From a virus, in IMG/VR virus record IMGVR_UViG_3300031576_000037, positions 1 to 64,000 of that record: a stretch of 64,000 nt of DNA; one strand, 5' to 3'. Within the stretch, counting starts at the first letter, position 1, and the number at the start of each line of letters is the position of its first letter. The translations under genes and the position numbers were made by a program. A model generated the notes under the pieces. The model ran no database searches. It was not told the origin of the DNA and saw only the letters and a program-made list of their open reading frames with translations. Shown piece by piece: positions 1 to 64,000 of the stretch.

Positions 1-192
1 CTGAGCCGGCAGCAACTCAGTGGGCTGAGCCGCGAGCAACTCAGTTGGCTGAGCCGCGAGCAACTCAGTGGGCTGAGCCGCGAGCAACTCAGTTGGCTGA
101 GCCGCGAGCAACTCAGTTGGCTGAGCCGCGAGCAACTCAGTTGGCTGAGCCGCGAGCAACTCAGTGGGCTGAGCCGCGAGCAACTCAGTGGG
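1..192. repeat. Eight 24-bp tandem repeats
   Basis: Units begin at 1, 25, 49, 73, 97, 121, 145 and 169, and a ninth breaks off at 193-202. Units are almost identical; the main difference is T or G near the end of the unit, which changes Trp to Gly in the LSREQLS(W/G) frame. Adjacent units also create CTCAG-N4-CTGAG inverted repeats, so each junction could form a short hairpin. A second plus frame (AEPRATQ repeats) is also open. The array may continue left of the window. Confidence 0.95.
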
Positions 193-540
193 CTGAGCCG
201 CGGGTCTGCGCCCAAGGTGTCCCGCTTATACGCGACAATGGCAGATGCGCTCGCGGCGCAGCGCCGCCAGTTAGATCAATCAACGTTCGGCCCGGACAGC
301 GATCCGGGGAGCAATCTTTGCGCGACGCCCATGTGCATTGCCGGCCACACTGTAAATCTGGCGGGGGAAGCCGGATATAAGCTGGCAGCGCAGGTTGGGT
401 TCGCCACCGCCGCACTGCTGATCCATCGGCAGACTTATGGCGATGCGCCGCCGCCACGTTACGATAATTATCCGAATGAGTGGGCGCTCGCCTACGTAGA
501 GATGATGGCGGAACGTGAGCGGCAGGCTGAGGTTAGATAG
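1..540 (+). CDS. 5'-truncated protein with octapeptide tandem repeats
   Basis: The frame is open from the first base. Residues 1 to about 64 are eight copies of LSREQLS followed by W or G; a non-repetitive domain follows, with a C-x4-C-x3-H segment (CATPMCIAGH) and a C-terminus rich in aromatic and acidic residues. Similar C/H/G cores occur in small phage hypotheticals, but I can assign no function. The true start is probably left of the window. Alternatives are GTG 217 or ATG 238; neither has a good ribosome binding site, and choosing either would make the repeats non-coding. The next gene starts 95 bases downstream on the same strand. Confidence 0.6.
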   Translation: MSRQQLSGLSREQLSWLSREQLSGLSREQLSWLSREQLSWLSREQLSWLSREQLSGLSREQLSGLSRGSAPKVSRLYATMADALAAQRRQLDQSTFGPDSDPGSNLCATPMCIAGHTVNLAGEAGYKLAAQVGFATAALLIHRQTYGDAPPPRYDNYPNEWALAYVEMMAERERQAEVR

Positions 541-635
541 CAGTTCGCCCGCCAGCGTTCGCGGGCAGGGAAGCGGGCCGCATAGTAACTGCCAGCGATG
601 CCCCGGTTGGCCATCAGTTAAGGAGTAATGCTGTA

Positions 636-1529
636 ATGAATACAACAAAACAGGTAGAAGAAATCAACTGGAACGGCGTAGACGAAAGCGCGCAGGATCG
701 GATGTCGCTGCAATTGCCGCTCGTTTTTTGGCGGCACGGCAAGAAGGACATGAAAGAGTTGGGCGAGCAAAGCCTGGCCTATCGCGGCGGGCTGTTCTTC
801 GGCTTTGACGCCGCTGGCGAAGGGGCGACAATTGAGCTTTGGAGTGAGGCCAGGTTTGAAGGCGAGAAAGGCGAAGTGCGCGGGCTGGCCGCTTCCGTCG
901 CCGATCTTGCGTTTGTCCGTTCGCGCCGCCGCTGGTTCCGCCGCGACTCTGACAGCGACCGCACGGAGTTTCGCCCGTGGAGCGGCTACCAGGCGGGCTT
1001 TCGCGGACAGCTTCAGATTGTTGGCTTCGTCAAAGGCTATGAGCTTCCCGTGTGCTTCTCGTTCAAGGGATTGCTCGGCCAAGCCATTGAAGCGGTTCAG
1101 CGTGAGCACTTATCCAAGGTCGTTGCGCTGATCAACCGCACAGCGCCAGAAGGGAAGTCGCTGCCGCCTTACGCCGTCTGGACGCGGATCAAAAGTGGCA
1201 AACACGAGCGCGTTGGTAGCGGGCGGGATACGTCGGAAGTGACGATGCCGGAGATTTTCTTGCCGCCAGCGGTTGATCTGGCATTCGCTCGCTCTCGCTT
1301 TGTCGGCAATGAAAACTTAGCGCGCTTTCAGGAGCTTTACCTTGGGGCGGCGGATTGGGCAAGGGAATGGGATTATCCGGGGATGAACGGTGACGCCAAG
1401 CACGCGCCGGATACTGCATCTCAGCCGCCGCGCGCGATAGCGACAGGTGCGCAGGCAACAAGTGAGTCGAATGACTATATGCCAGATTTTGAGGGCGCGC
1501 CGCCGGATGACGATGAGCCGCCCTTTTGA
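636..1529 (+). CDS. Phage protein with SSB-like acidic C-terminal tip
   Basis: 297 residues. The body is a mixed alpha/beta domain I cannot assign. The last 40 residues are Pro/Ala/Asp-rich and probably disordered, ending in PDDDEPPF. This closely resembles the DDDIPF tip of bacterial single-stranded DNA-binding proteins, which recruits repair and replication partners. A phage single-strand-binding or recombination accessory protein is therefore a reasonable inference, though no OB-fold is obvious by eye. The start ATG is preceded by TAAGGAGTAAT, the same type of ribosome site used by the capsid gene. A 32-residue Cys-rich ORF overlaps its end. Confidence 0.75.
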   Translation: MNTTKQVEEINWNGVDESAQDRMSLQLPLVFWRHGKKDMKELGEQSLAYRGGLFFGFDAAGEGATIELWSEARFEGEKGEVRGLAASVADLAFVRSRRRWFRRDSDSDRTEFRPWSGYQAGFRGQLQIVGFVKGYELPVCFSFKGLLGQAIEAVQREHLSKVVALINRTAPEGKSLPPYAVWTRIKSGKHERVGSGRDTSEVTMPEIFLPPAVDLAFARSRFVGNENLARFQELYLGAADWAREWDYPGMNGDAKHAPDTASQPPRAIATGAQATSESNDYMPDFEGAPPDDDEPPF

Positions 1530-1611
1530 TCTTGATCCGGCAGCCTGCGCCTACGAGCCGCCCTGCGCGGTCTGCATCGAACGGAGTTGCGCGAATTGGC
1601 GTGAATGCTGA
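1513..1611 (+). CDS. Tiny Cys-rich ORF with PPCAVCI motif
   Basis: 32 residues with six cysteines: after a short N-terminus comes PPCAVCIERSC and a final Cys. It overlaps the end of the preceding gene by 17 bases in another frame. The motif, and 20 identical bases encoding it, recur at 6668-6687 in another small ORF, which supports selection for the peptide or duplication of the segment. Function unknown; a small metal-binding peptide is possible. Confidence 0.4.
   Translation: MSRPFDLDPAACAYEPPCAVCIERSCANWREC
1558..1577 (+). repeat. 20-bp direct repeat copy 1 (left of cargo)
   Basis: Identical over 20 bases to 6668-6687. The two copies bracket the transposon, tRNA-like, P63C and methyltransferase cargo, about 5.1 kb apart. 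In both places the sequence encodes PPCAVCI in the same frame relative to the repeat. Confidence 0.8.
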
Positions 1612-1685
1612 GGCTGAAGCGCAATAGCGCCAGCTTTTCGCTGGCACGGATTAATAGCGCAGGGAACTTAGTGACGCGACAACCG

Positions 1686-2699
1686 ATGTTACCGACAGAG
1701 AAGGATGCGATTAGGCACTATTCCAACCTTGACGCCTGCCTGGAATTCCTGATCCCGATTCGCTGGCCTGATGGCATCACCTGCCCGGATTGCAACGGCG
1801 TTGAGCATAGCTTTCTGAGCACGCGCCATATCTGGAAATGCCGCGAGTGCAAAAAGCAATTCAGTGTCAAGCAGGGAACCGTGATGGAAGATTCGCCGCT
1901 CGGTCTGGACAGGTGGCTCTGCGCCATTTGGATGATCGCCAATGCGAAAAATGGGATTAGCTCTTGGGAGATTCATCGCGCGCTTGGTATCACTCAGAAA
2001 TCCGCGTGGTTTCTCCTACACCGAATCCGCTTGGCGATGGCTACGGGGACATTCTTGAAACTCTCCGGCCAGGTTGAAGCGGATGAAACCTTCGTTGGCG
2101 GCAAGGCGAAGTTTATGCACAAAGAGCGCAGAGAGCAATTGATTCAGGGCCGGGGGCCAGTGGGCAAGGCAATTGTTATGGGCTTGCTTGAACGCACACC
2201 CGACAAAGACAAGGCCAGCCAGATCACGGCAATGGTTGTCCCGAATCGCACTGCGGAAACCCTACAAGAGAAAGTGCGCGAGAACGTTGAACCCGGTTCT
2301 GAGATGCTGACTGATGAATGGGTTGGCTATAATGGCCTTGAGCCTGAGTACGTGCACAGCGTCATCAATCACGCGGTCAAATACGTTGATGGTCACATCC
2401 ACACCAACGGGACTGAGAACTTCTGGACATTATTCAAACGCTGCATCAAAGGCACGTATGTTTCAGTTGAATGTGATCACCTTTTCCGTTATCTTGATGA
2501 AGAGATGTTTCGCTTTAACGAGCGAAAGACCAAAGACAAAGACCGCTTCGTTAAGGCGGTGAGCGGTATCAATGGCCGTCGCGTCACTTACAAGCAATTG
2601 ATTGATCGCGGTGATGAGCCTGTGGGCAGACGCGGCAGATTGCCGAAGCTGAAGAGACATGAAAACAGACAAGAAAAAGCAGCCGGAGAGCGAAGCTGA
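1686..2699 (+). CDS. IS1595-family transposase
   Basis: 337 residues from the ATG at 1686, chosen because the protein then begins as the family usually does; an upstream ATG at 1605 adds 27 atypical residues. An N-terminal zinc ribbon (CPDC and CREC pairs) is followed by a helix-turn-helix region and a DDE catalytic core. Candidate catalytic residues are D in VEADETF, D in LTDEWVGY and E in NGTENFW. It appears intact, so it may be active. It lies between phage-type genes and the tRNA-like sequence and is followed by an overlapping companion ORF. Confidence 0.9.
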   Translation: MLPTEKDAIRHYSNLDACLEFLIPIRWPDGITCPDCNGVEHSFLSTRHIWKCRECKKQFSVKQGTVMEDSPLGLDRWLCAIWMIANAKNGISSWEIHRALGITQKSAWFLLHRIRLAMATGTFLKLSGQVEADETFVGGKAKFMHKERREQLIQGRGPVGKAIVMGLLERTPDKDKASQITAMVVPNRTAETLQEKVRENVEPGSEMLTDEWVGYNGLEPEYVHSVINHAVKYVDGHIHTNGTENFWTLFKRCIKGTYVSVECDHLFRYLDEEMFRFNERKTKDKDRFVKAVSGINGRRVTYKQLIDRGDEPVGRRGRLPKLKRHENRQEKAAGERS

Positions 2700-2820
2700 A
2701 TTTGAGAGCTTTGAAGACCTCACCAAGAAACTGATGGCCGTGTCGAAAGCTGAGATTGACGAAAAGGCCGCAGAACTGAAGAAAGCGAAACAGGCCAAGA
2801 AAGCCAAGCGTAAGAAATAG
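2659..2820 (+). CDS. IS1595-associated small lysine-rich protein
   Basis: 53 residues, starting MKTDKKK and ending with a run of Lys/Arg and Ala. The central segment FEDLTKKLMAVSKAEIDEK matches the short conserved proteins often encoded just after IS1595 transposases. It overlaps the transposase end by 41 bases in another frame. Role unknown; the basic tail suggests DNA or RNA contact. Confidence 0.7.
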   Translation: MKTDKKKQPESEAEFESFEDLTKKLMAVSKAEIDEKAAELKKAKQAKKAKRKK

Positions 2821-2824
2821 GGAG

Positions 2825-2895
2825 TGCGCCCGGAGGGATTCCAACCCTCGCTCACCCGATTACGAATCGGGGATTCACTTGCAATGAGCGGGCGC
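2825..2895 (-). tRNA. Degenerate tRNA-Thr(CGU)-like sequence
   Basis: On the minus strand a 7-bp acceptor stem GCGCCCG/CGGGCGC, an anticodon arm CCCGA-TTCGTAA-TCGGG (anticodon CGT, Thr) and a T-arm GAGGG-TTGGAAT-CCCTC can be drawn. The D-arm is damaged: about three bases between acceptor and D-stem are missing and there is no GG in the loop. The T-loop has G where the invariant C is expected, and CTCC replaces CCA. This is likely a decayed tRNA. Its 3' end lies five bases from the transposon companion gene, where integrases often leave att sites. Confidence 0.45.
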
Positions 2896-2901
2896 ACAAG
2901 A

Positions 2902-2927
2902 TAAGGGGTGACAGTTGTCACCCCTTA
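2902..2927. terminator. Bidirectional intrinsic terminator
   Basis: Perfect 12-bp stem TAAGGGGTGACA/TGTCACCCCTTA with a two-base loop, followed by a T-rich stretch on the plus strand. It lies between the plus-strand transposon genes and the convergent minus-strand P63C gene, where a shared terminator is expected. Confidence 0.75.
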
Positions 2928-2932
2928 TTCAT

Positions 2933-3868
2933 TTATTCATCACCTTCGGATTCATCGTCCGTATCCTCAAACAATGCTGGCTGTGGTGGTGGAAAATTGC
3001 GATTGAATAACCGCAGAAAAGCGCGCCAGTTTGGAGATACCCGCATCAATGCTGTCACAATTGCGACGTGTTTTTCTAAATGCGGTTGCCCAATATCGCC
3101 AGTGAGAAATCTATGGTGATGCACCTTCCGTCGCCCCTTCTCCGTGGGCGGATTTAACTTCTCAAGTTCCTGTCTGATATTAAATGGCAACTGGTCATAC
3201 ACGAGTATGTTTGTGAGTTTGCCAGCATAGCGTGGCCCCTGTGGCCCTTTTTGCTGATAGTCTATTTGATCGAATCTCCACCCGCGCAATCGAAACATTT
3301 CCCGATAAAACTCTTCAGGGAATTTTTCCGCCCACGGCAGTAGTTCCTTTGAGATGTACAGCCCTAACAATTGTCGCAGTTCGTCTTTTGGCCTTATGTC
3401 TTGATAACCAGTCGCCTCATCAATCAAAGCATCAATGGCAACTGATTGCAGAGCGTTGAGAACGATCTTGCATCGTTCGGCAATCGCAACCTGCTGCGCT
3501 CTTAGCTTAGCTCCCCCATACAGCGCATCTACATACACGCGGCAAACCAATGGGAAGATATTGCCCTTAAATCCGAACGCTGTGCCACGAAAACCTCCAC
3601 TCGACAAAGGCTTGAATCTTATCGGCTTCATCGACCGAACTAACTCATCGGAAATAAAAGATTTAAGGTTCTTTGCGGCTAAGAAAGGTGGGGTTTGCTC
3701 GACCGATGCTCCCTGGCCAGCAGGCGGATTTTTTGAGCGTCCCATAGCCTGAAGAAATCCAGCCTGAGTAATCACCCTTGATCCATCTTCAAGCACTGCG
3801 CAAGGAATGACTAGGTTGCCAATTTTCAATTCCCCTTCGTGAGTTGCTTTCAGAATTGTTTCACTCAT
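2933..3868 (-). CDS. P63C-domain protein
   Basis: 311 residues. The N-terminal ~90 residues (GELKIGNLVIPCAVLEDGSR, then a glycine-rich segment) precede the P63C region ending in LRGWRFDQ and PFNIRQELEKLNP stretches, with a very acidic tail. P63C was described by Iyer and colleagues as a C-terminal domain of phage and DNA-virus regulators, often next to DNA-binding domains. Here the likely DNA-binding partner is the overlapping upstream gene rather than a fused domain. Inference: the two act together as a regulator. Molecular function is not established. Confidence 0.8.
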   Translation of the reverse strand: MSETILKATHEGELKIGNLVIPCAVLEDGSRVITQAGFLQAMGRSKNPPAGQGASVEQTPPFLAAKNLKSFISDELVRSMKPIRFKPLSSGGFRGTAFGFKGNIFPLVCRVYVDALYGGAKLRAQQVAIAERCKIVLNALQSVAIDALIDEATGYQDIRPKDELRQLLGLYISKELLPWAEKFPEEFYREMFRLRGWRFDQIDYQQKGPQGPRYAGKLTNILVYDQLPFNIRQELEKLNPPTEKGRRKVHHHRFLTGDIGQPHLEKHVAIVTALMRVSPNWRAFLRLFNRNFPPPQPALFEDTDDESEGDE

Positions 3869-4286
3869 AAGTACCCCCGTTGACGTTATCTGGTAAACAA
3901 ACGATCTGATTTAGAATTGCCCGTTGATTTGCATCAGCCCAAGCTTGCCGGATTTGCATTGTGATTCTTGCAGCAGTGTTTTTGTTGATTTGAATCTGCT
4001 GCGCCAGATGTCGTATGGGCAACTGTCCCGGCGCGTGAGCGATTAGATAGATAGCGCAAAACCAAGTCTGAAGTGGTAAGCGGGTTTTATGAAAAATCGT
4101 ACCCACTGTCACGCTAAAAGCCGAATTGCACGGATTACAATGGTGCCTATTCTCTGTTGGGAGCGGTGTTGAAAAGCGCATCTTGCAATAAGGGCAGATC
4201 GGCTTGCCCTGCCATCGCAGTGTCTCTAAGAACAGAATGCAATCTGACTTATTTGGGAAAAGAGCGTCCATCGCATCCATATCCAT
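3861..4286 (-). CDS. Zinc-ribbon/HTH protein derived from an IS1595-type transposase
   Basis: 141 residues. The first ~65 form a zinc ribbon (CPYC and CNPC pairs) and the next ~50 a helix-turn-helix with the segment HLAQQIQINKNTAARI. Both match the N-terminal half of IS1595 transposases, such as the one at 1686, but the DDE catalytic core is absent. The stop overlaps the P63C start by 8 bases, implying coupled translation. It looks like a domesticated DNA-binding module rather than a broken transposase, because the P63C partner is intact and a promoter is visible upstream. Confidence 0.75.
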   Translation of the reverse strand: MDMDAMDALFPNKSDCILFLETLRWQGKPICPYCKMRFSTPLPTENRHHCNPCNSAFSVTVGTIFHKTRLPLQTWFCAIYLIAHAPGQLPIRHLAQQIQINKNTAARITMQIRQAWADANQRAILNQIVCLPDNVNGGTYE

Positions 4287-4310
4287 TGCTCATTACCTCA
4301 TGCGGGTAAG

Positions 4311-4339
4311 CTTATAGCAGCGTGATTGCCCGTTGTCAC
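4311..4339 (-). promoter_or_regulatory. Sigma70-like promoter for the P63C pair
   Basis: On the minus strand GTGACA, 17 bases, TATAAG; the -10 lies about 25 bases before the ATG at 4286. Each box matches consensus at five of six positions. A 17-base imperfect direct repeat (CTTCCTTTGGCTAGGAC / CTTCCTTTAGCTCAGAC) lies just upstream and could be an operator. Confidence 0.5.
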
Positions 4340-4519
4340 TTCCTTTGGCTAGGACAAATCACAGTTTTCTTCCTTTAGCTCAGACATCGCGTTTTATCTC
4401 TGCCGGTAGGTGGGGCGGATATACGCTAAAAGGTCGGTTGATTTCATCTTGATTTCAACTGGCCTTTGCTTTATGAGTTGCAGCGCATTCATGCTGAGAA
4501 TTTTGCCAGAGGTCATATA

Positions 4520-6151
4520 ATGCCGGACAATTGGAAGAATAAACTCTATTTCGGGGATAATCTCGGCATCCTGCGCGAGCACGTAGACGATGGGAGCGTA
4601 GACCTGATCTACCTTGACCCGCCTTTCAATTCAAACGCCAGTTACAATGTCCTTTTTCAAGAGAAGAGCGGGAAGAAATCCGCCGCACAGATCACGGCCT
4701 TTGAAGATACATGGCAATGGGGAATGGAGTCAGAGGAAGCTTTCCATGACATCGTAACCAGCGGACGGCGGAAAGTCGCAGACCTGATGCAAGCCTTAAG
4801 ATCGTTTCTGGGGCAAAGTGACATGATGGCATATCTGGCGATGATGACCCCGCGCCTGGTTGAACTGCACAGGACGTTGAAACCAACGGGCAGTCTATAT
4901 CTACATTGTGATCCAACGGCCAGCCATTACTTGAAGATTGTTTTAGATGGCGTGTTTGAAAAAGGCGGGTTCCGCAACGAAATTATCTGGCAGCGCACGA
5001 ATGCTCACAACATGCGAACAAAGGGATATGTCCGAGCGAATGACACTATTTTTTTCTATACGAAAACTGACCAATTCACCTTTAACGCACAATACACCGA
5101 ATATGGAATCGAACAGCTACGTAGGTTTAAGCCGGATGAAACCGGACGACTCTATAAAGCTGAAAATATGACGTTCTCAAATCCCAACCCAAACCGACAG
5201 TTTGAATGGAGAGGGGCACAACCCCCGCCAAATCGGTCATGGGGAGCCTCTTTAGAGCAGCTAGAAAAGTGGTACGCCGAAGGGCGCATTTTGTTAAAGA
5301 GAGACGGAACTCCGCGCCTAGATGGTTTGAAGATTTACCTAGACGAAACCAAAGGAAAGCCCCTTACTACCAATTGGACAGACATTGATAGAGTCAGCAA
5401 TACATCAGGGGAGCGTCTAGGCTATCCCACACAGAAGCCGGAAGCGTTGCTTGAGCGCATCATCCACGTCAACAGCAATGAAGGCGACGTTATACTAGAC
5501 CCATTCTGCGGATGCGGGACAGCCATAGCCGTCGCTGAGCGTCTGCATCGTTGTTGGATTGGAATTGATGTGACGCATCTGGCAATCACGCTTATTCGTC
5601 ATCGGCTTCAAGACGCATTTCAATCCGAACTCTCACCCTATGAAATCATAGGCGCGCCAACCGATACGCCGGGCGCAGAAGCATTGGCGCAGGTTGACCG
5701 CTACCAATTCCAATGGTGGGCATTGGGTTTGATCGGCGCGATGCCCGCGCAGGATAAAAAGAAGGGCGCAGATAGCGGCATAGACGGGTTCATCAATTTT
5801 TTCGAGGAGAAAAGCGAGAAGGCAAGGAAGATCGTTGTCCAGGTCAAAAGCGGGCATGTAAAAGTCTCAGACATCCGAGACCTGAAAGGGACAATGGAGC
5901 GCGAAAAAGCCGCAATCGGCGCTTTCATTACGCTGGAAACGCCAACCAAGCCAATGTTGACGGAAGCGGCGGCGGCTGGCTTCTATGAATCGCAATGGTT
6001 CGCTGGCCAGCAATTTCCGCGCTTACAAGTGCTCACTATTGAAGAGCTACTGAACGGCATGACGCTCAAATATCCACGCTTGCACGTCGAAACATTCAAG
6101 CGGGCAGAACGTCAAAGCAAATCGAAGACAAAACAAGAGAAGCTGTTTTAG
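4520..6151 (+). CDS. DNA methyltransferase fused to Mrr-like nuclease domain
   Basis: 543 residues from ATG 4520, which has AGAGG eight bases upstream; an earlier ATG at 4466 is possible. Motif IV (YLDPPF, about residue 31) precedes motif I (DPFCGCGTA, about residue 325), the order of beta-class amino-methyltransferases, which methylate adenine N6 or cytosine N4. The C-terminal ~150 residues contain SGIDGFI, then VVQVKSG, a D...QxK arrangement like Mrr-type restriction nucleases. This could be a single-chain modification/restriction protein; alternatively the C-domain is a DNA-binding relic. A paralogue runs off the right end of the window. Confidence 0.85.
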   Translation: MPDNWKNKLYFGDNLGILREHVDDGSVDLIYLDPPFNSNASYNVLFQEKSGKKSAAQITAFEDTWQWGMESEEAFHDIVTSGRRKVADLMQALRSFLGQSDMMAYLAMMTPRLVELHRTLKPTGSLYLHCDPTASHYLKIVLDGVFEKGGFRNEIIWQRTNAHNMRTKGYVRANDTIFFYTKTDQFTFNAQYTEYGIEQLRRFKPDETGRLYKAENMTFSNPNPNRQFEWRGAQPPPNRSWGASLEQLEKWYAEGRILLKRDGTPRLDGLKIYLDETKGKPLTTNWTDIDRVSNTSGERLGYPTQKPEALLERIIHVNSNEGDVILDPFCGCGTAIAVAERLHRCWIGIDVTHLAITLIRHRLQDAFQSELSPYEIIGAPTDTPGAEALAQVDRYQFQWWALGLIGAMPAQDKKKGADSGIDGFINFFEEKSEKARKIVVQVKSGHVKVSDIRDLKGTMEREKAAIGAFITLETPTKPMLTEAAAAGFYESQWFAGQQFPRLQVLTIEELLNGMTLKYPRLHVETFKRAERQSKSKTKQEKLF

Positions 6152-6219
6152 CGCAGCCAAGCACTTTGCGTCCTAAAGTCAGGTGAGCCAAGTATATTTT
6201 TACCCAACATTACTCGCGA

Positions 6220-6585
6220 TTGCATTATGCCGACGGGCGCCAACCGCTATTGTTTGTTGGGCCTGGTGAGAAGATGGTACTCATCACGCCCAACGCTGAT
6301 GCCTTGTTCGTCTGGCGGAAATTTATTTCCGGGGATAGGCAAGAGGGCGTCAATTGCGCGGTTTTTCGCAATGAATCGGCCAGATTGAGCAGCGAGTTGA
6401 TTGCAGTAGCGGAGAGGCTCGCTTGGCAGCGATGGCCTGGACGGCGGTTATACACCTATGTCAACCCGCGTAAGGTGCGCTCACAGAATCCGGGTTGTTG
6501 TTTTATGAAGGCGGGATGGCGAAAATGTGGAGAGACAAAACGCCATCGCCTGTTGATTTTTGAGCGTTGGCCAGACAACGCCTGA
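6220..6585 (+). CDS. Conserved small phage protein, start disrupted
   Basis: 121 residues from TTG 6220. The segments NCAVFRNES, YTYVNPRKVRS and FMKAGWRKCG are familiar from a widespread family of uncharacterised phage and bacterial proteins. The frame stays open upstream to a stop at 6184 and encodes plausible family sequence (YIFTQHYSRL) without ATG, GTG or TTG before residue 6220, so the natural start seems lost or is a rare codon. The damage sits next to the methyltransferase, consistent with the cargo having inserted against the 5' end of a phage gene. Confidence 0.65.
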   Translation: MHYADGRQPLLFVGPGEKMVLITPNADALFVWRKFISGDRQEGVNCAVFRNESARLSSELIAVAERLAWQRWPGRRLYTYVNPRKVRSQNPGCCFMKAGWRKCGETKRHRLLIFERWPDNA

Positions 6586-6703
6586 CGATAACGGGCTGAC
6601 GGCGGCGGGCGGCACGATCATCACTTCCGCCATCGCGCCTGCGCCCTGCGTCACCTGCACGGCTGACCCGCCCTGCGCGGTCTGCATTGGCGACTGTCTT
6701 TGA
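6560..6703 (+). CDS. Small Cys-motif protein (PPCAVCI)
   Basis: 47 residues from a TTG at 6560, ending in PCVTCTADPPCAVCIGDCL with five cysteines. The stop TGA shares its last base with the ATG of the next gene, suggesting translational coupling. The 20 bases encoding PPCAVCI are identical to those at 1558. The start codon is uncertain and overlaps the preceding gene by 26 bases. Confidence 0.4.
   Translation: MSVGQTTPDDNGLTAAGGTIITSAIAPAPCVTCTADPPCAVCIGDCL
6668..6687 (+). repeat. 20-bp direct repeat copy 2 (right of cargo)
   Basis: Same 20 bases as 1558-1577, again encoding PPCAVCI. Confidence 0.8.
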
Positions 6704-7032
6704 TGCAAATTCAGATGGGCAAGAATATGTGCGTAGCGAAGAGGATTCCTGATGGCGGTACTTGGAAGCCGCGCTCCTTGTTCACTCCTGCCCGCCTCGC
6801 CGTCCTCCAGGCGCTGGCCGACGGCTGGCAGATCGCCGTCTACGCCGACCAATCCGGACTGCGGTGGCGAAGCAATGACGGCAAACGCAGCTATCGGGGT
6901 TACGTCGTCCGCCCCGCCACGCTGCGGCCATTGATTGAGGCGGGATTGATTGGGGTCGTCGGTGAGGGCGGGAACCTGGCCAGGCTGACCGAGGCTGGGC
7001 GGAGAGCTTTGAAGTCAGCGCCGCCGGATTAG
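6703..7032 (+). CDS. Winged-helix-like small phage protein
   Basis: 109 residues from ATG 6703 (coupled TGATG overlap with the preceding ORF). The segment LFTPARLAVLQALADGW, a beta-like middle, TLRPLIEAGLI and a closing LTEAGRRAL give a winged-helix pattern of the kind in small DNA-binding phage proteins. The next gene has the same closing motif, so the two may be related regulators. No specific function. Confidence 0.6.
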   Translation: MQIQMGKNMCVAKRIPDGGTWKPRSLFTPARLAVLQALADGWQIAVYADQSGLRWRSNDGKRSYRGYVVRPATLRPLIEAGLIGVVGEGGNLARLTEAGRRALKSAPPD

Positions 7033-7040
7033 CAAACTAT

Positions 7041-7316
7041 ATGAAGCTATCAGCAAAAACACTCGCCGCCCTACAGATCATCCGCGCCCATCCCGGCATC
7101 CAGCCGCGCGAGTTTGCGCGTCTGATGTGGCCTGACTCCGATGGCTTCCGCCGCTCGTCCAGATGCGGACGCGGATCAAGCAGGGGCGGCGGCATGAATC
7201 TGGCGGGCGGCGGCTACCTGGGCAGGTTGCGCAGGTGCGGGCTGATTACGTGGGATCAGTCATTAACTGAGGCGGGACTAGAAGCTTTGGAGTCGCCGCA
7301 GAAGATGTGCAGATAA
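7041..7316 (+). CDS. Winged-helix-like small phage protein
   Basis: 91 residues. It starts with a helical segment (LAALQIIRAHPGIQPREFAR) like the first helices of MarR-type winged helices, has a Gly/Arg-rich loop, then LGRLRRCGLI and LTEAGLEAL, the recognition helix and wing positions. It follows the previous gene by 8 bases and is probably co-transcribed. Confidence 0.6.
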   Translation: MKLSAKTLAALQIIRAHPGIQPREFARLMWPDSDGFRRSSRCGRGSSRGGGMNLAGGGYLGRLRRCGLITWDQSLTEAGLEALESPQKMCR

Positions 7317-7425
7317 CGAACATTATCTTGACAACCGGCGCAGATAGTGCTGTCCTCTATCCATGGAAATCACTCCGCAGGATCAAGACCGATTATTATC
7401 AAATGACCGAGAAAGGTAGCACATT

Positions 7426-7752
7426 ATGTCAATAACTTTTTCCACCACCGCCTCGCCATCCACACTGCGCCCGAAGAATATGCTTCAACTTTTCGGCTCG
7501 CACACGGTCTACCTGCTTCGTTGGGGCGGCGTGCTGCACTTATTGTTCGACGTGCGGGATTGGAGTGAGGCTGCGTACCGCTTCGGTGAAACCGTCGCGC
7601 AATTTGTGCCGGCAGAGCGTCGCTGGTATTACGTAAGTTCCGCCTTCGATGATGCCCGGATGACGCAGTCGGAACTTGAGATACTAGTCGCCGATAACGT
7701 AGTCTGCGTGCTAGGCAAGGACTGCCCGAAACACAAATCTCAAACTGCGTGA
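7426..7752 (+). CDS. Phage protein of unknown function
   Basis: 108 residues, start ATG with AAAGG about 10 bases upstream. Contains LLRWGGVLHLLFDVRDW and a Cys-containing C-terminus (CVLGKDCPKH). No family recognised. A TTGACA at 7328 may mark a promoter, but no good -10 lies at the right distance. Confidence 0.5.
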   Translation: MSITFSTTASPSTLRPKNMLQLFGSHTVYLLRWGGVLHLLFDVRDWSEAAYRFGETVAQFVPAERRWYYVSSAFDDARMTQSELEILVADNVVCVLGKDCPKHKSQTA

Positions 7753-7940
7753 CTGGAATGTTTTGGGATTCTGGTAAGTTAACGGTCAGGCTGAGCAGTG
7801 GTCGCGGGTGCACGCTTTTCGCCCGCAACCTCCCCACCCCTACTGGAAACCAGAGACAATTTGAGTTGTGGATCGAGCGCGCATGCAGGCGGTGTTTCAA
7901 GATCGCGGGCACTTATGAGGAAGAAACCGCACAAGACTAA
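7749..7940 (+). CDS. Small phage protein upstream of integrase
   Basis: 63 residues from a GTG overlapping the previous stop (GTGA); an ATG three codons later is an alternative. Contains WIERACRRCFK with a C-x2-C pair. It overlaps the integrase start by 26 bases. No function assigned; overlapping starts suggest a coupled set. Confidence 0.45.
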   Translation: MTGMFWDSGKLTVRLSSGRGCTLFARNLPTPTGNQRQFELWIERACRRCFKIAGTYEEETAQD

Positions 7941-8769
7941 GTCCACCTCTGAGGTTGATTTCTGGCTTGCTGAATGGCTCAAGCCGACCGGCAACCGCCG
8001 TAGTAGGCACACGGCAATGGCCTACCGGCGCGACATCCAGCAGTTCCTTGAATATGTGGCCAAGCCGTTTGATCAGACTACAGTGATTGATATTATGGGG
8101 TATCAGTCGCGCCTGGCCGATCAATACGGTGAAGACAAAACCCGCGCACGAAAGCTGGCTAGCGTTTGCAGCTTCTACAGGTTTCTGAATAACCGAGAAG
8201 TCACAAACGTCAACCTGTCGAAAATCGAACGCGGCAGGATCGAACGCGGCGTGAACCATGACAAGCTTCTGACGCCTGAACAGGTGCGCGCGATCATCGC
8301 CGTCGTCGAAGCTGACGCCCTGCATCACGCGCTCCTCCGGTTCTTTTACCTGACCGGCGTAAGGATCAGCGAGGCGCTGGGCTTGCGCTGGCGTGATCTG
8401 CGCAAGCTGCCGGACGGCGGCGAGGCGCACATTATCGGCAAGCGACGCAAGTACCGGCTGGTGTTTGTCTCTGATGAATTGTGGATGGATTTGATGAGTC
8501 TGCGCGGCGCGGCAGATGATGCGGCCTATGTCTTCCCTCTCGGCGAAAATCATGTGCGATATATCGTCAGGAAGGCGGGCAAGGTCGCAGGCGTTGAAGG
8601 TGCGCATCCGCATCAGTTTCGCCACGCCTTTGTCTCGCACCTGTTGGCCGAAGGCGTGCCACTCCCTGATGTTTCGGAACTAGCTGGTCATAGCAGCGTA
8701 GCAATGACTAGTGTTTATGCGCATCCAACGAAGGGGCGGAACGTGACTGAAAAACTGAAGGTGCGCTAA
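7915..8769 (+). CDS. Tyrosine recombinase (phage integrase, XerC/D-like)
   Basis: 284 residues from ATG 7915; an in-frame start at 7798 would add 39 residues that do not resemble the family. An N-terminal SAM-like core-binding domain (about 15-100) is followed by the catalytic domain with Arg in TGVRISEAL, HxxR in HQFRHAF, His in LAGHSS and the nucleophile Tyr in SVYAHP. It would carry out site-specific integration or excision or resolve genome dimers. It faces the late operon across a shared terminator. Its presence is the main argument for a temperate phage. Confidence 0.92.
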   Translation: MRKKPHKTKSTSEVDFWLAEWLKPTGNRRSRHTAMAYRRDIQQFLEYVAKPFDQTTVIDIMGYQSRLADQYGEDKTRARKLASVCSFYRFLNNREVTNVNLSKIERGRIERGVNHDKLLTPEQVRAIIAVVEADALHHALLRFFYLTGVRISEALGLRWRDLRKLPDGGEAHIIGKRRKYRLVFVSDELWMDLMSLRGAADDAAYVFPLGENHVRYIVRKAGKVAGVEGAHPHQFRHAFVSHLLAEGVPLPDVSELAGHSSVAMTSVYAHPTKGRNVTEKLKVR

Positions 8770-8865
8770 CCTACAGCACGATGAGGATATACCAATGAGT
8801 GACACCAAACCTGCTGGCTTCGGCCAGCCCCTGTGCTGGTCTCTGAAATCGCCCTGCCTAAAAAT

Positions 8866-8905
8866 GCAAAAAGCCCGCCGGAACCTAACCCGGCGGGCTT
8901 TTTGC
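8866..8905. terminator. Strong bidirectional terminator
   Basis: Perfect 16-bp stem GCAAAAAGCCCGCCGG/CCGGCGGGCTTTTTGC with an 8-base loop. The A-tract and T-tract on both sides make it work in both directions: it closes the plus-strand integrase cluster and the roughly 42-kb minus-strand late operon. The 307 bases from 8770 to 9076 otherwise hold only a doubtful 55-codon ORF (from 8795) that reads through the hairpin. Confidence 0.92.
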
Positions 8906-9076
8906 GCTTCATTAACGTGTAACCGATATAATGGCGCAGGCTCAGTTTATCAATATGATTGACGCCTGAGCCTGTGGAGCTTTGTTTCCGTTGCTCGCTG
9001 CGGCGTTCTCAGCCATTGGGGTCGCCGCGTGCGTACCTTATACGCCTGCTTCCCTGCCGCGTCAACTCTTCTCCTA

Positions 9077-12000
9077 CTACTTCCCTTCCAATCCCACCGG
9101 CGCACGCTTAGCACTTGGCGCGGTGCGTTTCGGCTTTTCCAGGCCGACCGGTGATTGCGTGGTGCGCTTTGGCTTTGCTCCTGCCTGATAACTTGACACA
9201 CCAAAACCGCCGAATGCAGGAATAGCCCAAGCTGCACCTAACGCGCCGCCCCCTGCCGTCCGGTAGGCGTCGTAGAGGTCGCGGGCCATTATTGGGGTGG
9301 CTCGCTCAAGCAGTGCGTCTGTCATTGTGACTGGCTTGCCCCTGTAATTCTCGCCCGTCAGCCAGTCCGCGGCCAAGCCAGCCACCGGCGATGACTTCCC
9401 CCGCGCGAATCTTTTCATTGTGTTGATCATGTGGCCTATCGCCGCCCGCCGGTCGCGCTCCGTCTTCGCAGTTGCCCGCGCCTTCGCTGCCTGGAACATC
9501 CTAGTAGCGAACACGGCGTATTGCTGCATTCCGCCCGTCAGGTCATAGTGATACCTGCCATTGATGACGACCTTGCCGAAGTCGGCGTCATCAGGATCGC
9601 TGCCCACGGTAATCGGGAAGCCTGCCGCGCCTGCCGCTGCTGCTGCGCCCAATGCCGCGCCCAGTACTAATACGTGCTGCGCCAGGTCGCCCAGCATCTT
9701 GCCTCGGAATGCCGGATCGGCCTTGACGTAGCGCGCCGGATTCAGCATCTGGATGCGGCTCATCACCCAGCGCGGAGACCAGAGGAAGTTGGCCAGGAAC
9801 GGGACAGCGCCCTCGTAGTCGCCAAAGCTACCGCGTCCGGTTGAGATATTGACCCAATCGGCCATCTGTTTGTAGGCTTCAGGGTTGCTATCGAAGGTCG
9901 CTCCCCGCCGCGCCATGTAGTCAGCATGCTCATTGTATTTGGCGGCGCGCAGCATATCGAGCAGTGTGGTGTTGCCGCGCTCGGTTTGCTTGTAGAGGGG
10001 GATATTTTGCATAGCGCGCGAGATGTAGCCGTCTTCCCTGTCGCTGAGCCGGTTGCCGTGCTCAACCTTGACCTGATTGATCAGGTGGAGTCCGGCCTTG
10101 CGCATCTCGACAGCGCGCGGATCAGCCCCAATCTCGGCGTTCAGTCGGGCGAAGTTCCCGCTCTTCATTGCGGAAAGGCCGGAGCGCAACAGGCGCGCAG
10201 TCTTGACGGGACGAAAGACCAGGCCCGGCAGGTTGTAGAAGCCGCCCTGCCGGAAGGCGAAGGACAGATCAAGTCCGCCGAGGAAGGTACGCGGGGCGGC
10301 AGCGATGTCTCCCGCCTTGAATTTCTCGCCGAAGGAGCGCGCCATCTCTTCCCGCGCGGCGAAGAGCCTGGCCCCGTCGTTCGTGTTCGTCGCATCTATG
10401 ACTTCATTAATCAAGTCGTTGAGTTTTTGGTTTTGTTTCGGCGTGAATGTGGTATTAGCCAGTTTCGCGGACATCCCCTGCGCCCACTGCGCTATATCCC
10501 AGCCGGTCGGCAGGGGAACTTTCGGCAGGGGCGCTTTCGGGCGTGTCTTCCGTCCCTGAAAAACGCCGCCGAATGCGCCCAGCACCTGCCCGCCCGGCGC
10601 CTCGCCGGGAAGCGCGCCTAGGCTGAAGATTGGGCGGGTTCCGGCTTTGTCTGCGCCTGCTGTTCGAGGAGTCTCTGCAGCGCCGGTTTCCCTCCCCTCT
10701 TTTGTGCCTTCTTCGCCTGCTCCACGAGAGCGGAGAGGGCGTCCGGCGACAGCCCCGCCAGTTCCGGCGGCGGCGTTTCGTTGTACAATGCCTTGAATTG
10801 TCTCACCGCCTGGGCGGTATTCGGGTCGTCGGCCATGTTTCTCCTTTGCCTGCCTGAGTGCGGCGCGCATTTCAGGCGTAGCGTGCAACGGCTCAAATGA
10901 TTCAGGGGCGCGGCGCTCAGTGCGGAACGAGATATTTTCCATGTACTCGTTCAGCCAGCTCGTCGCTTCGTCCAGCGTCAAGCCGAGTTTATCATACTGC
11001 CCGCCTAAGACGTGAGCGATAGTTTCGGACGTGTACTGGTCGGGATGATAACCGCTACGCGCCAGAGCCTGGCTGAGCTTGTCGGCCTGCGGCTGCGCGT
11101 CGAACCATCCCTGGGTCGTTTTGTACTGACGCTCGGCGTTGTGGCTCAATTCGTGATAGACCGTGCGACGGGTTTCGCTGAATCCGCGCGTGCCCGCAAT
11201 ATACAGGACTCGGCCATATTGATCCGCCGTCTCTTCAAGCGCGCGCGCCAGTGCCTCGATTTGCGCATCAGCGGCTGCGCGCTCCGCTTCGGGTTTATTG
11301 CGCCAGGAGTTTTTTTCCGTGCGAATTGCGTCCGCGAACTCGTAAGCTTCATCGGCTGACAGGTTCGCGCCGTATATCGGCGTATGCTGGTATGTCTCTC
11401 CGCGTTCCTTTGCCTTGCGCAACTGTAACAAATGCTCTGCCCGATCAATCCAGAAGTGCGCCTGCTCGTTACCATAAATCACATTGGCGCGGGACTCGCT
11501 CTTCGATGAGCGGGTTCGGGTGTTGGTGGCGATGTCGGTCGCGGATTGGGCGTCGCTCAGTGGGGCAGGCTGAAAATCAGAGGTGCGCGGCTCGCGCTGG
11601 AACAGCGGCTGCCCCTGCATCACGGAATCGCGCATCGCGGGGGTGATAGTAACAGAGTGGACAGCGGCATATCGCTGTTCAGGCTCACGCATTTCCGTAC
11701 CATCAACCTGGCGGGCATATTGCTTTGCCGCTGCCTCATCTGCGCCAAAACGATTGACGATTTGATTCTCCTTGATAACGACCCATTCACCGGCAGCACT
11801 CTCTATGCGCTCAGTCGGCACACTGCCCTGTTCGACTTTTATTCCCCATTTTTTGACGTACCGATTAACGAAGGAAGGCAGGATTTGATCGTAAAAACCT
11901 CTCATTCCCTCGCCGCCGACTTTGAGGTCAACGCCGCCCAGCGCCAGCGTATCCTGCCCTTCACCATATTGGCGGGTCGCAAATTGATCTGGCTGTTGCC

Positions 12001-15000
12001 GCAGCAGCCGCTCTGCCACTTCCTTGCCGACAACATCAGGTAACCCGCTTTCGTCTTGCAGGTGCTTGCTGATCAGGACTTGTCCGTCTTTGATTGCCCG
12101 GATGGTCTTGCTTGCCGGCGTCCATAAGACCTCATCAACTTGTTTGCTCAGGTCGGATCGCTCGGCCTGCGTCTCTCCCGTAGCCCACGCGATCTTGTCA
12201 TATCCATTCTCGGCGCCATAACGCAGCATCCGCTTGAAGGCAAGTTCTGGCCAGGAGGTTTTGAAGGGAGCATCGGGGACACTACCACGAGCTTGCCCCG
12301 CTTCAAGCTTGGCCTGCTCGGAAACCAACTCGCGCTGCTCAGTTGCCAGTTTTTCACGCTCTTCAATCGGCGGAATTTTATCAAACCGATCTTGAATTTC
12401 TTCAAGTCGCTGATTGATAGACTTAATGCGCGCGGCCACGCCTGGCGCATACCCCCATTTCCGTCCCGCCTGATGCCAATCGCTCTGAATCTCTTCGATA
12501 AATAGCGTCCGCTTCCCGCCTGCGTCCGTGCGCTCGTTAAAGCGAATATGGGCGAGGACGTTGGACTCGCCCCAATGGGGAGATTGAAACGAAGGCCGAC
12601 TTTTTTCCCATTCTTCCTGTTGCTGATCATTAAGCCGCTGAAGGGCGCTGGCGACGGCGGCCTCTTCGCTTGGATGTGAGCCGTAAAACGGACGCCCATG
12701 TACCTGCTCCGGCGGCAGAACATGCCAACGGGCATTTGGCGGCTGACTTGAATCAACGCCGACTCTGTAGCCGTCCGGTAATTGCGTAATACGCTCAGGG
12801 GGCTGCTCAGGTCTGATTTCCGGCATCGTCAGCAGCAATTCACGGTAACTGCCCTCTTCCGTGCCGGGAAGGGTAAGTTGCGAATATTTCGTGTCGCCGC
12901 TAGTTGCCCTGTCAGCCACTTGCTGCGCCTCTTCGAGCGAGCCTGTCTCAAGCGGCTCACCGCGTAACGCTATTCCTGCGGTCTGCCAAACGTTATTACC
13001 CCGGCGAATAGCTATTGAGTTGTCTTCGTTGTACCAGGTATCACCATCCTGATGCCATTGGTGCGCACGGATACCATGCGTTACTTCCTGTACTGTTACC
13101 TGATTCGCCCGCACAAAATCCAGCACGTCCTGCTTTGTGACGTTCGCCTGCGGTCGCAGCCATTCGGCTAGACCGAGCCAGTCCAACTCTTCTTTCTTCA
13201 CGCCGTTCTGCGGATTCGTGGCGATAGCGAGAGCCTGCGCGCCGCTGGCTTTATTCGGCATCTTCTGTTCAATCACGCGCTCAAGCTGACTGTAGAAACC
13301 TGGCGCTCGCTCCCGCTCTGGAAGCGGTTTCCGTGCGCCTGCCGCCGCCTCCGGCTCATCCCCCTGCTCCCGCTTCCGCAATCCCCCCTCGTCCACCTTG
13401 ACCGTCGCCCCGTCGCTCGGATCGTAGACCATTACCTTGCCGCGGCGGTCGTAGCCCCGGACCGTGCCGCGCAATGTGGTCTTGCCCTCAGTCCATTCCA
13501 CTTTATCGCCGTGCGCGAATGGCTGGCCGGACTGAGGGGCAGCGGGGATTTCGTCGCTGATGAGGATGGCATTGGCGCGCTCCTGTTCAGGTGTGGGAGC
13601 CTGTTTTTCCACGTCCGCTTCGGTTTCTGCTGCTGCCTTTGTTTCAGCGCGAGTTTTGGGCTGAAGATCGGGATAGTCGGCGAGCACTTCGGCGGGTACG
13701 GGCCTGCCTTTGCGGAGAGCGTTTTCTACGCCGCGCCGTAATGCTTGGGCGCCAAACGCATTTAATAACTCAGTTTTATTGTAGTTTGGCGTACTCCACC
13801 AATCATTGACCTCCATATCAGCAGCCAGGATATGCTTAAAAACTCCATATGGTGATAGCTGCCTTTTCTGCTCAGGGGATAACGTTTGTCGCCTGGCGGC
13901 TTGTGGCACAGGTTGCCCGGTACGCTCCTCGTAAGCCTCGCGATATTGCGGGTGTTGCTTAATATTCGGATAGCGTGAGAGCACACGATGGGGTACGTTC
14001 TCGCCGCGTCCAACTGCCGCCGCGACCATGTTTTCGTGTTGCTGTCCATCCAGACGGGCTAATGTAGAACCTTGCCTGCGGCGCTCAGAGATATATTCAT
14101 CACGCGACATCTCCCACGGCTCTTTCGCCGCTACCTTCCTTTCCGTCTCCCTTTCCTTCACAAACGCCGCATTCTGATTGCCCGCTGTCCGGGGATTCTG
14201 AATGACGTGCGGCTCGCCTTCGCCATCAAGCACACGCAGGTGTCCCTTCGCAACGCCGGATTGATCGGGCGCCTCGGTGACTGCGCCGAATTGAGTGTGC
14301 TGGATTTTGCGGCCTTCGGGCTGGGTGGGTTCGGGCTTGCCAAACGTGCCCGTACCGCGCTCTTCCTGTGCGCTTACGGAAACATCTCTTTCATCAATTC
14401 GTCTATCGCGGCCCTGGTTATCGCCCGCTTGCGCCTCAGCGCCTCTTCGTCCGGCACGGCCACGGGCTTCGTCAACAGCTTGCGTGAACCATTTGTCTGC
14501 GAAGTGCTGGCTGAGTCCGTGGTCTTTGGCAATGGCGGCGACAGAATCTTTAAGCCGTGCCTGTTCGCGTTTGGATTGCGGTTGTGTGGCATTGTCGAGA
14601 GTCCTCAGTAAGTTGTCTATCCTACCATCAACGATGAAATTTTGATATGAATTCTGCGATTCCAGGAAATCAGCGACTGTTTCGCGGAACGTCTGTTTTA
14701 AGCTGTCGCTGATTTCCCCGCCCCTCTGTCTCGCCGCAATTTGCAGCCGCCGGTACGCACCCCGCAGGTCGTCCAGGTCAAGTTCCGAAGATCGCGGTTT
14801 ATCACCTTTCTCGGCCAGCGCGTTGAGCGTGTCCTGTGCGGCGGTTGTCCACTCAGGATTTACCGCGCCACCCTCTTCACTCAGGTAATAGGACGGCATC
14901 GGTGGCAGGTCAAGTAGCTCACGTAATTCAGGATGTTCGGCTAGCGCGGGGAGAGTACGCCCGGTGTTCATTTTATGCGCCCGCTCTGCAAACTTGCCGA

Positions 15001-18000
15001 AGACGCCCTTGTGTGCGGCTTCCCGTTCCTGTGTCCGACGGGCGATTTGCTGCCCCTGGCGTTCGACCAGGGTCTGGGCGCGACGCTCAACGGCAGATTG
15101 AGTTTCAGCGGCAGTTTCTGCCTGTTTCGCCTGATCGAAGAAATCGCCGACTTCGCGCAACGCACCGGTCGTTCCCTCTGAAATCTCACTTGGCTCTGTG
15201 ATGCCCTGCGCTGGTGTTTGCGGCCCCGCTGTGACGTTTTCCATAGAGGAAGGCAGTGGTTGTGACGGCCCCGCTTCCGGGGGCAGATTCCCGTAATACT
15301 CCGCCTCTTCCTCTGTCAATCGCCGCTCAAGTCCGCGCGTGTCAACCCGCCCTTCCTTGCCGGACTCGCGCAGGTAGTCCAGCACGTCGTTCTCGGTCAC
15401 ACTGCGATCAGTGAATGGCCGTCCATCCGGCAGCGTGAAGCCGCCCTCATCGAGCATCACTTGCACGTCGCTGAGCGGCACGCCGCCCTCGCGCCGCACC
15501 AGGCCGACAATGCCTGCCTCTTTCGCCCCCAGCATCGCCCGCTCACCAGCATCGGACACACGGATGCCCTTCCCGCCTGTTTTACGCTTCAGGTATTCAA
15601 TCGGCGAGAGTTGGCCGGTCGGCTTGCGGCGCGGCTGCGGCTGCGCTTGCTGCGCGGCTTCCTGCTGTCTGACCAACTCGCCGAACTTACCGCTCGGAGA
15701 TTCGGGCGCTGCTGGTACGCCGCCTGCGGGATTCATCACTGAGCCGAGTAATGGCGCGGATGGCGGGGTTTGCGGCTGCGGCACAGTCAATTCCCGCGTC
15801 GGCGCGGCCTCCATCCTCTGCTGCACGCGCTGCGTCTCCCGTTGCTGAGCCGCCGCTCTCCGGGCATTGGTCATCGCCTGCCCCCGGTTGCCCGCCGCCG
15901 TGCCGATCTCGCGGTCAATCGCGTCCTGGGCGGCAACGGCCTCCGGCGACTGCGGACGCCCCATTGTCCGGCGCAGGGATTTCAGATGGCGATGCGCCAG
16001 CTCATAGGCTCGTGCAGCTTCCGCAAAGCGCCCGGCTCGCTCGTGCTCGGCGGCTTCGATCTTCGCGTCATCGGCGGCGGCGCGTAGGGCGCCAGTGGTG
16101 GTTGGCGCAGCTTCCCCGGTTTGGGGCGCGACTACCCCAGTCAGAGGCTCGGTTTCCGCCTGAATTGTTCCACGCGCTGGCTGCGCTCTCTCAGGGGCTT
16201 CCAGAGGTGCGGTAACTGGCGGCTGCGCCGTGATTTGCTGCTTGGCTAGCTCAATTGCCGCAGACCGTGAAACGTTGCTCGGATGTTCCACAAAGTGTTT
16301 CACGCCGTCTACCGTAACCGTCGTCAACGCGCGGCCCTTCGCCGGCGTCTCCGGCGTCTCGCCCGGCTCGTAAACCCGAATGCCCGGCTGCGCTGCTGGC
16401 TCGGCTGTCTCAGCCTGTGGCTTCCTGCCAAGCGCCGCGAGCCTTTCGGCGGCCTGGGTGAGCCGTCCGGTGGTTCCAGCCTGGGCGGGGGGCTGCGCTG
16501 CTTCTTGCTGCGCCAGGAACTCAGTCGGAGTCGGGATTACATCGGGAGCGCCTGCCGCTTCCGCCTGCTGGCGAAATTCGGCTGTGCGGGTAGTTTGCGG
16601 GAGATTGGTGATCCGGGTTTCGACGCCGGCTCGCTCAGGCGCGACGGGACGAATAGGTAACCGGGTGAGCGGCGTTTGGGGTTCGGCGCGGACGGCCTGA
16701 ATATCCTGTTGACGCTGCGCGCCCGCCCTCGCCGCGCTCAATCCCTGCATTCCCCCGCCGAGGATGCCGCCAAGTACGGCGGCTTCGATTACCCCGCGCG
16801 AGGCCGGGCGGCTCGGATCATACCCGCCAACCATGGCGGCGTTGATGTTATTCAGGTATTCCTGTAGCCCTTCTTGGCCCGCCTCTTCCATGATGTTCAC
16901 CGCGCGATGAATAAACGCCTGTTTCAGCCCGAACTTATTCAACATGCGTCCAATGCCCAGCGCCTCGGTCAGTCCGGTTGCGCCCGCCATCGCAATCGCC
17001 CGGTCGCGTTTCGCCGGATCAACGCCAGCATTCTCCATCTCGCGTGCGATCTCTCCGGCATTCATTGCCGCGCCGAGCATGGCGGCAGTTTTTGCGCCGC
17101 CGCCAGCCAGACCGCCAGCCACAAATGGAACCAATGATCCTGCTGCGCGTGGAATCTTGGCCGTCACCCAACTTTGATTTGACGGGTCTATCGGAGTTGC
17201 GGCTTCGATTGCCTGCTCGACCGGACGCATAACTGGGCGTACCTTCTCGGCCAAGCGCAACTCATCGCCTTGACCGCCCAATCCTATTGCAGAGAGCACT
17301 GGTGTGCCGATACGACGATCTATCAGATCGGCCAACTCCGCTACGCCCGTCGGGATGCGCGCCAAACCAGTGCCCGCCGCCCGCAGGAATTGATTCGTTG
17401 GCTCGCTGACCGAGCGCGGAATCCAGGGCGACGACTCGCTTGCTGTTATCGGAGATGGTTTGGCAGTGATTGGCGGCGCAGACGGCTGTTGTTCATACCA
17501 CCGCATCAGGTCAGGCGCGGCAGTTTGTGGCGGTGAAACTGGTTTGGGTTTTCGCGCAGGCGTCAGGGGCACAGCAGGCGAGGCGGAATAAGGCTGCGCT
17601 GAGGGCTTCGGCGATGGCACAGACGGGGGCTGCTCCCAGAAACGCATCAGGCCGTCCCTGGGTTCCGTTGTGGCTGATGCCGCTTCCATCTCTTTCAGGA
17701 ATTCAGTCGGGCTTTGCGGCTGAGCATAAGCCCGCGTCTCAGCGTAAGGCGGCACTCCACCATACTTTCGCACGGCTCCCGGCCCCGCATTGTAGGCCGC
17801 TTTCGCTTTTGTCCAGTCGCCGCCGAAATCGTCCAGCTGCCTTTTCAGGTAGGTCAGTCCACCGGTGATATTCTGGTCGAGGTCTTCAGGGTCAACCTTC
17901 AGTTCCTTTGCAGTGCCAGGCATCAACTGCATAGCGCCGATGGCTCCTGCCGACGAGCGCCGCTTACCGGAGATGACAGCGGGGCTGTGGCCGCTCTCCC

Positions 18001-18130
18001 GCCTGAACACGTCACGCGCCAGCTCGCGCGGCACGCCGAGCCGGTCGGCCTCCGTGTCCACGCGCTCTTTGGCGTAGTCAACGAGGAACTGCGACGGTCT
18101 GGGCCGTTTTGGTTGTTGTCCCTGTGGCAT
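9077..18130 (-). CDS. Giant internal virion / large polyvalent protein with lytic transglycosylase
   Basis: 3017 residues. Residues ~15-130 are a lytic transglycosylase SLT domain: catalytic Glu in FRRESGH, then GAMQLMPGTA and AAYNAGPGAV. Long low-complexity Ala/Gln/Pro/Glu linkers follow. Near residue 1880 is a conserved segment (LFIEEIQSDWHQAGRKWGY) and near 2080 ITPAMRDSVMQGQPLF, both typical of phage large polyvalent proteins. Around 2325 an HExxH motif (YHELSHN) suggests a zinc peptidase-like domain. The last ~400 residues resemble the LPD38-type C-terminus. Likely packaged in the capsid and ejected with the DNA to breach peptidoglycan. Last gene of the late operon. Confidence 0.88.
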   Translation of the reverse strand: MPQGQQPKRPRPSQFLVDYAKERVDTEADRLGVPRELARDVFRRESGHSPAVISGKRRSSAGAIGAMQLMPGTAKELKVDPEDLDQNITGGLTYLKRQLDDFGGDWTKAKAAYNAGPGAVRKYGGVPPYAETRAYAQPQSPTEFLKEMEAASATTEPRDGLMRFWEQPPSVPSPKPSAQPYSASPAVPLTPARKPKPVSPPQTAAPDLMRWYEQQPSAPPITAKPSPITASESSPWIPRSVSEPTNQFLRAAGTGLARIPTGVAELADLIDRRIGTPVLSAIGLGGQGDELRLAEKVRPVMRPVEQAIEAATPIDPSNQSWVTAKIPRAAGSLVPFVAGGLAGGGAKTAAMLGAAMNAGEIAREMENAGVDPAKRDRAIAMAGATGLTEALGIGRMLNKFGLKQAFIHRAVNIMEEAGQEGLQEYLNNINAAMVGGYDPSRPASRGVIEAAVLGGILGGGMQGLSAARAGAQRQQDIQAVRAEPQTPLTRLPIRPVAPERAGVETRITNLPQTTRTAEFRQQAEAAGAPDVIPTPTEFLAQQEAAQPPAQAGTTGRLTQAAERLAALGRKPQAETAEPAAQPGIRVYEPGETPETPAKGRALTTVTVDGVKHFVEHPSNVSRSAAIELAKQQITAQPPVTAPLEAPERAQPARGTIQAETEPLTGVVAPQTGEAAPTTTGALRAAADDAKIEAAEHERAGRFAEAARAYELAHRHLKSLRRTMGRPQSPEAVAAQDAIDREIGTAAGNRGQAMTNARRAAAQQRETQRVQQRMEAAPTRELTVPQPQTPPSAPLLGSVMNPAGGVPAAPESPSGKFGELVRQQEAAQQAQPQPRRKPTGQLSPIEYLKRKTGGKGIRVSDAGERAMLGAKEAGIVGLVRREGGVPLSDVQVMLDEGGFTLPDGRPFTDRSVTENDVLDYLRESGKEGRVDTRGLERRLTEEEAEYYGNLPPEAGPSQPLPSSMENVTAGPQTPAQGITEPSEISEGTTGALREVGDFFDQAKQAETAAETQSAVERRAQTLVERQGQQIARRTQEREAAHKGVFGKFAERAHKMNTGRTLPALAEHPELRELLDLPPMPSYYLSEEGGAVNPEWTTAAQDTLNALAEKGDKPRSSELDLDDLRGAYRRLQIAARQRGGEISDSLKQTFRETVADFLESQNSYQNFIVDGRIDNLLRTLDNATQPQSKREQARLKDSVAAIAKDHGLSQHFADKWFTQAVDEARGRAGRRGAEAQAGDNQGRDRRIDERDVSVSAQEERGTGTFGKPEPTQPEGRKIQHTQFGAVTEAPDQSGVAKGHLRVLDGEGEPHVIQNPRTAGNQNAAFVKERETERKVAAKEPWEMSRDEYISERRRQGSTLARLDGQQHENMVAAAVGRGENVPHRVLSRYPNIKQHPQYREAYEERTGQPVPQAARRQTLSPEQKRQLSPYGVFKHILAADMEVNDWWSTPNYNKTELLNAFGAQALRRGVENALRKGRPVPAEVLADYPDLQPKTRAETKAAAETEADVEKQAPTPEQERANAILISDEIPAAPQSGQPFAHGDKVEWTEGKTTLRGTVRGYDRRGKVMVYDPSDGATVKVDEGGLRKREQGDEPEAAAGARKPLPERERAPGFYSQLERVIEQKMPNKASGAQALAIATNPQNGVKKEELDWLGLAEWLRPQANVTKQDVLDFVRANQVTVQEVTHGIRAHQWHQDGDTWYNEDNSIAIRRGNNVWQTAGIALRGEPLETGSLEEAQQVADRATSGDTKYSQLTLPGTEEGSYRELLLTMPEIRPEQPPERITQLPDGYRVGVDSSQPPNARWHVLPPEQVHGRPFYGSHPSEEAAVASALQRLNDQQQEEWEKSRPSFQSPHWGESNVLAHIRFNERTDAGGKRTLFIEEIQSDWHQAGRKWGYAPGVAARIKSINQRLEEIQDRFDKIPPIEEREKLATEQRELVSEQAKLEAGQARGSVPDAPFKTSWPELAFKRMLRYGAENGYDKIAWATGETQAERSDLSKQVDEVLWTPASKTIRAIKDGQVLISKHLQDESGLPDVVGKEVAERLLRQQPDQFATRQYGEGQDTLALGGVDLKVGGEGMRGFYDQILPSFVNRYVKKWGIKVEQGSVPTERIESAAGEWVVIKENQIVNRFGADEAAAKQYARQVDGTEMREPEQRYAAVHSVTITPAMRDSVMQGQPLFQREPRTSDFQPAPLSDAQSATDIATNTRTRSSKSESRANVIYGNEQAHFWIDRAEHLLQLRKAKERGETYQHTPIYGANLSADEAYEFADAIRTEKNSWRNKPEAERAAADAQIEALARALEETADQYGRVLYIAGTRGFSETRRTVYHELSHNAERQYKTTQGWFDAQPQADKLSQALARSGYHPDQYTSETIAHVLGGQYDKLGLTLDEATSWLNEYMENISFRTERRAPESFEPLHATPEMRAALRQAKEKHGRRPEYRPGGETIQGIVQRNAAAGTGGAVAGRPLRSRGAGEEGTKEGRETGAAETPRTAGADKAGTRPIFSLGALPGEAPGGQVLGAFGGVFQGRKTRPKAPLPKVPLPTGWDIAQWAQGMSAKLANTTFTPKQNQKLNDLINEVIDATNTNDGARLFAAREEMARSFGEKFKAGDIAAAPRTFLGGLDLSFAFRQGGFYNLPGLVFRPVKTARLLRSGLSAMKSGNFARLNAEIGADPRAVEMRKAGLHLINQVKVEHGNRLSDREDGYISRAMQNIPLYKQTERGNTTLLDMLRAAKYNEHADYMARRGATFDSNPEAYKQMADWVNISTGRGSFGDYEGAVPFLANFLWSPRWVMSRIQMLNPARYVKADPAFRGKMLGDLAQHVLVLGAALGAAAAAGAAGFPITVGSDPDDADFGKVVINGRYHYDLTGGMQQYAVFATRMFQAAKARATAKTERDRRAAIGHMINTMKRFARGKSSPVAGLAADWLTGENYRGKPVTMTDALLERATPIMARDLYDAYRTAGGGALGAAWAIPAFGGFGVSSYQAGAKPKRTTQSPVGLEKPKRTAPSAKRAPVGLEGK

Positions 18131-18133
18131 TGG

Positions 18134-19735
18134 CTATTGCTGCACCTTAAGACCGTCGTTCTCAAATGCTTTTTGCGCATCAGCAAAGCTCAGGTTATAT
18201 CGGTCGGCATACTTTTGCACGGTTGCGCGCGACACAGGGCGTCCGCCGCCTTGTGGGGCGGCACGCTGTGGCACTGGCTGTCCGCCGCTCGACCCTTGCG
18301 CTTGCGGAATCCCCTTGACGTAATTCCAGCCCGAGCCAGCCGGGTCTTCGCCGGTCTCGAAATATCTTCCATGTGTCTGGCCGAGGGCCTTGGCGGCTGA
18401 ATTGTATTGAGTCTGCGCGCGCTGCGCAGCGATCTTTAACTGCTCGTTATCGTATGCGTTTTGCGCATCAGTCTTATCTGGGTTCTTCTGGAAGCCGCGC
18501 CACGCCGCCCACGCGCCGTCGGCGTTGGCCTTCAGCTCCGTTACGCGATTGGCTGCGGTCGCGGCCTGTGCGGGGATGCCTTTCTCGGCGGCTTCCTTCG
18601 GATCGAACTTCACGTCCCAGCTCTTTGTCACCGGATTCCAAATGCCTTCACGAGTGCTGATCGCCCCCGGCGGTTTTGTTTCGGCAAACCTCGGCGCCCC
18701 CTTAAGCGGCTGCTTTGTCGCTGGATCGCGCACTAATTCATCCGTTTCACCATCGCGTAAGAACCCCTCTGCATCTATGTATCTGGTACGTGCTCGCGGC
18801 TGCGGCGGCGGCTTCGGACGTCTCCGTTCTTCAGCCCGCGCCTTATACTCGTCGGCTCGCGCTGCGCGCTCTGCTCTCCTGGCCCGCATTTCATCGGGAA
18901 AGTCTTTCCATTCCTCTTCCAGCATCCCCGTCCGCGCCGCCCTTGCCCGCCGTTCCGCTTCCTCTTGTTCCTGTTGGCTCCGTCGCTGCTGGTCGGCCAC
19001 CAGGCGCGGCTCCTGCGTTGTGCGAAACAAGTATTCCCGCCCCGTCGTCGGGCTGATCGTCGTGCCCACGCCGCCAGTCGCCGCGCCGCCCAGGAAGCGC
19101 GCCAGCATATTCGGGTCGTTCGGATTGGCGTTGACCGCCTCCGCGCCGCCCGCCAATGTAGCGAGCAGAATGTCCTTCCAATTGCGCTTCACCCCGGCAA
19201 AATTGCCCTGTTCGTCGAGTTTTTGTTTCTCCCGGATGAATTGATCGCGGCGAAAAGCCATTGGATCGCTGATTGGCTCGCCTCGATAATCACCCAGGGA
19301 TGGCTCGAGGACTGGGCGCGGCTTGGCCATCTCCGGCATCACCCGGTCGAAGTCTTCCATTGCCAGCCGCGAGGTCGCAGTCAGGTCAGGCGCTTCGCGC
19401 GGAGGAATCGGCTCAGGCAGGCGTTCAGGCGTGAACAGCAATGGCGTCGGACGGGCCGGAGCCGGCAGCGCAGTGGTCTCAGATGGGATAGGAAAAGGCA
19501 CATCAGGAATGATGCCGCGCATAGCTGGGCGAGTCGGGTACGGCGTCGCTATCTCCGGCTCTGGCACTGGCACTGGCAGCGAACGGGTAGGGGGGATTGG
19601 GCCGCGATCAGATTCAGGTGTAATGAATGGGACAATGCCGCGCCGTTTCGCAACCGGATTGACATCCCGCGCGGGCGCAGCTATGCCCTGATCAGCCAGA
19701 CGCTTTCTTGCTGCTCGAATTAACGCACCAAACAT
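18134..19735 (-). CDS. Probable internal virion protein, Pro-rich/coiled-coil
   Basis: 533 residues. The first ~130 are unusually proline-rich; the centre (about 235-310) is a highly charged Glu/Arg/Gln coiled coil; a Lys/Ala/Gln helical region follows, ending with an HTH-like segment VQKYADRYNLSFADAQKAF. It ends four bases before the giant virion protein and shares its biased composition. Such pairs in podoviruses are ejected core proteins; the role here is inferred from position. Confidence 0.65.
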   Translation of the reverse strand: MFGALIRAARKRLADQGIAAPARDVNPVAKRRGIVPFITPESDRGPIPPTRSLPVPVPEPEIATPYPTRPAMRGIIPDVPFPIPSETTALPAPARPTPLLFTPERLPEPIPPREAPDLTATSRLAMEDFDRVMPEMAKPRPVLEPSLGDYRGEPISDPMAFRRDQFIREKQKLDEQGNFAGVKRNWKDILLATLAGGAEAVNANPNDPNMLARFLGGAATGGVGTTISPTTGREYLFRTTQEPRLVADQQRRSQQEQEEAERRARAARTGMLEEEWKDFPDEMRARRAERAARADEYKARAEERRRPKPPPQPRARTRYIDAEGFLRDGETDELVRDPATKQPLKGAPRFAETKPPGAISTREGIWNPVTKSWDVKFDPKEAAEKGIPAQAATAANRVTELKANADGAWAAWRGFQKNPDKTDAQNAYDNEQLKIAAQRAQTQYNSAAKALGQTHGRYFETGEDPAGSGWNYVKGIPQAQGSSGGQPVPQRAAPQGGGRPVSRATVQKYADRYNLSFADAQKAFENDGLKVQQ

Positions 19736-19745
19736 TTTGGTTCCT

Positions 19746-20213
19746 CTAGGGTTTTGCGGGCGGCGTGGCCTGCGGAGAGGCAGGCTTTTTGACCAGTTGA
19801 ATCGGCTCAGTATCGAGCGGCGCGGCGTTCCTGAATTCGTATTTGTCCAGGTCTTCGGCTTTCACCCCATGCTTGGCCAGCGATTTCACCAAAGCCGCAT
19901 TCAGGGCATTCTGCTCGCCTTTGGCCTGCTCTTCGAGCTTGGCCGCCTGCTCGCGCAGCGACCTGAGGTCATTCGCCAGCGTCAGCAGCCGCAATTGAAT
20001 CAGCCGGAGTTTGTCGGTCTCTTCAGCGGTCAGCCTGACTTGTTCAGGCAAGGCAGCTTCGGGCTTGGCGGGTGCGGCTTTTTCAGTTGTGGGTTTGCCA
20101 TTTTGCGGCGCTGGTTCCTGCGCCAGCACGATGGTGATAATGAATAGCCAGAAGCCCAATACACCGAGTATCAGGCCAAGCTTAAGGAAGGAGAATTGGT
20201 TGTTAGTTTGCAT
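19746..20213 (-). CDS. Membrane-anchored coiled-coil protein (spanin-like?)
   Basis: 155 residues. Residues ~10-31 form one hydrophobic helix ending VLAQEP, either a signal anchor or a signal peptide cut after VLA. A Pro/Ala linker, a coiled coil (about 65-115) and a Pro-rich tail follow. This layout, at the 3' end of a late operon, resembles inner-membrane spanins that fuse membranes at lysis, but no holin or outer spanin was recognised nearby. Confidence 0.5.
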   Translation of the reverse strand: MQTNNQFSFLKLGLILGVLGFWLFIITIVLAQEPAPQNGKPTTEKAAPAKPEAALPEQVRLTAEETDKLRLIQLRLLTLANDLRSLREQAAKLEEQAKGEQNALNAALVKSLAKHGVKAEDLDKYEFRNAAPLDTEPIQLVKKPASPQATPPAKP

Positions 20214-20226
20214 TGATTGTCCCAGG

Positions 20227-21105
20227 TTACTTATTAATCACGAAGAACCCGACACTGGTCTCTGCCGCACATCCAGCAGTCAGGCTCACAGTGAAGCTAC
20301 CCGAGGCTGGCACTACACTCTGAATCTGGCAGGTAGCATCATTGGTGCGTTTTACCGCAAAGACGATGGAGTTGGTTGTTACCAGTGAATTGGTCACTAC
20401 CAATGATGAGGCGGCTGCGGCGAAGTTTATCGTGCCTGAAGGTTTGTTAATGGTTTGCGCCCCGGTCGTGCCGGAGGCGGTATTAGTCGCAGGCCACACC
20501 GGGAGAGCGTTTCCGGTGATGCGAAACGATTCCTGCGTCGCGGCACTATTGACGGTGTTGAAAACGATGTCGCTGGTGCGCGTGGCATCTGTCGCATTTG
20601 TCCAGACTGCATCCATCGCCGCCGCATCTCGATTGGCCGTCGTTGAACTTTCCAATCTAAACTGAAGCCGCGAGCCAAAACCCGCCGCTGGTGTTCCGGT
20701 CGAAGAGTGCTGCACGTCGAGCAGGATGTCGGCGGCGGCGGTTGTGGCGTTGTCAATTGAAATAGCAGGAGCCGAGACCGTGAATATGTGCGCCCCCGTC
20801 CACGTCGGCGCAATCGCCTGACTAAGCGCCGGAGCGCCATCCGAGCGCAGGAAGGTCGTGGCCGAGCCGTTGACGGCAGCAAGGCCAATGGTTGCAGTAG
20901 GGTTTGCGCCGCTGCCGCCGCCGGTTACGATTGTTGCGACTCGGCCATTTATCGTGAGTGTGCCATTACTGACCTCGATGGTAGTGATGCCATTCCGGCT
21001 GGGACTGCCGTCAATCTCTTTGGCGCGGAGCGGCGGCGTAGACTGAGCCAGCACCACGGAGTTCGCGGCGCACAAAAGAATCAGAATAATCAGTGCTTTT
21101 TGCAT
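20227..21105 (-). CDS. Secreted-type fibre/adhesin module with signal peptide
   Basis: 292 residues. A clear signal peptide (MQKALIILILLCAANSVVLA) precedes beta-rich, Ser/Thr/Ala-rich sequence. The first part (KEIDGSP, VSNGTLTINGRVATIVTGGG) and the segment APTWTGAHIF recur in the 3187-residue fibre, so the two share modules. Likely an accessory receptor-binding protein. A signal peptide on a virion protein is unusual. Confidence 0.65.
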   Translation of the reverse strand: MQKALIILILLCAANSVVLAQSTPPLRAKEIDGSPSRNGITTIEVSNGTLTINGRVATIVTGGGSGANPTATIGLAAVNGSATTFLRSDGAPALSQAIAPTWTGAHIFTVSAPAISIDNATTAAADILLDVQHSSTGTPAAGFGSRLQFRLESSTTANRDAAAMDAVWTNATDATRTSDIVFNTVNSAATQESFRITGNALPVWPATNTASGTTGAQTINKPSGTINFAAAASSLVVTNSLVTTNSIVFAVKRTNDATCQIQSVVPASGSFTVSLTAGCAAETSVGFFVINK

Positions 21106-21130
21106 TGGTGATCCTGGTTGGTTAAGGAAA

Positions 21131-21907
21131 TCAGAACCCTGTCACAGGCGAGAAGAAATCGCCAGTGGTTGGCGCTCCTGCCGCTGCTATCGCCGGAAAC
21201 CGCATCGCTCGCGGCTTGACAAACGCATAGGGATCGGCGTGCAGCCACTGCGCCTCTAACAGGAGCAAAGGGCGGTTATAAAGGTAAATGTACTCACTGT
21301 CGTGCCAGGCCCGAAAACCAGTGGTGTTACTGGCCCGGAGAACTATTGCGCTCGCCGCGTCATCAGCCAGTGTGCCAGTGGCGTTGAAGTCCTCGACCCG
21401 GGTGGGGACTGCGCCATTAACATATAACTGGTATTCACTCCCGGCAATTCCACCATGATGGGCAGCAACAATGGAATACCAGGTGTTGATGGCAGGCGTA
21501 AACCCGACCCGGTTGTAGCCGGTGGTGTAATTACGGCGGAAGTAGAGCGTATCAGGCGCGCCATTGACGATATGCACCCCGGCGAGCTTGATGAACAGGA
21601 TACTCTGGTCAGTCAATCCCCCGGCATACCTCACCCTCATGGCATGGGACAGGCGAGGCATGGTGTTTACATCGGCGTGGGCCGGGATAGTCACCACCCC
21701 ACCCGACAAGGCGAACCCGCCTGGCGATGCTACCCGGCTGACGGTCTGACTGAAGGCCAGCGCATAGCGACCGGTTAAATCAGCCCACTGATTGCCCCCG
21801 GGAGGGGTTACGAAAGCGTAGAGCAGTCCCTGCGCGAGGGGATGTCCCCAGTTGATTGCATCCCCGGGCTGTGCTTCCAGTTGTGAGCGTCGCTTGTTTC
21901 CAATCAT
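21131..21907 (-). CDS. LamG/concanavalin-like tail protein
   Basis: 258 residues from ATG 21907, whose first bases overlap the previous stop (ATGA). A longer ORF to 22003 adds unlikely Arg-rich sequence. After an N-terminal GDAINWGHPLAQGLL segment the protein has a jelly-roll pattern ending in INTWYSIVAAHHG, SEYQLYVNGAVPTR and a C-terminal WLHADPYAFVKP, as in phage LamG-type domains that bind glycans. Probably a tail-tip or fibre-associated receptor-binding protein. Confidence 0.75.
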   Translation of the reverse strand: MIGNKRRSQLEAQPGDAINWGHPLAQGLLYAFVTPPGGNQWADLTGRYALAFSQTVSRVASPGGFALSGGVVTIPAHADVNTMPRLSHAMRVRYAGGLTDQSILFIKLAGVHIVNGAPDTLYFRRNYTTGYNRVGFTPAINTWYSIVAAHHGGIAGSEYQLYVNGAVPTRVEDFNATGTLADDAASAIVLRASNTTGFRAWHDSEYIYLYNRPLLLLEAQWLHADPYAFVKPRAMRFPAIAAAGAPTTGDFFSPVTGF

Positions 21908-22386
21908 ACCGATTGACTTAGCACTCCTTGGTATATCTTGGCATGGTTGGCCTCGGTCGCGTCGAGCGCCCCGCCTGTGCGGTTCTCGATGATCAGGCCC
22001 CACTTCTCGGGCAGCGTGCCGCCAAAGGCTGCTGCTACGGAGAACGGACCGCCGAGGTAAGTAACCGCAACCGCTACCGCGTTGACGATACCGACCAGTC
22101 TTGCGTTGGTAGGCACGGTCAGGGTGATGGCGGCATCAGTCGCGCCCGCGTTCTCAGTACGGGTCGTACCTCCGTCTACTGTGGCGTAGGCGTAGATATA
22201 GACCGCGCCGCTGGCAGTCACGCCGCTCGCGCCGGTCTTCACTTTGAGGAAGACCAGGGCGTCGAGGAACAGGTTCGTGGCGTTGTCAACCTCAGTCGCC
22301 TGCCTCGCCGCGTTGTTAGCGAGCGATGCTAACGTACAAGTGATCGCCTGGTTGCTGGTTCCGAATTTTTCTTTGATGTCAGCCAT
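21904..22386 (-). CDS. Conserved phage tail-associated protein
   Basis: 160 residues, starting MADIKEKFGTSNQAITCTLA and containing DNATNLFLDALVFLKVKTG and VYIYAYATVDGG. This pattern recurs in many phage tail regions next to fibre genes. Likely structural. It is coupled to the LamG gene by a 4-base overlap. Confidence 0.7.
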   Translation of the reverse strand: MADIKEKFGTSNQAITCTLASLANNAARQATEVDNATNLFLDALVFLKVKTGASGVTASGAVYIYAYATVDGGTTRTENAGATDAAITLTVPTNARLVGIVNAVAVAVTYLGGPFSVAAAFGGTLPEKWGLIIENRTGGALDATEANHAKIYQGVLSQSV

Positions 22387-22462
22387 AGTGTGTTATCCTT
22401 AGCGAGCAATGAAAGATGAGAGCGATGACGACGCCTGTGCGCTCGGATTGGCGACCACCAAC

Positions 22463-25400
22463 CTAATATCCCTTCGCCAGTCCAGTCCCGCGCCAGCGTT
22501 GCTTGTTGCCTAATCGCGCCTGGCGGCGCCCCTTAGCGCGCCGGATTCTGTCTCCGATGAAAAACAGTAGTAACAGCCAGGTCCAATCAAGACCAAATCC
22601 CTTTATAAATCCCACCACTCGCCACCTATTTGCGCTACTGCTGTAAATACCAGTCATGTAGTCACACTTTAAAGCGGTGATTGTAAGCGTTATCCCGGTT
22701 ATGTCCGTTCCAAAGATAAATCCTCCTGCGCCGCTCGCCAACGTAATCGTTCTGCCCCCAGTCGGATCCTGGCAGAACTCCCACACCGCCTGCTGGTCGG
22801 CCACCGGGCCGATAGGGGCATCGAGCGTTCGGTTGCCGGCCAACGTTGCCTTGAACCTGTTGCCCAGGCTGGCGTCCGTGGCGATGTTCGCAGCGTCAGT
22901 CAGCGTAACCGGAGTCGAGGAGGTCGCCTTGTTGAATAGGATCGGCCCGTCGAACTGCGACTTCCCGGCCTTAACCCAGAACGCCAGCGGGGTGGTCAAC
23001 GTCATATTCGCTCCCGCTGCTGGCGCGTTGACGATGGTGAAGCTGCTCGCGGTTGTGATCGTCTCGGCGGCAGTCGCTGAGTACGTCACGCGGGGCACGC
23101 TGATCTCGCTCTGCTCGGTGAATGCGCCACCACCGGAAGTGAATTGCCTGGTCGCGGTCGCGCCGAGGACGATCCCCTGCGCTTCAGTGTCGGCGGCCAG
23201 GGCAGTGTCAGCCGGAGTAGTGATCTTGAAATGGAACGGCGAGCCGGAGGAACGGGCGGCAGGCGATATAGTGGTCGCGCCGAATGCCTCTGTCACCACC
23301 ACATTCGTCGTCCCGCGCTGCACTCGCAGCAAATCGGCGGTCGCGGCGGAATTGCCGCTCACCAACAAGGGAACGTGACCGGCGGCGCTGGCCAGTGCGC
23401 GGATCGCGTAGCTGTTCGTGATAGTAGCGTTCGTTCCGGCGGCAGGCGATGAGACATCGAGCGTAATAGCATCGGTCAGGGTGCTGGCGGCGACGAAGCT
23501 GTAGGTCGCGCCCTGAATTCGCATCCCCCGCTGCAACGTCAGCGCGCCAGTCGCGTGCTGCACGTCACGAGCGAGATTGATGTTCACGTCAACCGCTTCC
23601 GCTGAGGCGGTCAGGCCAGTGTGAGCCGGAGCGGTCAGCGTCCAGACCGTCGGAGTGCCAGAGGCAGCGGCGTCGCTGTTGAAAGTGGCGTAGCCGGGCG
23701 AGGTGAGCGACAGCCGCGAAGTCGTATTCGTCATGATGTCGAGCGTGTGAGCGGTCTGACCGCCTAATAGCAATGACGACCCGTCGCTGGTGAAAATGCC
23801 CTGGATCACGCTGCTGTTGGAGTCAACCCGAATGCCATTATTGCTGGCGTCGGCCCGGACATGGAGCATCGCCGCCGAGTCGGTGTTGACGCCGATCCCC
23901 CCGGTTCCCTTCGGGTTGATTCTGATATTCTCATTCGCCCCGCTGGAAAGCGCCGTCAACGTTACTCCACTGCCAGCCGCATTTCCCGTTACGCTCAAAC
24001 CCGTCGCCGCGCTGCCTACATTGGCGACGACCCTGAAAGCCGGATTCGTGTTTCCATTCGGCCCCACAGCCAAGGCAGCGGCTGCGGCGCTGCTGACGGT
24101 CTGTGCGGCGGTAAACGTTTGGGCGAGATTGGTTCCGGCCAGCGTATAGTCGGCATCCTGCGGCGTCAGGACTCTAATGGTAGCCGTCGTCAGCCCGTCC
24201 ACCTCGAAGCGGATTTCCTTTGTGCCATCAGTTGAACCTTCAACCAACGACACAGTATCCGTGAACGGCGGCGATGTCCCGCAGCCGGCGCAGGATGTAA
24301 CGGTCAGCGCCCCCGCCTTGTCCACCTTGAACTTGCTCACCCCGCCGACCTGCAAGTCCATCAACAATGAAGCGGCGGCGCTCGCCGTGTCAGTGATATT
24401 GGTCTTGATAGCGGTGAACGTTACGCCCGCGCTGTTCCACGTCTGCGTGGCGTCAAACAGGCGGGTATCCGCCGTCACCGTGCCGCCGGTGACAAACAAT
24501 TTGTGCGTCGCGTCAGCCGCCCCGCCAATCCCCAGCCGCGCAAACTGCGGCGTCGAGGCGGTCGCTATATCCTGGGGAGTCGAGAGCGTAATTGACCCCG
24601 CTCCATTGGTGACGGTGATTTGATTCGCTGTGCCGGTCAATGCCGCGAGGGTATAACCGGAGCCATTGCCGATAAGTAATTGACCGTTCGTTGGCGTTCC
24701 GGTCAGACCCGTGCCGCCACTGCCTATCGGCAGCGCGCTTCCCAGGGTGAGCAGCCCTGCTGAATCAAGTGTCAGCTTCGCCGCGCCGCCATAGCTGGCT
24801 TTGATCAGGTTGGTGGTGACGCCGGTCGTCGCAGTGTTCGTGGTATCTACCGCTAAGACGTTCAGGGTAGTGGTGGTGTTCGAGACGCCAGTATTGAGTG
24901 TGGGCTTGATGAGGACACCGCTGAACGTCCTCGTGTTAGTGTCGTTCTTAGTGAGAGAGAACGTCGCGTCCATCGCCCCGACGGTGTTGTCAGCGTCAGT
25001 CAAGATCGTCTTGCCGGTCAACTCCACGCCGGCTGCCGGTGCAGCCTCACCTAATCCCAGGGCGGCGAATTGTGGCGTCGCGGCGGTGTGGATACTCTGC
25101 GGCAGGCTCAGCGTCGGGTTGCCCGCGACACCATCGCCGTTCGACACGTTGACCTGGTTAGCCGTACCGGTGATTGTCCGCGCTGCGCCTGTTCCCGCGC
25201 CGGTTCTCGCCCACAAGCCGTTAGTCGCGTTGTCACCGAGCGCCGTCAGGTCACTGTCAAGGCGAGCGTTCGCTACTACGCCGGTCGTGATACTCGAACC
25301 ATTGAGCGCAGTCAGGGATGCGCCGCTTCCGCTGAAGAGTTGCGCCGTCACGGTTCCGGAGTCGGTGACGGTCAGCCGGTCAGCGAAAGCAGTGGCGTCA

Positions 25401-28400
25401 ATCCGGCCCTGGAGCGTCCAGGTAGATGCTCCGGCATTGGTAGTGACATCAACGAAGGTCTTCCAATCTGCGCTATGACCCGCAGTATCGAATGAAGTCC
25501 CGGTAAGGATCAGATTGTGAGAGTCGCGGGTTCCCGCCGCGCCTGGCTGGGCAATCGTAATGGTATAAGCATCTGCCGGTGTAGTCCCGACGTTATGGGT
25601 ATGAGCGCCAGTCCAGGCGAAGGCAGTAGCCTGATTGACGGAGAGGGTGCGATCTGCGCTGAGATCGCCGCCACCGATTATGCCGGTTCCATTGGAGATG
25701 GTTCGGCCTGTACCCAGAACAGTTCCGCCTCCGCTCGGAGCCGTCCAAGCGGCGTCAGTGGCATTGCTGCCCAGGTAGGTATTGGCGGCCCCAATCGCCA
25801 GGCGCTGCCAGGTCGGAGTCGCGCTCTGACCGGTAATCAGGTCGCCACGCACCACGGTCGCTGCGGTAGAGTCGGTATGGGTGGCGGACAGGATATTATG
25901 GCTCGTTCCTCCACACCCGATACATGAGGTAACGGTGATGTTGCCGGCCTTATCGGCCTTGAACTTGCTAACCCCTCCTACCTGCAAATCAATCAATAAT
26001 GAAGCGGCAGCAGAGGCAGTATCAGTGATGTTCGTCTTGAGGGCGGTGAAGGTGACTCCGGCGCTGTTCCACGTCTGAGTCGCGTCGTACAGATGAGTAT
26101 CCGCTGTGACTGTACCGCCTGTAACGAATAGCTTGTGGGCAGCATCTGCCGCGCCCCCAACGCCGAGGCGGGCGAACTGCGGCGCGCTGGCTGTGGCGAT
26201 GTCCTGCGGCGTCGAGAGGACGGGATTTCCGGCTACCCCGTCGCCATTCGAGACATTCACCTGATTAGCCGTGCCAGTGATAGTCCTGGCTGCGCCCGTC
26301 CCAGCTCCCGTCCGCGCCCACAAGCCGTTGGTAGCATTGTCGCCAAGCGCGGTTAAGTCGCTATCCAGCCGCGCATTGGCTACTGTCCCGGTCGTTAGGT
26401 TTGAGGCATTAAGGGCCGTCAGGGCCGAACCATCCCCGCTGAAGCTTGTGGCGGTCACGGCCCCCCCAGAGGAGACCAGGAATTGTTGCACTCCCCCATA
26501 AGCCAACCTGATGAGGTTGGTGGTTAGCCCGGTAACAGCCGTGTTCGTAGTGTCCACGCTGACGATATTCAGCGTGGTGGTAGTGTTCGATGCACCGGTG
26601 TTCAGCGTGGGCTTGATGAATACTCCGGCGAATGTCCGCGTGTTGGTGTTGTCTTTGGTGAGGGAGAAAGCAACATCCGCTCCGCCAACTGTATTGTCGG
26701 CGTCCGTGCTGATTGTCTTGCCGGTGAGTTCCAGCCCGGCGGCGGGCGCAGCTTCTCCCAGCCCCAACGCCGCAAACTGCGGAGTGGCAGCGGTGTGGAT
26801 GTTTTGCGGGGTTGAGAGCGTAACGTTGCCGTTCGCCCCGCCATCGGTAATGATAACCTGGTTCGCCGTGCCAGTCAGCACCCGCTCGGCTGAGAGCGTG
26901 GCATCCAGCCCCAGCACAACGTAAGAAGCCCCGGTCGGCGCTCCCCCGCCCGCGCCGATGCAATCCACCGTCGCTCCATTCTCCCGGCATTTGAATTTAT
27001 TGGCGGTTGAGTCGTACCAAACGTCGCCATTCAGGAGCGATGTGGGAGCGCCCGCCTGTGCGCCGATGTTCAGCCCGGCATTCGTGGCGTTCGGATTGAA
27101 GGTCTGCCGCGCCCCGTCTGCAAAGTCCAGCGCACCAGTGTCATTGATTGCCAATCGCTCAGTGAAGGCTCCGGCGTCGAGGTTCGACATGATCCGCCAC
27201 TTCGATCCCCCAGCGTTAGTTAGAGCCTGAGCATAGTGCAGCCAGATAGCCGAATGTCCGACGGTATCGAACGAGGTCGCCTTGACCCTGAACGTATGGC
27301 TATCCCGCACCCCGGCGACTCCGGGTTGGGCGATGTCGAGCAGGATGGCGTCGCCGGGCGTTGTGCCGGGATTGAAAGTGTGTAAGCCGGTCCAAGTCGG
27401 CAACAGGCTCTGAAGAATGGCGGGCGCGGCATCCGAACGCATCGCTGTTGTTGCCGAACCAGTGATGGCCGTAGTTGTAACGTTGGCCGAAGGCCCAGCG
27501 AAACCGCTGAATCCCCCCGGGAGATCAGCAGCTTGAATCGCCGAAGAGACGAAATTAGTCCCATCCCCGCGAAGGTAATTCCCACTGGCAGCCAGACTGT
27601 TCACCTGGAAACCGGTAGTCGCGTTGGCTACACCGCCGGAAGTTACGATGAATTGCACCACGCCTCCGTAGCGGAGGTGAAGAAGATTCGTCGTTACCCC
27701 GGTGGTCACGGTATTGGCAGTATCGACTGCGAGGACATTGAGCGTGGTATTGGCGTTGCTGGCCCCGGCGTTGATTGTAGGCTTGATGAACTCGCCGAAG
27801 TAGGTTCGGGTGAGGGCATCGTTCTTGGTTAAGCTGAATAGCGTGCTGAGACCGGCGATGCTGTTGTTGGCTTCAGTGTCAATGGTTTTACCAAGCAGGT
27901 CTATTCCGGCTTCGGCGGGCGCGGTAGTCCCTGCTCCCAGGCGTCCGACCTGGAAAGCAGCCGAAGTGTGCAGGTCTTGCGGCGCGCCGACCGTGATGTT
28001 CCCATTCGCCCCGCCGTCAGTCAGTATGATCTGATTCGCCGTGCCGGTCAGGACTCTCTCAGCGGTCAATCCAGCGTCGAGCGCCAGCGTTACGTATTGC
28101 GCGCCGGTCGGCGCGCCGCCGCCCGCACCCGACAGGTCGCGCCACGCCCCGTTCAGGTAAGCCCACGCCTTGTACTGTCCATTAATGGTATCGGATTCCA
28201 GGACAAAGGCATTTGCGCTGTCATAAGTCGTGGGCACGCCTGTCGGGGTGTCGCTCGTGCGCGGCAGATAGACAAAACCATCTGTCGCAGTGGTCGCCAG
28301 CGCATCTTTGGCGAAAACCGAATTGAGCTTGCCGCCCGACGGGGCGAACCGCGCCTCAGTCGAGCCGACCAGGTTCAGCCGCAGCAAATCGCCGGTCGCC

Positions 28401-31400
28401 GAAGTCGTGTGATCTATGACCTGGCCGATGTGGGCGGCGTTGTTCGGCTTGATTCGCAGGCCGACCGAGCGGGTCAGCGTGGCGTTCGTTCCGGCGGTGG
28501 GAGTCTCAATCTCGACGTTGATTGCGTCAGTCACGGTGGACGCCGCGACGAAGCCGAGCGTCCGGCCCCGGAAGCGCACGTCGCGGTTGAGCGTGATCGC
28601 GCCGGTCGCGTACTGTTTTGTGCCCGATAAATCGAAGAGCAGGTCGGTGTCTTCCGCGCCCGCCGCCAGGGTAGTGTGGGCGCCGCCCGTGACAGTGAGG
28701 GCGACCGGAGAGCCGGAGGCCGCTGCTGCCTGGGTCAGCGTAATCGCCGAGGTCGAAGGCTGCGCCAGGATCGAATCGCCGGTGGCCGTAGCCGAGGTGA
28801 ATTTGGGGATTTGATTCGTCGTGCCGGAGCCGGAGATGCTGCCGAAATTCGTATAAGCGCCGCTATTGGCCGAGAATTGCCACGCCTGCGTCGAGGCGTT
28901 GTAGGTAATCCGGCCCCGATTGGCCGGGGCGACGGCGGCAGATTGCCCGGCGGCCTGCTCGACGTAGGCGTCGCTGGCTGCGCCGATCAGGGTCAGGCTG
29001 GTCGGATCAATCGCCCCACCGACAGTCAGCTTGCCGGTCACGTTGGCGTTGCCGGTGATCGTCACCGTCGAGCCGGACTCGCTCACCAGCGAATCGCCGA
29101 TGGCCGTTGCGCTGGTGAACTTGGGCAGCTTGCCCGCCGTGCCGGAGCCGGTGATGCCGCTGGCGGAAGTCGCCATATTCGAGACCACACGCCAATCTCC
29201 CGCGCCGCTCTCGTTCGGAACCAGGATCACGGCCTGCCCGGTGACGTTCAGCACAAACGTCGAGCCGTTGACCGTGCCGCCGCTACCTGCCGCCAGAGTA
29301 ATATTGTTGGTTCCGGCTGCTGCAATGTCCTTGATGATCAACTGCTCGCCGACCCGGTAAAGCCCCGGCCAGGGCAGCGTAATCGTGCAGGGCGCGGCGC
29401 AACTCGATTCGACGTAGCGCAGTCCCGTCCGGGCATAAGTCGAAGTGGACGTGACGGTGACGCGGGCGAAGCCGCCATCCGAGCGTCCGAGCGGCGTGAC
29501 CCGCGTGTTGGTCGTGTCGTAATAAGTAGTGACGCGCGCCGCCGAGCCGCCAGTCAGCACGCGCGGGCCCAGTCCCTCAGCTACCAGCGGCGGCTGGTCG
29601 TTCGAGTGGATAGCTGAGGCGTTCGCGTAAGAGGATTCAGGCCCGTCGAAGATGCTCGTCTCATCTATCGTGCCGCGCGAGAAATAGGCCGGGAATGAAG
29701 CCGAATCCACGTCGTAATCCGCCACCCGCTTGCCCGAGGTAGCTCCTCCTGACGGATAGAATGTGCAGCCCGTGCAGGAGAAATTCGAGTTGCGATAGGC
29801 TTGAATTCCGGTCAGCGTCCAGTTCTCGACGTTGCACTGGTAGCAATACACCGCAGCGGCCTGATCGGTCGTATCGCCGTCTACGCCGTTCTTTTTACCT
29901 ATCGCCATCCAGCGGGTATTGGCCACCGAGCCGTCAATCCCGTTGCAGCTCTCGCAGTAGACATCGCCGCCCTTGACCCGGTAGCCCGCGAGCAGCGTGC
30001 CGCCCGCCGCGTGCACATAGATGTCGCGCAGGTAAATGCCGGGATGGTCGTTGGCGTCAATCAGGATCGGGTAATTGACGTTCCCGCTGAAATCCATCTT
30101 CTCGAAGGCCGATGAGAAGGCTTTGGTAATATAGAGGCCATAGCTGCCGGTGTCGGTAATAGACACGTCAGAGACGAAGAAGCCGGAGTAATCAGCCGTG
30201 CCTTGCAGCGACAATCCAATCTGACTCGCGCCGGTCGCATTGCCGTCAATCGTCAAGCGCCGAATCGAGGAATCGGAAGCTGTCGCGGTGACGCCGATAA
30301 TGCTGGCATTCGACGTGGACGTGATGATCGTCTTGGCCCGCCCATCGCCCACCAGATGGGTGTTGCCCGCCATCGTCAGGCCCGTCACCAGGTACGTGCC
30401 CGCCGAGACATAACATTCCTTGCCGCCTGCCGCGGCCGCCGCTGTGATGCAATTTTGAATTGCCGTCGTGTCGTTCGTTGTCCCATTACCCACCGCGCCG
30501 TAATCCAGTCGGGCGTTGAGCGCCTGCCGGATGTTCGAGGTCGGGAAAGCCGTGTTCCAGGAAAGCGTGCCGGCGCCGTCGTTGGTCAATGCGCCCGAAG
30601 CATTCGAGGCCGGCCAGGTGTAATTCAAGCTGCGGATCGAGGCGCTACCATCGCTGCGCACGCGGAAGAGCGCCGAGCCGGTCGAATCCGTCGCCCGCAG
30701 GAAATCGCCGGTCTGCGAGGCGATTCCCTTGAGCGTCAACATATTGGTATTGACCGCGCGGGTTGCTGAACCCGACAGGATAATCTGGTCGGTATCTATC
30801 CGCAGGCGCGAGAGAGCCTGCGTGGTAAAAATGTGGATATTGTCTTGGAAGACGTACTCAGGATTGCCGGGGTCGGTGGCTATGTCACGGAAGAGGTCAG
30901 TGGCGGTCGCCAGGGTATTCGAGGCCGAGAACAGCGCGAGATAATTGGTGCTGCCGGAACCGGTGAGCTTGTTGTTGAAGGTCGTCCAGTCGGCGGATGA
31001 GAGCGCGCCCCGGACAGTCGCGGACGCGGTCGGGAAATTGAAGGTGTGGGTCGTGCCGGACGATGAGATATTGAAGTCGGAACCGCTCGTGCCCGGCGCG
31101 AAGGTCTGAGTTGCGCCGGTCAAGCCATTGAGCGAGGTAATCCCGCCGCCCCCGCCGCCTCCGCCCGTTACGATGGTGACGACGCCGCTGCCGTTGTCGG
31201 TCAGGGTGCCGTTGCTGACCTGCAAGGTATTGACGCCCGTGATCAGCGGCGAACCGTCCAGCTCCTTGATGACGCTGAGGTATTTTACATCAGACTGCGA
31301 GCGAGTGTAGGCGTTGACGTCCTGGGCGATGACCGCCGTCGAGTTGTACGCGCACAGATCAGGCCAGTTGGTCGCCGATGGAATGGCGGGCACAGCAAAG

Positions 31401-32026
31401 GAAGAAAAGCAGTCGTAGAACGAGATGCGCGAGCCGCTGTCCCGATAGAACGCGGCGATATATCGCGCCTGCTGATTGGTCGGGCTGTCAACCGTCGCGT
31501 CCAGCGCAAGCTGGGGGATGAAAAGCGTCTCAATGCCCGACACGTTCAGGATGGACGCGGCGACTCGCCGATACCACGCGCCCGAATCCGGCGCGCCGGT
31601 CTGCACGATGCAGGTCGTGGTCGAGCCGGAGCAGACGCCGAGCGGACGGAACGGCCCGGCGGCGGGATCAACGTACAACCTCAGCTCCACCCACTTGCGC
31701 CAGATGGCTGTCACGCTTGCGCTGGTTGCGCCCGTGTAAACGCCGGTCAGCGTGGCGCTTGACACGCTGGTAACATAGGCGACGGTGTAATTTATCCCGT
31801 TCAGCGTGATGGTAAAGCCGCCCTTGCCTACCCAATTCGAGCGAAAGGCCGCCGCGCTCGTGATCGTCGCACTGTTGTTCGTGGCCGAGACCGTCAGCGT
31901 GACATCATTGCCGATGTTCTGCGCGCTGAAATTCGGGATTTGCGACGCGGAGATCGTGACTTCGGTGGCCGATGCTCTAACCGTCAAAGCGCAGAGTAGC
32001 GCACAAAGAAGGAATAGCTTTTTCAT
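22463..32026 (-). CDS. Giant tail fibre / adhesin with signal peptide and C-terminal anchor
   Basis: 3187 residues from ATG 32026; a longer ORF to 32092 lacks a plausible start region. Residues 1-20 (MKKLFLLCALLCALTVRASA) are a clean signal peptide. About 495-700 is a right-handed beta-helix of the pectate-lyase-3 type (DYGAVGNGTTNDTTAIQ; LVGDGRAKTII). Most of the rest is beta-rich repeats sharing LTGTANQ, TPQDIATAS and TGLW-type segments. The C-terminus ends with a Trp/Leu/Phe membrane helix (DWTWLLLLFFIG) and an Arg-rich tail, like a surface anchor. Probable host-attachment or glycan-degrading fibre. Confidence 0.8.
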   Translation of the reverse strand: MKKLFLLCALLCALTVRASATEVTISASQIPNFSAQNIGNDVTLTVSATNNSATITSAAAFRSNWVGKGGFTITLNGINYTVAYVTSVSSATLTGVYTGATSASVTAIWRKWVELRLYVDPAAGPFRPLGVCSGSTTTCIVQTGAPDSGAWYRRVAASILNVSGIETLFIPQLALDATVDSPTNQQARYIAAFYRDSGSRISFYDCFSSFAVPAIPSATNWPDLCAYNSTAVIAQDVNAYTRSQSDVKYLSVIKELDGSPLITGVNTLQVSNGTLTDNGSGVVTIVTGGGGGGGGITSLNGLTGATQTFAPGTSGSDFNISSSGTTHTFNFPTASATVRGALSSADWTTFNNKLTGSGSTNYLALFSASNTLATATDLFRDIATDPGNPEYVFQDNIHIFTTQALSRLRIDTDQIILSGSATRAVNTNMLTLKGIASQTGDFLRATDSTGSALFRVRSDGSASIRSLNYTWPASNASGALTNDGAGTLSWNTAFPTSNIRQALNARLDYGAVGNGTTNDTTAIQNCITAAAAAGGKECYVSAGTYLVTGLTMAGNTHLVGDGRAKTIITSTSNASIIGVTATASDSSIRRLTIDGNATGASQIGLSLQGTADYSGFFVSDVSITDTGSYGLYITKAFSSAFEKMDFSGNVNYPILIDANDHPGIYLRDIYVHAAGGTLLAGYRVKGGDVYCESCNGIDGSVANTRWMAIGKKNGVDGDTTDQAAAVYCYQCNVENWTLTGIQAYRNSNFSCTGCTFYPSGGATSGKRVADYDVDSASFPAYFSRGTIDETSIFDGPESSYANASAIHSNDQPPLVAEGLGPRVLTGGSAARVTTYYDTTNTRVTPLGRSDGGFARVTVTSTSTYARTGLRYVESSCAAPCTITLPWPGLYRVGEQLIIKDIAAAGTNNITLAAGSGGTVNGSTFVLNVTGQAVILVPNESGAGDWRVVSNMATSASGITGSGTAGKLPKFTSATAIGDSLVSESGSTVTITGNANVTGKLTVGGAIDPTSLTLIGAASDAYVEQAAGQSAAVAPANRGRITYNASTQAWQFSANSGAYTNFGSISGSGTTNQIPKFTSATATGDSILAQPSTSAITLTQAAAASGSPVALTVTGGAHTTLAAGAEDTDLLFDLSGTKQYATGAITLNRDVRFRGRTLGFVAASTVTDAINVEIETPTAGTNATLTRSVGLRIKPNNAAHIGQVIDHTTSATGDLLRLNLVGSTEARFAPSGGKLNSVFAKDALATTATDGFVYLPRTSDTPTGVPTTYDSANAFVLESDTINGQYKAWAYLNGAWRDLSGAGGGAPTGAQYVTLALDAGLTAERVLTGTANQIILTDGGANGNITVGAPQDLHTSAAFQVGRLGAGTTAPAEAGIDLLGKTIDTEANNSIAGLSTLFSLTKNDALTRTYFGEFIKPTINAGASNANTTLNVLAVDTANTVTTGVTTNLLHLRYGGVVQFIVTSGGVANATTGFQVNSLAASGNYLRGDGTNFVSSAIQAADLPGGFSGFAGPSANVTTTAITGSATTAMRSDAAPAILQSLLPTWTGLHTFNPGTTPGDAILLDIAQPGVAGVRDSHTFRVKATSFDTVGHSAIWLHYAQALTNAGGSKWRIMSNLDAGAFTERLAINDTGALDFADGARQTFNPNATNAGLNIGAQAGAPTSLLNGDVWYDSTANKFKCRENGATVDCIGAGGGAPTGASYVVLGLDATLSAERVLTGTANQVIITDGGANGNVTLSTPQNIHTAATPQFAALGLGEAAPAAGLELTGKTISTDADNTVGGADVAFSLTKDNTNTRTFAGVFIKPTLNTGASNTTTTLNIVSVDTTNTAVTGLTTNLIRLAYGGVQQFLVSSGGAVTATSFSGDGSALTALNASNLTTGTVANARLDSDLTALGDNATNGLWARTGAGTGAARTITGTANQVNVSNGDGVAGNPVLSTPQDIATASAPQFARLGVGGAADAAHKLFVTGGTVTADTHLYDATQTWNSAGVTFTALKTNITDTASAAASLLIDLQVGGVSKFKADKAGNITVTSCIGCGGTSHNILSATHTDSTAATVVRGDLITGQSATPTWQRLAIGAANTYLGSNATDAAWTAPSGGGTVLGTGRTISNGTGIIGGGDLSADRTLSVNQATAFAWTGAHTHNVGTTPADAYTITIAQPGAAGTRDSHNLILTGTSFDTAGHSADWKTFVDVTTNAGASTWTLQGRIDATAFADRLTVTDSGTVTAQLFSGSGASLTALNGSSITTGVVANARLDSDLTALGDNATNGLWARTGAGTGAARTITGTANQVNVSNGDGVAGNPTLSLPQSIHTAATPQFAALGLGEAAPAAGVELTGKTILTDADNTVGAMDATFSLTKNDTNTRTFSGVLIKPTLNTGVSNTTTTLNVLAVDTTNTATTGVTTNLIKASYGGAAKLTLDSAGLLTLGSALPIGSGGTGLTGTPTNGQLLIGNGSGYTLAALTGTANQITVTNGAGSITLSTPQDIATASTPQFARLGIGGAADATHKLFVTGGTVTADTRLFDATQTWNSAGVTFTAIKTNITDTASAAASLLMDLQVGGVSKFKVDKAGALTVTSCAGCGTSPPFTDTVSLVEGSTDGTKEIRFEVDGLTTATIRVLTPQDADYTLAGTNLAQTFTAAQTVSSAAAAALAVGPNGNTNPAFRVVANVGSAATGLSVTGNAAGSGVTLTALSSGANENIRINPKGTGGIGVNTDSAAMLHVRADASNNGIRVDSNSSVIQGIFTSDGSSLLLGGQTAHTLDIMTNTTSRLSLTSPGYATFNSDAAASGTPTVWTLTAPAHTGLTASAEAVDVNINLARDVQHATGALTLQRGMRIQGATYSFVAASTLTDAITLDVSSPAAGTNATITNSYAIRALASAAGHVPLLVSGNSAATADLLRVQRGTTNVVVTEAFGATTISPAARSSGSPFHFKITTPADTALAADTEAQGIVLGATATRQFTSGGGAFTEQSEISVPRVTYSATAAETITTASSFTIVNAPAAGANMTLTTPLAFWVKAGKSQFDGPILFNKATSSTPVTLTDAANIATDASLGNRFKATLAGNRTLDAPIGPVADQQAVWEFCQDPTGGRTITLASGAGGFIFGTDITGITLTITALKCDYMTGIYSSSANRWRVVGFIKGFGLDWTWLLLLFFIGDRIRRAKGRRQARLGNKQRWRGTGLAKGY
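24270..26230 (-). repeat. Long near-identical internal repeats in the fibre gene
   Basis: About 300 bases at 24270-24560 are repeated at 25915-26230 (offset near 1.64 kb), encoding AAHKLFVTGGTVTAD, TQTWNSAGVTFTA and LQVGGVSKFK. A second segment type (encoding TTTLN...TTNL) occurs near 24810, 26515 and 27690. The copies differ mostly at third codon positions, so the protein repeats are under selection while the DNA drifts. Confidence 0.8.
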
Positions 32027-32051
32027 TGAATCAACAAGTACGCAGGGAAAC

Positions 32052-32336
32052 TTAGGCTGCGATTTCCTCCGGGAATACCAGCCTCGCCGCATCTATGGAG
32101 AGCAACGTCGGTTCAGGCACGCGCGCCAGATTGATGCTGGCGACCTGCACGAGCAAAGCTGGCAGTTGCTGTTGCCCATTGACACCGGCATTCAATGGAG
32201 TCGTCTGAAACGCCACCCCGGATTCCCAATAGCCTTCCGTAATGCCCTGCTCACGCAAAAGCAGTTCGGTGATCTCGGTCAGGCTAAATGAGTAGCGGTT
32301 GATCTCAGGCACGATCAGCGTTTCCCTTTCCGCCAC
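32052..32336 (-). CDS. Small conserved phage tail-region protein
   Basis: About 94 residues from GTG 32336; a start at 32369 would add 11 residues and overlap SNase further. Contains INRYSFSLTEITELLLREQG and a beta-rich C-terminus. It has the look of a widespread phage hypothetical encoded near fibres. Start uncertain; function unknown. Confidence 0.55.
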   Translation of the reverse strand: MAERETLIVPEINRYSFSLTEITELLLREQGITEGYWESGVAFQTTPLNAGVNGQQQLPALLVQVASINLARVPEPTLLSIDAARLVFPEEIAA

Positions 32337-33019
32337 TCGCTCGGCGAAATCGGCTTTTCCGATACCCACAGCCCCAGTTTCCTCAGCTTCGCATTTCCCT
32401 GCGCTTGCGCATAGTCGGCTTTCTCATTAGCCGTGAGCGTGCGTCCGTACTGCGGATAGTTCCAGGCCCAGCCGCTGGCCGCCTGCTGCAACCCCACATC
32501 CAGCCGCTTGCCTGATGCGTCATCCAGAAAAACCCGCACGGTGTGACGCCGCCAGATTGAATCATAGCCGCGCAACTCAATCGTCACGTGCTTGCCCAGC
32601 ACCAGCGTCCGCAGCGCATCGCGGGATTCGATAGCGTAGGGCTGATGGCCGCGAATTTCCGGGGCGTCTATCCCGACGATTCTCAGATTGCGGCGTCCAA
32701 AAGTGCGGCCAACCTTGATCTGGCATCCTATATTGTCGCCATCATAAACACTGTTCACCGTGCAGGTGACGGTCTTGAATTTGGCTTGCGCCCAGCCGGT
32801 CCCGGCGCAGAACAGCCATAGACAGAAAGTCAGCAGCGCGATCTGCCCGGGCTTCACCCAATCGGCGAGCCTGGAATCACCGCCTGCCTCATCAACCACT
32901 TCCGGCATATACGCCTCTTCCGGTATATCGAATGCGGCGATCATGGCTGCCCGGTCGCCCTGCTTCAGCCCGCATTCAGGCAGGTCTTCAAGCAGCGTCA
33001 CTGTATCGGGTTCTTGCAT
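32315..33019 (-). CDS. DUF4926-like domain fused to membrane-anchored SNase-like nuclease
   Basis: 234 residues. Residues 1-60 (LLEDLPECGLKQGD) resemble the small DUF4926 domain. A hydrophobic helix (about 62-76, ending WAQA) follows, then a staphylococcal-nuclease-like domain. Key SNase residues are in place: DGD, Arg in LRIVGIDAPE with Asp and Glu, and Arg in the SIWRRHTVRV segment. SNase-type enzymes cut DNA or RNA with calcium. No internal Met would give a separate secreted SNase, so this seems a true fusion. Possible role: degrading host DNA outside the membrane or exclusion of other DNA. Confidence 0.75.
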   Translation of the reverse strand: MQEPDTVTLLEDLPECGLKQGDRAAMIAAFDIPEEAYMPEVVDEAGGDSRLADWVKPGQIALLTFCLWLFCAGTGWAQAKFKTVTCTVNSVYDGDNIGCQIKVGRTFGRRNLRIVGIDAPEIRGHQPYAIESRDALRTLVLGKHVTIELRGYDSIWRRHTVRVFLDDASGKRLDVGLQQAASGWAWNYPQYGRTLTANEKADYAQAQGNAKLRKLGLWVSEKPISPSEWRKGKR

Positions 33020-33026
33020 AATTCCC

Positions 33027-33458
33027 TCATCGAGTTAGTTGCTGCAATGTCACCGTCACGGTTCCGCCGGTGACGTTCGTCGTTACCCGCGCCCGCGCGA
33101 AGCGGAACGGGCCGGGGAACGTGCCGGACTGCATGCTGTTCGCCCCCGGCGCGGCGGTGAAGTTCAGCCGGTCAATCTCCGCCCACGTGCCAGCATAAGC
33201 GGACGTGTCAGCGACCTCGATCACTACTTCGCCCGCCGTGACGCCGGTTGACCAGATGACTGAATAACCCAACTGCGCGGCCTGATTGACCGCCTGCATC
33301 GAGCCGGTTCCGGTGGTCGCAGCATTCAGGGATGTGAAGACGCCCCCGCCCTGCTGTGATTGAACGGACGGCGCAAGATGGTCGAGCGAGTGAATCGCCA
33401 GCGCGAGCAGGAGCGCGCAGCCGGCGGCTTGCCAGAAACGTAATTTATTGGTGTTCAT
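33027..33458 (-). CDS. Signal-peptide-bearing small structural protein
   Basis: 143 residues from ATG 33458 (GAGGG upstream); a TTG at 33473 is the alternative. An N-terminal hydrophobic helix (FWQAAGCALLLALAI) precedes a beta-rich domain with TGTGSMQAVNQA and a C-terminal GTVTVTLQQLTR strand, as in virion proteins. It overlaps the PP-loop gene by 14 bases. Fourth protein in this block with a secretion-like N-terminus. Confidence 0.55.
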   Translation of the reverse strand: MNTNKLRFWQAAGCALLLALAIHSLDHLAPSVQSQQGGGVFTSLNAATTGTGSMQAVNQAAQLGYSVIWSTGVTAGEVVIEVADTSAYAGTWAEIDRLNFTAAPGANSMQSGTFPGPFRFARARVTTNVTGGTVTVTLQQLTR

Positions 33459-34248
33459 GATTGTCACCCTCAAGATTAACGAATCGTTGGCGCCAGTTCG
33501 CGCGGCGCTCTTCGAGGTTTAGCAGGTCGCCCAGCCCATAGACCCAATCGTTGATCTTCGGGCACATCACCCGTCGGCCAGCGCCGGGCTGCAAGCACTT
33601 CGTGCAGAGCGGCCAGTAGTCGGCGTTGGCGCCCATATCCCGACCGAAATACCGGGCGACGTTTTGCGGGACACCGAGCAGGCTGCTGGCTTCCCACACG
33701 TCATCTTCCGTCCAATCTTTCAGCGGATAGACGAAGCGAACGCCGTGGCGCTCGACGGCGAAATCAGCCAGCGGGATTGGCCCGTGAAGCGGGTCAACAT
33801 CGTCGCTCCGATGGCCGATGAACAGGCAATCGAAATAGCGGCTGGCTGTCTGGCGCGGCGCAGTCAGCTTTTCAATTGCGCAGAGAGCGTTGACGTCCGG
33901 TTCGTACCCCGGCTCGGCTTCCAGCGGAAAATAGATCACGACGTTGGGAGCCAACTGATATACCTCAATTAACTCAACCTGGTCGCCTTTCGCCACCACG
34001 TCACGGAAGCCTGGTTGCACGTCCACCAGGTTGAATTTCCAGTCCGCAATGAGCGCATCGGCAAAGGCGTGCTTGGTCGGATGGTCGAATCCGCGAAAGT
34101 AGGCGACGGGAACGTCTGGTTGAACGCCCAGTGTCAAACGTAACAACACCTGAGAATCCCGGCCTCCGCTCCACAGGACGAGCGGCGCACGAGCAGACCG
34201 CAGCGCTGCAGTAATCAATTGTTGCGCGTCATTAAGTCTCTGCGTCAT
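33445..34248 (-). CDS. PAPS-reductase-family PP-loop protein
   Basis: 267 residues. The PP-loop WSGGRDSQVLL (about 26-36) marks the adenylating ATP-pyrophosphatase fold of the phosphoadenosine-phosphosulfate reductase family. A segment YPLKDWTEDDVW and a CTKC-type motif (PLCTKCLQPG) follow. Phage relatives are common, but their role is unclear: sulfur metabolism, thiolation or DNA modification have been suggested for the wider family. It sits between tail genes and overlaps both neighbours. Confidence 0.8.
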   Translation of the reverse strand: MTQRLNDAQQLITAALRSARAPLVLWSGGRDSQVLLRLTLGVQPDVPVAYFRGFDHPTKHAFADALIADWKFNLVDVQPGFRDVVAKGDQVELIEVYQLAPNVVIYFPLEAEPGYEPDVNALCAIEKLTAPRQTASRYFDCLFIGHRSDDVDPLHGPIPLADFAVERHGVRFVYPLKDWTEDDVWEASSLLGVPQNVARYFGRDMGANADYWPLCTKCLQPGAGRRVMCPKINDWVYGLGDLLNLEERRANWRQRFVNLEGDNHEHQ

Positions 34249-34679
34249 GCCGCAATCCCAACCGACGTGGCGGCGCTAATCAGCGAGCCCCCCCAGCCGG
34301 GTTTTTGCTGAATTTGCGTGTTGTAGCCAGATTGTTTACGTTTGGCTGTCAGGTCGGCCAGCGACTGCAATTGCGCCATCCGCAACCTCTGCGCCTCGGT
34401 ATTGCCCTGCGCCAGCGCCAGCGCCTTCGATGCCATCAGGTCTTCGCGCCCCAGGCCCATCAGCCGATTGCGTGCGACCTGGGATGGAATCCCAGAGTAA
34501 TTGGCGTACTGATCGGCCAGGTCGCGCTCGGCGCTGGCGTACTGCGCCTGCACCGCAGGTTCGAGCAGTTGCGTGCCGGGACGATAGGCGCGGAACGCCT
34601 CGATGTCCGGCGTTTCGAGCACCTCCGATAGATTCTCAAACGGCGATTTGATCGCTTCAGTGGACGGCTTAAAGCCCAT
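34245..34679 (-). CDS. Putative internal/structural virion protein
   Basis: 144 residues, mostly helical: AVQAQYASAERDLADQYANY, then GIPSQVARNRLMGLG, then a Gln-rich helix and a glycine-containing C-terminus. The arrangement resembles small podoviral virion or tail-associated hypotheticals. Overlaps the upstream GNAT-like gene by 11 bases and the PP-loop gene by 4 (ATGA). Confidence 0.55.
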   Translation of the reverse strand: MGFKPSTEAIKSPFENLSEVLETPDIEAFRAYRPGTQLLEPAVQAQYASAERDLADQYANYSGIPSQVARNRLMGLGREDLMASKALALAQGNTEAQRLRMAQLQSLADLTAKRKQSGYNTQIQQKPGWGGSLISAATSVGIAA

Positions 34680-35118
34680 ACAGGTAGTCAGCTAAATTGT
34701 GTTCAAAACGATTGGGAGCGACTTCCCGCCAACTCATCAATCGAGCCAATTTGCGCACCGGCGCGCGCCGGTGGTCGTCGGGAAACGTCGCCGTTAACTG
34801 CCAGAAGCCTAAATCCTCAAAATAGCTCCGTTGCAGTTCCGCCAGCATCCTGATGATCGGGCGGACGCGGGGATGCCGCGGCGTGATCAGGATGAACTCG
34901 CAGGAGCCTTTCGCTTTCAGCGTCAGGCCGGGAAACGCCAGCAACCGACCGTCGTCCTCAATGGCGAAGGCTATCGAATCGTCCTGGGCGCAGAACTCGG
35001 CCAGGGAGCCGAGTTTTAATATCTCGCCGTATAGCTCCGGCTGCCCCACCATCCATTGCCACGCCTGGGCGAATACGGCTTCATCTGCCGGAAGGAATAA
35101 GCGTCGCAATCGGATCAC
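34669..35118 (-). CDS. GNAT-fold-like phage protein
   Basis: 149 residues. Two strands (SIAFAIEDDGRLLAFPGLTL, KGSCEFILITP), then HPRVRPIIRMLAELQRSYF in the place of the acyl-CoA-binding helix, and a C-terminal SWREVAPNRFEHNL strand, suggest a GNAT acetyltransferase fold. The usual R/Q-x-x-G-x-G/A loop is poorly kept, so activity is doubtful. Located inside the tail module; overlaps the tail gene by 4 bases. Confidence 0.5.
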   Translation of the reverse strand: MIRLRRLFLPADEAVFAQAWQWMVGQPELYGEILKLGSLAEFCAQDDSIAFAIEDDGRLLAFPGLTLKAKGSCEFILITPRHPRVRPIIRMLAELQRSYFEDLGFWQLTATFPDDHRRAPVRKLARLMSWREVAPNRFEHNLADYLYGL

Positions 35119-37148
35119 TGGACGAAGCCATCCCGCAACGCCACGTCCAAATCCAATCCCTCGAACAATCGGAAGTTGGCCGGCGCAGAGAAGTCCACCC
35201 GGAAAGCAATCGAATGGAAATGCCGGTTCAGCTTCCAGACGGGAAAGTGTTTTGCTACCAAGCTCAGATTGGAGAGCGTGCGACTTGATGGCGACGGATA
35301 CGGGACGAGCGGCGCGACCAGTCCCGGAATCAGGTGGTAATAATCCAGGTCGTAATAGAGATTGATCGTCCCGGCGTAGAGTCCGCTCAGCTTGACCCGC
35401 CGGATGAGCTTGGTGAATTCCGCCCCGCCGAAATCATCAAAGCCGACGGCTACATAACCGCTCAGACTCGTGCCGCCCCGGTCCCACTCATAAGCCTTGC
35501 CGTCGGTGGTGACGAAATACAGCCGTTCATTGACCGTGGCGACTCCGCAAACCGTGAAGTCGGCGGTTGCGCCGTCGCCGAGCAGCACCGGAGTATTCCA
35601 GTTCCCCGTCCTGACGTTGAACGACCAGGCTTTCGTTTGCCACTTGCCGCCAGCGGCCAGGACTGCATTGGCCTGGAAGATCACCACCCAACTGTTTTTC
35701 GGATCGAAGGCGACGAAGGCGCGGGCGTTGTCAATATTGGCCAGGTCGGGCCAGACCGGAAGCGAGAAATCGCTTTCGATATTGCGTCCATCCGTCGTGC
35801 GAATGAAGTTGTCGCCGGCCAGCCCGTAGAAATAATCGTACGCAACGCAGCCTGAATACTGATGCAGGAAGCCGGCCAGCCCGAACGGGATGGTAATCAG
35901 CGGCGAGACAGCCGAATCGGTGAAGCGCCCGACGTTCAGGTAATTGGCCGAGGTGAAATAACAGACTGCATCAGTTGTGCGGACGCCGACCTTGCCGATA
36001 TGCACGCCGTTGATCTCCTCGGCGGGCGTGATGAAGGTGTAGGCGACCGGCGAGAAGGCTTCCGGGTTGTTGTGCTTGCTGACCGCAATCCCCGGCCCCG
36101 GAGCCTGCGGATTGCCGGAGCCATCCGGCGCATCGCCCCAACTGCAAAACAGCAGGAAGTCGCCGGCGGATTTGACGTAGAGCGCGGGCGGCGGCGGAAA
36201 GTTGTCGTCCACGTACCGCTCGCCCAATTCCCCGTCGTACCATTCCACCGTATGCGGGCCGACGGTCGGGTATTCGCCGAGCAGGAACCAGGCGGTTCCG
36301 GCCAGCGAGTCGCTGTTCAGGCTGACCCACAAGTAGGCGGAGGTCTGACCTTCCGAGGCGTCGAAAGCCGCAAACGTGACCTGGAACCGCTGCCCCGCCG
36401 CCAGCGTGACCTTAACCGGCGTCGAGGCCAAGCCGTGGCCGGGGAAGCCGGTGCGCTTCTTCGAAGCGCGGAAAGTGTAATCGTGCGCCTGCATCCCCTT
36501 CGTTCCGCCCGCCACCGCCACCACCGTTGGCGCGGTTGGCCGGGTGAAGCCGACCGGACGCACATCGTAAGTCCCGCCCGGTATCGGATAGGCGACCTGC
36601 GGCGACGAGGTTGCGGTCAGGGATGCGCTCAGTGGCGAAGCGTTGATCCTTAAGACGCCGCGCCCGACCGCGAAGATCGCCTCTTCGCGGTAACGAACCG
36701 CATTGCCGGCCTGGAGCGACAGCCGTTCCGGCTGTGTCCGGGTGACGGGATGCAGGTTTGGGACGAGCTTGACCGCCAATCCCGCTGCGCTGGACGAGGG
36801 GCGGGGCAAGACGACGATGCTGGTATTGCTGACGATCTTGACGACCAGGAACAACTCACGGTCAATCAGGATATGCTGGTACGGAACCATGTCCGTCAGC
36901 GCGGTCGCGCCGCCCGAAAACGTCACGGTGTCGGTCGTGGTCGCGGTCGTAGCTGTATATCCGAGCGTGGTTGGCGTGTTCGTCTCCGACAGGTCTGACC
37001 AGCCGCCGAAGACCCGCGAGTAGCCCGCTGCCTCGAAAATCGCGTTCTGCCCGGCGATGCAGGTTCCAGGCAGCGCCACCGTCAACGGCTGATTCGGGTA
37101 GTAACGGTCAATTACCCAGCGTTTCGGCGATAGTGATCTCAGTGACAT
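35115..37148 (-). CDS. Large tail (nozzle/tubular B-like) protein
   Basis: 677 residues, almost entirely beta, with blocks such as YFTSANYLNVGRF, DYFYGLAGDNFIRTTDG and WSFNVRTGNWNTP that read as beta-propeller blades. Position after the connector genes and size fit the tail nozzle proteins of podoviruses (T7 gp12 or P22 gp10-type). Its start overlaps the stop of the upstream gene. Confidence in 'tail protein' is high, in the exact homologue low. Confidence 0.7.
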   Translation of the reverse strand: MSLRSLSPKRWVIDRYYPNQPLTVALPGTCIAGQNAIFEAAGYSRVFGGWSDLSETNTPTTLGYTATTATTTDTVTFSGGATALTDMVPYQHILIDRELFLVVKIVSNTSIVVLPRPSSSAAGLAVKLVPNLHPVTRTQPERLSLQAGNAVRYREEAIFAVGRGVLRINASPLSASLTATSSPQVAYPIPGGTYDVRPVGFTRPTAPTVVAVAGGTKGMQAHDYTFRASKKRTGFPGHGLASTPVKVTLAAGQRFQVTFAAFDASEGQTSAYLWVSLNSDSLAGTAWFLLGEYPTVGPHTVEWYDGELGERYVDDNFPPPPALYVKSAGDFLLFCSWGDAPDGSGNPQAPGPGIAVSKHNNPEAFSPVAYTFITPAEEINGVHIGKVGVRTTDAVCYFTSANYLNVGRFTDSAVSPLITIPFGLAGFLHQYSGCVAYDYFYGLAGDNFIRTTDGRNIESDFSLPVWPDLANIDNARAFVAFDPKNSWVVIFQANAVLAAGGKWQTKAWSFNVRTGNWNTPVLLGDGATADFTVCGVATVNERLYFVTTDGKAYEWDRGGTSLSGYVAVGFDDFGGAEFTKLIRRVKLSGLYAGTINLYYDLDYYHLIPGLVAPLVPYPSPSSRTLSNLSLVAKHFPVWKLNRHFHSIAFRVDFSAPANFRLFEGLDLDVALRDGFVQ

Positions 37149-37708
37149 CAGGCGGCAGCGATCTGGTGCGCGGGTAGCAAGCCAGCCAGGACGCTCACGG
37201 CGTCAGCTTCCAATTCAACCGGCAGGTCGGTCAGGGTATTGAGCGGAATGAACGGCGCAATGATTGTGACCGGTCCCGGCGTCCCGACCTTCCCGGCGGC
37301 GACGTTCTCAATCCCGCGCTGGCGGGTCACGAGGTTGTTGTCCCTGACGGCAAAGTAGCCGAAATCGGGATTGAGCCGGCGGTCGAGGTCTTGCCAGGCT
37401 CGCTTGAAGACGTAGGGGCTCACCTGGTCAACGTCGTCGGCGTCATAAAATGTCGCCCAACATAGACCGTCGGTCAGGACGTTCGCCAGGGCGCCCAGGG
37501 CAATCACCCCATTCGTGACCGGGACGGCGCTGTAGGTTTTGGTGAGCCGGGGGCGCAGCATCGCGTTGGCAGCGTTTTGGCGCGCCAGCCGTTGCAGCGC
37601 GTTCGGGACGAGCAAATGCGCATTGTCCTCGTAAATGCGGGATTCGGTCGGCGACAGACCGCCGCGCGCCATGCGAGCCGCGCGTAATACATATTGATCA
37701 CGGGTCAT
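37148..37708 (-). CDS. Tail/connector component
   Basis: 186 residues, MTRDQYVLRAARMARGG start, a beta region VPVTNGVIALGALANVLTDG and an Asp-rich middle. No family recognised; position between connector and nozzle genes, with overlapping stop/start, supports a tail completion role. Confidence 0.55.
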   Translation of the reverse strand: MTRDQYVLRAARMARGGLSPTESRIYEDNAHLLVPNALQRLARQNAANAMLRPRLTKTYSAVPVTNGVIALGALANVLTDGLCWATFYDADDVDQVSPYVFKRAWQDLDRRLNPDFGYFAVRDNNLVTRQRGIENVAAGKVGTPGPVTIIAPFIPLNTLTDLPVELEADAVSVLAGLLPAHQIAAA

Positions 37709-37711
37709 TTT

Positions 37712-38428
37712 TTAGGCCGCCGGCCGAGCCGGAAAATCGGAGGCGGTGGCGTTCAGGCCGCGCTCGCGCAGCGCCGTGTAATAAGCTTGCAGGAAAGCCG
37801 CGCCTTCCGAGATGAAGCTGCCAGCCTTCATACACAGCCGCCCGGCTGCGCCGTCAGCCGCCACCACGCCGAATTCATCGGGCAACGGCGACAGGTCGGT
37901 CGCCGCATCGAAGAGGCTGTCCAACTCGCTATAGGTCGTGTAGGGGCGGTCATATTTGAAATACTCGACCGTCGCATTGCCGCTCAACGTGTGGTAGAGA
38001 ATAGTCCCGTCCGTGGCGTAGAAATAGAAATTCAGGCCGTCGAGCAGGCCTCCGGATTGCTGCCCGCGAACGTCGAAAATATCGGAAGCCGAGCGTTCGA
38101 CCAGCGAGCGCCCCGTCACCGCGTCATAGACCGCGCCATAAGGCCCCATGGCCGACGGCAGTTGCCCGCCGTGCGCGACGGTAGTCGTCAGGCGGTACTG
38201 CTGGCGGCGCGGATCGCCCTCGGTCTTGCAGATGAAGCCGACGATCTCGATGCAGGTGTCAACGATGGCCGTGCGGACAGCCGAGCGGTTGAACGCGCCG
38301 TCGTCCATCTCGTTGTTCGTCTTCGGAATGACGCGGTAATTCGTCTCGCCGGTCGGCTCGTCGTCGGCCTTGAGCGCGGCGAGCCGGGAAGCGACCTCGC
38401 TTTCAATAAACACAAAAGGAGTACTCAT
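37712..38428 (-). CDS. Virion protein of unknown type (tail/connector region)
   Basis: 238 residues, beta-rich, with TDGTILYHTLSGNATVEYF and a helical C-terminus. No motif recognised. Three-base gap to the next gene and shared strand place it in the structural operon; likely a tail accessory protein. Confidence 0.5.
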   Translation of the reverse strand: MSTPFVFIESEVASRLAALKADDEPTGETNYRVIPKTNNEMDDGAFNRSAVRTAIVDTCIEIVGFICKTEGDPRRQQYRLTTTVAHGGQLPSAMGPYGAVYDAVTGRSLVERSASDIFDVRGQQSGGLLDGLNFYFYATDGTILYHTLSGNATVEYFKYDRPYTTYSELDSLFDAATDLSPLPDEFGVVAADGAAGRLCMKAGSFISEGAAFLQAYYTALRERGLNATASDFPARPAA

Positions 38429-38434
38429 TGCCCG

Positions 38435-39214
38435 CTACCAATCAAGTCCATCCCCGACCCAATCGCCATAGCCATTCGGCTCGCCCGTGCCAGCCTGGAA
38501 AGCCGTCGTAATGTAATCCTCGAACGCCCGCCGGAATTCCGCTTCCTGCTTGAGCAGTCCGTCTTCGATCTGTGCCTGATATGCCTGCATCGCTTTCATC
38601 GCGTCCAGCGGATTGACACCCGCCGCCTCCGTCCCCAGCAGCCGCGACCACCAGCAGTACCGCAGGCAGGCGATGGCCGCGCTGATCCTGAGGTAACGAT
38701 GGAACGGCGAATTGACCGGCAGGGTGTCGCCCAGGCGCGGCTCCGGGATTTCGCCGGTCTCGAACCAGATGCGGTAACGCGCATTGCCGTTCGGGATCGG
38801 AACCAGTTCCAGCTTCGGCTGGTTGTATTCCCAATAAGGAATGGCCGCGACTGCGGTATGGGCGGCTCCGCCTGCCCGCGCCCGCGTCTCGCCGCGCCAT
38901 AACTGATCCACGTCCTGCCGGTTGGTCATGTCCAGCTTGCGGGTCGCATGAAATGAGTTGTTCGGGTCAATCGTGTGCACGCGGACAGGCTTGCCGTACT
39001 CTGGCCCGCCCAGGCTGTAAGACGGCTGGCCGGGCTGGGTCGTGATGTCATAAGACCGCAGCGACCAGCCCGCGCCGGTATTCTGCTGCTCGCTGTGGCG
39101 CAGTTGGGCCACATCCCCGGCCTTCTGCAAGATTAAATCCATCCCTGGCGCGTGCGCGTCGGGCTGGTCGAGGTCGAGTCTGACCTCGGCGATGAGGCGG
39201 TCGTAGTCGAGCAT
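38435..39214 (-). CDS. Head-tail adaptor-like protein
   Basis: 259 residues. N-terminal helix (YDRLIAEVRLDLDQPDAHAPG), a beta insertion with PGQPSYSLG and YRIWFETGEIPEP, then a long helical bundle ending with Asp/Trp. This organisation is typical of podoviral gp4/tubular A-like adaptors that bind the portal ring. Assignment by pattern and order. Confidence 0.6.
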   Translation of the reverse strand: MLDYDRLIAEVRLDLDQPDAHAPGMDLILQKAGDVAQLRHSEQQNTGAGWSLRSYDITTQPGQPSYSLGGPEYGKPVRVHTIDPNNSFHATRKLDMTNRQDVDQLWRGETRARAGGAAHTAVAAIPYWEYNQPKLELVPIPNGNARYRIWFETGEIPEPRLGDTLPVNSPFHRYLRISAAIACLRYCWWSRLLGTEAAGVNPLDAMKAMQAYQAQIEDGLLKQEAEFRRAFEDYITTAFQAGTGEPNGYGDWVGDGLDW

Positions 39215-39222
39215 TGTCGGGC

Positions 39223-40191
39223 TTACCGGGCTACTGGCGCCTGGTAGTCAGGCGAGAGTTTTAATTTACGCTTGGGAGCGGCAGTGGCGGTCTCTCCGTT
39301 TTTATCACCCTCGCCGTCAGCCGCACCATTGCCGTTACCCCCGATGCGATCCAGCGCCCCGACCATCGAGCGGAATAACTCCATCATCTGGGCTTCGCGC
39401 TGCGCAGCCTGCTGCTCGCGTTCTTCCATCTTTCTGAGGATTTCCTCGGTGGCGCGGGATTGGCTGACGATGGCGGCGGTCTGGTTGTTGACCACTTCCT
39501 GCATCTGCTCTTCGAGCGGCTTGAGACCGGCGAATTCGAGCATCCGGCGGTCTCGCACCGAGTACCGCTTCGGCACATCCGACGTGATGTCCTTGATTTG
39601 CGCGTGCCGCTGGGTCATCTGTTGCTGGCAATACTGGTCGCATCGCTCGATGGCGGCCAAAACCTGCCGGGCGATCTCCGCCACCATCCGGCCCCCAGGC
39701 GACGAATCAGCCGCCAGCAGGACCTCGCCCAGCCGCGTCCGGTAGCCGCCAGCAGTCAGCGTGCGGTTGATGGTCTGCGGGATGCTGCCGAAAAGCTTCT
39801 CGTTGATCTGCGCCGCCTTGAACTGCGCGGCGGGCATCCCGGCCAGGGATGGAATCTCCATCAGCCCTTCCGCCCCGAACCGCTGGAAAAGGCCGGTGGC
39901 AATCGGGCCGGGCGCATCGAGATAGGTCGCTACGTCCAGCGGATCATCGCCGGTCTTGCGCAGGATGCGGCTGGTATCGCCGCCCAACACGTAAGTCAGG
40001 CAATTGCGCTCCGGGGCCTGGATCGAGGTGATCACGCCCGCCTCGACCGAGCCGCCCGGAATCTGCGGACACGACACGCTCATAAACGGCGTGAAAACAT
40101 AGCGGGTCTTGTGCTCGTCTAGCCACTGGATGTGGCGCTCTTCGACCTGACGCAGATTATCGGCGTCGGCCTGGGTTGCTGTTGCTGTCAT
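39223..40191 (-). CDS. Structural protein with C-terminal coiled coil
   Basis: 322 residues from ATG 40191, chosen over an upstream start at 40248 that adds unrelated sequence. Contains a conserved-looking QIPGGSVEAGVITSI region, a Lys/Arg-rich centre and a C-terminal Gln/Glu/Met coiled coil (about 245-285) before a basic Lys-rich tail. Likely a head or connector protein; no homologue named. Confidence 0.5.
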   Translation of the reverse strand: MTATATQADADNLRQVEERHIQWLDEHKTRYVFTPFMSVSCPQIPGGSVEAGVITSIQAPERNCLTYVLGGDTSRILRKTGDDPLDVATYLDAPGPIATGLFQRFGAEGLMEIPSLAGMPAAQFKAAQINEKLFGSIPQTINRTLTAGGYRTRLGEVLLAADSSPGGRMVAEIARQVLAAIERCDQYCQQQMTQRHAQIKDITSDVPKRYSVRDRRMLEFAGLKPLEEQMQEVVNNQTAAIVSQSRATEEILRKMEEREQQAAQREAQMMELFRSMVGALDRIGGNGNGAADGEGDKNGETATAAPKRKLKLSPDYQAPVAR

Positions 40192-40198
40192 AAAATCC

Positions 40199-40978
40199 TT
40201 AATTGTTGCAGATAGGCAGGGAGACGTGTCCCTTGACGCGCGGCCCATAATCCCACCAATGCCGCAGGGTATTCAACTCGTGGCGGCGGATATACTCCCG
40301 CTCGGTTGCCGCGCGGTTCTGCTGCTTCATCCAACCCGCCAGCCATTGGTAATAGCCCAGCATTTTGTCCGCTTCCGTGCTCGGCGCGTCAGGCCGGGAG
40401 ACTCCCGCCTGTTGGCGCTCGGCCAATCCCTGCCGCACGGTATCGAGGTCAAACTGATCAGGCTCGCGGTAGCGTCCCCAACACTTACGTCCGAGGCGGA
40501 CGGCTTCCAAGCAGCAAATTCGCCAACCTCCCTCGCCTATAACCTGCGAATGTTCGAGGATGGGAGTGGCGGTCACGTAAATCCCGCCCACCGTCCGGGC
40601 TTCCGCGTAAGTGTCGCCGTCGGGGTCAGCGCCAGCCTTTTCCTCTAGCGGATTAAGATGGAGACGGGGGACGTACGCTTCAATGAAGTAGCGCGGCACG
40701 CCGATCCAATCGTAACGCGGCTCGATCAAGCCCGTGGACGGGCTGATCACGTCACGCCTGACCCGCCTGTGGGCGTAACGCGGGCGATAGAGCTTCTGGT
40801 ATCTGTCCCAGGTTTCCGTCGTCCGCAGGTCCTGCCCCCAGACCAGTCGCAGGCGCGGAGTTCCGTCCGCCTCGAGGCCGACGATGGAGTCGAGCGATGC
40901 CTGGAACCGCGCGAACTCCACCGCCGCCATCGGCGAGGCGACATTCTCCGTCCAGTCGGTCGCGTCGAGGCCGGTCAC
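40199..40978 (-). CDS. Phage protein following the capsid module
   Basis: 259 residues from GTG 40978, one base after the previous stop. Contains YDWIGVPRYFIEAYVPRLH and many Trp/Tyr/Arg residues. No domain recognised. Expected role: head completion or adaptor. Confidence 0.5.
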   Translation of the reverse strand: MTGLDATDWTENVASPMAAVEFARFQASLDSIVGLEADGTPRLRLVWGQDLRTTETWDRYQKLYRPRYAHRRVRRDVISPSTGLIEPRYDWIGVPRYFIEAYVPRLHLNPLEEKAGADPDGDTYAEARTVGGIYVTATPILEHSQVIGEGGWRICCLEAVRLGRKCWGRYREPDQFDLDTVRQGLAERQQAGVSRPDAPSTEADKMLGYYQWLAGWMKQQNRAATEREYIRRHELNTLRHWWDYGPRVKGHVSLPICNN

Positions 40979-40979
40979 T

Positions 40980-41312
40980 TTATTGGCCCTGCCGCGTCCA
41001 GAAGTTGCAGCGAACGGTGATGGCCGACAGGTCGGTCGCCGCCGTCACTTCGCCGAATGCGCCGCCGGCATCCTGAAAGAACGCCATCAGCTTGTTGTTG
41101 GTCGTATCCCAGATGAGCGAATACCCGCCAGCCACGCCCGCCGGGGAGCCGATAGGCTCGACGCCCACAATCGAGCGCGCGCCGAACCTCTGCGCCGAGA
41201 TAGCGTAGCCGCCGGTCGGGTAGGAGTTGTCGAGCAAGACATCGGCGGGATAGACGCGGTGTTTACCGAGCACGTCGCCGCCCTGCTTGAGCTTGGTCAC
41301 TGTTGCAGCCAT
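40980..41312 (-). CDS. Small head/decoration-type protein
   Basis: 110 residues from ATG 41312, which has GGAGG in the right place; the longer ORF to 41375 is less likely. KLKQGGDVLGKHRVYPADV and YSLIWDTTNNKLMAFF follow the pattern of small virion proteins immediately after capsid genes (decoration or head completion). Confidence 0.65.
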   Translation of the reverse strand: MAATVTKLKQGGDVLGKHRVYPADVLLDNSYPTGGYAISAQRFGARSIVGVEPIGSPAGVAGGYSLIWDTTNNKLMAFFQDAGGAFGEVTAATDLSAITVRCNFWTRQGQ

Positions 41313-41333
41313 AAAAAGCCTCCAGGGAAAATG

Positions 41334-41361
41334 GCGGAGCAACGAAGCTTCGCTGCTCCGC
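41334..41361 (-). terminator. Hairpin between capsid gene and downstream gene
   Basis: GCGGAGCA/TGCTCCGC stem with an inner CGAAG/CTTCG pairing. On the minus strand a short T run follows just before the Shine-Dalgarno of the next gene. Weaker than the other late-operon terminators; likely an attenuator or RNA-stability element. Confidence 0.5.
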
Positions 41362-41385
41362 TGCTCCGCTGTCAATCGTCACGGA

Positions 41386-42675
41386 CTAACTCGTGCCCAG
41401 GTAGTTGAACAGGGTGGCGGCGTTGCTGACATCGAAATTCCGCAGCACCAGGTGCTGGTTCGGATGATCGATGGTCCAGTTATCCGCACAACCGTAGTTC
41501 ACGTAGAACTCGCCCTTGCCGCGCTGGTTCGTGCCCTGCTTCTGGGTAAACATCGGCTGGCCCGGCAAGCGGAACGGCCCGGTGTCGCGCTGCACCACGT
41601 GCACCATGTCGCTCAGGTCGACCCCGTACATCGCATCCGGGTCGGCCTGCGGAAACGGCTCGAAAACCGAATCCTCATAGCGCGCATTCTTGAAGGCCGT
41701 GTTGTAGGTGTCGTCCTTCGAGGCGAAGCGGAACATGTTCCAGCCCGGCGTCTTGTAGATCGAGATGAGCGATGGCGAGGCGAACAGCTTGAATGTCGGA
41801 TTGACGCCCGTGCCATTGCGCAGCGCCGATTTTTGCAGCGCCCGCTCGATGTAGTAGTTGCTGATTTCGTTCTGGCCGGCGTCCACGTAGGGCGTCTGGT
41901 AGCGATCCTGGTTCGTCACCAGCGTCCCTTCCCAGTAGCCCGTCTTGCCGCCGGCGATGAGGTAGGCCAGGCCGTGCGGGAACTGCCGCCAGGAACTGCC
42001 AGGGACGAGGTACGCGCCGGTGGCCGGCGCGCTGCCCAGGGCCGCCGTCAGTGTGACCTGGTTGTTCGTCCAGTCCACTCCGCCTTCGGCGACCAGGATG
42101 GCGGAAGCCGAGAGCACGTCCGCCGACGTGTAGAGGTCGTAGGGCACGCCGGGGCGCAGTTGCGAGACGCCGTAGGCCCGGGCGTGCGTCCCGTTCGGCG
42201 TGGTTTGCAGGTTGAGCACCGTGGTAGTCGAGCCGCTGGTGAGCGTGCCGAGCTTGCCGGAACCGTCTCCGGCGAAGTGGAATTCCTGTCGCTGGGCAAA
42301 ACCCTTCATCAGCAATTCCAACTCCTCGGCGATGGTCTGCAATGTCCCGTCCAGCCCCTGCTGGTAATCGTCGTAAGTGCCCTGCGCGATTTCATAAGTG
42401 ACGGCCTGCGTGACCGCAAAGGTCTTGAGCCGCGACCGGACGTAGGCGACGCCTTGCGGATAGTCCATATTGGAAGCGCCCGCCTTGATGGTCGTGCGGA
42501 CTTCCGACAGCACCGCCTTCTCGCGGCCTTTCTGGTTGACTCGCTGGGTCTTGGCCACCGCCCTGACCTTCTTGGTGACGGGGGCGTTGAGGTCTTCGAT
42601 GTTGGCGACGTTGCGGTCGAGATACGCCTGCAAAACAGCGTCCACCGCAGTCGTAGAGATGTCTTGAACAGCCAT
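41386..42675 (-). CDS. Major capsid protein (HK97-like)
   Basis: 429 residues. A long N-terminal helical region (to about 120, including MKGFAQRQEFHFAGDGSG) precedes beta-rich domains ending in a GPFRLPGQPMFTQKQG segment and a final NFDVSNAATLFNYL. This organisation, with a scaffold gene directly upstream, indicates the HK97-type shell protein. Its Shine-Dalgarno leader (TTATAAGGAGCAAT) is nearly copied before the gene at 47860. Flanked on both sides by hairpins. Confidence 0.85.
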   Translation of the reverse strand: MAVQDISTTAVDAVLQAYLDRNVANIEDLNAPVTKKVRAVAKTQRVNQKGREKAVLSEVRTTIKAGASNMDYPQGVAYVRSRLKTFAVTQAVTYEIAQGTYDDYQQGLDGTLQTIAEELELLMKGFAQRQEFHFAGDGSGKLGTLTSGSTTTVLNLQTTPNGTHARAYGVSQLRPGVPYDLYTSADVLSASAILVAEGGVDWTNNQVTLTAALGSAPATGAYLVPGSSWRQFPHGLAYLIAGGKTGYWEGTLVTNQDRYQTPYVDAGQNEISNYYIERALQKSALRNGTGVNPTFKLFASPSLISIYKTPGWNMFRFASKDDTYNTAFKNARYEDSVFEPFPQADPDAMYGVDLSDMVHVVQRDTGPFRLPGQPMFTQKQGTNQRGKGEFYVNYGCADNWTIDHPNQHLVLRNFDVSNAATLFNYLGTS

Positions 42676-42718
42676 AATGATTGCTCCTTATAAATGCGGA
42701 ATCAGTCGGGAAATAAAG

Positions 42719-42742
42719 CCGGGCGTTGCGAGCAACGCCCGG
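42719..42742 (-). terminator. Intrinsic terminator/attenuator before the capsid gene
   Basis: 11-bp perfect stem CCGGGCGTTGC/GCAACGCCCGG with a two-base loop, followed on the minus strand by CTTTATTTC. It lies between scaffold and capsid genes, just ahead of the capsid ribosome site. Confidence 0.7.
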
Positions 42743-42776
42743 TGAAAGAAAAAGGAGAGTGATGAAGAAATAAGTC

Positions 42777-44168
42777 TTAGCCCGCGCCCACGCCGAACTC
42801 GCGCATAATATCGTTGATAGTGGTGGCGACCCGCTCGCTCGGCGGTTGGCCGGGCGGGAATTGGGGCTGTCTGGCCGGCGGGGGCGCGGCGGGCACTTTC
42901 GGCCCGGAAGCGCCATTCTGCGGCGGCGGCGGGGGCGCAGTCGGCTTGCGGCGCGGCGGGGTGGCGGCGGCAGCCCTCCGCCAAGCCGCGTCAAAGAGTT
43001 TCTTGTATTGACCCTGCCCGCCGTTGATCTGCAGCGGATTGCCGTCCTTGAACCGGTGATAGAGCGCGTCCGTCACCTTGCGCGCCTCGCTCTTCTCGTC
43101 CCAGAAGGCGTTTTGCAGGTCAATATAGGCGAGCGCCGCAATCCCGGCGGCTTCGAGCGGCGAAAGCCCCAGACCTTCGCCTTTCTGCTGGTATTCCTGG
43201 AAAACGCTCATCTGGTAATCGCCGAGCTGCCTGGTCGCCTTCCATTCCGTCTCGGCGGCGCGCTGCTGCTCGGATTGCGCCCGGGCGGTCTCCGCCTGCT
43301 GCTGGCTGTCGAAAATGAACTGCTTGTCCCGCAGGTCTTCCACTACGACCTCCAAGGGGGCCAGCCGCATATCCTCGCGCTTGGCCGGACTGAGCCGGCG
43401 GTAGGTATCGTGTAATTCAGCCGGGATATTCTGTTGCAGCCATTCCTGCTCGGCTGTGGCGTCCACCGGCGGCGTGTAGCCACCCATCTTCGCCACCGTT
43501 TGGTAAGCGTCGTAATGACGCGGATCGAGGCCGAGCCGGTGGAGCAGATAATCGCGGTTGTATTGAATCTGGCCGTCGGCGTTCGGATCGTTCAGGATGG
43601 CCACAATCAGATCGTCGTAGATCGTGCCCTCGACCCGACGCACCCCATCAAGAAAGCGACCCAGATAGGTAGCGCCCGGCGGCACGTTCTCTTCGTCCTC
43701 AATCGGCAGCGCGCCCCGCAACAGGTCGCCCGCCAATTGAGTGACACCCGGCAGGTTGCCGCGCCCGCCGGCATACTCAATCGCCTGCTCGATCTGTTGC
43801 AGCGTCTGCGCCTGCCCGACGGTAGTCTTGAGCGCGTCGTGCACTTGCTGCCAGTATTCCTGTGACTTGCCCGGATCGGCCAAAGCCGAAGCGAACGCAT
43901 CATCGGAGAGCAGCGCAGCGTAAGGGTCGGCGGCGTCCTGTTCGGCCAGCAGCTTCTCCCACCAGTCATCAGCCAGAGTTTCGGTCTCAGTCGGCGCGCC
44001 TGATTCTTCCGGCGTTGCCGCCGGCTGCCCGAAGCTCAGGTCGGGCTGCGCATCAGGCGCGGCGGTCGCCGGAACGGTCCCCGCCGGCTGACTGAACTCA
44101 CTTATGATGTCGCCGATGGCGGTGGGCGCGGCGGGCGCTTCCGGCGCGGTTACGGTTTCTTCTGGCAT
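42777..44168 (-). CDS. Probable scaffolding protein
   Basis: 463 residues, strongly acidic Ala/Pro-rich N-terminus, helical Glu/Gln-rich middle (about 280-330) and a Pro-rich C-terminal region (PPRRKPTAPPPPPQNG) ending in a short helix. Located directly before the capsid gene, as scaffolds usually are. Assignment rests on position and composition. Confidence 0.7.
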   Translation of the reverse strand: MPEETVTAPEAPAAPTAIGDIISEFSQPAGTVPATAAPDAQPDLSFGQPAATPEESGAPTETETLADDWWEKLLAEQDAADPYAALLSDDAFASALADPGKSQEYWQQVHDALKTTVGQAQTLQQIEQAIEYAGGRGNLPGVTQLAGDLLRGALPIEDEENVPPGATYLGRFLDGVRRVEGTIYDDLIVAILNDPNADGQIQYNRDYLLHRLGLDPRHYDAYQTVAKMGGYTPPVDATAEQEWLQQNIPAELHDTYRRLSPAKREDMRLAPLEVVVEDLRDKQFIFDSQQQAETARAQSEQQRAAETEWKATRQLGDYQMSVFQEYQQKGEGLGLSPLEAAGIAALAYIDLQNAFWDEKSEARKVTDALYHRFKDGNPLQINGGQGQYKKLFDAAWRRAAAATPPRRKPTAPPPPPQNGASGPKVPAAPPPARQPQFPPGQPPSERVATTINDIMREFGVGAG

Positions 44169-44192
44169 GTGTTGTCCCTGAAAAATAGAAAA

Positions 44193-44235
44193 GCCGCCGT
44201 CACCTGATGCCTTGCGGCTATCGGTTATCGGCGGC
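44193..44235 (-). terminator. Intrinsic terminator before the scaffold gene
   Basis: Outer stem GCCGCCG/CGGCGGC and, on the minus strand, an inner GCC-GCAA-GGC hairpin with a GNRA tetraloop. The minus strand continues TTTTCTATTTTT, a good terminator tail. Confidence 0.7.
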
Positions 44236-44273
44236 GTGACCTCGAAAGGTGTGGCCTGGATTGCAGCGAGCGA

Positions 44274-44618
44274 TTACTGCCTGCGGGCTATCGCCTGGAC
44301 GTGGCGCTCAAATGCGGTGCGCGCCGGATTCTTCAGCGCATATTCGGCGGCGGCAACGTACGTGGCGCGGGTGTTTTCCAGCAACTGCTGCCAGGGCGGA
44401 AAACCGGCGGCGTCGCCGCCCTGCGCCTCGCGCAGTTTCGCATAAGCGAGCGCCGCCAGCTCGTTCGCACCGAGCGCCTGCTTAACCGGTTTTGCCGGTT
44501 TATCCGGCCTCACCGTTTTCGGCCGCACCGCCGACAGCTTAGCGGGAACAGGCGCTACTTTAGCTTTGACCGCGCGGCTTGACTTTGGCTCTTCGGCTTT
44601 CTTTGATTTCTTCTTCAT
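44274..44618 (-). CDS. Small basic phage protein
   Basis: 114 residues, beginning with KKKSKK and a Lys/Pro/Ala-rich disordered half, followed by a helical half (ANELAALAYAKLREAQGG; NTRATYVAAAEYALKN). Located between portal and scaffold genes; overlaps the previous gene by 59 bases. Function unknown. Confidence 0.55.
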   Translation of the reverse strand: MKKKSKKAEEPKSSRAVKAKVAPVPAKLSAVRPKTVRPDKPAKPVKQALGANELAALAYAKLREAQGGDAAGFPPWQQLLENTRATYVAAAEYALKNPARTAFERHVQAIARRQ

Positions 44619-44751
44619 AATGTCCTGTTACTGGCGGCGCGCCCTTCGGTCTACGGGCATTGTAGGTTGCGGCGGCAATCCGCTTCGCTTCGGCGTCGCT
44701 TTTTCCGCGCTTCTTCAATGCAGCTTTGATTGCTAAATACATCGCTGGCAT
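44560..44751 (-). CDS. Small phage protein, basic helical
   Basis: 63 residues from ATG 44751, one base after the portal stop. MYLAIKAALKKRGKSDAEAK and IAAATYNARRPKGAPPVTGH is a familiar pattern of small phage structural-region proteins. Basic C-terminus. Function unknown. Confidence 0.55.
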   Translation of the reverse strand: MPAMYLAIKAALKKRGKSDAEAKRIAAATYNARRPKGAPPVTGHYEEEIKESRRAKVKPRGQS

Positions 44752-44752
44752 A

Positions 44753-47182
44753 TCAGTACCCCAGCATTGGATTCGGCGACGGCATTGCGGCTTGCGGCTC
44801 AGCCGCCATCGGATTACGCTCAGGCACGGGCTGCGGTTTGGCATCCACACCCGCTTTCCCGTTCTGGTTATTCATCTGCATCTGCTGCCCCATCTGCTGC
44901 GATTGCACAGCCATCGGCCCGGCAGCGGCGGCTTGCGCCATCAACACCTGCTCATTGATCAACGCCGAATAATGCTCGTGAATCCGGATGATCACGGCCT
45001 GCTGCACCGCCTCCGGCGCGCCGCGTCCCTCGGCGCTGCCCAGCCAGTCCCGGTAATAGTGAATTTTCACGTCGTGGCCGAGCGTGTAGGGATTGACCGG
45101 GGAGAGCGCATACAACTGCTCCGGCGCAATCTGCCCGCCCGCCGCTTCCGCCGCCTGCAACATCAGGTCAATCACCTCCTCGCACTCTTCCAGCTTCTCG
45201 CGCTGCCGCTCGAAAGTGAAATCGGTCTTGAAGATTTCGTTGATCTGCCTGAGCGAGGACGGATTGAGCAGGCTGAGCGGCTGCAGGATCGAGACCACCT
45301 GTGCGCCCTCCATCACCGCTGCCCGCTTCTCTATCTCCAGATTCGGCATAAAGCTGCCCGGTTTGACCCAGGCGATGAAGTTCGTGCGGATCGAAACCGC
45401 CCTGACCTGCCGCGCCTGCCGCTCGCCGGTCAGCCTGTCCACGTCGTGCACCAGCCGCAGATCGCCGTAATGCTTCTGCGCCAGCAGCAACCGCTTGACC
45501 GAAGCCTCTTTCAGCACCCCGGCATAGATCGCCAGATAGGTATTGTGCGCGGCCTGGGATTTCGACAGTCTGATCTTCGAGGCGGTCGCGGTCCAGTTGG
45601 GCACGCCGGGGAAATCGCCCTGGCTGCTGTAAGCCTTGAGCGCCTGCTGAATCTCGGCGTCCATATCCTGCAAATAGCCGAAGACCTGCGGATTGATGCC
45701 GGGCGGAACGACGTGCGCGAAATGATGCCCGACCTGCGTGCCTTCGGGAAGCGTCGCATTGTTGATCGAGATGACGTTATCAAGCCGGTTGAAGAGCCTT
45801 GAATCCTGGAAGACCCGCCCATTGACCGCAATGCTCGGCTGCAGTGTCTTTTGCAGGTAACGGAACGTGCCGGACTTGAGCACATTGGTCTGGCGCTGCG
45901 CCTCCACGCCGTCTTCGATGCCGGCCCCGACCTGCTGGCCGAACACGATGCCGTAGCGCCCATCGGTGAAGCGATCCCCGTGGTCTTCCCGGTAGACATT
46001 CAGGAAGTTCGGCAGGCCCGGCGCCGTCAGGATGCACATCCCCCCGGGGAAAGCATCGGCCAACCGCTCACCCGCCGGAATCGTCTCGCCGTCGGGCAAC
46101 GTGACCGGCGCCTTGAGCGAATAGAAGGCCAGCATTTCGGGCCGATACCAGAACCGCTGGACGAGCGCATTATCGCTATCATCCTCGCCAGTCTCCACTC
46201 CGCCGCCGCGTTGCCGGGCGGCCCGGCGCATCACCCGCTCAGCGTGCATCGCCTCGTCGCGTCCCCACCGCTCGTCATCCGCCGTGCCGTCGAGCTTACC
46301 GTACACAGCTTCGATCTGCTCCTTCGGCAAATCCTCTTCGGCGTAACGCCAGGGCGAATCCGCCGGGCCGGTGGTCAGGCTGTAGCGCAGCGACCAGGCC
46401 GGAAACGGACGCATCACCACTTCGCCGGACTGTTTCCAGCCCTGGTCGGCCAGCAGCGCGTCGTCTATCCGCACGCCCGGCATCGGCACCGGGGAGACGG
46501 CTGGTGAGCCACAGGTCAGGCAGGCCGCATTCTCCTGCGCCTCGCCCACGTCGCCACAGTCCAGGCATTCCTGCCACATCGCACCCGGCAATTCGAGCGG
46601 CGCGTACTCCTCGAACCACTCGTAACCGTTGCGGTCGTCCGGGTCATACCAATGCTCAAAATGGTAGTTTCCGCAAAGCTGGCCGCCTTTGGCGATCAGT
46701 TGCAGGTTCTCTTCCGTCAGGTGCAGGCGGTTAAAATAAGCATTGAGCGTCTGCAGCTCGTCAATCGCCCGCTCCGCTTTCCGCTCGTCCTCGTCCAGCA
46801 CGGCGAATAACGTTTCCGGCGATGACCCCACCCACATATCCGTCACGGTGTCGCTGTAAGGCCGGAGCTTGTTATAAACGTAGAGCGGCTGGTCAATCCC
46901 GCGAAGCTGCCGGATGTCGTAGCCAAAAGTCCCGCGCGGCACCAGGATTTGATGTCCGCAGTAGTAGAGCGCCGACCGCAGCCACGTCATGTAGTAGCCG
47001 CGCCACAGACTGGCTTGCCGTTCCAGTAGTTTGTCATTGAGGCTCTTAAAGTGCCGGAAGAAGTCAACCGGCTCGACCTTGTCGCGCCGCATTGCATCCG
47101 TAGACACGTTGCCGACCTTTTGCGCTTCCTGGATGCTGCGCAGCCGGGTATCCCAGCCGATTTGATCCTGAACCGAGAGCAT
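44753..47182 (-). CDS. Portal protein with zinc-ribbon insertion
   Basis: 809 residues, the size of P22-like portals. N-terminal clip and wing-type sequence (FKSLNDKLLERQASLWRGY; YVYNKLRPYSDTVTDMW), a zinc-ribbon insertion near residues 207-227 (C-x2-C and C-x2-C in ECLDCG and CLTCGS), a long helical stem region and a Gln/Met-rich C-terminus. Forms the dodecameric DNA gate in the capsid vertex and docks terminase. Gene order (terminase, small genes, portal, scaffold, capsid) supports it. Confidence 0.85.
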   Translation of the reverse strand: MLSVQDQIGWDTRLRSIQEAQKVGNVSTDAMRRDKVEPVDFFRHFKSLNDKLLERQASLWRGYYMTWLRSALYYCGHQILVPRGTFGYDIRQLRGIDQPLYVYNKLRPYSDTVTDMWVGSSPETLFAVLDEDERKAERAIDELQTLNAYFNRLHLTEENLQLIAKGGQLCGNYHFEHWYDPDDRNGYEWFEEYAPLELPGAMWQECLDCGDVGEAQENAACLTCGSPAVSPVPMPGVRIDDALLADQGWKQSGEVVMRPFPAWSLRYSLTTGPADSPWRYAEEDLPKEQIEAVYGKLDGTADDERWGRDEAMHAERVMRRAARQRGGGVETGEDDSDNALVQRFWYRPEMLAFYSLKAPVTLPDGETIPAGERLADAFPGGMCILTAPGLPNFLNVYREDHGDRFTDGRYGIVFGQQVGAGIEDGVEAQRQTNVLKSGTFRYLQKTLQPSIAVNGRVFQDSRLFNRLDNVISINNATLPEGTQVGHHFAHVVPPGINPQVFGYLQDMDAEIQQALKAYSSQGDFPGVPNWTATASKIRLSKSQAAHNTYLAIYAGVLKEASVKRLLLAQKHYGDLRLVHDVDRLTGERQARQVRAVSIRTNFIAWVKPGSFMPNLEIEKRAAVMEGAQVVSILQPLSLLNPSSLRQINEIFKTDFTFERQREKLEECEEVIDLMLQAAEAAGGQIAPEQLYALSPVNPYTLGHDVKIHYYRDWLGSAEGRGAPEAVQQAVIIRIHEHYSALINEQVLMAQAAAAGPMAVQSQQMGQQMQMNNQNGKAGVDAKPQPVPERNPMAAEPQAAMPSPNPMLGY

Positions 47183-47185
47183 TGC

Positions 47186-47524
47186 TTACCAGCCTCCCGC
47201 TATCGCCACCTTAACCGGACTCTCGTCGCCATACCGCGCGGCCCAGGCGTGCAGCGGATTCTCACCCGGCGGCACGTTGCTCCCCGCCCAGGTGAAAAAG
47301 ATGTCACGGTCATCCGGCGACCAGTGGGCGTCAGGTCTGTCGGCTGGCGCTTCCGGCTCGGATGGCCGTGACGTAGTCCCAGTCACCCCAGGGGAAGAAA
47401 CGAACTTCAGCCCCAACCGCTCTGTCCAGGCTGAACGGTAAAAGTCCCGCTCAGCGATCAGCTCGGCGATCCGGGCTTCGAGTAACGCGATAATCGCGCT
47501 GTGAGTGCGGCGGGAGATCAGCAC
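47186..47524 (-). CDS. Small phage protein before the portal
   Basis: 112 residues: an N-terminal helical hairpin (AIIALLEARIAELIAERDFY), a Pro/Ser-rich linker and a WAGSNVPPGENPLHAWAARYG segment. No function assigned; often such genes sit between terminase and portal. Confidence 0.55.
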   Translation of the reverse strand: MLISRRTHSAIIALLEARIAELIAERDFYRSAWTERLGLKFVSSPGVTGTTSRPSEPEAPADRPDAHWSPDDRDIFFTWAGSNVPPGENPLHAWAARYGDESPVKVAIAGGW

Positions 47525-47527
47525 TGA

Positions 47528-47860
47528 TTAAGCCCAGAACCGGAAGCCGGACTGATAGCTGTTGGTGAGCGCCGAGTTCGCCGTCGTCAGCACCGCGCGC
47601 AATCCGTCCATCGTGTCGGCGGCGGCGATGTTCGTAGCGGTAAAAATGTCGGCGTCGCAGGCGGCCTGGATTGAACGCTGGTGGAACTGCACGTCCTGAC
47701 CCTGCACCCAGCGTTTGCTGCCGGGCACAAACAGGTCAATCAGCCCCTGCTTGGTCGTCAGCGCCAGGATGTCGGCGTTGACAATCGCGCCGGACGCGGC
47801 GTTCAAGGCGTTCATCGCACCAGCAGCGATGATTGGTTTCTCGTATTCCATTGCGGCCAT
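47528..47860 (-). CDS. Small structural-type protein with capsid-like leader
   Basis: 110 residues from ATG 47860. Contains a SGAIVNADILALTTKQG and a C-terminal NSYQSGFRFW strand. Its untranslated leader (TTATAAGGAGTAAT) matches the capsid gene leader almost base for base. A minor capsid or cement protein is plausible; no homologue recognised. Confidence 0.55.
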   Translation of the reverse strand: MAAMEYEKPIIAAGAMNALNAASGAIVNADILALTTKQGLIDLFVPGSKRWVQGQDVQFHQRSIQAACDADIFTATNIAAADTMDGLRAVLTTANSALTNSYQSGFRFWA

Positions 47861-47894
47861 AGAATTACTCCTTATAAGTGCGGAAAAAGAAAAA

Positions 47895-47936
47895 GCCGCC
47901 AAACTCTGAGCGTTGAGGTTCAGAGACGTTGGCGGC
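47895..47936 (-). terminator. Strong intrinsic terminator within the late operon
   Basis: Outer stem GCCGCCAA/TTGGCGGC, inner stem CTCTGA/TCAGAG. On the minus strand it is followed by CTTTTTCTTTTTCC, a textbook terminator tail. It separates the terminase section from the portal/capsid section, just upstream of the gene at 47860. Confidence 0.8.
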
Positions 47937-47958
47937 GTGGTCTAAACGACGTGGCCTC

Positions 47959-48204
47959 CTATTCGAATTTGAAAAAATGCCTGAACTGCTCTTTCAGACC
48001 GAAATAGATTACCACAATCTTCAAGATCGCCAGCCCGTGTCTCACGATCTTTGTGACGGCCTCGGCGCGCGTCATCTCCGGCGCCATCAATGGCGCAGCT
48101 ACATTCACCGTCTCGGATGCTGTCCGGTCATCCACGTAATGCGCATGAGTCACGCTATACGTCCTCGTTGCCGGGATATTATCCGTCACGCCGTCTGGCC
48201 CCAT
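47959..48204 (-). CDS. Small protein overlapping terminase end
   Basis: 81 residues from ATG 48204, overlapping the terminase stop by 19 bases. The last ~25 residues hold a hydrophobic helix (GLAILKIVVIYFGLK) and charged/aromatic tail; possibly membrane-associated. Function unknown. Confidence 0.5.
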   Translation of the reverse strand: MGPDGVTDNIPATRTYSVTHAHYVDDRTASETVNVAAPLMAPEMTRAEAVTKIVRHGLAILKIVVIYFGLKEQFRHFFKFE

Positions 48205-50069
48205 ATCCGCTCAAACTCCCCTTTCATCTCTTCCTCAATCGCCGCCTCAGCCTCCGCTACTGCCCTGACTCGCGCCATCTCCCAGCCGTCCGTCCATGCG
48301 GCTTGGCCGGATTCGAGCGCGGAGAGGCGGAGCCGACCGGCGAGGGCGGCTTCGATCTGCTCCTGGCGGCTCAGCGGCGCTGCATCAGCGCCCCAATCTG
48401 CGCAAATCATTCTCGTGCTATCGACCGCATCATCCTCCGCCTTCATCGGCAGATTGAGCGATACCCCGCCCACCCCTGATACATCAGGCCGATATCGCCA
48501 CCCCAGCGTCTGCCGCCGGTGCGTCATCAACCCCCGATCGTCGCGCGGGGCCAGCAGCTGATCATCGTCAACCACGTCAAACCAGCCCGGCGCGCCCAGC
48601 CGGCAGTTCCCGTCCGGCAATCTCTCGTCGGCGAAAAACGGATGCGGCCTGGCTCGATCCACCCGCAGGAAATGCCGCCACTGGCTGATGCCCGCCGTCT
48701 TCGCCGAGTCGCAGGACTGGAACGGCAGATTGTATTTCTCGCGGTAGGTCTTGCGCTCCGACAATGCCTCGTGCGACATCCGCCAGCGAACGACCTGCTC
48801 ACCCTCCCACATTACCCGCTTCACCGTCTCCGCCTGCCCGTCCACGCTGACGCTGGTGAATACGAGGCCCCGATACCGAAACCGAGCGCCCGGCAACCGT
48901 GAGTTCATTGCCGCCGTCGCAATCCACGTCCACGCGCTCAGGTGTCCGGCAGTGAAGCCGACGTCGTGCCCGGCCTCGCACAGCCAGTGCTCCGGGATGC
49001 GGCGCTCGCCGAAGACCGCCTCAAACTGCGACCACGTGATGACGTGCACAGCCTCGTCGTATTCGGGAATAACTCTTCCCTGCTCGCTGGCCGCGAAATC
49101 GTGCTGGTACTCCGCCAGGAAAGCTTCGAGGCCGGAATTATCGAGGAATTTCTGACAAGCTGCCAGGTCAATATCCGGCCAGGTCGGACGCCCTTCCACG
49201 ATCACGCTGCGCTGCCCCTCATCCGTCTGCCGCGCTTCGATCCGCAGTCCCTCGAATGCCGGGAATGGCCCCGACTCGCGCCGCACCGTCAGCACACTCG
49301 TCCGGCGCGTCAGGATTTGATTGAAGACGCTGTTGCGGTGAATCAGGTTCTGCGCGCCGAGGATGACCGTCTCGCGCGTGCCGGCTGGAATAATTGAGCG
49401 GGCAATCGTTTCCAGCTTGTTCTGGACGATCAGCGGCGAGTCGGCGTGGTCGTCTATATCATCGAGCGCAATCAGAGTCGGTCGTGCATCGCCCACGCGC
49501 CCGCCGCGTACTCCCACGTCCAAGCCCACTGGCCTGATGGCCCAGCCGCCGCGCGTCCGCAGGAAATCCTGTCGCCAGCCGTATTGATTGCCGTGCTTGC
49601 CGACCTGCGGATTGGCCAAGTGCGGGTAGTAACGGGCGACATCCTCGCTCTCCAACCGCTCGCGGATCGCCGCGACGTGCCCCTCGGCCATTGCCTGCGT
49701 GCCGGAGACATAGAGCACGTAGCCCTTGCCGATCAACGCGCCCTCGGCGATGGCCGCCCACTCGACCGCACTGGATTTGCCCATCCCCCGCGCCCAGATC
49801 GCCAGGAATGCCTGCTCACTATTGGTGATCGGCGCACCCGACCGGCGCCGCTGAATGTGCGACCAGAACCAGTCCCAGAACTCGGCGTGGAATGGCGCGA
49901 AGCTGCCGGTGAACGTCTTCGGCCCGACCGCCCGCAGCCAGGTGCGCCAATCTTTTTCAATCTCTGCGCCGGGATGTGGGGGCTTGCGATTGCGCGCCGC
50001 CACCAACTGCAGATGCTCTTGGCGGAGGGCGGCGAGGCGGGACTGGCTTACCTGGCTCGTTTCGGCCAT
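48186..50069 (-). CDS. Terminase large subunit
   Basis: 627 residues. Walker A (IWARGMGKSSA, about residue 90-100) and Walker B (PTLIALDDID) define the packaging ATPase; a coupling region and RNase H-like nuclease domain follow, with acidic candidates in GHDVGFTAG and ICADWGAD. It translocates DNA into the prohead through the portal and cuts concatemers. A 46-residue ORF overlaps its start. Best anchored gene of the late block. Confidence 0.9.
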   Translation of the reverse strand: MAETSQVSQSRLAALRQEHLQLVAARNRKPPHPGAEIEKDWRTWLRAVGPKTFTGSFAPFHAEFWDWFWSHIQRRRSGAPITNSEQAFLAIWARGMGKSSAVEWAAIAEGALIGKGYVLYVSGTQAMAEGHVAAIRERLESEDVARYYPHLANPQVGKHGNQYGWRQDFLRTRGGWAIRPVGLDVGVRGGRVGDARPTLIALDDIDDHADSPLIVQNKLETIARSIIPAGTRETVILGAQNLIHRNSVFNQILTRRTSVLTVRRESGPFPAFEGLRIEARQTDEGQRSVIVEGRPTWPDIDLAACQKFLDNSGLEAFLAEYQHDFAASEQGRVIPEYDEAVHVITWSQFEAVFGERRIPEHWLCEAGHDVGFTAGHLSAWTWIATAAMNSRLPGARFRYRGLVFTSVSVDGQAETVKRVMWEGEQVVRWRMSHEALSERKTYREKYNLPFQSCDSAKTAGISQWRHFLRVDRARPHPFFADERLPDGNCRLGAPGWFDVVDDDQLLAPRDDRGLMTHRRQTLGWRYRPDVSGVGGVSLNLPMKAEDDAVDSTRMICADWGADAAPLSRQEQIEAALAGRLRLSALESGQAAWTDGWEMARVRAVAEAEAAIEEEMKGEFERIWGQTA

Positions 50070-50188
50070 CGCCCGACCATCCCGCCGAAAACGTAGGGCG
50101 CCAGCCAGCCCAGGTCAATCCGGCAATCCTCGCAGTAGTTCCAGAGATGCCTGCACAGAACACTAACCGGCCACAAAACCAGGCGCAT
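50048..50188 (-). CDS. 46-residue membrane/CxxC small protein
   Basis: ATG at 50188 with an A/G-rich ribosome site. Contains WNYCEDCRID (C-x2-C) then a hydrophobic LGWLAPYVFGGMVG segment. Overlaps the terminase start by 22 bases. Too small for homology by eye. Confidence 0.45.
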   Translation of the reverse strand: MRLVLWPVSVLCRHLWNYCEDCRIDLGWLAPYVFGGMVGRWPKRAR

Positions 50189-50207
50189 CACTTCTTCACC
50201 CCGCCCG

Positions 50208-50618
50208 TCAATGACAGGGCGGCAATGGACACTCGCAGAATCGGGGATGACAATAGCTTTTACACACGAATGATTCGATCACTGAGCCGTCCGCGTCGCA
50301 CGTTCGATGCCGGGCGCACTTGCAGGCTACCCGCTTCCCTTTCGGCGCATGACTGCACGGATGCTCAGGAATCTTGTGCTCCGGGTTGCCCGGCTCGTCG
50401 TCCGGCGGCGGCGGGTCCTGCGCAAAAGCGACAGCGACAAGGCGCACGCCGTAGCCGAGCGACGGGCCAGCCAGCCAGCCGGCGCAGGCCAGGGCGAGCC
50501 AGAGCGCGAGCACGGCAGCCATCTTCAGTTTGGGACTCATCAACTTTTTCCGCTCCCATTCCCACCACAGCCGGCAAACCAGCAGCCAGAAAATAAGCCA
50601 GAGCAGGATTCCGGTCAC
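50208..50618 (-). CDS. Membrane-anchored cysteine-rich protein
   Basis: 136 residues. Two hydrophobic helices (LLWLIFWLLVCRLWW; AAVLALWLALACAGWLAG) precede a periplasm-like tail with about ten cysteines in CKCARHRTC and CKSYCHPRFCEC patterns. Such Cys-rich tails are known from phage proteins near lysis or terminase genes, function open. An internal Met at residue 27 could make a one-helix form. Confidence 0.55.
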   Translation of the reverse strand: MTGILLWLIFWLLVCRLWWEWERKKLMSPKLKMAAVLALWLALACAGWLAGPSLGYGVRLVAVAFAQDPPPPDDEPGNPEHKIPEHPCSHAPKGKRVACKCARHRTCDADGSVIESFVCKSYCHPRFCECPLPPCH

Positions 50619-51001
50619 GGTGATTCGACCGGCTCATACTCAACATCGCCGTCAAGCATCGTCATTGCGGCAAAATATTCAGCGTCGAATCGCGGTGGGG
50701 TAAAAATCCCCGGCGCCCTGGCTGTGTCCCGGCTGAGCCGCCCATTCAAATCCGCAATCAAATCCTCGTGCCTGCCCGATGATCCCAGCAATGTTTCGAC
50801 TTCAATTTCCAGCGCCGCCACCCGCACGAGCAGAGATGCGCATCCGGCGCATTCGCCATCCCGATCCGGCCAGCCGGGCTCAGGCGGTAACTCAATAGCG
50901 CGCGAAGCCTGGGCGTCGGCGACGGTGTAGGCCGGGGCTGATGCGGGCAGACAGCGGTTCCCCGCCGGACTGCCGCCGATGATGCGAGGCGGTTTTTTCA
51001 C
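50615..51001 (-). CDS. Small phage protein with CxxC and coiled coil
   Basis: 128 residues. N-terminus disordered; GECAGC CxxC; then a coiled coil (SLLVRVAALEIEVETLLGSS). The stop overlaps the next start by 4 bases (ATGA), so it is translationally coupled. Unknown function. Confidence 0.5.
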   Translation of the reverse strand: MKKPPRIIGGSPAGNRCLPASAPAYTVADAQASRAIELPPEPGWPDRDGECAGCASLLVRVAALEIEVETLLGSSGRHEDLIADLNGRLSRDTARAPGIFTPPRFDAEYFAAMTMLDGDVEYEPVESP

Positions 51002-51471
51002 GCTATGTGCTCCGGGTCAGCCTGCGCCCAGTCGAATTCAGGTCGCCCATTCCGGCCAATTGGCGCCGCAACCGGCACGCGGGCGGGCGCAGGGCGGCGG
51101 ACTTCCAGGGCGGAAATCCGGTCGCGCAGGCCGTCAGCGAGTCGCTGTAGAGCGGCGTTGTCGCGCTCGCAGGCTTCGAGCCGGTCCCGGCACTCGTACA
51201 CTTGCTCGGCCAGCGTCGGCGGGACGGAATCAGGCTGGCGCTCCACGTCAATCACGCCGCCCTGGGCGCAATTCGTGATGCCCAGCGGATCGTCATTCCG
51301 ATGCACGCTGTCACGTGTCACGCCGCAATGTGTCACGGCCCCCACCGTCACGCCAGCAGCGAGCGCGAAACCGCCGTCACATGTCACGATCTTGCCACGC
51401 CTCTTCCACTGGCGCGCTGTGGCCGGTGTCACGCCGAGGGCGCGGGCAAAGTCTGCCAAGGTTTCAGCCAT
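50998..51471 (-). CDS. HTH DNA-binding protein, possible small terminase
   Basis: 157 residues. An N-terminal HTH (LADFARALGVTPATARQWKR), a beta/loop middle and a C-terminal coiled coil (YECRDRLEACERDNAALQRL) match the organisation of small terminase subunits and phage DNA-binding adaptors. It heads the late operon and is divergent from the HNH gene. Its own coding DNA carries a cluster of TGTCACG-type motifs. Confidence 0.55.
   Translation of the reverse strand: MAETLADFARALGVTPATARQWKRRGKIVTCDGGFALAAGVTVGAVTHCGVTRDSVHRNDDPLGITNCAQGGVIDVERQPDSVPPTLAEQVYECRDRLEACERDNAALQRLADGLRDRISALEVRRPAPARVPVAAPIGRNGRPEFDWAQADPEHIA
51309..51433. promoter_or_regulatory. Cluster of TGTCACG-type motifs
   Basis: TGTCACG occurs at 51309, 51316, 51331, 51382 and 51427, with one-base variants at 51346 (CGTCACG) and 51375 (CGTCACA). 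Offsets are 7, 15, 15, 29, 7 and 45, close to multiples of 15 with 7-base doublets. It lies in the 5' third of the candidate small-terminase gene; a pac site or autoregulatory operator is conceivable. Confidence 0.45.
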
Positions 51472-51489
51472 TTATTAATAATTATGTGG

Positions 51490-51518
51490 TTGCCTGCTCA
51501 TCCGGCTGCGGATACAAT
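51490..51518 (+). promoter_or_regulatory. Sigma70-type promoter for the HNH gene, leaderless
   Basis: TTGCCT, 17 bases, TACAAT. The ATG of the HNH gene is 7 bases after the -10, where transcription should start. The spacer shares TCATCCGGCTGCGGA with the promoter at 52294-52322. Confidence 0.75.
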
Positions 51519-51524
51519 GCTGGT

Positions 51525-52031
51525 ATGAATTTAGCAGCATTGACCAAGAAAGCACGGCGCACGGCGACATCCAATAATCGCAGGGCGCACGAGATGTACG
51601 GCAGTCTCGGCAATCTGCACTGGCGCGACGTGCGCGACCTCTATTTACAATCCGATGGCGTATGCGCCTATTGCAAGCGTCGCGTGGGTATCGCCAATCT
51701 GTCACTAGACCACGTTTACCCGCTCAACCTCGGCGGCAGCAATACGATAGAGAACTGCGTCCTGTGTTGCCGCTCTTGCAATTCGCTAAAATCCAACAAA
51801 ACGCTTGAGCAGATTGCAGGCTGTGTTCACGTCTCAATCGTGGCCTCGCTGTTAAGCGTCACGCCTATGGCGGTCTACCTACGCATCCAACAAGGCAATG
51901 TTCCCGGCGCATACAGCAACGGCAATCAATGCTTTGTTCCGCGCGAATACGTGCAGGATATGCTGCCGCCGGATTTCGATAACTTTATCTATTACGCCGA
52001 GCTACGGGAGCAAAAGCGAGGCAGACAATGA
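51525..52031 (+). CDS. HNH endonuclease
   Basis: 168 residues from ATG 51525. The HNH core spans about 47-90: C-x2-C (CAYCKRR), LDHVYPLNLGG with the catalytic His, and C-x2-C-N (CCRSCNSLKSNK). HNH proteins nick or cut DNA; phage versions serve homing or packaging. A C-terminal DNA-binding-like part (SVTPMAVYLRIQQG) follows. The upstream frame stays open but the promoter fixes the start. It ends overlapping the next gene (ATGA). Confidence 0.88.
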   Translation: MNLAALTKKARRTATSNNRRAHEMYGSLGNLHWRDVRDLYLQSDGVCAYCKRRVGIANLSLDHVYPLNLGGSNTIENCVLCCRSCNSLKSNKTLEQIAGCVHVSIVASLLSVTPMAVYLRIQQGNVPGAYSNGNQCFVPREYVQDMLPPDFDNFIYYAELREQKRGRQ

Positions 52032-52297
52032 AAGCCAACACGCTATTAACCCTGCGCCAATTTTGGGCGCTACACCTAGTGAGCGATACAAGCGGGGACT
52101 TCAGTAACCCAGATCACTCATTGCGCTACCTGCGTGACTGGTGCAGGAAGCACGTCATTCCCACGTCCGCGTGCATCCGCCTCGGCACACAGTGGCTGAT
52201 TACTGATCCTCAAATGGCGCTCCAGGCAATCCACGATCGTCCAAGGGCCGGCAATCCCAACTGGGGAAATCGGCATGTAGGCGCATTTTCTTCTTGA
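52028..52297 (+). CDS. HTH/excisionase-like small protein
   Basis: 89 residues, coupled to the HNH gene by a 4-base overlap. LRYLRDWCRKHVIPTSACIRL and WLITDPQMALQAI read as a MerR/excisionase-type winged helix, with a basic GNPNWGNRHV tail. Likely a DNA-binding regulator. Confidence 0.6.
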   Translation: MKANTLLTLRQFWALHLVSDTSGDFSNPDHSLRYLRDWCRKHVIPTSACIRLGTQWLITDPQMALQAIHDRPRAGNPNWGNRHVGAFSS

Positions 52298-52322
52298 CTT
52301 TTCATCCGGCTGCGGATAGAAT
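52294..52322 (+). promoter_or_regulatory. Sigma70-type promoter, spacer shared with 51490-51518
   Basis: TTGACT, 17 bases, TAGAAT. The -35 overlaps the stop of the previous gene. Downstream, TTGTCAGTTG resembles the sequence after the promoter at 56013-56041. Confidence 0.85.
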
Positions 52323-52375
52323 GCGCTTGTCAGTTGGAAGTATCAACGCGCGGAAGCGCACAACAAGGAGCCACG

Positions 52376-52585
52376 ATGACCAACAACGAAATCATGGCAA
52401 AGGCGCTAGGCATCGGACAGTCACTGACACGCGAACGATGGTACGAGATGTCCGCGCTCGAAGCGGAGGCGTGGTGTAAGCTGGTAATCAACCGATATTA
52501 CCATATCCCTGCCGAGAACGAGGTACGGGAGATTACGCACCTCGCCATGCAATATGTGATTAACAACCAACGGGAGATCATTTAA
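52376..52585 (+). CDS. Small helical phage protein
   Basis: 69 residues from ATG 52376 with AAGGAG at the right distance. RERWYEMSALEAEAWCKL is its most distinctive segment. Transcribed from the strong promoter 54 bases upstream. Function unknown. Confidence 0.6.
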   Translation: MTNNEIMAKALGIGQSLTRERWYEMSALEAEAWCKLVINRYYHIPAENEVREITHLAMQYVINNQREII

Positions 52586-52601
52586 TCAATGCCCCGCTGC
52601 C

Positions 52602-52706
52602 GAGCGGCGCTATCCGGGAGCATCGATCAAAACTGCAATTTATCGCGCCCTCGGCTTCGAACCGCCGGAGCACGGCGGGAAGCGGGAGGGCGCAGGGAGA
52701 AAAGAA
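52602..52706 (+). repeat. Leader repeat, copy A
   Basis: About 105 bases repeated at 58141-58250, starting GAGCGGCGCTATCCGGG. It contains the hairpin element 52645-52693 and ends with AGGGAGAAAAGAAAT, a ribosome site. An insertion near the start of copy B shifts the frame between copies. Confidence 0.85.
52645..52693 (+). ncRNA. Structured leader element A (conserved hairpin)
   Basis: Nested stems GCGCCCTC/GAGGGCGC (8 bp), GCTTC/GAAGC (5 bp) and CCGCC/GGCGG (5 bp) with a 7-base loop. All 36 paired bases are identical to element B at 58189-58237; differences fall only in the bulge and apical loop. A ribosome site follows at once, so it probably affects translation or mRNA stability. Confidence 0.6.
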
Positions 52707-52943
52707 ATAACCAAGAGCAAGCAAGTAAGATTCTTACAACTACAAAGAGAGGTCGCCAGCGGCAAGCAAGATATTGACCTGGCGGATTTCGCGCGACGTT
52801 TTGCCGCGCGCGTCAAGGATGCACCGGTGACCATCAGTTTTGATCCCGAAAACTGGACTTGGGATGACGTCGGACACTACTTAGGGTACGGCGTGCTAAG
52901 CGTCGCAGATATTCGCTCAATGATCCACGGCGGACTCAACTAG
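52707..52943 (+). CDS. Small protein after leader element A, AUA start
   Basis: 78 residues if read from ATA 52707, which sits exactly where copy B has the ATG of its gene. The peptide (DLADFARRFAARVKDAP, then SFDPENWTWDDVGHYLG) looks like real coding sequence. Either AUA is used, or the gene lost its start by a G-to-A change. The open frame also extends upstream through the leader (GGKREGAGRKE), but without a standard start codon. Confidence 0.5.
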   Translation: MTKSKQVRFLQLQREVASGKQDIDLADFARRFAARVKDAPVTISFDPENWTWDDVGHYLGYGVLSVADIRSMIHGGLN

Positions 52944-52996
52944 CCGACATCGCACACTGAAGAGCCTGCCCGATGGCAAATCCTTTTCAGCCTAAT

Positions 52997-53488
52997 TCAC
53001 CCCGCGCCCGCCGGCGCAGCCAGCAACAGCGGCGCGCACTCCGGGTCAACCTCGCAGAGCGCCGCAATCGCCTGCTTGCGGTCGCCATTGAAGAGCGGCA
53101 GCCAGTTAGCCAGATAGCCCTCGGCCTCCTCGCGGGTGACGCGGTGGCGGTATTCGGCGATTTCGGTAGGCTCGTCATTGTAGAGCAGGAATTTATCGGC
53201 ACAGATGCCAAGCAGCGTCACGCCCTTGTCGTCGAGCGTCGCGCCGTCGGCGAGGTCGCGGTAGCGTTTCAGCAGGCGGTCAACGAGGTCGCCGAAGCCT
53301 TGGGCAATCTCGTGCTTTTTAATACGTGCCAATTGCACTGCCTGCGGATTACCCAAGGCGCGCGACACCACGGGACGAGATACGCCAAACGCTTTAGCCA
53401 CAGCTAATTGCGTACCAAGTTCGGGCAACGCCGCAACCATTTCGGCTTTAGCCTCAATTGAAATATTAGTTTTACCTGCGCGGCTCAC
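52997..53488 (-). CDS. HTH protein, small-terminase-like
   Basis: 163 residues. An N-terminal HTH (TQLAVAKAFGVSRPVVSRAL) and a helical centre with LLGICADKFLLYNDEPTEI resemble small phage DNA-binding proteins often annotated as small terminase-like. The C-terminus is Ala/Pro-rich. It competes with the gene at 50998 for the TerS role; this one is in the accessory region, so a regulatory role is more likely. Confidence 0.6.
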   Translation of the reverse strand: MSRAGKTNISIEAKAEMVAALPELGTQLAVAKAFGVSRPVVSRALGNPQAVQLARIKKHEIAQGFGDLVDRLLKRYRDLADGATLDDKGVTLLGICADKFLLYNDEPTEIAEYRHRVTREEAEGYLANWLPLFNGDRKQAIAALCEVDPECAPLLLAAPAGAG

Positions 53489-53649
53489 ATTAAAACCTGT
53501 AAGTAATTAATCCTAGAGCAGCGCGCTGCAATCCTACGTAATGCCCGACGCTCCATTGCCTGAGCGTTTCGCACTCTATTCCCAGCGCGCGCGGGACGGC
53601 CTGCCAATCCTCAGCGCGATGACGCCGAGTAATTCCCTCTCCCGTCCGC

Positions 53650-54120
53650 TCAAATCTCTATCTCAGCGCTGATAATCCCGTCCGTCCGCTCGCCCTCGCC
53701 CATCCGGTTCAGGCAATGGTCGCAGCCGGCATAGCCAGCCGCAAGCGCCGCATCCACGCTGGTAAATGGAACTGGCTCGGCGATTTCCGCGACCTGGCAA
53801 TCTCCGGACGCGAAAGCGCGAACATGGAACTCTCCGCTCTGCGCGTTGGCCACGACCGGCGCGAGAGCGATGGGCTGACCGCCACGTGATTTTTCGGGCT
53901 TCTGTTTCCGTTTGCGGTGGGGTTTCGGCATAAGCTCTGTCGTAATTTGCTCGAATGAGTCCGCCAGGTCGCCGGCCTCAATCACGTCACGGAGATATTC
54001 GACCACCAGGGCGCAGGCGCGCTCGATGCGGTCGGCGGCTGGGCATTGGGTATCATCGGCCAGGGCGCGCAGATCACTGCGGATTTTGGTAGCGCGGGTG
54101 GCGGAGTCAGCGAAGGTCAT
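53650..54120 (-). CDS. Protein with Ada-like zinc-binding C-terminus
   Basis: 156 residues. N-terminal helices (IERACALVVEYLRDVIEAG), a basic Lys/Arg linker (PHRKRKQKPEK), then GDCQVAE, VDAALAAGYAGCDHC. The last part matches the small Ada-metal-binding-like fold with Cys in DCQ and CDHC. Likely a DNA- or peptide-binding accessory protein. Divergent from the gene at 54270. Confidence 0.6.
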   Translation of the reverse strand: MTFADSATRATKIRSDLRALADDTQCPAADRIERACALVVEYLRDVIEAGDLADSFEQITTELMPKPHRKRKQKPEKSRGGQPIALAPVVANAQSGEFHVRAFASGDCQVAEIAEPVPFTSVDAALAAGYAGCDHCLNRMGEGERTDGIISAEIEI

Positions 54121-54179
54121 TGATCAACTCAGATGGCGGGCACTAGGAACGAAAATCCCGACTGGCGATTGAAAAATCA

Positions 54180-54245
54180 GGCCCGCGTCAACGTGAAACC
54201 GGTAAATCGTGGCTGACCACGTGGGGAGTAAGACCGGCGCGGGCC
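54180..54245 (+). ncRNA. Structured leader before 54270
   Basis: Outer stem GGCCCGCG/CGCGGGCC (8 bp) enclosing an inner hairpin CGTGG-CTGA-CCACG. It lies about 25 bases before the ATG at 54270 and shares the GCCCGCG/CGCGGGC motif with hairpins at 57379-57396 and 57769-57785. Confidence 0.45.
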
Positions 54246-54269
54246 ATCACAACCTAACCGAGAGGAAAT

Positions 54270-54518
54270 ATGACACACAAGCAAAAACAACAAGAAGCGC
54301 GCAAGCAGATCAGGGAGTTACTGAACAACGCGCTGCCGACGTTGGATGCCAAGCCGCAACAAGCAATCTATAGCGGCGCAGTGCCTGACGAATATTTCGC
54401 GGCAGGCAATTACTTGCTCGCAAAGGCTATCGTTGATAGCTGGTGCTGTGATCGCAACTATGTGGGCCTGAACTCGCGCACTAACAGAGAATTTGCCAAT
54501 ATCCACCTTCACGGTTAG
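54270..54518 (+). CDS. Small phage protein
   Basis: 82 residues, ATG with GAGAGGAAAT upstream. Contains ARKQIRELLNNALPTLDAKP and AAGNYLLAKAIVDSWCCDRN. No family recognised. Precedes the ArdC-like gene by 11 bases. Confidence 0.5.
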   Translation: MTHKQKQQEARKQIRELLNNALPTLDAKPQQAIYSGAVPDEYFAAGNYLLAKAIVDSWCCDRNYVGLNSRTNREFANIHLHG

Positions 54519-54529
54519 CGGAGAAAACG

Positions 54530-54949
54530 ATGCGCAAGAAATACAATCCAACCGACGAACAGAAAGCCAAAGCCCAGGCACGCCGCGAGGATTTTCGGAA
54601 ACTTGCCAGGCTGGTTTCCGAGATGACCGACGAGCAGCGATTGGCGATGCTTTCCAGCATCGGCGCAGTTCCAACCTGCGCGGGCCGGGCGTTGTCGCCT
54701 TTCAATTCCTGCCTCTTGCTTCATCAACTCCCTGCCGCATCGCTGGTCGGCGGATTCAATCAATGGAACAAGGTCGGTCGCAGCGTGCGTAAGGGCGAGC
54801 ACGGACTGATGATCTGGATTCCCTGCGCGCAAAAAGTGCAGCAGGAAACGCCGGTCGCCGGCGATCTAACCGAGGACAAACTGCGCTTCGTCCTGGGAAC
54901 GGTATTCGACGTTTCCCAGACCGACGAAATTGCCAGTCACCCCCAATAA
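54530..54949 (+). CDS. ArdC-N-terminal-domain-like antirestriction protein
   Basis: 139 residues. The centre has the hallmarks of the ArdC N-terminal domain: LVGGFNQWNKVGRSVRKGEH, then MIWIPC and FVLGTVFDVSQT. In full-length ArdC this ssDNA-binding domain precedes a metallopeptidase that protects incoming DNA from host restriction; here the protease part is absent. A stand-alone domain would still fit DNA protection or regulation. Converges with the minus-strand gene at 54937, overlapping by 13 bases. Confidence 0.72.
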   Translation: MRKKYNPTDEQKAKAQARREDFRKLARLVSEMTDEQRLAMLSSIGAVPTCAGRALSPFNSCLLLHQLPAASLVGGFNQWNKVGRSVRKGEHGLMIWIPCAQKVQQETPVAGDLTEDKLRFVLGTVFDVSQTDEIASHPQ

Positions 54950-55257
54950 ACCCCACCTGCCGTAGTCACCGGCACGATGTACTCCGCCGCTTTCGGCTCG
55001 ATCACTACCACCACGCCGCCTTCGGTTTCATCTTCATAGCGGATGCGCTGAAGAGATTTATCAATCTGAAACCGATACGTCACGACCGGATTCAGCAGCG
55101 TCGGCTCAGACTCTGCCTGATCGTCGCCCGGCATTTCCGCCTGCACGCGCGCCAGCACAGCGCCGAAATTCGGCACGGCTGATTCGGCCTGCTCCGCCAT
55201 CTGCCGCTCGACCTCAGCCGGGACTATCGTATCCTGGCCGCAGTTAATTATTTCCAT
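54937..55257 (-). CDS. Small beta-rich phage protein
   Basis: 106 residues, with VTYRFQIDKSLQRIRYEDE and a long hydrophobic strand GGVVVVIEPKAAEYIVPV. No recognised domain. End of the minus-strand set with two tiny membrane proteins. Confidence 0.5.
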   Translation of the reverse strand: MEIINCGQDTIVPAEVERQMAEQAESAVPNFGAVLARVQAEMPGDDQAESEPTLLNPVVTYRFQIDKSLQRIRYEDETEGGVVVVIEPKAAEYIVPVTTAGGVYWG

Positions 55258-55272
55258 TTCGATTTCGATTTC

Positions 55273-55374
55273 TCAGAGCCGCCTGATCCGCACCCTGCCC
55301 GCGTCGTAACCGACCAAGTAGCCGAGCACCAAGCCGAAGGCGAGGGCAGCGACTGCGGCGAGCAAGCAGACCAT
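55273..55374 (-). CDS. Tiny membrane protein
   Basis: 33 residues: one hydrophobic helix (MVCLLAAVAALAFGLVLGYL), then VGYDAGRVRIRRL, which would place the basic end in the cytoplasm. Its ATG shares a base with the upstream stop (TGATG). Too short for homology by eye. Confidence 0.5.
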   Translation of the reverse strand: MVCLLAAVAALAFGLVLGYLVGYDAGRVRIRRL

Positions 55375-55460
55375 CACGAGTCCATCACGAGGCAGACAAT
55401 CACCGCCCACAGCAGCAATCCGAGCACAATGAGGAAGCCGATCAATAATGCCGTAGCCAT
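55374..55460 (-). CDS. Tiny membrane protein
   Basis: 28 residues, one hydrophobic helix (MATALLIGFLIVLGLLLWAV). Starts one base after the upstream gene's stop and overlaps the next start, an arrangement of coupled small membrane proteins, as in lysis or superinfection-exclusion cassettes. Confidence 0.5.
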   Translation of the reverse strand: MATALLIGFLIVLGLLLWAVIVCLVMDS

Positions 55461-55461
55461 T

Positions 55462-55797
55462 TCACACCGCCAGTCCCGGCAGACAATACTGCGCCGCGAC
55501 CTCGCGCGGAATCTGGTCGCGGGCGAGGCAGCGCGGATCGTAGATCGCCGCACGATCGACCAGCCGCCAGGACGATGGAATGGAGACCTCGATCTGCGTC
55601 AGGGTGTCGCGCAGCCGCAGATAGCCGTTTTCCAGCCAGCCGTCAACGCCGTCCCGCAATCGCGCCACACGCTCACCCGCCGAACTCACGACGAATAGCC
55701 CGCGCCGCACGTAGTCCCACCACCAAACGGCGGGGATGCGGTGACGACCGCCGGGGAGCTTGATCGAGTAATGTTTGGATTTTGAGCGGCGGGCCAT
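55462..55797 (-). CDS. Basic phage protein
   Basis: 111 residues from ATG 55797; an earlier start at 55815 is less likely. N-terminus MARRSKSKHYSIKLPGG, then RIPAVWWWDYVRRGLFVV and IPSSWRLVDRAAI. Function unknown. First gene downstream of the divergent minus-strand promoter. Confidence 0.5.
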   Translation of the reverse strand: MARRSKSKHYSIKLPGGRHRIPAVWWWDYVRRGLFVVSSAGERVARLRDGVDGWLENGYLRLRDTLTQIEVSIPSSWRLVDRAAIYDPRCLARDQIPREVAAQYCLPGLAV

Positions 55798-55915
55798 AGG
55801 AAGCGACGCGGGCACACCTCGACCGAGATATGCGCGTCAGGGCTACGACCGTGCGGACGGGAGCGCCTGAGTGATTCTTATTGGGATTGGGATTTAGACT
55901 TCAGCGGGCGCAATC

Positions 55916-55943
55916 ATTATAGCGGATACGGTAAGGAGCGCAA
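55916..55943 (-). promoter_or_regulatory. Sigma70-type promoter (minus)
   Basis: TTGCGC, 16 bases, TATAAT on the minus strand, about 120 bases before the ATG at 55797. Confidence 0.6.
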
Positions 55944-56012
55944 GCGGAAATTGACGGGCGGGCGAATTATCGGACGGGGGATATTTTTTTTTCAGTGTGT
56001 CCTTATTATTCC

Positions 56013-56041
56013 TTGACAGCCGTGTCTCTATTGTTTATACT
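56013..56041 (+). promoter_or_regulatory. Strong sigma70 promoter
   Basis: TTGACA, 17 bases, TATACT: a perfect -35 and near-perfect -10. The early transcribed bases CTGTCAGTTG resemble those after the promoter at 52294-52322. Drives the cluster beginning at 56128. Confidence 0.9.
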
Positions 56042-56127
56042 GCGTCTGTCAGTTGATGGGCAATTGACGGCGCGGCGACGGGCGGCATTGGGCAACCGAA
56101 GGACAATAAGAAAAAGGAAATCCATCC

Positions 56128-56379
56128 ATGGCACAGAGCAGATTAAAATCAACTACCAGCATGAGCAACACCGGATACCACCAGAACGGAAAACCTAACT
56201 GGTGGGCGCGCATCGGACAGGGCGACGATGCGGAATTCCTGCAAATCCCGTGGGCGCGCGGCGATCAGGCGCTTGATTGCATCGTCAATGTTCCGCCTGA
56301 CACCACCGTCTACATTGGCGCGGGCAAGGGCTCGCGCAAGACTGTCCGCCAAACAGTGACCACTACATCCATCGAGTAA
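56128..56379 (+). CDS. Small phage protein
   Basis: 83 residues, start ATG with AAGGAAA. Contains WWARIGQGDDAEFLQIPW and a Thr/Ser-rich C-terminus. Unknown function, but strongly expressed judging by the promoter. Confidence 0.6.
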   Translation: MAQSRLKSTTSMSNTGYHQNGKPNWWARIGQGDDAEFLQIPWARGDQALDCIVNVPPDTTVYIGAGKGSRKTVRQTVTTTSIE

Positions 56380-56478
56380 CGCTTATCGTCCGCCTGTGGC
56401 TCCTGCGGCTCAATGCCGGGCGCTCGATAGCGCATTCCACGGGCGGGCGCAAAGACGGCGACACGAAAAAGGAGAAAC

Positions 56479-56889
56479 ATGGATTTCAGCATTTACACGA
56501 CAGACACAATGACCGTCCTCAACGGCGGCGATATCGCCAGAGGTGAGTGGTCAGAATTCGATGAGGCGTCCTCATATGAACGGCGCAAGCCGGCATCCTA
56601 CGCCGTTCGGGAGGCGATTGACGCGGCAATCAAGATTGCCTACGCGCTCGCCTGCGAGCAAGGCGTGCAGGTCATACCTTACAGCGGCGCCAACCCGAAG
56701 ATTCGGGACGATGGCAGGATCGCCGCAGCCGTCGCCAATATCCGCGAGGCGATGGAGGCGCGGCGGCAGAAGCTGGCGGGGCAAGCGCCGGCTCCGCAAT
56801 ACGCCTGCGCTGGCGCTCGTGATGGCTGCCGTGCGCGCGTCGTCTATCAAGGCGATTACTGCGCCCGCTGCCAACATGACGAGGATTAA
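56479..56889 (+). CDS. Phage protein with C-terminal zinc-finger motif
   Basis: 136 residues, AAAAAGGAG before the ATG. Acidic N-terminus, central helix (VREAIDAAIKIAYALACEQG) and C-terminal C-x6-C...C-x2-C (CAGARDGC, CARCQ) zinc-binding pattern. Possibly a regulator or RNA/DNA-binding accessory. Confidence 0.6.
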   Translation: MDFSIYTTDTMTVLNGGDIARGEWSEFDEASSYERRKPASYAVREAIDAAIKIAYALACEQGVQVIPYSGANPKIRDDGRIAAAVANIREAMEARRQKLAGQAPAPQYACAGARDGCRARVVYQGDYCARCQHDED

Positions 56890-56893
56890 GTAG

Positions 56894-57433
56894 ATGTTTA
56901 AACCCATTATCGCCGCCCGCGTCAACCACGCCGAACTCAAGGCGGCGACGCGGACGGCTCACTCCATCACCGCCGACTCCGATCACCGTGCGCAGGCACA
57001 AGCGATCGTTGACCGGCTGAGACTCCATCAGCCGGAGACGGTTTCACAGTTAATCCGCGTCATCTGCGGACTGCCTCCCGCCCCAGTCGCCGCCCAGTCG
57101 CTGGCCGACGGCGACGAGGCGCGGATAACGCGTATTTACGCGAAGGTGAGCGAGGCGGAAAGGGTGATAGTCAGTCGCTTCCTGGTGGACTATGCACGCG
57201 CGCGGAAGCTATCCGCGCGAATCGAAGCGCGGCTGCGACGCCTAGCGAGTTGGATCGAGGCACACAAAGAGCAGCGCGCGTCAAGGTCCCGCTCGCTACC
57301 TGCGCAGCTTGTCCGCGCGGTGATCGGGCTTGAGCCGTCGGGCGTGGGCGCGCCGACGGGCAACCAAAATGCAGCAAGGCCCGCGCAGAAGCGGGCAAGG
57401 AGAAAAAATGCCACGAATCAAGGTAAAAATTGA
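56894..57433 (+). CDS. Basic helical phage protein
   Basis: 179 residues. Helical, Ala/Arg-rich, C-terminus very basic (QKRARRKNATNQGKN). ARRKNATNQ-like tails occur in nucleic-acid-binding phage proteins. Overlaps the next gene's ATG by 26 bases in another frame. Confidence 0.55.
   Translation: MFKPIIAARVNHAELKAATRTAHSITADSDHRAQAQAIVDRLRLHQPETVSQLIRVICGLPPAPVAAQSLADGDEARITRIYAKVSEAERVIVSRFLVDYARARKLSARIEARLRRLASWIEAHKEQRASRSRSLPAQLVRAVIGLEPSGVGAPTGNQNAARPAQKRARRKNATNQGKN
57379..57396 (+). other. RBS-proximal hairpin
   Basis: GCCCGC/GCGGGC stem with a 6-base loop, followed by AAGGAGAAAAA and the ATG at 57408. Closely resembles 57769-57785. Confidence 0.6.
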
Positions 57434-57677
57434 ATGGGGCAGCGAGCGGCAGGCGCGCATCGCTGCCAACATGTTCTCGGCGCAGCGAGATGGCTGCGTC
57501 ACAACTTACGTGGAGCCGGATTCGCCGGCCCTGAGGCAGGCCCTCGCCAATCTGGCGGAGGGCAGTGACGCGCTGAGCGTCATCATCACGCCAACGACGG
57601 ACAGCGTGACGCCTCACACGCCCGCGTCGTTTTTCTCTGCCGTCGAGGCGGAGCGCAGCCGCGAGATCGAAGACTAA
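57408..57677 (+). CDS. Small phage protein
   Basis: 89 residues, ATG 57408. MPRIKVKIEWGSERQARIAA, then alternating hydrophobic strand LSVIITPTTDS. No family recognised. Confidence 0.55.
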   Translation: MPRIKVKIEWGSERQARIAANMFSAQRDGCVTTYVEPDSPALRQALANLAEGSDALSVIITPTTDSVTPHTPASFFSAVEAERSREIED

Positions 57678-57768
57678 TATGCCTAAAATCTCACTCCACT
57701 GGCCGAGAGCGCGCTGAAGAGGCAGGCCGGACGCGCCGCCCGTGGGCGCAAACTTTAACGCAGCTAAG

Positions 57769-57785
57769 GCCCGCGCTGGGCGGGC
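57769..57785 (+). other. RBS-proximal hairpin
   Basis: GCCCGC/GCGGGC stem with 5-base loop, followed by AAGAGGA and the ATG at 57799. Shares the flanks AAGGCCCGCGC and GCGGGCAAG with the hairpin at 57379. Confidence 0.6.
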
Positions 57786-57798
57786 AAGAGGACACATT

Positions 57799-58083
57799 AT
57801 GAGACGACTGCCATCACAGACGGCGGCCGCGGTTGAAACGGCCATATGGTATTTCAACCGATACGGCAACCTACGGCTCAACGAGCCGTGCGATTGCGGA
57901 GCGCAAGTCCGCCACAACAACGGCGGGAATTACCACGCCATCGTCCGCCTGGCCAAGGATGGTGGTCAGGTTTTCATGAGAAGAGAGGATTCCACTTGCG
58001 AGCTGTTGGCTCCCGCGAAATGGGAGCCGATCGGAGAGGATGAAGCACTCAACTATATCCGCGAGCACGCGGATTGGCTGTAG
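57799..58083 (+). CDS. Small phage protein
   Basis: 94 residues, ATG 57799. Contains AIWYFNRYGNLRLNEPCDCG with two Cys and WEPIGEDEALNYI. Function unknown. Confidence 0.55.
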   Translation: MRRLPSQTAAAVETAIWYFNRYGNLRLNEPCDCGAQVRHNNGGNYHAIVRLAKDGGQVFMRREDSTCELLAPAKWEPIGEDEALNYIREHADWL

Positions 58084-58140
58084 TGTTTAGTCTCTTTTTC
58101 ATCAGAGAACGTGCTGCCGGATGCGCGGCTCGCCGTAATT

Positions 58141-58250
58141 GAGCGGCGCTATCCGGGGCGGGAGCCTCAATCAAAACTGCAATCTATTGCGCCCTCGGCT
58201 TCGAGCCGCCAGATCCCGGCGGGAAGCGGGAGGGCGCAGGGAGAAAAGAA
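58141..58250 (+). repeat. Leader repeat, copy B
   Basis: Repeat of 52602-52706 with a short GGCG-type insertion near its start. It ends directly at the ATG of the FGE-like gene and carries hairpin element B. Confidence 0.85.
58189..58237 (+). ncRNA. Structured leader element B (conserved hairpin)
   Basis: The same three nested stems as element A, with bulge GAG (GAA in A) and loop AGATCCC (GGAGCAC in A). The ribosome site AGGGAGAAAAG follows directly and the ATG lies 14 bases after the hairpin. Confidence 0.65.
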
Positions 58251-58988
58251 ATGGACGAGCAAGAGATTGACATGGGTAGCCTGGTCGGGCTAAAGATGAT
58301 CTACATCCCCGGCGGCGAATTCACGATGGGATCGAACGCCAGGGAGGATTCTGGTGCCTATGGCTATGCCTATGCGTATGGCGCCGACGACGCCGACGAC
58401 GACGCCTACGCAATACCAGCGCATCGGGTGGAGATCTCGCCGTTCTGTATTAGTGAGTGCCCGATTACGCAAGCGCAGTATAGCACTATGATCGGAGAGA
58501 ATCCCTCGTATTTCCAAGGCAGCAATCTCCCTGTCGAAGAAGTCCCGTGGGACAAGGCGGCTGAATTCTGCCGCCAACTCTCACAGTTGGAGGGCAGGGA
58601 CTACCGGCTGCCCACTGAAGACGAGTGGGAATGTGCATGCCGGGCCGGTTCGGACGGCTCGTACTGCTTCGGGGATGATCCGGCGCAACTCGGCGAATAC
58701 GCCTGGTACGCCGACAACTCCGGCGACGAGACGCATCCGGTCGGGCAACTGAAGCCGAACGCCTGGGGCTTGTACGATATGCACGGCAACGTTTGGGAAT
58801 GGTGCCAGGACCTGTATGTCCCCGCAGGATCAAGGGACGGCAAGTGTCGCGTCCTGCGGGGAGGTGCCTGGTTCAGCGATCATCTCAGTACACGCGCCGC
58901 CTCCCGCTACGTTGTCAATTCGCTCGCCCGATTCGACTTTAGTTTCGGGTTCAGGGTGGTGAGTGATTTCAGGCTCCGATTATTTTGA
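58251..58988 (+). CDS. Formylglycine-generating-enzyme-fold protein, putative DGR target
   Basis: 245 residues. Classic SUMF1/FGE segments: IPGGEFTMGSN, EVPWDKAAEFCRQL, YRLPTEDEWECACRAG, MHGNVWEWCQDLY and CRVLRGGAWF...FGFRVV. A low-complexity GYAYAYGADDADDDAY loop replaces part of the N-terminus. In diversity-generating retroelements this C-type-lectin-like fold is a common receptor-binding target; its variable residues lie between GGxW and GFRV, as here. Enzymatic FGE cysteines cannot be confirmed by eye. No neighbouring reverse transcriptase. Confidence 0.85.
   Translation: MDEQEIDMGSLVGLKMIYIPGGEFTMGSNAREDSGAYGYAYAYGADDADDDAYAIPAHRVEISPFCISECPITQAQYSTMIGENPSYFQGSNLPVEEVPWDKAAEFCRQLSQLEGRDYRLPTEDEWECACRAGSDGSYCFGDDPAQLGEYAWYADNSGDETHPVGQLKPNAWGLYDMHGNVWEWCQDLYVPAGSRDGKCRVLRGGAWFSDHLSTRAASRYVVNSLARFDFSFGFRVVSDFRLRLF
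58872..58946 (+). other. Putative DGR variable region
   Basis: From the codon after GGAW to that before GFR, almost every position where FGE-type template repeats carry Asn has an NNC or NNT codon here: TTC AGC GAT CAT, AGT, TCC, TAC GTT GTC AAT, GCC, TTC GAC TTT AGT TTC. Codons made by adenine mutagenesis of AAC/AAT keep the final C or T, so this fits. A template repeat is needed for proof and was not found in the window. Confidence 0.5.
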
Positions 58989-59086
58989 CGCTGCCCACGG
59001 GGGAAGCGCGTGGCTGAGGTCGCGCAAAGACCAACCATCAACCACAAATCGGCTTGGGATCGGGTGCAACTTGAGGACTAAAAATC

Positions 59087-59218
59087 GTGCGCGCCCATGA
59101 CAACGAATGGATCGCGGCTCTCTCGCGGCACTTCCCCCGACTCAGCGAACGGGAAGGCAGCATGCCGCGCGCCGAGGTGCCGCAGCGGATGGTGGCGTTG
59201 GCGGCGGGACAGGAATAA
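59087..59218 (+). CDS. 43-residue phage protein
   Basis: GTG start with GAGGA at good distance; HDNEWIAALSRHFPRLSEREG is helix-like. Function unknown. Confidence 0.45.
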   Translation: MRAHDNEWIAALSRHFPRLSEREGSMPRAEVPQRMVALAAGQE

Positions 59219-59275
59219 TTTCCACTCTCAGCCGGAAAAGTCTTGACGCCCCGCCCCGCTCTCCCAAAAGGCTCG

Positions 59276-59521
59276 ATGATCCGCCCTTCTCCGCCCTTCT
59301 CCGCGCTCGACCTGAGCGAGACTGAAACTACCCTGACCGATGATGCCCTGCCCGCCAAGCCGCCACGCAGCCAGCGCTGGCTCGAGCCGCGACACCGGGG
59401 CAGACCGGCTGTCCAGCGGCCCTGCTACCGCGAGTCGCTGAATGCTTATGTGTTCAATCCCATTATGGTTTTGTACCGGCTGAAAGCGCCGACCGAGCGC
59501 GAAAGGTCGCCCGCCGATTGA
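59276..59521 (+). CDS. Small Pro/Arg-rich phage protein
   Basis: 81 residues from ATG 59276 (a TTG at 59243 is possible). N-terminus disordered; conserved-looking end RPCYRESLNAYVFNPIMVLY. Unknown function. Confidence 0.45.
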   Translation: MIRPSPPFSALDLSETETTLTDDALPAKPPRSQRWLEPRHRGRPAVQRPCYRESLNAYVFNPIMVLYRLKAPTERERSPAD

Positions 59522-59564
59522 CGCCACGCCGGAGCAGGCGCATAATCCCGCCCGCCAGCGGCGT

Positions 59565-59768
59565 TTGTTGTCACCCGGCGCGTCAGGTGAGGCGCTGGTC
59601 GCCGCTGAGCTTGAAAATAAAAGTGCCCTGCCGGTTAATCGTGCGACCAACCGGCAAGGCGTGCCTCAACAACGTCAGGGGTTGCGAGGCGACCGCAATT
59701 TACAACAGCTATTCGTGAATTGTCACGCCTGCCCAACTCCCTCGCTAAAAACAAGGATGGGAGTATGA
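59565..59768 (+). CDS. Doubtful small ORF
   Basis: 67 residues from TTG 59565, overlapping the start of the membrane protein by 4 bases. Contains SGEALVAAELENKSALPV and a C-x2-C pair (CHAC). Composition is plausible but I cannot confirm it is a gene. Confidence 0.3.
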   Translation: MLSPGASGEALVAAELENKSALPVNRATNRQGVPQQRQGLRGDRNLQQLFVNCHACPTPSLKTRMGV

Positions 59769-60430
59769 ACGACATTCAACAGATCGAAGCCCAAAAGCAC
59801 CGCAGATATTTTGCCATCGGTTTAGCCGTCGTCGGCGGCGGCATCGCCCTGGCCAGTTTCTCTTCAACCTACGCGATCAACCTCGAATCGTTCGCCGATT
59901 GGTCGGGCAATCTGTCGCGCGGATTGGCTCTATGCGCGTCAATCGGCATTGAGGTCATGTTCTGCCTGGTTATTTACGCCATCAGCTACGCGCTCGTCGG
60001 CGGCCAGGAGAAGTTTCTCGGCGTGCTGTCGCTGGCATTTCTGCTATTTGTGATGGCCACGAACTATGTCATTCATCGGCAGATCGTCAAAGGCATTCGG
60101 CTGTCGGAATGGCAGCAGGGATATTACGACTGGGCTGGCGCGCTGGCGCTGTTCGGCGTCCTACTGATCATCGTGCTGTTCGGCGCGGTCAGTTACGAAG
60201 CGCGCGAGCGGCGCGAAAAGCGCGAAGTCCAAACGCTGGCTGCGCGCCGGGCATTGGAATGGAAAAAGGCTCTGATCCACTCTGAGGCTTTTACCGCATC
60301 GCTTGACGCGCACAAACCGGCAGTGCTGGCCGAAATGAAAAGACAGCTTGCCCTGCCCGCCGTCGCTGAGACAAAGCCAGGCATCGGCCTGGCTCCGAAT
60401 CCAAAAGCAGGGGACGAGTCAAAAAACTAA
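59765..60430 (+). CDS. Four-helix membrane protein
   Basis: 221 residues from ATG 59765 (AAGGATGGGAG upstream). Helices near 16-36, 50-71, 80-97 and 118-138, then a charged cytoplasmic tail with Arg/Glu coiled coil (YEARERREKREVQTLAARRA). Ends in a Lys/Pro/Asn-rich tail. No family recognised. Confidence 0.7.
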   Translation: MNDIQQIEAQKHRRYFAIGLAVVGGGIALASFSSTYAINLESFADWSGNLSRGLALCASIGIEVMFCLVIYAISYALVGGQEKFLGVLSLAFLLFVMATNYVIHRQIVKGIRLSEWQQGYYDWAGALALFGVLLIIVLFGAVSYEARERREKREVQTLAARRALEWKKALIHSEAFTASLDAHKPAVLAEMKRQLALPAVAETKPGIGLAPNPKAGDESKN

Positions 60431-61108
60431 TAGCGCCGCTGGGCACAACAGCCCCAGAGCAGGGAAGGGAAGGGCCCTTCCCTGTTGCATCGGCGGCGCA
60501 CAATGTCGCACGCGCAACACACACTGCGCAGGAAGAAACTGAGAGCGGCAGACTGGAACCGGCTGGCCGCGCTGATGTCGTTGTCGGCGCCGAGGGCGAT
60601 CTTGGCGGTGATGGCCACGGCGAAGATAGCCTGCGGGTGGTAGGCAGGGGCAAGGAGACGCGGCGGGAGAATCGGGGTGATGGCGGGTGGCAAGATGGGG
60701 CGGGGGCGGATCGAAGGGGGGATGGTGAGCGTGAGGCAACGCTTACAGATACCCCTACAAAACGCGCTCCGGCAACGCATACAAACACCGAAGCCTGTAG
60801 TACTACAAAATCGCCAGGGCTAAGACTTGTTTCTGTCGAAGTCTGTAGTACTACAAAATCGCCGCAAAACACACGGCAAAAAGACCTTATCAACACCGCT
60901 AACAATCTATGGAAACGCCTACAAAACAAGCCGCCGAAACCGCCCAAGCACACGCTCAATCCATCGGGAAAGCGGCGTATCGGTAGGACGACGCGGACAG
61001 GGTTTGAAATCCTGCGGCGTGCTCAATGTGAAGAATGCAAGATTGAAATCCGGCTGGTTGCTGGCTATATTAGCGCGACGCAAATGATTGGGTTAGGAAG
61101 GCTAAATT
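60431..61108 (+). other. Gene-poor region with palindromic repeats
   Basis: About 680 bases without a convincing gene. A 46-residue ORF (60503-60643) and longer Arg-rich frames have no support. Two copies of a 21-bp repeat (60795, 60843), each with a perfect palindrome, lie here (separate entry). Confidence 0.6.
60795..60863. promoter_or_regulatory. Tandem palindromic operator-like sites
   Basis: TGTAGTACTACA, a perfect 12-bp palindrome, at 60796-60807 and 60844-60855, within identical CTGTAGTACTACAAAATCGCC repeats 48 bases apart. CTACAAAA also occurs near 60754 and 60918. Could be binding sites for a dimeric repressor or for a recombinase. Confidence 0.6.
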
Positions 61109-61381
61109 ATGAGACACAAATTGGCATCGTCAGGAACATCCTGCGCAAACGGCTCGCCTTCGTTGAGCAGCGCCTTATCGGTTTACGATGTGCCCGGTGT
61201 AGTGCTCGACGCACGGGAGCAGATCGCGCCCTTGCTTAAACACACCGACACGGATGTTCAAGCTATGGCGCGGGCCGTGTTCGACCTACTCGAAATAGCA
61301 TTGAAAGCGATGGCAACGGGCGATTTAGGTGACCTAGTGGTCGCCGAAAGCGATATACCTGAAAGCCTGGCTATTGTGTAG
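61109..61381 (+). CDS. Small phage protein
   Basis: 90 residues, ATG with GGAAGG upstream. C-terminal helical region (VQAMARAVFDLLEIALKAMA) and acidic end. Converges with the next minus-strand gene, overlapping by 11 bases. Confidence 0.55.
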   Translation: MRHKLASSGTSCANGSPSLSSALSVYDVPGVVLDAREQIAPLLKHTDTDVQAMARAVFDLLEIALKAMATGDLGDLVVAESDIPESLAIV

Positions 61382-61553
61382 GCGTATCTTTACTAATCGC
61401 GCGCTCAAACGCCGCCAGCCTCTCTTCCTCTGCGCGCTGCAACCGGGATTGACGTTCAAGCGCCGCCATCAGGGAAGGACGCATGCTTGCTATCAGATCA
61501 ACCTTATCCTGATATAGCGTGGTGAACTCTTCAACCGAACTCGCCATCACCAT
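61371..61553 (-). CDS. Small helical protein
   Basis: 60 residues from ATG 61553 (a TTG at 61571 also possible). YQDKVDLIASMRPSLMAAL and EEERLAAFERAISKD look like a coiled coil. Its upstream region seems replaced by the IS1-like fragment. Confidence 0.45.
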   Translation of the reverse strand: MVMASSVEEFTTLYQDKVDLIASMRPSLMAALERQSRLQRAEEERLAAFERAISKDTPTQ

Positions 61554-61571
61554 CACGCTTTTAGTGGTCAA

Positions 61572-62317
61572 CCCGCCCCATCCTGAGCTTGTTGGAATTC
61601 GTTGGCGAAAAGTGCATCCGCCTGTTTGCCCTGTTGATTTGCGGCATCCGCGTTAGCGAAGTGCAGTGTGATGAAATTTGGGGCTTCGTTCAAATGAAAG
61701 AGAAGACCAAACACGCCAAAGGCAAAGAAGACGATGACACGTTGGGCGATGCCTGGTGTTATGTCGGGATGGAACGCAACACCAAGCTGATTCTCACTTG
61801 GCATCTTGGTCGCCGGACAACTGAAGACACAGAGATTTTTACGGAGAAATTGAACTACGCGACAGAGGGCAATTTTGAGATTTACACAGACGGCTTTCCG
61901 GCCTACAAAGACGCCATCATTCTGAGCTTGGGCACTCGCGTTGACTTCGCGCAGATCATCAAGATTTACGGCAAGCCCGAAGGCGAAGAGCATCGCTACT
62001 CGCCTTCACAGGTGATCGAAATCAACAAGATTGCGGTTCACGGAAACCCCAATATGGAAGCGGCGGGAACGAGCCACATTGAGCGCCAGAATCTGACCAT
62101 CAGAATGGGCAATCGCCGGATGACGCGATTGACGAATGCGTTCTCAAAGAAGTGGATCAATCTCGATTACTCTTACGCGCTGCATTTCTTCCACTACAAT
62201 TTCATTCGCATTCACTCGACGCTGAGAGTTACGCCCGCGATGGAATCGAAGATCACTGATCGTATTTGGACTTGGGAAGAATTGCTGAGGGCGCAGATTT
62301 GAAGCGCCCTTGCCGCC
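61572..62317 (+). mobile_element. IS1-like insertion remnant
   Basis: Contains only a 5'-truncated transposase gene; no terminal inverted repeats found. The left junction lies within a few bases of the minus-strand gene start. Confidence 0.55.
61589..62302 (+). pseudogene. N-terminally truncated IS1-family transposase
   Basis: 237 residues. DDE residues are kept: D in VQCDEIWGF, D in TDGFPAYKD, E in HIERQNLTI, and the typical NFIRIHSTLRVTPAMES end. Relatives start with a zinc-ribbon/HTH region of ~50-60 residues that is missing here, so autonomous transposition is doubtful. Confidence 0.8.
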
Positions 62318-64000
62318 TCACTCGAACAAGCTGGCCTGATCATTCCCGCCCGCGCTTTCTTCCTGAGCTTTCTTGAGCGTGATAGATGAAGGCGGCATCT
62401 TCACTTCCGCGCCGCTCAATAGCTCTTCAATGGTCAAAATCTGCAAGCGCGGATAATCCTTGTTCCATCCGGTCGAATGATAAAAGCCCGCCGCTGTCAC
62501 CTCAGTCTTCATATCGCGGCTGGCCGATTCCAGCGTGATGAAAACTCCCATTGCGGCCTTCTCGCGTTCAATCGTGCCTTTCAAGTCTCGGATGTCGCCG
62601 CTCTTCACCTTGCCGCTTTTGACTTGCACCAGCAACCGCTTTGGCTTGCCGCCTGTGTCATCAATAAAGGTGATCACGCCGTCAATCCCTTTGTCGCTGC
62701 CTTTCTTGCCTTGTCTGCTTCCGGCTTCGCCGCCCAATGGGCGGGCTTTGATAAGCGACAATGCCCACCACTGGAATTGATAGCGGTCATCCTGCGCGAG
62801 TTGTCGCGCTGATCCTAAGTCTTCAGGCTCACCGATGACTTGATAGTCTTTCTTCTCGACTAAATTGAAGGCGTCTTTCAGCCGGTATTTTTGCAGCGCG
62901 ATGGCCAAATGCGTCACGTCAATGCCAATCCATTTGCGCCCAAGCTTCTGCGCTGCGGCGATGGTTGTCCCGCAACCGCAGAAGGGATCAAGTACAACGT
63001 CGCCTTCGTTGCTGCTCGCGCTGATAATTCTTTCGAGCAACGCAAGCGGCTTTTGTGTGGGATAGCCCAGACGTTCAGCGGCATTCGCGGAGATAGGAGC
63101 AATATCAGTCCAGACATCCGGTATAGCCGCGCCCTCTAGTTGGTCTGCGTACCATTTAAGGCGCGGCGTTCCGTCTTTCTTCTTAGGCCAATAAATCAAT
63201 CCTGCCTTGTCCAAAGCATCCAATTTATCTTGAACGGTGTCGCCTTTAATGCCCAGACTGTCAATGATCGCTCCCGGCAATGCCCAATGCCTGCCCACTT
63301 TTGTTGGGTCAATGCCTCTCCACTGCTTTCCGCTTTCTCCGTGACGCACGCCCGAACCTGTCAGGGTGACAGGCTGAAAAAGCCTGTCTGAATTATCATC
63401 GGAACATGTGAAATGCTTGGCAATATATTCGGGGTCGTGCGCGCCTTTGATGTTTGTCCATGTGAATCGGTTATCTTTGGAATAAAAGAGAATCGTGTCA
63501 TGTACCGGAGCAAACCGCTGCGCAGACCCGTGCGCGTGAGTGCGCTTCCAAATAATTTCATTTCTGAGTCGATCGGCGCCAAAGATGGAATCCAAGACAA
63601 CCTTTAGATAATGGTCTGCCGTTGGGTCACAGTGTAGATATAGGCTTCCTGTTGGCTTCAGAACGCGATGTAATGCGACCAGTCGCGCGGCCATCATCAC
63701 CAAATAAGCCATCATCTGATTTGTCCCGATGAACTGGCGTAATGCGCCAATCATATTTGAGATGCGCTCATCGCCTTCGGTCACAAGCACCTGATAGGTT
63801 TCTTCGGCCTTCGCGTTCCAATGCCATGTATCCTCAAAGGCTGTGATCTGCGCTTCGGCTTCCTTGCCGCTTTCGTCTTTGAAAAGCACGTTGTAATTGC
63901 GGTTTGAATTGAAAGGCGGGTCAAGATAAATCAGGCTCACGCTCGCGCTGGGCACATATTGGCGTAAAATGTCCAAGTTGTCGCCGTAATAGAGCGTGTT
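62318..64000 (-). CDS. Second DNA methyltransferase-Mrr fusion, start off the window
   Basis: About 560 residues; the reading continues past 64000 ([12 protein letters not shown]), so the start is missing. Motif IV (YLDPPF) near the N-terminus and motif I (DPFCGCGTT) later give a beta-class amino-methyltransferase; the C-terminus has KGIDGVITF and [18 protein letters not shown], the same D...QxK Mrr-like pattern as at 4520. Sequence throughout is similar to that protein, but the target-recognition middle is more different, so they may read different sites. It ends 15 bases from the IS1-like fragment, convergent. Confidence 0.85.

What the first reader, a model, noticed from the sequence alone, without database searches (positions are those of the whole stretch)
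58251..58988. Phage FGE-fold protein with a DGR-type variable region
The C-terminal stretch between GGAW and GFRV is where diversity-generating retroelements mutagenise FGE/C-type-lectin targets. The codons there are nearly all NNC/NNT at positions that are AAC/AAT in known template repeats. If real, this phage diversifies a receptor-binding protein, with its reverse transcriptase and template outside the window.
Basis: partly seen in the sequence, partly recalled or inferred. Interest (0 to 1): 0.75.

Follow-up and report, generated by a model that had tools for sequence, protein, structure and literature searches.

The report
Phage FGE-fold protein, DGR unproven
A phage fragment carries a small, intact protein of the formylglycine-generating-enzyme/C-type-lectin fold; its tail-end segment sits where some relatives are rewritten by a mutating reverse transcriptase, but nothing on this contig (no reverse transcriptase, no template, no known close variants) shows that this one is.

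Summary
The ORF at 58251-58988 is real and encodes a stand-alone 245-aa FGE-sulfatase/C-type-lectin-fold protein (PF03781, E=1.4e-45). The model (pLDDT 87) matches PvdO, the DGR variable protein TvpA, and FGE; it lacks the FGE catalytic cysteines. The flagged segment (RGGAW...GFR, 58857-58955) lies exactly where proven DGR relatives carry their variable region, and 22 of 25 codons are NNC/NNT. But that codon pattern is not diagnostic: homologs from genomes with no detectable DGR reverse transcriptase show it equally. The whole 66,958-bp contig has no reverse transcriptase, no Avd and no template, while the same scan finds perfect templates in relatives L003 and L063. A-tolerant template searches of IMG/VR and GTDB genomes were empty. 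The gene sits in a plus-strand cluster of small genes, opposite the structural genes, which does not suggest a tail receptor-binding protein. The contig is incomplete and no close relative exists, so diversification in trans is not excluded. A precedent emerged: RT-less Microcystis phages carry FGE genes whose variable segments are explained by a template in a Cyanobacteriales genome. Verdict: ordinary phage FGE-fold protein, diversification unproven (about 15-20%).

The parts
58251..58988 (+). Stand-alone FGE-sulfatase / SUMF1 / C-type-lectin-fold protein, 245 aa
   Evidence: PF03781 E=1.4e-45 over residues 15-237; phrog_18508 E=7e-56; AlphaFold2 pLDDT 86.9, pTM 0.86; Foldseek to PvdO 5hha and TvpA 2y3c (TMq 0.78-0.80) and FGEs (about 0.70)
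58857..58955 (+). RGGAW...GFR segment, the position that is the VR in DGR-linked relatives; 22/25 core codons NNY (58872-58946)
   Evidence: codons; homologous to VRs of L003 and L063; no template for it on the contig or in collections
58353..58403 (+). Low-complexity in-frame insertion (Ala/Tyr/Gly/Asp), predicted disordered, absent from most homologs
   Evidence: pLDDT below 50 at residues 35-51; alignment A1
58159..58252 (+). Leader duplicated at 52615-52708 (91% identical); predicted strong RNA hairpin just upstream of the ribosome-binding site and start codon
   Evidence: repeat D6; single-sequence fold -50.2 kcal/mol for 58143-58256 and -44.0 for 52600-52712

Best explanation
A phage-encoded stand-alone FGE-fold (SUMF1-like, C-type-lectin-like) protein, encoded on the accessory/host-interaction side of the genome, that most likely works as a non-catalytic ligand-binding domain (inferred). 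Shown: the fold, intactness, absence of the FGE cysteine pair after the RGG motif, genomic setting, and absence of DGR parts on the contig. Inferred: that its C-terminal loops (RGGAW...GFR) form the binding face, as in the DGR members of the fold, and that the NNY-rich codons reflect the loop composition and codon usage usual for this family rather than current adenine mutagenesis.
For: PF03781 and phrog_18508 matches; confident model matching PvdO, TvpA and FGE; no Cys after residue 199, whereas FGE catalysis needs a Cys pair in the RGG...GFR segment (sequence, alignment to 6MUJ, plus established FGE biochemistry). No RVT_1, no 23S-IVP/Avd-like protein, no hit to a DGR-RT profile; best A-tolerant template candidate has 44 non-A mismatches in 125 nt, where the positive controls give 0 in 60 nt. 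NNY enrichment equal in homologs of RT-less and RT-bearing genomes. Neighbours are small plus-strand genes and an anti-restriction-like protein; structural genes are on the minus strand.
Against: Nearest solved structure by sequence is a DGR variable protein. DGR targets are common in this subfamily, and several RT-less homologs do show variable-segment-limited divergence at first and second codon positions, so absence of RT on the contig does not exclude diversification. The left contig end lies in a 24-bp tandem repeat, so the genome is probably incomplete. The binding role is not shown.
Confidence: 0.7

Rival explanations
1. The segment is a remote DGR variable region: the RT and template lie in the host genome or another replicon and rewrite the phage gene in trans, or the gene was taken from a diversified host gene.
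For: Precedent in the closest annotated phage relatives: Ma-LMM01, MaMV-DC and MaMV-CH01 have no RVT_1 in their full records, yet DC and CH01 differ at 28/75 nt in this segment against 50/663 elsewhere. A template next to a DGR RT in an unnamed Cyanobacteriales genome explains DC (16/28 A sites changed, 5/71 non-A, p=2.6e-7) and LMM01 (16/28, 4/71, p=7e-8, with one codon gap). Own segment has 22/25 NNY codons and no K/E/Q/M/W.
Against: No matching template found for this phage; 28 non-A mismatches to that cyanobacterial template. No bacterial relative above about 50% identity that could be a recent donor (also none at E<=1e-66 in about 790 Acidobacteriota and Planctomycetota genomes, a search without a positive control). 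NNY pattern not diagnostic.
Confidence: 0.17
2. A complete DGR cassette is encoded by this phage in the part missing from the contig.
For: The contig ends at the left in a tandem repeat and is classed as linear; RT-linked relatives L003 and L063 have RT and template within 2 kb of the target.
Against: 58 kb upstream and 8 kb downstream of the gene are covered and contain neither part; DGR parts usually lie within 5-10 kb (PMC7517822).
Confidence: 0.05
3. A catalytically active formylglycine-generating enzyme or related oxidase.
For: Pfam FGE-sulfatase family and fold.
Against: No cysteine in the RGG...GFR segment, where FGE has its catalytic pair; no sulfatase gene was recognised among the proteins annotated (not searched exhaustively). 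EgtB-type chemistry needs an N-terminal iron-binding domain that a 245-aa protein lacks (established knowledge).
Confidence: 0.05

Closest known systems
phrog_18508 stand-alone FGE-fold proteins of Microcystis phages (Ma-LMM01 gp037, MaMV-DC ORF40L; annotated 'kinase')
   Same: about 246-aa single-domain FGE-fold gene among small non-structural genes of an RT-less phage; about 50% identity over residues 55-245. That these proteins belong to phrog_18508 is inferred from the shared 'kinase' annotation.
   Different: their variable segments fit a template in a Cyanobacteriales genome; ours fits no known template; phages not otherwise related in the terminase or the 809-aa gene
TvpA (Treponema denticola DGR variable protein, PDB 2Y3C)
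   Same: same fold, best sequence match in the PDB (E=1.6e-29)
   Different: TvpA belongs to a DGR; no RT or template found here
DGR targets of IMG/VR L003 and L063
   Same: homologous FGE domain (47% and 39% identity), same RGGxW...GFR segment
   Different: they have an adjacent RT and a template with 0 non-A mismatches over 60 nt; this contig has neither. Their targets are about 515 aa with an N-terminal region; ours is FGE-only
PvdO and formylglycine-generating enzymes
   Same: same fold (TMq 0.78 and about 0.70)
   Different: the FGE catalytic Cys pair is absent here

Membership tests
FGE-sulfatase domain family (PF03781) | Profile match above the gathering score over the full domain | tested here: met
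   156.4 bits against cutoff 23.3, profile positions 4-254 of 255
Formylglycine-generating enzyme (catalytic) | Cysteine pair in the C-terminal RGGS...GFR segment | tested here: not met
   segment FSDHLSTRAASRYVVNSLARFDFSF has no Cys; alignment to 6MUJ
Diversity-generating retroelement | DGR-type reverse transcriptase in the element | tested here: not met
   no RVT_1 in the 66,958-bp record; no hit to a DGR-RT profile; contig incomplete
Diversity-generating retroelement | Template repeat matching the VR except at adenines | tested here: not met
   own contig: best 44 non-A mismatches in 125 nt; IMG/VR and GTDB genome patterns empty (exact patterns, so a template with one stray mismatch would be missed)
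Diversity-generating retroelement | Variation concentrated in the VR at template adenines (first and second codon positions) | not testable with these tools
   no close relative of this gene found (best identities about 50%); no reads available
Diversity-generating retroelement | Target with C-type-lectin/FGE fold and VR near the 3' end | tested here: met
   fold; segment ends about 30 nt before the stop codon
Phage receptor-binding protein | Location in the tail module or a virion-attachment domain | tested here: not met
   single domain; among plus-strand small genes, structural genes on the minus strand

The most novel reading that the evidence does not exclude
The phage carries a remote variable region with no reverse transcriptase of its own and has it rewritten in trans by the host's DGR, keeping a diversified FGE-fold binder (a possible decoy or mimic of host FGE-type sensors), as the Microcystis phage data suggest for relatives.
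Probability: 0.15. Interest if true: 0.75.

Novelty: new member of a known kind. Interest (0 to 1): 0.3.

Why it matters
As it stands, this is a further stand-alone phage FGE-fold protein and a caution: NNY-rich codons between RGGxW and GFR are a property of the family, not proof of a DGR. If the in-trans reading were true, phages could exploit a host's hypermutation machine without carrying it, and RT-based DGR surveys would miss such targets; the survey PMC8144416 itself says remote targets are not detected by its approach.

Tried and rejected
NNY fraction as a test: rejected after calibration. Template search on the contig, both strands, five window sizes: nothing. IUPAC A-tolerant template patterns: zero hits in viral contigs (four patterns) and GTDB genomes (one pattern); the control finds the VR itself. 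Avd search: none, but that profile reached its cutoff in no control genome, so it is weak. Nearest phage by terminase (L085, about 47-49% identity) has no FGE match. The best FGE relative, L002 (67-kb contig), shares parts of two giant genes but has no RT and no template within the 17 kb of L002 scanned. Host identification: terminase and the 809-aa gene have no match among annotated phages; the methyltransferase hits rhizobial and other plasmids at under 60%; no close FGE in about 790 Acidobacteriota and Planctomycetota genomes. First comparison to the cyanobacterial template used a frame offset by one base; corrected.

Full report
Observation. The window is bases 1-64000 of a 66,958-bp viral record classed as linear; the rest was fetched as L001. 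ORF 58251-58988 (+) encodes 245 aa with PF03781 at E=1.4e-45 and phrog_18508 at E=7e-56. A model built on 47 sequences has pLDDT 86.9 and pTM 0.86. Foldseek places it with PvdO (5hha), TvpA (2y3c) and formylglycine-generating enzymes; by sequence, TvpA, a DGR variable protein, is the best solved relative (E=1.6e-29).

The flagged segment. Between RGGAW and GFR, 22 of 25 codons end in C or T and none encodes K, E, Q, M or W. In relatives L003 and L063, which are genuine DGRs with an RT and a template matching with zero non-A mismatches over 60 nt, the VR is this same segment.

The codon argument fails calibration. I compared 36 homologous segments from genomes in which no DGR RT was found (E<=1e-15) with 16 from genomes or loci that have one. 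NNY excess over the upstream part is 0.21 and 0.25 respectively (p=0.23). This gene's excess of 0.33 is reached by 17% of the first set. Caveat: many of these genomes are incomplete MAGs, so some 'RT-less' ones may be mislabelled.

No DGR parts. There is no RVT_1, no hit to a DGR-RT profile, no Avd-like protein, and the best template candidate in 66,958 bp has 44 non-A mismatches in 125 nt. A-tolerant template patterns found nothing in IMG/VR or GTDB genomes, while the control found the VR itself in the window. These patterns demand a perfect non-A match, so they are one-sided evidence. The left contig end is inside a 24-bp tandem repeat, so the genome is probably not complete.

Setting. Structural genes (terminase at 48186-50069 by phrog_38) run on the minus strand from about 9 to 50 kb. 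The FGE gene lies in a plus-strand cluster of small genes, with an anti-restriction-like protein at 54530-54949. The protein is a single domain with no tail-attachment part, so a tail receptor-binding role is not indicated. It has no Cys in the segment where FGE keeps its catalytic pair, so a catalytic FGE is unlikely.

Could it be diversified in trans? Absence of an RT on a phage does not settle this. Close pairs of RT-less homologs often differ mainly in this segment, at first and second codon positions (for example L054/L066: 1.6% upstream, 25% in the segment, codon positions 8/10/0). MaMV-DC and MaMV-CH01 differ by 28/75 nt in the segment and 50/663 elsewhere, with no RVT_1 in either phage record. 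A template beside a DGR RT in an unnamed Cyanobacteriales genome (G382, L193) explains the segments of MaMV-DC (16/28 adenine sites changed, 5/71 others) and Ma-LMM01 (16/28, 4/71), and of IMG/VR loci L048 and L057 (12-13 adenine changes, none elsewhere). Whether the phages are rewritten by the host RT or captured already diversified host genes is open. The present phage does not fit that template (28 non-A mismatches) and has no identified host, so the same test could not be made for it. Remote DGR targets are known in bacteria (PMC7517822, PMC10907252).

Verdict. An ordinary stand-alone phage FGE-fold protein, most likely a non-catalytic binder; DGR diversification of this gene is neither shown nor excluded.

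Noticed in passing
L176-L180 (Microcystis phages) and L193: RT-less Microcystis phages (Ma-LMM01, MaMV-DC, MaMV-CH01) carry an FGE gene whose divergence is concentrated between RGGSW and GFR; a template next to a DGR RT in an unnamed Cyanobacteriales genome (G382) explains LMM01 and DC (p about 1e-7), i.e. phage-borne remote variable regions.
   Followed up: partly
L048 9101, L057 10640: IMG/VR contigs with no RT detected on the fetched loci whose FGE variable segments match the G382 template with 0 non-A mismatches and 12-13 adenine changes.
   Followed up: partly
window 58159-58252 and 52615-52708: A 94-nt leader, 91% identical and predicted as a strong hairpin (-44 to -50 kcal/mol over about 113 nt), stands directly before the start of two unrelated small genes; in the second copy the start reads ATA instead of ATG. 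Shorter GC hairpins precede the starts near 57408 and 57799.
   Followed up: partly
window 58353-58403: In-frame low-complexity insertion (GCCTATG and GAC/GCC repeats) in the FGE domain, absent from most homologs; could vary by slippage.
   Followed up: no
window 2933-6151 and 62318-64018 plus L001 1638-2822: Both contig ends carry a P63C-domain protein and a DNA methyltransferase; the methyltransferase genes are inverted repeats (70-92% complementary stretches), with IS1595- and IS1-like transposase genes beside them.
   Followed up: no
window 1-215: 24-bp tandem repeat (CTGAGCCGCGAGCAACTCAGTKGG) running into the contig end.
   Followed up: no
window 9077-18130 and 22463-32092: Two giant minus-strand genes (3017 and 3209 aa), the second with long internal repeats near 24-28 kb; parts shared with the otherwise different contig G001 that also has a stand-alone FGE gene.
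   Followed up: no
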